From NCBI GenBank assembly GCA_013336205.1, contig JAAXUD010000014.1, positions 1 through 14,692 of the forward strand: DNA of 14,692 nucleotides. Reading direction: 5' to 3'. This document shows, in pieces, positions 1 to 14,692 of the stretch. A program made the position numbers and the translations under genes. How positions within the stretch are numbered: the stretch's first letter is position 1; the number at the start of each line of letters is the position of its first letter. Below the pieces are notes generated by a model. That model ran no database searches. It was not told the DNA's origin and saw only the letters and a list, made by a program, of their open reading frames with translations. The DNA is from Lentimicrobium sp. Its GTDB lineage: Bacteria; Bacteroidota; Bacteroidia; Bacteroidales; Lentimicrobiaceae.

Positions 1-71
1 CTCATAACAGAGTTTGCGAAGGGCTTGTCTGATCTCTGTTTACACAATAATCCTACCCTAAACAATCATTC

Positions 72-102
72 TTAAAAACTGACTAAAGTCAAATAATCAG
101 TT
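72..102 (-). terminator. Weak candidate terminator at the end of the GH5 gene
   Basis: Read on the minus strand, a 6-bp stem (AACTGA at 97-102 with TCAGTT at 77-82) surrounds the stop codon. It encloses a second small palindrome (TGACTTTAGTCA, 80-91) and is followed by a short U-rich run (TTTTTAAG). The stem is AT-rich and short, so this is a tentative call. Confidence 0.3.
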
Positions 103-2814
103 CACAAAGACTTTTGTACTGGCGCTTCCATTGTTTGACTTAACATTCAGCAGATAGGTTCCGGCAACACAATCACTCAGATCGATTGATTCATCAATAT
201 TGGAAGTTGCGGCTACTCCGCGGGAAAAAATCGTCTTACCGCTCATGTCGTTGATCGTTAATTCAAGCGGAGAAACTTTATCGAGTGAAGCTCCTACCTT
301 AAAAATTCCATTCGAAGGGTTCGGATATATGTTCAATGATCCCTTCAACTTACTGTCTTCAACAGCCGTAGGCTTTGACAATTCAAACCAGTTGATATTA
401 AATTCACCCGAAACTGCGTACAACCGGAGGGTTTGGCTACCCTGGGGCAAATTTATCCTGACCTGAAGGTTTTTCCAGGTCTGCCAACCACCGGTTGAAG
501 GGAAAACTGCAGATCCGACAAAAGTAAAATCTGTACCTGAGCCAATGCGGACATCGAGTTTTCCGATAGTGGAAGTGGTGGCATACCGCAGGTCGAGTGC
601 ATACTCTCCGGCCTCAGGCACATAAATCAGGTAGTCCAGATAATCGCCCGGATTGGCAAAACCGATATTCAGTCCGCCACCGGTATCCGTACAATCCTCC
701 AACTGAAATCCATTATTAAAAAAGAAGGCTTCGGCCTGAATTTTTGCAGGAATGTTAAACCTTGGCGGTAAATTGTTTTTAACATCCTTGTCAGAAAACG
801 CTTCTAATTGCGAGCTGCCGGTTAAGACAGAAGTCCCGGAGTAAGAAATTTTCGCCAGTTGCTGATAGCGGATTTCGGTTTGCAGGCTTACAATAATACC
901 ACGGTTATTCTCAGGATCAGCAATTACAGATTCAACAACGAGTTGTTCTCCGCCGGTTGTTACCTGGAAATCGGCTGGCACTGCGGTGAAAGAAGTGATT
1001 TCCTTGTTCAGAGTGATATGAATTTCATCGCCATCAGTGGATGTAGCGGCAGAAACAAACTGAAAAGGGACAGAACTGACAGGCATTGGGTTGGTGAAAC
1101 TCAGGTAGTTGAAATTAGACCCGGCTCTGTCGAACATCAGCCGCAATTTATGCGTACCTGCCGGAAAAATAATATTGCTGATGGTGGAGGTATTCCAGGT
1201 TTGCCATCCTCCCGTTATGGGAAGGGTGTGTGGCCCGCTGACATCTAAACCATCAACCAGGAGTCTGACAATAGCAGGAGAACCCGAAGCAGAGGCAGAG
1301 CGGAATGATACTGTATAAGCGGCCGCGGTATCTGCCTGAAGCGTAAACTGAAGCCATTCCTTAGCATTGGTATAGCCAACATTGTAGCCATTACTTCCGG
1401 CATCTGTATCCGAACATTTTTCAATATCCACCCCATCATTGCGGTATTCCCAACCGGCATTCCAGTTGACAAAAACGTTGGTATTCAGCCTGTAATTGGC
1501 AGTATCCGTATCCCAATAGGCCGATGAACACCGGCCCAGATCGTAATTAACTGCATGAACCGGTTCACCGGGATGATAAATTCTGAAAGGAATTGTAGTT
1601 GTCGAGAATGGCTGCCTGATCATGGCATCGATTACATCGTGTTTTACCTTGCAGTTCTCTATACGATGACTTTCGGCCCAATCCATCACTGCCGCAAATG
1701 CCTGATCGGCAGTCATTACCGGACTGCCGGTTTTCCAGAAGCTGATAAGGTTGTCGTAATTCTGAGGGGCGGTAACCTCAAGTACATTGTTAATACCATC
1801 CTTTTTCACCGGCCACCACGACCAGCCAATTTTGTTGGTTTCGCTCAGCACGATAAGGTCGGTGAACCAGGAGTTGGAATTTTCGCCGGTCTCACCCAGC
1901 CAGATCGGCACATTGAAATTATTCCGGATTGTTTTCATCCAGTCAATGGAGGCGGGCGTATTATAGTTCCAGTATTTATGAAAACTATAAACCATATTGT
2001 TATCCCATGAAGGAGTTAAGCCGGTATAATCGTTTGCAAACCAGTTACCTTCAATAATGATCATATGGTTGGGGTCAACGGCACGCACTGCGGTGGTTAT
2101 CTGCTGATAGAGTTGTTTCAGCAGGGTACCGCCGGGTAAATCCCAGTTTGGTTCATTGATCAGGTCATAACCACCCATCCAGGGTTCTGTTGCATAGCGA
2201 GCGGCCAGTTTACCCCATAGAGCCACCGTTTTGCGCCTGTTTTCAGGGCTTTCCCAGAGCGAAGGTTTGGTATCGTCATAATCGGAGATATTGGAATCGT
2301 GCCCCTGACCGCCCGGAGCTCCATGAAGATCAAGAATCAGGTACATCTGATTGTCTGCGCACCAGTCGAGCAGGCTATCGATTCGTACAAAACCATCTTC
2401 GAGCCAGGTATCCTGACCTACAATAGGTTCATCTTCAATAGGCAGCGTAAACCATTTGTAATGCATGGCTACGCGCACACTGTTAAATCCCCATACTTTC
2501 ATTGAATCGACATCTGTTCGGGTGAAATGATTGTCTAACCAGGCCTCATAAAAGGTATTGGTATTCTCAACACCGATGGTTTCAATCAGCTTCTCCCTGA
2601 ATTCATGCTGTGTTCCTGCGAAATCAGCAGTTTTCATCATATAGCCTTCCTGAAGCATCCAGTTGCCGGTGCCAATGCCACGCAGGATAATCTCCTGTCC
2701 ATTGCCATCGTGTATATATTTGCCATTGGCATGAAGATACCCCTGAGCGTTCAGTACACCCGTAAAACCGGGCAATAAGCAGGCAATAAGAAATATTTGG
2801 ATCAGTTTTTTCAT
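97..2814 (-). CDS. Secreted multidomain GH5 glycoside hydrolase with two CBM6-like modules and T9SS sorting domain
   Basis: A 905-aa extracellular polysaccharide hydrolase. Residues 1-24 are a signal peptide (MKKLIQIFLIACLL, cleaved near NAQ-G). Residues about 26-375 are a GH5 (beta/alpha)8 catalytic domain: LDLHGAPGG at 162-169, the acid/base Glu221 in LINEP, His279 in SFHKYW, and the nucleophile Glu308 in LGETG. Residues about 413-575 and 685-812 are two CBM6-like beta-sandwiches; both contain GGWQTW. Between them (about 583-680) lies an Ig-like segment. Residues about 822-905 are a type A T9SS C-terminal sorting domain (IYPNPSNG, then GTYLLNV). The family retains configuration and cleaves beta-glycosidic bonds. 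The polymer cannot be fixed from sequence; beta-1,4- or beta-1,3-glucan are reasonable guesses. It stands alone after a 497-bp spacer, so it is probably transcribed separately from rnf. Confidence is high for GH5 and for T9SS export, lower for substrate. Confidence 0.93.
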   Translation of the reverse strand: MKKLIQIFLIACLLPGFTGVLNAQGYLHANGKYIHDGNGQEIILRGIGTGNWMLQEGYMMKTADFAGTQHEFREKLIETIGVENTNTFYEAWLDNHFTRTDVDSMKVWGFNSVRVAMHYKWFTLPIEDEPIVGQDTWLEDGFVRIDSLLDWCADNQMYLILDLHGAPGGQGHDSNISDYDDTKPSLWESPENRRKTVALWGKLAARYATEPWMGGYDLINEPNWDLPGGTLLKQLYQQITTAVRAVDPNHMIIIEGNWFANDYTGLTPSWDNNMVYSFHKYWNYNTPASIDWMKTIRNNFNVPIWLGETGENSNSWFTDLIVLSETNKIGWSWWPVKKDGINNVLEVTAPQNYDNLISFWKTGSPVMTADQAFAAVMDWAESHRIENCKVKHDVIDAMIRQPFSTTTIPFRIYHPGEPVHAVNYDLGRCSSAYWDTDTANYRLNTNVFVNWNAGWEYRNDGVDIEKCSDTDAGSNGYNVGYTNAKEWLQFTLQADTAAAYTVSFRSASASGSPAIVRLLVDGLDVSGPHTLPITGGWQTWNTSTISNIIFPAGTHKLRLMFDRAGSNFNYLSFTNPMPVSSVPFQFVSAATSTDGDEIHITLNKEITSFTAVPADFQVTTGGEQLVVESVIADPENNRGIIVSLQTEIRYQQLAKISYSGTSVLTGSSQLEAFSDKDVKNNLPPRFNIPAKIQAEAFFFNNGFQLEDCTDTGGGLNIGFANPGDYLDYLIYVPEAGEYALDLRYATTSTIGKLDVRIGSGTDFTFVGSAVFPSTGGWQTWKNLQVRINLPQGSQTLRLYAVSGEFNINWFELSKPTAVEDSKLKGSLNIYPNPSNGIFKVGASLDKVSPLELTINDMSGKTIFSRGVAATSNIDESIDLSDCVAGTYLLNVKSNNGSASTKVFVN

Positions 2815-3054
2815 GAAAGTGGGTCGTTAATTATAGTAATTCTGAGTTTTCCCGGACTGTTCAGCCACTAAAGTGACAAACAAAATTAATAAGCAAACTT
2901 AGGTAATTTAAGTTTCATTTGTTGAGAAAGTGATTACATCAATACTACATCAGGGTGAATCCTGAGACATAAGTGACTGATAATAAAAACTTCCGAATTA
3001 AAAATGAAAAAATAAAAAACAGGCTTTGGCCAAATTAAGGTAGGGTGAATTATT

Positions 3055-3088
3055 CAAAAATATTACGCTATTATTATGTAAAGCGTAA
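3055..3088 (-). terminator. Candidate intrinsic terminator of the rnf operon
   Basis: On the minus strand, TTACGCT (3082-3088) and AGCGTAA (3063-3069) form a 7-bp stem around a 12-nt loop, followed directly by TATTTTTG. It lies about 220 nt beyond the rnfA stop. The stem is modest with a large loop, so it could also be an operator-like inverted repeat for the GH5 gene. Confidence 0.33.
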
Positions 3089-3130
3089 AATGTCGCATCG
3101 AATGAAATGTAAGTCTTAACGCTCGATCGA

Positions 3131-3158
3131 ATTTTTACTTTTTACTTTAGACTTTTTA
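3131..3158. repeat. Heptad tandem array 1, left block (4 units)
   Basis: Four consecutive 7-nt units keep exact phase: ATTTTTA, CTTTTTA, CTTTAGA, CTTTTTA. The units match those in the larger block at 3242-3304, from which this block is separated by the GC-rich hairpin at 3170-3207. It is noncoding and follows the rnf operon. Confidence 0.8.
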
Positions 3159-3169
3159 CTTGGTTGCTG

Positions 3170-3207
3170 AGCCTGTCTGCCTGGTTGCCCAGGCTATCAG
3201 GCAGGCT
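3170..3207. repeat. GC-rich hairpin element inside heptad array 1
   Basis: An imperfect inverted repeat. Arm 3170-3179 pairs with 3198-3207 over 10 bp (one G-T wobble, core GCCTGTCTG / CAGGCAGGC). After a 4-nt bulge (3194-3197), CCTGG (3180-3184) pairs with CCAGG (3189-3193) around a TTGC loop. It is markedly more GC-rich than the surrounding spacer. No U-run follows on either strand, so it does not look like an intrinsic terminator. Confidence 0.75.
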
Positions 3208-3241
3208 TTGAGCCCACTTCCACTGCGTTACGTCGGGTAAA

Positions 3242-3304
3242 CTTAGAGCTTTTGACTTTGAGCTTTGAACTTTGAGCTTTGAACTTTTTACTTTGGACTT
3301 TTTA
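3242..3304. repeat. Heptad tandem array 1, right block (9 units)
   Basis: Nine 7-nt units run in exact phase with no insertion: CTTAGAG, CTTTTGA, then CTTTGAG and CTTTGAA alternating twice, then CTTTTTA, CTTTGGA, CTTTTTA. The first two or three bases (CTT) never change and the rest drift. The block starts 7 nt beyond the rnfA stop codon, so it would form part of the 3' UTR of rnf mRNA. Confidence 0.85.
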
Positions 3305-3311
3305 CCTGACA

Positions 3312-3884
3312 CTATACCAAACCGGCAAAACCCATAAAGGCCAGGGAAAGCAGGCCGGCAATAATCAAGGATAGAGGAAAGCCTTTCATCCCGGAAGGTG
3401 CGCCTGTAACTTCAATCTGTTCACGGATTCCAGCCATTAGTATGAGCGCTAATGTAAAACCGGCAGCGGTTGCGCTGGCGTAAATCACGCTTTCAACCAT
3501 TCCATAATCCTTCTGAACTGCAAGAATGGCAATACCGAGAACAGCACAGTTGGTAGTGATAAGCGGTAAGTAAATGCCCAGGGCCTGATACAGCGCCGGA
3601 GCTGCCTTTTTCAGGATAATTTCAACTACCTGAACCAGAAAGGCAATAATAAAAATAAAAGTGATTGTCTGCATAAACTCTATATGCAGTGGCACCAATA
3701 TGAAAAAATGAATGAGGTAGGTAACCAGGTTAGCTAATGCCATTACAAAAATAACGGCCGCACCCATTCCCAGTGATGTTGATACTTTTTGGGAAACACC
3801 CAGAAAAGGACAGATTCCCAGGAATTGCGCCAGAACAACATTGTTAACCAGCAGTGCCAGAATAATTATACTTATCATTTCCAT
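3312..3884 (-). CDS. rnfA: Ion-translocating electron transport complex subunit RnfA
   Basis: A 190-aa integral membrane subunit of the ferredoxin:NAD+ oxidoreductase Rnf, with about six transmembrane helices and the normal family length. It belongs to the RnfA/RnfE/NqrD/NqrE family. Cys25 (in LGICPFLGV) and Cys113 (in TTNCAVLG) are the pair that, with the matching pair in RnfE, holds an intramembrane [2Fe-2S] cluster in known Rnf/Nqr structures; both are present. It is the last gene of rnfBCDGEA, starting 12 nt after rnfE. The start is ATG, with a second in-frame ATG two codons later (MEM); no strong Shine-Dalgarno is visible, so either could be used and translational coupling to rnfE is likely. 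Confidence 0.96.
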   Translation of the reverse strand: MEMISIIILALLVNNVVLAQFLGICPFLGVSQKVSTSLGMGAAVIFVMALANLVTYLIHFFILVPLHIEFMQTITFIFIIAFLVQVVEIILKKAAPALYQALGIYLPLITTNCAVLGIAILAVQKDYGMVESVIYASATAAGFTLALILMAGIREQIEVTGAPSGMKGFPLSLIIAGLLSLAFMGFAGLV

Positions 3885-3896
3885 GGTGTCGCGGAT

Positions 3897-4493
3897 TTAA
3901 ACGTTGTACCTCTTTTTAATCCTGTTCATGATTGCAATCAGGTAACCATAAGTGATAAAAGCACCCGGAGGGAGGATGAAAATCAGGATGGTACTGGCAT
4001 TATCTCCAACCAGTTTAATGTCAAAGATAGAACCATTTCCAAGGAGTTCCCGGATACCACCCATCAGTGTTATAGCAAGGGTAAAACCAATGCCCATTCC
4101 CAATCCATCCAGGATGGCAGGCACAACACTGCTTTTTTGTGCAAATGCTTCTGCCCGTCCCAGAATAATGCAGTTTACAACAATAAGCGGAATAAAAATA
4201 CCCAGTGTAGCATAAAGCTCAGGGGTGAAAGCCTTCATCACCAGATCAACGATGGTAACGAATGTTGCTATAATTACAATAAATGCAGCAATTCTGACCT
4301 TGTTTGGGATGAGGTCTTTGAGTGCTGCAATCATTAGATTTGAAAAAACGAGTACAAAGGTAGTTGCAGCACCCATACCTATTCCATTGATCGCGGCTGT
4401 TGTAACAGCCAGTGTCGGGCAAGTACCCAGCACCAGCACAAAAGTTGGGTTCTCTTTAAATAACCCATTTGTAAAGTATTTTATCTGACTCAT
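3897..4493 (-). CDS. rnfE: Ion-translocating electron transport complex subunit RnfE
   Basis: A 198-aa integral membrane subunit, paralogous to RnfA, with about six hydrophobic helices. Cys25 (in LGTCPTLAV) and Cys108 (in VVNCIILGRAEAFA) match the cluster-binding pair of the family. The GRAEAFA segment after the second Cys separates RnfE from RnfA. In the complex, RnfA and RnfE form an inverted pseudo-symmetric pair that passes electrons across the membrane through a shared [2Fe-2S] centre. The ATG overlaps the rnfG stop in an ATGA (4490-4493). A strong AAAGGAGG lies 7 nt upstream within the rnfG coding end, which supports both this start and translational coupling. Confidence 0.96.
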   Translation of the reverse strand: MSQIKYFTNGLFKENPTFVLVLGTCPTLAVTTAAINGIGMGAATTFVLVFSNLMIAALKDLIPNKVRIAAFIVIIATFVTIVDLVMKAFTPELYATLGIFIPLIVVNCIILGRAEAFAQKSSVVPAILDGLGMGIGFTLAITLMGGIRELLGNGSIFDIKLVGDNASTILIFILPPGAFITYGYLIAIMNRIKKRYNV

Positions 4494-5107
4494 TGATTGC
4501 CCTCCTTTGTTAATGTAGAATCAACCGCAATTGCAGCGCCAGATCCAAAGTTTTTTATAAAAACATTGTATGCTTTCTGAACTCCGTCACAAAATGCTCT
4601 TGAACTAATCGTTGCTGCTGAAATCGCATCAATAGTACCTCCATCCTTTTTAACTTTAAGTTCTTTCAGCTGAAGTGCGCCGATATCAAGCGTATTAAAC
4701 TGATTTTTAAATTTAGGCTCTTTCATTTTAGTTCCCAGCCCCGGGGTTTCTTTTTGCTCAAGAACCACTATATTAAAAATCTTACCATCAGGCAGGAAGC
4801 CAACCATCAGGTCGAACCGCCCGGAATAGCCTTTTTCGGTGAAAGTTTTAATCGCACAGCCCACAGATTGTCCTCCTTTTGTTGCCGGATAGCAGGTAAG
4901 ATTATCTATTACCACCACTCCGGTAGTAGGATCGTTGTCAAACTCAGGCAGAACCTCTTTAACAGCATTCACTTCTTTTGCTTTGATTGCCTTTGCTATC
5001 GGGTCTTTGGTAAGATTATAAACAAACCCTAAAGCAGCTGACATTACCAGTGAAATGAAGAAAAGGGAAAGAATCATATTTCTCAGCGTAGAATCCAGCT
5101 TTGTCAT
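4490..5107 (-). CDS. rnfG: Rnf complex FMN-binding subunit RnfG
   Basis: A 205-aa subunit with an N-terminal transmembrane helix (about residues 9-30) and a C-terminal FMN-binding domain on the outer face of the membrane. FMN is attached covalently through a phosphoester to Thr in a D-x-[ST]-G-A-T motif. Here the motif reads DAISAATIS at 160-168, so Thr166 is the predicted attachment site, with Ala replacing the usual Gly. The ETPGLGTKM segment (120-128) is also typical of this fold. It lies 33 nt after rnfD and overlaps rnfE by 4 nt. FMN loading normally requires an ApbE flavin transferase, which is not encoded in this window. Confidence 0.95.
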   Translation of the reverse strand: MTKLDSTLRNMILSLFFISLVMSAALGFVYNLTKDPIAKAIKAKEVNAVKEVLPEFDNDPTTGVVVIDNLTCYPATKGGQSVGCAIKTFTEKGYSGRFDLMVGFLPDGKIFNIVVLEQKETPGLGTKMKEPKFKNQFNTLDIGALQLKELKVKKDGGTIDAISAATISSRAFCDGVQKAYNVFIKNFGSGAAIAVDSTLTKEGNQ

Positions 5108-5140
5108 TTGTGATTTCTTTAATATTTTATTTCACATGGA

Positions 5141-6148
5141 TTATTTAACAACCAGCACTTCACCAAACCTCCGGGGCTTAAAGGCCTTATTTATCAATGG
5201 CGTAAAAGCGTTCATGATCAGGATTGCAAATGAAACACCCTCAGGATAAGCACCCCAAACCCTGATAAGTATTGTGAGGATACCTGCACCCACGCCATAA
5301 ACCAGCTGGCCCCTGGGAGACATAGGAGAGGATGACATATCTGTCGCCATATAAAACACACCTAAGATCATACCACCGGCCAGTAAATGCATCAAAGGGT
5401 CAATGTAATGCGTTGGGTCGATGAGCCAGAAAATACCTGAAAAAACAACGGCTGAACCAATATAAGCAACCGGAATGTGCCAGGTGATTATCTTACGCAA
5501 AAACATATAGGCTGCGCCCAGCAGCAAAGCGATGGCGGATATTTCACCCATAGAACCCGCCTGTGCACCCATCATATCATTAAGATAGCCCGGAAAATCA
5601 GGTGAGGCCATTAGTTCCTGCACTGTTTTGCCTGCATTAAGCCCTTCTTTGAGAATGCCAAGTGTGGTTGGCCCGGTGATGGCATCGGTAACTGAAGAAT
5701 CAAACAATGCCTTTGGCAAAGGCCAGGAAGTCATTTGTACAGGAAATGAAATCAACAGAAAAACCCTGCCGATCAGCGCCGGATTAAAAGGGTTTTTCCC
5801 CAATCCGCCGAATGACATTTTGGCTATCCCAATAGATACAAGCGCTCCGATAATGATCATCCATGCCGGAAGGTTAGCAGGTACATTAAATGCCAGCAAT
5901 ACACCGGTCACCAGCGCGCTGCCATCTGTAATGGTAACCGGGCCCTTTAAAAGATACTTCTGAATTATCCATTCGAAAAACAGGCAGGCAGCTACCGATA
6001 TTAAAATTACACGGGCGGCGTCCAATCCAAAAAAGTAAACAGAAACAAAAATGGCCGGAATCATTGCCACAACAACACCATACATGATGGATTTCACATT
6101 CTGGTGATCGTGTACATGGGGTGAACCCGAAATTTTTAGTAAACTCAT
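5141..6148 (-). CDS. rnfD: Rnf complex membrane flavoprotein subunit RnfD
   Basis: A 335-aa polytopic membrane protein of the NqrB/RnfD family, which carries a covalent FMN and is thought to form part of the ion path. The N-terminal SGSPHVHD is family-typical. Hydrophobic helices cover most of the length, and the loop GGLGKNPFNPALIGR (114-128) is strongly conserved. The covalent-FMN motif is TDAITGPTTLG (154-164), which predicts Thr161 as the attachment residue, but Pro stands where the common [ST]-G-A-T motif has Ala. The ATG starts one nucleotide after the rnfC stop, so the two are translationally coupled. Length and topology are otherwise normal. Confidence 0.96.
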   Translation of the reverse strand: MSLLKISGSPHVHDHQNVKSIMYGVVVAMIPAIFVSVYFFGLDAARVILISVAACLFFEWIIQKYLLKGPVTITDGSALVTGVLLAFNVPANLPAWMIIIGALVSIGIAKMSFGGLGKNPFNPALIGRVFLLISFPVQMTSWPLPKALFDSSVTDAITGPTTLGILKEGLNAGKTVQELMASPDFPGYLNDMMGAQAGSMGEISAIALLLGAAYMFLRKIITWHIPVAYIGSAVVFSGIFWLIDPTHYIDPLMHLLAGGMILGVFYMATDMSSSPMSPRGQLVYGVGAGILTILIRVWGAYPEGVSFAILIMNAFTPLINKAFKPRRFGEVLVVK

Positions 6149-6149
6149 A

Positions 6150-7481
6150 TTATTTCTTCCCCCTATTTCTGATAATTATTCCAACTTTATTTTTTCCAAG
6201 CCTGAGATAATCAAGCAAAGGGCGACCAGCCGGGCAGGTAAAATGACAGGAACCACATTCCATACAATCAAGTATCCGTTCTTTTTCTGCCATTTCATAT
6301 TGCTGATTTTCAGATAACTGAGCTAACAGCACCGGTTCCAGTCCCATTGGGCAAACATGAATACAACGGGCACATCTGATGCAATTTGAAACCGGCACCC
6401 TGAAACTTTCCTTTTCAGACATAACCAGAATTCCGGAAGTTCCTTTATTAACCGGCACATCCAGCGATGTGAGTGACCTGCCCATCATCGGACCGCCATT
6501 AATCACTTTTCCAGTATCATCGGGAAGACCACCGGCGAATTCAATCAGCGTATTCACGGAGGTGCCAATGCGTACCAGCAGGTTTGAAGGCTTTTTCAGT
6601 GATTTACCGGTAACGGTTACCACCCTGTCGATCAATGGTTTATTTTTTTGAACGGCTTCGTAAACGGCGAGGGCTGTACCCACATTATTTACGACACAAC
6701 CAACCTCAATCGGTAATTTACCGGAAGGCACTTCACGATTTAATACTGCCTTTATCAATTGTTTTTCACCGCCCTGAGGATATTTAACTTTGAGTGGCAC
6801 TATTTCAATTCCGGGAAACTCACTACTGAGTTTACGCAGATGATCTATCGCATCGGGCTTGTTTCTTTCGATGCCAATCCAGGCCTGGTTTACATTCAGC
6901 CCTTTCATCAGAATTTTAATCCCGATCATCAATTCACGGCCCCGTTCCAGCATAAGCCGGTGATCTGAAGTCAGATAAGGTTCACATTCTACACCATTGA
7001 TCAACAGGTGTTCGGCTTTTTTACCATCCGGAACCATTAATTTCACATGAGAAGGGAAAGTAGCACCACCAAGGCCAACCACGCCCATCTCATTTATCTT
7101 CTTAATAATTTCTTCACGGGTAAGTTTAATTTCAGTGATTATATCTTTACTCCGGTCAATGCCTTCGTCCCACTCATCGCCTGCTACATCAATAAAAACC
7201 GCCGGTCTTTTGTAGCCTGAAGTATCAATTACTTCATCTATTTTGACAACTTTTCCGGAAACGGATGAATGTACATTCGATGAAATAAAAGCTTCACCTC
7301 TGGCAATTAATTGACCTGTTTTGACAATGGCTCCTTTTTCAACCACAACTTTTGATGGAGCTCCAAGGCTCTGAGAAACAGGAATGCAAACTTTTTCAGG
7401 AACAGGCAATATCTCTATGCCGGCTCCGGCGGAAAGCTTGTTTTCTTCAGGATGAACACCACCAATTTTAAATGTCTTCAA
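6150..7481 (-). CDS. rnfC: Rnf complex NADH-binding iron-sulfur flavoprotein subunit RnfC
   Basis: A 443-aa peripheral subunit, the NAD(H)/FMN site of Rnf. An N-terminal barrel-sandwich (about 1-100) precedes the Complex I 51-kDa-like flavin/NADH domain: GLGGATFPSHVKL at 136-148, NGVECEPYLTSDHRLM at 162-177, PQGGEKQ at 235-241. An SLBB-like segment follows (about 260-350). Two ferredoxin-type motifs end the chain, Cys367/370/373/377 and Cys406/409/412/416, for two [4Fe-4S] clusters. The long C-terminal repeat tail of E. coli RsxC is absent, as in many anaerobes. The start is TTG (7479-7481): no in-frame ATG or GTG lies between it and the upstream stop, and GGAGGA sits 8 nt before it. Gene spacing is 52 nt after rnfB and 1 nt before rnfD. 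Confidence 0.96.
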   Translation of the reverse strand: MKTFKIGGVHPEENKLSAGAGIEILPVPEKVCIPVSQSLGAPSKVVVEKGAIVKTGQLIARGEAFISSNVHSSVSGKVVKIDEVIDTSGYKRPAVFIDVAGDEWDEGIDRSKDIITEIKLTREEIIKKINEMGVVGLGGATFPSHVKLMVPDGKKAEHLLINGVECEPYLTSDHRLMLERGRELMIGIKILMKGLNVNQAWIGIERNKPDAIDHLRKLSSEFPGIEIVPLKVKYPQGGEKQLIKAVLNREVPSGKLPIEVGCVVNNVGTALAVYEAVQKNKPLIDRVVTVTGKSLKKPSNLLVRIGTSVNTLIEFAGGLPDDTGKVINGGPMMGRSLTSLDVPVNKGTSGILVMSEKESFRVPVSNCIRCARCIHVCPMGLEPVLLAQLSENQQYEMAEKERILDCMECGSCHFTCPAGRPLLDYLRLGKNKVGIIIRNRGKK

Positions 7482-7489
7482 ATTATGAA

Positions 7490-7495
7490 TCCTCC
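7490..7495 (-). promoter_or_regulatory. Ribosome binding site that fixes the TTG start of rnfC
   Basis: GGAGGA on the minus strand, 8 nt before the TTG at 7479-7481. The next in-frame stop lies about nine codons upstream with no ATG or GTG in between, so the TTG is the best start. Confidence 0.75.
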
Positions 7496-7533
7496 AGTGA
7501 TTTGGTTTTTAAAAAATCGTTGGGATAATGTCT

Positions 7534-8406
7534 TTATAATTCCGTTTGCTCAGTCACTTTCGCAGTATCACCTGATTTTTCTTTGCGGGCCGGGAAATTC
7601 ATTTCCAGGATGGCACTTGTGGGGCATACCGGTTCACACTTGCGACACAACCTGCATTTATTATAATCAATGTAGGCCAGGTTGTTTACCATGGTAATTG
7701 CTTCATATGGACACTCCTTAACGCATTTACCACAGCCGATACAAGCTACAGCGCAATTTTTCTTTGCAGGACCACCTTTTTCAGTATTAACACAAGAAAC
7801 AAATATCCTGCGATCCTTTTTCCCTTTGAGCCGCAATTCAATAATACTTCGCGGACAGGCTGTAACACAGGCACCGCAGGCGACACAATTTTCATCGCTA
7901 ACCACTGGTAAACCCGTAACCTCATCAATGTAAATTGCATCGAAATTGCAGGACACCACACAATCCCCCAATCCTAGGCATCCATTTGGGCATCCGCTCT
8001 CCCCAGCCGACAGCACATGGGCAAAAGCGCAGGAGGTGGCACTGTCGTAAATCACTTTTGCAGGAGCATTTACCCTGCTGCCACTGCATCTTACAACCGC
8101 AATCATCGGATCTTTCTCAGGTGCTTCCAGCCCCAGGGCTGCAGCTACCTGCTTCATGGTATCGTTTCCACCGACCGGGCAATTAAGTTTGGATAAATCG
8201 GTAGATTTCACCAACTCTTCCGCAAATGCGCGACAACCGGCTAAGCCGCAACCACCGCAGTTTGCCCCCGGTAAAAGGTCTGCAACGATGTCAATTCGCG
8301 GATCTTCAATAACTTTGAATTTCCGGGCAACGAAGTAGAGGATAATAGCAGAGATGACTCCGATTGCGCTTAATGAAATTACAGCAAAAACAAGGGTTTC
8401 GTTCAC
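7534..8406 (-). CDS. rnfB: Rnf complex ferredoxin-type iron-sulfur subunit RnfB
   Basis: A 290-aa electron-input subunit, thought to take electrons from reduced ferredoxin. A single N-terminal transmembrane anchor (about 5-27) is followed by the Fe4S domain Cys50/53/58/76 (GANCGGCGLAGC). After this come four ferredoxin-like Cys sets: 139/143/149/153, 174/177/180/184, 222/225/228/232 and 251/254/257/261. That gives about five candidate [4Fe-4S] sites, the long anaerobe-type RnfB (E. coli RsxB is about 190 aa). Extra cysteines sit at 107, 126, 205 and 218. It is the first gene of the operon. The start is GTG (8404-8406), supported by AAAGGA 7 nt upstream and by the hydrophobic N-terminus beginning there. 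The C-terminal tail after about residue 272 is short, polar and poorly conserved. Confidence 0.96.
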   Translation of the reverse strand: MNETLVFAVISLSAIGVISAIILYFVARKFKVIEDPRIDIVADLLPGANCGGCGLAGCRAFAEELVKSTDLSKLNCPVGGNDTMKQVAAALGLEAPEKDPMIAVVRCSGSRVNAPAKVIYDSATSCAFAHVLSAGESGCPNGCLGLGDCVVSCNFDAIYIDEVTGLPVVSDENCVACGACVTACPRSIIELRLKGKKDRRIFVSCVNTEKGGPAKKNCAVACIGCGKCVKECPYEAITMVNNLAYIDYNKCRLCRKCEPVCPTSAILEMNFPARKEKSGDTAKVTEQTEL

Positions 8407-8413
8407 GGTTTGA

Positions 8414-8419
8414 TCCTTT
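8414..8419 (-). promoter_or_regulatory. Ribosome binding site that fixes the GTG start of rnfB
   Basis: AAAGGA on the minus strand with 7 nt between it and the GTG at 8404-8406. Together with the transmembrane anchor starting at residue 5, it supports the GTG over any internal start. Confidence 0.7.
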
Positions 8420-8468
8420 ATTATTGGCGTTTTGTCTGTTTTCTTATGGGATAATACTCAGGACGAGA

Positions 8469-8495
8469 CAAATGTAGCAACAATTAAAAAATCAA
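8469..8495 (-). promoter_or_regulatory. Candidate Bacteroidota-type promoter for rnfBCDGEA
   Basis: TACATTTG (8469-8476, minus strand) fits the Bacteroidota -7 consensus TAnnTTTG. A TTG at 8493-8495 could serve as the -33 box, but the 16-nt gap is shorter than the usual 19-21. Transcription would start near 8462, giving a leader of roughly 55 nt. Only the -7 box is a good match. Confidence 0.35.
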
Positions 8496-8533
8496 CCGAG
8501 ATTACAGAGATATTTTCACCTTAATTTTAATAC

Positions 8534-8609
8534 CTGATTATCAATAGATTACATCATAATATATATACATTTTTTTATATACGTATAATATTAGACTCTG
8601 ATTATCAAT
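8534..8609. repeat. 12-bp direct repeat pair upstream of rnfB
   Basis: CTGATTATCAAT occurs at 8534-8545 and again, identical, at 8598-8609. The copies are 64 bp apart start to start, about six helical turns, which would place them on the same face of the DNA. The intervening 52 bp are extremely AT-rich and hold the palindrome TATACGTATA. A paired operator is possible; function unknown. Confidence 0.5.
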
Positions 8610-8828
8610 TCATAACGATTTCTGTTTAGAATTCTTATAAATAGCGCTTTTATTGACTTAAAAACTCAAATTAAACAATCTGGTAAAAAAAATCCGCTCA
8701 TTCGATTAGGGAATTGTTTGTAATTCACAAAAAACATCTAATACATAGTTGAATTGCGAAAATTTCCAAATCGGGATTTATCTCTGTATAGCGATTCATC
8801 TTTACACTATAATCTCTCAATTCAGGTT

Positions 8829-8869
8829 AAAATAAAAAGCCACTGCCTTTTACAAAAACAGTGGCTTTT
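8829..8869 (-). terminator. Intrinsic terminator of the 1045-aa T9SS protein gene
   Basis: An 11-bp perfect stem, AAAAGCCACTG (8859-8869, minus strand) with CAGTGGCTTTT (8835-8845), a 13-nt loop, then a T-rich tail (TTTTTATTTT on the minus strand). It lies 18 nt beyond the stop codon. Because the stem ends are A/T runs, it could also work in the other direction. It separates this gene from rnf. Confidence 0.85.
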
Positions 8870-8886
8870 ATTACAATAAGAAAATC

Positions 8887-11800
8887 CTATTGCAAAATAA
8901 TTTTAACTGTTGTTGATACTGAAGCGGCAGATAATTTCAGCATATAAATGCCCTTAGGTCTATTTGTTAGGTCCAGCATGGTTTTAAACAGCTGCTCACT
9001 GCTGCTGAATTGTTTTTCAATTACCAACTCCCCTTTTGAATCAGTTACAAATAATTTACAACTCAGATTTAATGGAATTCCGGAAATTTCAACACTGAAT
9101 TTTCCATTGGTTGGATTAGGCAAAATCTTTACCGATGGTTGATTTTGTGACTCAACACCAAGACATTGCGAAAACTGCACAGTTTTCAATGCAGTTTCAT
9201 CGTTGCAGCCAAAGGGACTTGTTGCAGTTAGACTCAAGGTTACCGCACCCTGAATTGTATCCTGGGTTCCGGGAAGATACCAGGTGGCCAGCTCCTGGGC
9301 ATTCTCAAAAGTACCGTTTCCTGAGCTGGTCCAAAGCCACGATCCTGCATTTAAAGCATTACCACTGACCAGAATACCTGATGTTTTGCAGATGGTTGTA
9401 TCGTTTCCAGCCGCAACAACCGGCAATGGATTTATAGTAACTGCAAGTTGATCAGTAACATCAGGGCATCCACCCAGGCCGTAGGCTGTAACATCAAGTA
9501 ATGCCTGCCCGTTTATAATCTCAAGTGCACCGGGCTCGTAGATAGCTCCAGGTACCAGTGGATCAGCAAACTGCCCATCGCCGGAAGTTTGCCATTGAAT
9601 TGCGCTAAAATTCTGTGCTATGGCATCCAGGGTTATACTTTCGCCGGCACAGGCAGCTAAATCAGCTCCTGCTGAAAGTATAACAGCCGGAACAATGGAA
9701 ATGTCAGTTGTATCAGCAACATTTGGACAGGAGGTATTGCCATAGGCTGTAAAAAACAGGTCAACACTTCCGGCCAATATATCAGCGTTTCCAGGCGTAT
9801 ATAAAGGATTTGCAATACCAGGATCAGAAAAACTACCATCTCCCGTTGAGATCCAGGCAATAGAACTAAAGTCTGTTGCAACACCCGAAAGTTGAACCGG
9901 TGCTCCGTTACAGCTTACTACTGATAATCCGGCATTAACCGTGGGGGCTTTATTAATAACAAGTACCAGTGAATCTGAGGCATTTCCACAGTCAACCCCA
10001 CTCTGAACATTAATCACAAGCACCACGCTACCGGTTTCAAGGTCAATATTACCAGGCAGATACTCAGTAGCCAATAATGAGGCATCAGTAAAAGTCCCAT
10101 CTCCCCTGCTGGTCCATAAAACAGTGCTGTGGCCTGCTGCTTCCGCGGCAAGCGAAACGGAATTGCCGGCACAAACAGCTAAATCATCAAAAGCATTAAC
10201 TGAAGGTGAAGGATTTACAACTACCGTTACCGAAGAGGTTGCCGTATTTCCATTATTAGTAACCGTAATAGTATAAGTGGTGGTTACTTCAGGAGAAACC
10301 AACGGATTTGAAACATTGGCGGTAAACCCCTCCGGAGAAGAACTCCATTCATATTGCAGATTAAAAGCGCCACCTGTTACATCCACACTTAACTGAGTAC
10401 TTTCACCGGCACAGATAGTATCCGGACTAGCTGATGCTTCAGCGATCAGTGGAATTCCGAATGTAAAAGAACCTACACGGGTTTTCCAGCCCTGATTACT
10501 GGTTGAAGTATAATATTCCTGAGTATACCAGAATATTGAATTATTGGACGGATCTACCGACATCATACTGTAATCGCCCCAGCGCCTATAGGAAGAAGTT
10601 TGAGACCCGCCACCGGCGACAATATCCAGTTCTGCAAATGTCATTTCTCCCAGGGGATCGCCTGCTCTTCGTCCGGTAACCCTGATAGAGGGAAATAAGG
10701 AAGCGCTGGAAGCGGAATAACCCAGGGCAATATCACCAAAGCTGTTCATGGCCACAGAGCCCATCCAACGTGAGGTTGCGTCGGGCGAGTAGGTTCCCTG
10801 CTGATAAATCTGCCAGCCCGAACCCGTATTGCGTAATTCGTACCAGCGAACGCCTGCATGTCCGGAAACGTTAACAGTATGGTTGGTAACCATAGTCTGA
10901 TAGGTTCCAAAGTTCCGGTATTGAAGCCGGTACATCAATCTGTCGGAAATTGCCTGAAGGGTGGTTGATGTTCCATTTTGTGCAACGCCTGAAATATTTG
11001 AGCTAAAAGGCACAGTCGGCAAAGTAACCAACAACCCGAATGTTGAATTGGCCGGAGTTGTCCAGTCAACATCCAGTGCATAAAATTCAAGTTTATCGGG
11101 TGAACCATCGCGCACATACCCAAACAAACCGGGGCTGTCGGCCGGCGCAGGCGTGCCATCACAATCGGCTGGCAAAAAGCTGGAAGGATTCCCGCTGGCC
11201 GGGGTAGTAAAAAACACCATAGATGCGGTCGGATCTCCAGCCAGCATTTTATCACGCTCAAGCGCAGCAACGCCGGTACCGCCCCAATTGAGACTTCCGG
11301 CAGTAAATGAATTGACAGACAGGTAATAAGCATCGTGCCAGACACCCAGTTTCGGATAGTCAGGCATATTGGTAAATGTAAAGGCATAACGGTACCATGA
11401 ACCGGTAGGATCGCCGGTCTGTGAAACTGCAATCAGCTCATAGAAAGGACCGTAGGGATAATTTGGCAATGCAAACTGACTGGCCACCCAACGATCAGCG
11501 GCTTCATCGTAAAGCACTACCGGGTCGCCATCATTTGAACCAGACCAGGGGCCTGGAAAACCACTCCAAAGCGTACTATTATCGGCCGGACCGTAGACCA
11601 TAGTGCCGGTCTTATCCCAGATAGCAAACGACATATTTACCATTTGCATATAATGATTTATTCCCACATCTCCCTGTGTATCAGGAGGCAACACGCCATT
11701 TTCGTTACCAACCCCGTTTACGCTTACCAGCAATTCACTTTCGCGGTTTCCCTGACGGTACTGGACATTTTGAAAATCAGCTTCCGTAGCTTCGGGCAAT

Positions 11801-12024
11801 GGCAAATTGCGGTGCTCTGGCATGTTCAGCTTGTTTTTCACAACGCCGTCCTTCCAGCCATGATCGCGCAAACCAGGTTGGATTACAGTCACATCACGCA
11901 AAGGGAGTGACACATCAAAATAAACTGCGTTTGATATTATTGTTGGCTTAAATATTTCATCCTGTGCAAAAAGGCTAAAACAAAATCCAAAAGTCAGCAA
12001 AAAAGTAGCAATGGTATATTTCAT
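8887..12024 (-). CDS. Large secreted T9SS-sorted protein with four 87-residue Ig-like repeats
   Basis: A 1045-aa exported protein of unknown function. Residues 1-20 form a signal peptide (cleavage near LFA-QDE). Residues about 95-525 form one domain with motifs PPDTQGDVG (113-121), GDPVVLYDEAADRW (166-179) and RRWGDYSMMSVDP (480-492). I recall these motifs from uncharacterised secreted bacterial proteins; a beta-propeller-like fold is a guess. Residues about 530-605 are PKD/Ig-like (TTTYTITVTNNG). Residues about 609-950 hold four tandem repeats with Cys at 618/679, 705/766, 792/853 and 879/940. Residues about 963-1045 are a T9SS type A sorting domain (ILPNPTNGKFSV, then GIYMLKL). It probably sits on or leaves the outer membrane surface, perhaps as an adhesin or binding protein. 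No catalytic motif is recognised. It is unexpectedly placed between rseC and rnfB. Confidence 0.88.
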   Translation of the reverse strand: MKYTIATFLLTFGFCFSLFAQDEIFKPTIISNAVYFDVSLPLRDVTVIQPGLRDHGWKDGVVKNKLNMPEHRNLPLPEATEADFQNVQYRQGNRESELLVSVNGVGNENGVLPPDTQGDVGINHYMQMVNMSFAIWDKTGTMVYGPADNSTLWSGFPGPWSGSNDGDPVVLYDEAADRWVASQFALPNYPYGPFYELIAVSQTGDPTGSWYRYAFTFTNMPDYPKLGVWHDAYYLSVNSFTAGSLNWGGTGVAALERDKMLAGDPTASMVFFTTPASGNPSSFLPADCDGTPAPADSPGLFGYVRDGSPDKLEFYALDVDWTTPANSTFGLLVTLPTVPFSSNISGVAQNGTSTTLQAISDRLMYRLQYRNFGTYQTMVTNHTVNVSGHAGVRWYELRNTGSGWQIYQQGTYSPDATSRWMGSVAMNSFGDIALGYSASSASLFPSIRVTGRRAGDPLGEMTFAELDIVAGGGSQTSSYRRWGDYSMMSVDPSNNSIFWYTQEYYTSTSNQGWKTRVGSFTFGIPLIAEASASPDTICAGESTQLSVDVTGGAFNLQYEWSSSPEGFTANVSNPLVSPEVTTTYTITVTNNGNTATSSVTVVVNPSPSVNAFDDLAVCAGNSVSLAAEAAGHSTVLWTSRGDGTFTDASLLATEYLPGNIDLETGSVVLVINVQSGVDCGNASDSLVLVINKAPTVNAGLSVVSCNGAPVQLSGVATDFSSIAWISTGDGSFSDPGIANPLYTPGNADILAGSVDLFFTAYGNTSCPNVADTTDISIVPAVILSAGADLAACAGESITLDAIAQNFSAIQWQTSGDGQFADPLVPGAIYEPGALEIINGQALLDVTAYGLGGCPDVTDQLAVTINPLPVVAAGNDTTICKTSGILVSGNALNAGSWLWTSSGNGTFENAQELATWYLPGTQDTIQGAVTLSLTATSPFGCNDETALKTVQFSQCLGVESQNQPSVKILPNPTNGKFSVEISGIPLNLSCKLFVTDSKGELVIEKQFSSSEQLFKTMLDLTNRPKGIYMLKLSAASVSTTVKIILQ
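9175..10200 (-). repeat. Four tandem 87-codon repeats within the T9SS protein gene
   Basis: Protein repeats start near residues 609, 696, 783 and 870. The shared pattern is V-x-A-G-x-D…C near the start, then W-x-[ST]-[RTS]-G-[DN]-G-x-F, a Y-x-P-G turn, and a second Cys near the end. The two cysteines are 61 residues apart in every unit, and equivalent positions repeat every 87 residues (261 bp) with no indel. The units have diverged in sequence while keeping length. Confidence 0.88.
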
Positions 12025-12194
12025 AGTTTAAGTGTTGGTTTTCTTTTACAATACTCCGTTAAGAATTTTTAAATCATTGATTAGCAAGGCATTATTCAAA
12101 TGCATTTTGAAATTAGAAATCATTCAGGATCAATTCATTGCGTCTTTGCGTCATTGCGTGATTCTTAAATTTACCGGACTATTACTTTTATGAA
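12025..12194. other. 170-bp spacer between rseC and the T9SS protein gene
   Basis: AT-rich and noncoding. It contains the 8-nt-period mini-array at 12136-12159. No confident promoter for the T9SS gene or terminator for rseC was found. Confidence 0.55.
12136..12159. repeat. Octad tandem mini-array (3 units)
   Basis: Three 8-nt units in exact phase: CATTGCGT, CTTTGCGT, CATTGCGT, followed by GATTCTTA, which keeps little of the pattern. On the minus strand the units read ACGCAATG / ACGCAAAG. It is noncoding, in the spacer after rseC. Confidence 0.65.
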
Positions 12195-12614
12195 TTATAG
12201 TTCAATTGTGAACCTGAACTTCCGTTGAAACCTGTCTTTCAGTAAATAAAGACCTGCATAATAAGGCGCCAGTAAACCAATGGAGATTAATCCGGCAATG
12301 CCTTCACTGGTGAAATTTACCAGAATAACCAGGGCAAGAATAAGAATTACAAATGGAATCAGGTAACCGAAAACGACGGCAAGATTGCCATTGGAAGCAT
12401 CCATGCTCACGTTTACCAGTTGACCCGGTTTAACATCCGGTGCTCCGTTGCGATCTACTTCTATTATTTTTTCCGACATATCAGAAGAAGAACAGACTCC
12501 TTGTACCTGGCAGGAAGCGCATGCACTTATGCTCAGAATTTTAACATAAATCTTCTGGTTATCGAGGTGATCGATAATTCCGCTTTTTGCAATACAATCC
12601 TTTGCCGGAGTCAT
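12195..12614 (-). CDS. rseC: RseC/MucC-family membrane protein (SoxR-reducing system RseC-like)
   Basis: A 139-aa inner-membrane protein of the RseC/MucC family. The N-terminal cytoplasmic part carries Cys7 and the motif Cys32-x2-Cys35-x5-Cys41 (SACASCQVQGVC), the family's cysteine signature and a possible iron-sulfur or thiol redox site. A beta-strand region with KPGQLVNV (62-69) is followed by two transmembrane helices (about 77-101 and 106-125). In gamma-proteobacteria, RseC is tied to sigma-E signalling and, with Rsx/Rnf, to SoxR reduction. In Bacteroidota it commonly directly precedes rnfB and probably supports Rnf assembly or redox state (inference). Here it starts 20 nt after the SDR gene, and rnfB lies 3.8 kb further on. 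Start ATG at 12612-12614. Confidence 0.88.
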   Translation of the reverse strand: MTPAKDCIAKSGIIDHLDNQKIYVKILSISACASCQVQGVCSSSDMSEKIIEVDRNGAPDVKPGQLVNVSMDASNGNLAVVFGYLIPFVILILALVILVNFTSEGIAGLISIGLLAPYYAGLYLLKDRFQRKFRFTIEL

Positions 12615-12634
12615 TCAGTATCTTTTAGAAATTA

Positions 12635-13336
12635 TCAGGGAGTTGACAAAGATACAGGCAAAACCTTTCCGTTGAAATATTTATGTCCATTCATTGCAAA
12701 ATCGGCTACAAAGGTTGCCATACCAATAGCAGTAACAGGGGCATTATAACCGGGAAATGCTTTGGCCAGCATCTCCGTCTGCACAGATCCGAAAGCCAGG
12801 CAATTCACAGAAATCTTCTTCTCTGCCAATTCAGCGGCCAGGCACTCGGTCAACACCGACAATGCGCCCTTACTGGCACTGTAAACTGAAAGTCCGGAAA
12901 ATTTAACACTTCCCTGCACACCGCCCATACTGCCAATGTTAACAACGTGCGAGCCGGGTTTCAGCAGGGGAATCAGCGCCTGTGTCAATAGTAAAGGTGC
13001 TTTCACATTTACATTGAAAACATCGTCTATCTCAGCAGCAGTAATCTGCCCCAGTGGTTTGTTCAATAATGTTCCGGCGTTGTTGATCAGAATATCGATC
13101 TTGCCCAGCTGCCGGTTAATCTGGAGTGCCAGGTTTTCTATGTCGCCTTTGGCGAGGTCAAACTGTATCGGTTGAACCACTGTTTCCTGTTTCCTGATGT
13201 TGCATTCACCGGCCAGTGCCTGAATTTTCATTACACTGCGGGCTATTACGATAATTCTGTTGCCCGATATATCTGCAAGTATCCTGGCTGTCTCAAGTCC
13301 GACACCTGAGGAAGCGCCTGTTATTACTATGTTCAT
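12635..13336 (-). CDS. Short-chain dehydrogenase/reductase (SDR) family oxidoreductase
   Basis: A 233-aa classical SDR with a Rossmann fold. The N-terminal dinucleotide loop is TGASSGVG (6-13), followed by IARS with Arg33, which hints at NADP(H) preference. FDLAKGD at 59-65 would contact the adenine ring. NNAG lies at 85-88. The catalytic residues are probably Ser136 (NIGSMGG) with Tyr152 and Lys156 (YSASK). It is slightly short at the C-terminus, which ends soon after the last beta-strand (NGKVLPVSLS). The substrate cannot be predicted; the family spans sugars, steroids, fatty acyl chains and more. It is cotranscribed with rseC by spacing (20 nt). A heptad-array spacer separates it from hydF. 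Start ATG at 13334-13336. Confidence 0.9.
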   Translation of the reverse strand: MNIVITGASSGVGLETARILADISGNRIIVIARSVMKIQALAGECNIRKQETVVQPIQFDLAKGDIENLALQINRQLGKIDILINNAGTLLNKPLGQITAAEIDDVFNVNVKAPLLLTQALIPLLKPGSHVVNIGSMGGVQGSVKFSGLSVYSASKGALSVLTECLAAELAEKKISVNCLAFGSVQTEMLAKAFPGYNAPVTAIGMATFVADFAMNGHKYFNGKVLPVSLSTP

Positions 13337-13398
13337 ATTTTTTATTCTAAATTATTGATATTATTGGTTCTGTTTGAATAGGTCAAAGGAGATGGAAA

Positions 13399-13419
13399 AT
13401 TTCTAATTTCCAATTTCCA
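13399..13419. repeat. Heptad array 2, left block (3 units)
   Basis: Three 7-nt units in phase: ATTTCTA, ATTTCCA, ATTTCCA. The unit is a close variant of the main block beginning at 13441. Confidence 0.65.
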
Positions 13420-13440
13420 ACCTGATTATTCTTACCGCTG

Positions 13441-13496
13441 ATTTCTCATTTCTCATCTCTCATCTCTCATCTCTCATTTCTCATTTCCGACTTCCG
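13441..13496. repeat. Heptad array 2, main block (8 units)
   Basis: Eight 7-nt units in exact phase: ATTTCTC twice, ATCTCTC three times, ATTTCTC, ATTTCCG, ACTTCCG. The unit drifts in steps along the array rather than scattering at random. The block ends directly at the palindromic element (13499-13512). Confidence 0.85.
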
Positions 13497-13498
13497 TC

Positions 13499-13512
13499 CC
13501 TATAGCTATCGG
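13499..13512. repeat. Near-perfect palindrome inside heptad array 2
   Basis: CCTATAGCTATCGG departs by one base from a perfect 14-bp palindrome (CCGATAGCTATCGG). It lies between the main heptad block and the two-unit block at 13519-13532, the same position that the GC-rich hairpin holds in array 1. Confidence 0.6.
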
Positions 13513-13518
13513 AATCTT

Positions 13519-13532
13519 ACTTCTGACTTCAG
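13519..13532. repeat. Heptad array 2, right block (2 units)
   Basis: ACTTCTG and ACTTCAG, two 7-nt units related to the ACTTCCG unit at 13490-13496 on the other side of the palindrome. The block ends 2 nt from the hydF stop codon, so the array would belong to the hydF 3' UTR. Confidence 0.6.
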
Positions 13533-13534
13533 TT

Positions 13535-14692
13535 TTACAGATAATCAACCTTGCCACTATTCTCTGATAAAAACGGCGCTACCGCCCGGTTATAAATACC
13601 GTGCACCCAGGCAATGGCCATACCGTAATTCGTAACCGGAATCCCGGCGTCTATAGCTGGCTTTAGCCTGTTTATTATCTGTTTCCGGGTGATCATACAA
13701 CCACCGCATTGGATGACCATCGCATAATTATGGATATCCACAGGAATCTTGCTCAGTCCGGCAACCACTTCATATTCCAACTTTTTACCGGTATAATTCC
13801 CAAGCCAACGGGGTATTTTAACCCGGCCGATGTCATCGCAGGAAACATGGTGGGTGCAAGATTCAAGTATCAGTATTCTGTCACCATCCTTCAGATTGGC
13901 AATATGCGGGGTACCTTTAAGATAATTCTGAAAATCACCGCGTTGGCGTGCCAGCAATATGCTGAAACTGGTGAGCGGAATTTCTTTCGGGACCGAGGCA
14001 TCTGCTTTCAGGAAAACCTGGCTATCGGTTATCACCAGGGCCGGCTTTGGGTTCATACGGCGGATAAAACTATCTGCCTCGCGCTCTTTACAAACCACTG
14101 CAATTCCATCGTGGTCAAGAATATCGCGGATCGCCTGAACCTGGGGCAGTATCATCCGGCCTTCCGGTGCTTCAATATCTATAGGCGTTATCAGCAAAAC
14201 AACATCGCCATAAGAAATCAGATCGCCCAACAACGATGGCGAAGTATAAGCTGTTTCAGGAATCAACTTTTGCATGGTAGCAATTACCTTGTCAACCTCA
14301 GACTTCAGGGTAGCACTTAAGTCAATCACCGGAACCTTGTATTGCTCAATCAGTTTAAACCTGAATTCATCTGAAATTGGTACAAGATCACTTTTGTTGT
14401 GAACAATCAGAAATGGAACAGCATTTTCTTCAAACGCTGCCACCAATCCGGTTTCAGGATCACCAAATGAATTGTCAGTAATAACCAGGATAGCCAGATC
14501 GATTATTTTCAGTGCTTCCCGCGATTTGGCAACTCTTTTGGCTCCAAGATCACCCACATCATCAATGCCGGCAGTATCAATAATAATTACCGGACCAATG
14601 CCGGCAATTTCCATTGATTTCTTCACCGGATCGGTGGTGGTGCCGGCAACTTCCGACACAATAGCCAGCTCCTGCCCTGCCAGGGCATTAAT
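13535..14692 (-). CDS. hydF: [FeFe] hydrogenase H-cluster maturation GTPase HydF (5' end off window)
   Basis: Partial gene. The frame stays open to the right edge, giving 385 of perhaps 400 residues. HydF is the scaffold on which HydE and HydG assemble the [2Fe] subcluster before transfer to apo-hydrogenase. The visible start INALAGQELAI follows directly on where the Walker A loop would end. Then come GTTTDP (switch I/G2), DTAGIDD (G3, DxxG) and NKSD (G4); TDNSF and DLSAT are also typical. The C-terminal domain carries the [4Fe-4S] ligands: CTHH, then 46 residues from the His of CxH to the residue before CGGC. That residue is Gln here rather than the common His. The GTG at 14657-14659 is an internal codon (Val), not the start. 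Partner genes hydE, hydG and hydA are not in the window. Confidence 0.95.
   Translation of the reverse strand: MNALAGQELAIVSEVAGTTTDPVKKSMEIAGIGPVIIIDTAGIDDVGDLGAKRVAKSREALKIIDLAILVITDNSFGDPETGLVAAFEENAVPFLIVHNKSDLVPISDEFRFKLIEQYKVPVIDLSATLKSEVDKVIATMQKLIPETAYTSPSLLGDLISYGDVVLLITPIDIEAPEGRMILPQVQAIRDILDHDGIAVVCKEREADSFIRRMNPKPALVITDSQVFLKADASVPKEIPLTSFSILLARQRGDFQNYLKGTPHIANLKDGDRILILESCTHHVSCDDIGRVKIPRWLGNYTGKKLEYEVVAGLSKIPVDIHNYAMVIQCGGCMITRKQIINRLKPAIDAGIPVTNYGMAIAWVHGIYNRAVAPFLSENSGKVDYL

Follow-up and report, generated by a model that had tools for sequence, protein, structure and literature searches.

The spacer between hydF and a short-chain dehydrogenase (SDR) gene of Lentimicrobium sp. 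holds blocks of heptanucleotide repeats with a near-palindrome among them, and the question it raises is whether such a spacer is one element or several pieces of different origin. The DNA analysed, here called the window, is a stretch of 14,692 nucleotides (contig JAAXUD010000014.1, positions 1 to 14,692). A first-pass annotation, made from the letters alone, had seen a similar array elsewhere in the window (array 1) and had proposed one genome-wide class of element, set by period and layout. That proposal held up only in part: a lag-7 excess was found in other spacers, but the array was absent from the congeners measured, the palindrome was a dispersed sequence in its own right, present in places without heptads too, the hairpin of array 1 was a different one, and heptanucleotide repeats have already been described. 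We consider it probable that the spacer is instead a mosaic of slippage-grown heptads with no conserved role and a later-inserted 18-bp palindrome with a 4-bp target duplication. The features concerned are listed in Table 1.

Table 1. Features of the hydF-SDR spacer and its two flanking genes, in window coordinates.
Feature	Position	Strand	Content or basis
Heptad block 1	13399-13419	.	ATTTCTA ATTTCCA ATTTCCA; short matches at many places in the own genome
Linker of blocks 1 and 2, overlapping both block edges	13418-13446	.	Common to own contig C699 only
Heptad block 2	13441-13496	.	Eight units, ATTTCTC and ATCTCTC types, ending ATTTCCG ACTTCCG
TCCG, presumed left copy of 4-bp target duplication	13493-13496	.	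Paralog comparison
18-bp palindrome, decayed copy (TCCCTATAGCTATCGGAA) of the TCCCGATAGCTATCGGGA family	13497-13514	.	Sequence matches and phase test
TCTT, presumed decayed right copy of target duplication	13515-13518	.	Overlap 4, 12/18 matches
Heptad block 3	13519-13532	.	ACTTCTG ACTTCAG; two units only
hydF, C-terminal part, cut by window end; upstream gene	13535-14659	-	HydF_dimer, HydF_tetramer, MMR_HSR1
SDR; downstream gene	12635-13336	-	adh_short

The heptads of this spacer are real tandem units of period 7, beyond chance. At lag 7, identity over 13399-13533 was 0.609, whereas dinucleotide shuffles averaged 0.315 (z 7.5); across lags 2 to 29, none of 2000 shuffles matched the observed value. 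Taken by piece, the lag-7 signal was strong in 13399-13440 (p 0.0005) and 13441-13487 (0 of 2000 shuffles) and weaker in 13488-13533 (p 0.11), so that block 3, with its two units (13517-13533, p 0.0015), is weak alone; Tandem Repeats Finder independently reported 13398-13420 and 13441-13487. The positions given by the first-pass annotation for three blocks (3 + 8 + 2) and a near-palindrome (CCTATAGCTATCGG, 13499-13512) were confirmed, as was its statement that the array stops 2 nt short of the upstream hydF stop codon (TTA, 13535-13537, minus strand). The names given to the HydF, SDR and Rnf subunit genes of the window were supported by Pfam. At up to 3 mismatches, the linker at 13418-13446 was found at two places in the own genome.

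The common layout that had been claimed for the two arrays of the window stands loosely, but the hairpin of array 1 (3172-3205) is unrelated in sequence to the palindrome of the hydF spacer. Array 1 (window 3132-3305) belongs to another composite, in which heptads accompany a CCTGTCTG...CAGGCAGG hairpin; that hairpin is found again, together with ACTTTTT/CTTTGAG heptads, in two further own contigs (L133:3640-3786; L357 near 10907), and a fixed linker, GTTACGTCGGGTAAACTT, is common to the array 1 composites. A short octamer array of the TCATTGCG type was also observed at window 12135-12163.

Arrays of this kind are widespread in the genome. We scanned 47 own contigs chosen regardless of heptads, the window's contig included, having dropped 13 that had been picked for earlier matches; these gave 86 spacers (18.7 kb), with edges that are approximate since a simple longest-ORF gene caller was used. 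The spacers held 23 lag-7 clusters, as compared to 0.6 in five shuffles, 7 clusters at lag 8 (0.2 in shuffles) and 0-1 at every other lag below 14. Absence of a lag-7 excess from other spacers had been named in advance as grounds for abandoning the proposed class, and in this respect the class survived. The excess was present more weakly in samples of four other genomes (25 clusters vs 1.6 in G223, 7 vs 1.0 in G277, 5 vs 1.0 in G001 and 3 vs 0.2 in G158), where lag 7 was not the top lag throughout: G277 had 18 clusters at lag 21, and G223 had 19 at lag 14 and 18 at lag 15.

The heptad units are not arbitrary, since a few related ones recur in own spacers: ACTTTTT/ACTTTAG/GCTTTGA, ATTTCTC/ATTTCTA/ATTTCCA, ACTTCCG/ACTTCTG and GGATTTC, with octamers (such as GATTAGCA and ACGCAAAG) beside them. 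A vocabulary of units common to the whole class Bacteroidia was considered and dropped: an ACTTYNR triple occurred in 93 of 295 class genomes, but this fails to show unit specificity because the mirror control was also common in several of them (G094, G038, G031, G137). Units differed sharply among congeners, with ACTTYNR triples numbering 57 + 46 (mirror 0) in G223 and 4 + 2 (mirror 40 + 21) in G094.

Such a distribution could reflect a genome-wide regulatory class set by period and layout, in which the heptads would be protein-binding sites or would act downstream of the stop codon in the mRNA, and the hairpin would be part of the signal. The lag-7 excess is in keeping with that reading, and so is placement. 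The position beside an upstream stop codon, proposed as a general feature, received weak support: among 12 array-bearing own spacers, five had an array starting no more than 5 nt from the upstream stop, and none had one starting that close to the downstream start codon. All 12 lay between co-directional genes, as compared to 57 of all 86 spacers, but arrays outside co-directional spacers are present in G223 and in the own contigs picked for matches. Translational regulation has moreover been proposed for TAACTGA repeats by MacGregor, in the part of that account available to us (PMC4679880). Both arrays of the window are purine-rich in the mRNA sense, but a strand polarity was not borne out in the own arrays (12 vs 11), though G223 gave 11 vs 5. 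No Rfam family reached threshold in the spacer, the one match (15.5 of 44.4 bits gathering score) being sub-threshold and inside hydF; the fold was no better than that of shuffles (z 0.55; 140 of 200 shuffles folded at least as well), and 3 promoter-like sites (1.3 expected) and 0 terminators were predicted. Three reading frames of 23-32 aa overlap the spacer.

The lack of conservation at the locus itself also speaks against a regulatory class. A search with the SDR gave 20 strong loci (L027-L046), namely the own locus, 18 congeners and one genome of the same order, and the SDR adjoined hydF in 17 of the 18 congener loci. The spacer was measured in 13 congeners; left out were four more distant ones with no usable end points and one without hydF in reach. 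Ten of these spacers were 30-90 bp long and three were longer (162, 220 and 230 bp). Not one of the 13 passed the lag-7 test, which the window spacer passes twice; the array was therefore gained and lost rather than kept, and it is fast-changing, not conserved. This was the comparison of orthologous spacers that the first-pass annotation had itself suggested, and it went against the proposed class. Two of the longer spacers passed at other lags: the 162-bp spacer (L028) at lag 8, and the 230-bp spacer of G018 (L033), filled by a period-6 AACCTC/AACCTT array, at lag 6. In the L031 spacer, heptad-like words could be seen by eye, with no run passing the lag-7 test, and clear similarity to the window was confined to the SDR leader (36 nt, 81%), the arrays giving weak matches of 14-19 nt. 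Weighing the two sides, we think it quite unlikely that the arrays form a regulatory class. We regard the heptads as neutral or selfish repeat DNA because no RNA family at threshold, terminator, unusual fold, strand preference in the own arrays or conservation was found.

The palindrome has a different history of its own. The near-palindrome of the window is one step from CCGATAGCTATCGG and one step from a copy of TCCCGATAGCTATCGGGA. At up to 1 mismatch, CCNATAGCTATCGG gave 48 + 48 matches in the own genome, a total in which a palindromic site counts on both strands, vs 1 + 1 for the reversed control. The 16-bp core CCCGATAGCTATCGGG occurred in 84 of 295 class genomes, in up to 60 copies, with zero for the reversed control among the matches listed. 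Within the genus, 9 of 19 genomes (own included) carried the palindrome, at 0-26 copies per genome. When GTDB genomes were scanned for palindromes with ACTTCYG no more than 25 nt away, 116 stretches were recovered, and among the 80 listed with titles were 79 Bacteroidota names and one Desulfosporosinus MAG. From these 80 loci we took 70 sites, dropping attC-like sites and sites too near an end, and examined the 60 nt on the side not used for selection: ACTTC occurred 38 times and GAAGT once, as compared to 4 and 2 one kilobase away. The heptads therefore keep their direction from one side of the palindrome to the other, and they do so well outside the own genome. A period-7 flank was found at 7 of 18 own palindromes vs 6.7% of random own-spacer positions, an enrichment that is biased upward by the few loci fetched with a heptad query. 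The palindrome was also found at sites without heptads. It is a separate dispersed sequence, widespread in Bacteroidia and located inside directional heptad arrays in many Bacteroidota.

Some copies lie in other surroundings. In G297, a good match to RNase P RNA (L214:52-447, minus strand) has CCCGATAGCTATCGGG as one stem and CCCCGATAG..GTATCGGGG as another. Two tRNA-like stretches in L215 of the same genome carry the palindrome at about the position of the variable arm; a tRNA host was not upheld, as ARAGORN called no tRNA there. At flavobacterial loci (L220, L222, L226, L227, L255, L267, L293 and similar ones) the palindrome is embedded in a repeated sequence that is attC-like and has inverted ends (GGCTATAAGTAATTGC ...).

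A record of how the palindrome came to lie in heptads is the phase of the repeats on its two sides. A mismatch-tolerant test was applied to 248 palindrome sites, of which 31 had heptads clearly continuing from flank to flank. The overlap was exactly 4 bases at 23 of these 31 array-embedded sites, as compared to 1.1 of 5.1 in shuffled pairs. The 23 sites comprised seven own (the window copy included, at 12/18 matches), one in G297 and fifteen GTDB-scan loci, counted regardless of shared descent (L230 and L278 are from one MAG, and L332 has two). Exact duplications were present at 16 of the 23 and involved ten different tetramers after strand collapse, AGAA/TTCT accounting for six. We infer from these alignments that the four-base jump is probably a target-site duplication. 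The duplicated letters follow the host array, and several separate insertion events would therefore be needed.

Over all sites, with the element taken as 18 bp long, exact 4-bp duplications flanked 28 of 246 vs about 3.0 expected, and 218 of 246 were without one. By set, the counts were 8/18 in the own genome (0.66 expected), 14/137 in the GTDB-scan loci (1.7), and 3/47 (0.22), 3/37 (0.4) and 0/7 in the remaining sets. Duplications of 5 bp occurred at 5/47 sites in one set (0.37 expected) and of 3 bp at 5/47 (1.5 expected) and 3/7 (0.9); none of 6-8 bp was found in the sets counted. Where periodic flanks were lacking, a 4-bp duplication was rare, being present at 2/8 own sites, 5/85 in other genomes and 6/101 in GTDB-scan loci. 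Either the sites without periodic flanks are older, or another process also makes copies.

Paralogous contigs of the same genome have the module too. The presumed duplicates of the window (TCCG and TCTT) differ at two positions; in the modules of C362 and C8 the TCCG duplication is perfect, and the module of C777 has TCCG/TCTG. In C699, the same linker and block order occur with plain heptads in place of the window palindrome, so that this contig may serve as a paralogous approximation of the empty site. Beside the common linker of C699 (L132 near 19663-19740), a CCTGCCAGCCGGCAGG palindrome, absent from the window, was observed between two TTAGAAATT copies; it is possibly a second inserting palindrome. 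An exact orthologous empty site was not found in one attempt, which compared three relatives with G223. The flanks were 63, 70 and 91 bases apart in the relatives vs 475-494 in G223, which holds both palindromes; the relatives' spacers are shorter as a whole, and thus only gain or loss of the whole spacer is visible. Free half-palindromes were absent from 345 kb of the own genome and 397 kb of G223, and one was found in 380 kb of G001.

The same four-base step might arise as a by-product if palindrome and heptads were made jointly, by template switching or fold-back copying in replication. Duplications are indeed concentrated in array-embedded copies, on reading, the CCGA arm of the palindrome is similar to the ACTTCCGA heptads, and no enzyme was found for the palindrome. 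Yet arrays built from different units contain one and the same 18-bp sequence, the duplicated tetramers are of ten kinds, and the palindrome occurs also at heptad-free sites and in an RNase P RNA stem; local copying would not yield one fixed sequence across families. We judge joint origin unlikely. A REP element moved by a RAYT (Y1 transposase) would likewise be a dispersed intergenic palindrome, and Y1_Tnp genes were present in all 18 genomes searched, but an intact palindrome lay within about 1.5 kb of Y1_Tnp at just 2 of 30 loci (one more copy had 3 mismatches). To our knowledge, Y1 enzymes are not expected to duplicate their target. By reading, the sequence also has no GTAG or CGTC tag, which the available text on REP sequences gives as the rule (PMC3733652), and mobilization by a RAYT appears very improbable.

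Under the mosaic reading, the reconstructed order of events would be as follows. Heptanucleotide repeats, intergenic and variable among relatives, most likely grew and were lost through replication slippage, without a conserved function towards either hydF or SDR. Later, the 18-bp palindrome would have been inserted into the ACTTCCG part of the array, presumably by a putative enzyme, duplicating four target bases (TCCG), now TCCG and TCTT. The insertion would have divided a single array into blocks 2 and 3, giving the appearance of heptads, palindrome and heptads. It is possible, though we would not call it likely, that this 18-bp palindrome without internal sequence is a mobile DNA unit that has spread through Bacteroidota, moved in trans by the putative enzyme, making 4-bp (sometimes 5-bp) target duplications and preferring short-period intergenic arrays. 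If so, it would rank with the smallest transposing sequences known. By themselves the heptads are ordinary; since a heptad array works as a ruler that preserves the four-base step, the record of insertion left by the palindrome can be counted in many public genomes. The ruler effect lets one ask which enzyme moves so small a unit and what makes short tandem arrays the places where it lands. It is also a warning against taking heptad-hairpin-heptad spacers for one regulatory element.

Among known systems, the cyanobacterial small dispersed repeats of Elhai 2008 are reportedly very small and apparently mobile. Together with the STRR heptamers, they offer the same pairing of tiny mobile-looking repeats and heptamer arrays, in another phylum and with other sequences; three STRR units were looked for as tandem pairs in the window and were absent. 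REP and REPIN sequences with their RAYTs are also short palindromes dispersed in spacers, whereas the palindrome described here is not tied to Y1_Tnp genes, and its array-embedded copies are flanked by 4-bp duplications.

The class to which the heptads belong has been described, while a description of the palindrome was not found in the literature searched; the GATAGCTATCGGG letters were not found there either, which is weak evidence that none is in print, given that most subscription journals and letters within figures lie outside that literature. Intergenic heptanucleotide long simple sequence repeats (LSSRs) are over-represented in some genomes (Mrazek 2007, as summarised in the accessible parts of PMC4679880 and PMC4692102), and polymerase slippage is proposed there as their origin. 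Period 7, intergenic location and variability between related species are shared with the present arrays, whose 7-nt units are beyond chance and whose presence varies among relatives. Those accounts, in their accessible parts, have no inserted palindrome, and the units here are of the ATTTCTC, ACTTCCG and ACTTTTT types. The TAACTGA repeats (MacGregor 2015, PMC4679880, in the part available) are heptamer direct repeats in spacers, some Bacteroidetes included, and the same account gives mixed heptamers in spacers of Gramella and Aequorivita that are absent from close relatives. They differ in having a single unit, which in the main genome mostly lies a short way upstream of the start codon, and the window held no TAACTGA tandem pairs. 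A fixed-length direct duplication, as in a MITE, flanks the array-embedded copies of the palindrome and is lacking from most non-array copies. The BrickBuilt MITE of Porphyromonas gingivalis, as far as the available text describes it (PMC4596501), likewise joins an intergenic tandem repeat to a miniature inverted-repeat element in a member of the Bacteroidota; its 23-nt unit lies inside the MITE itself, whereas the palindrome here lies inside separate heptad arrays, and does so in many families.
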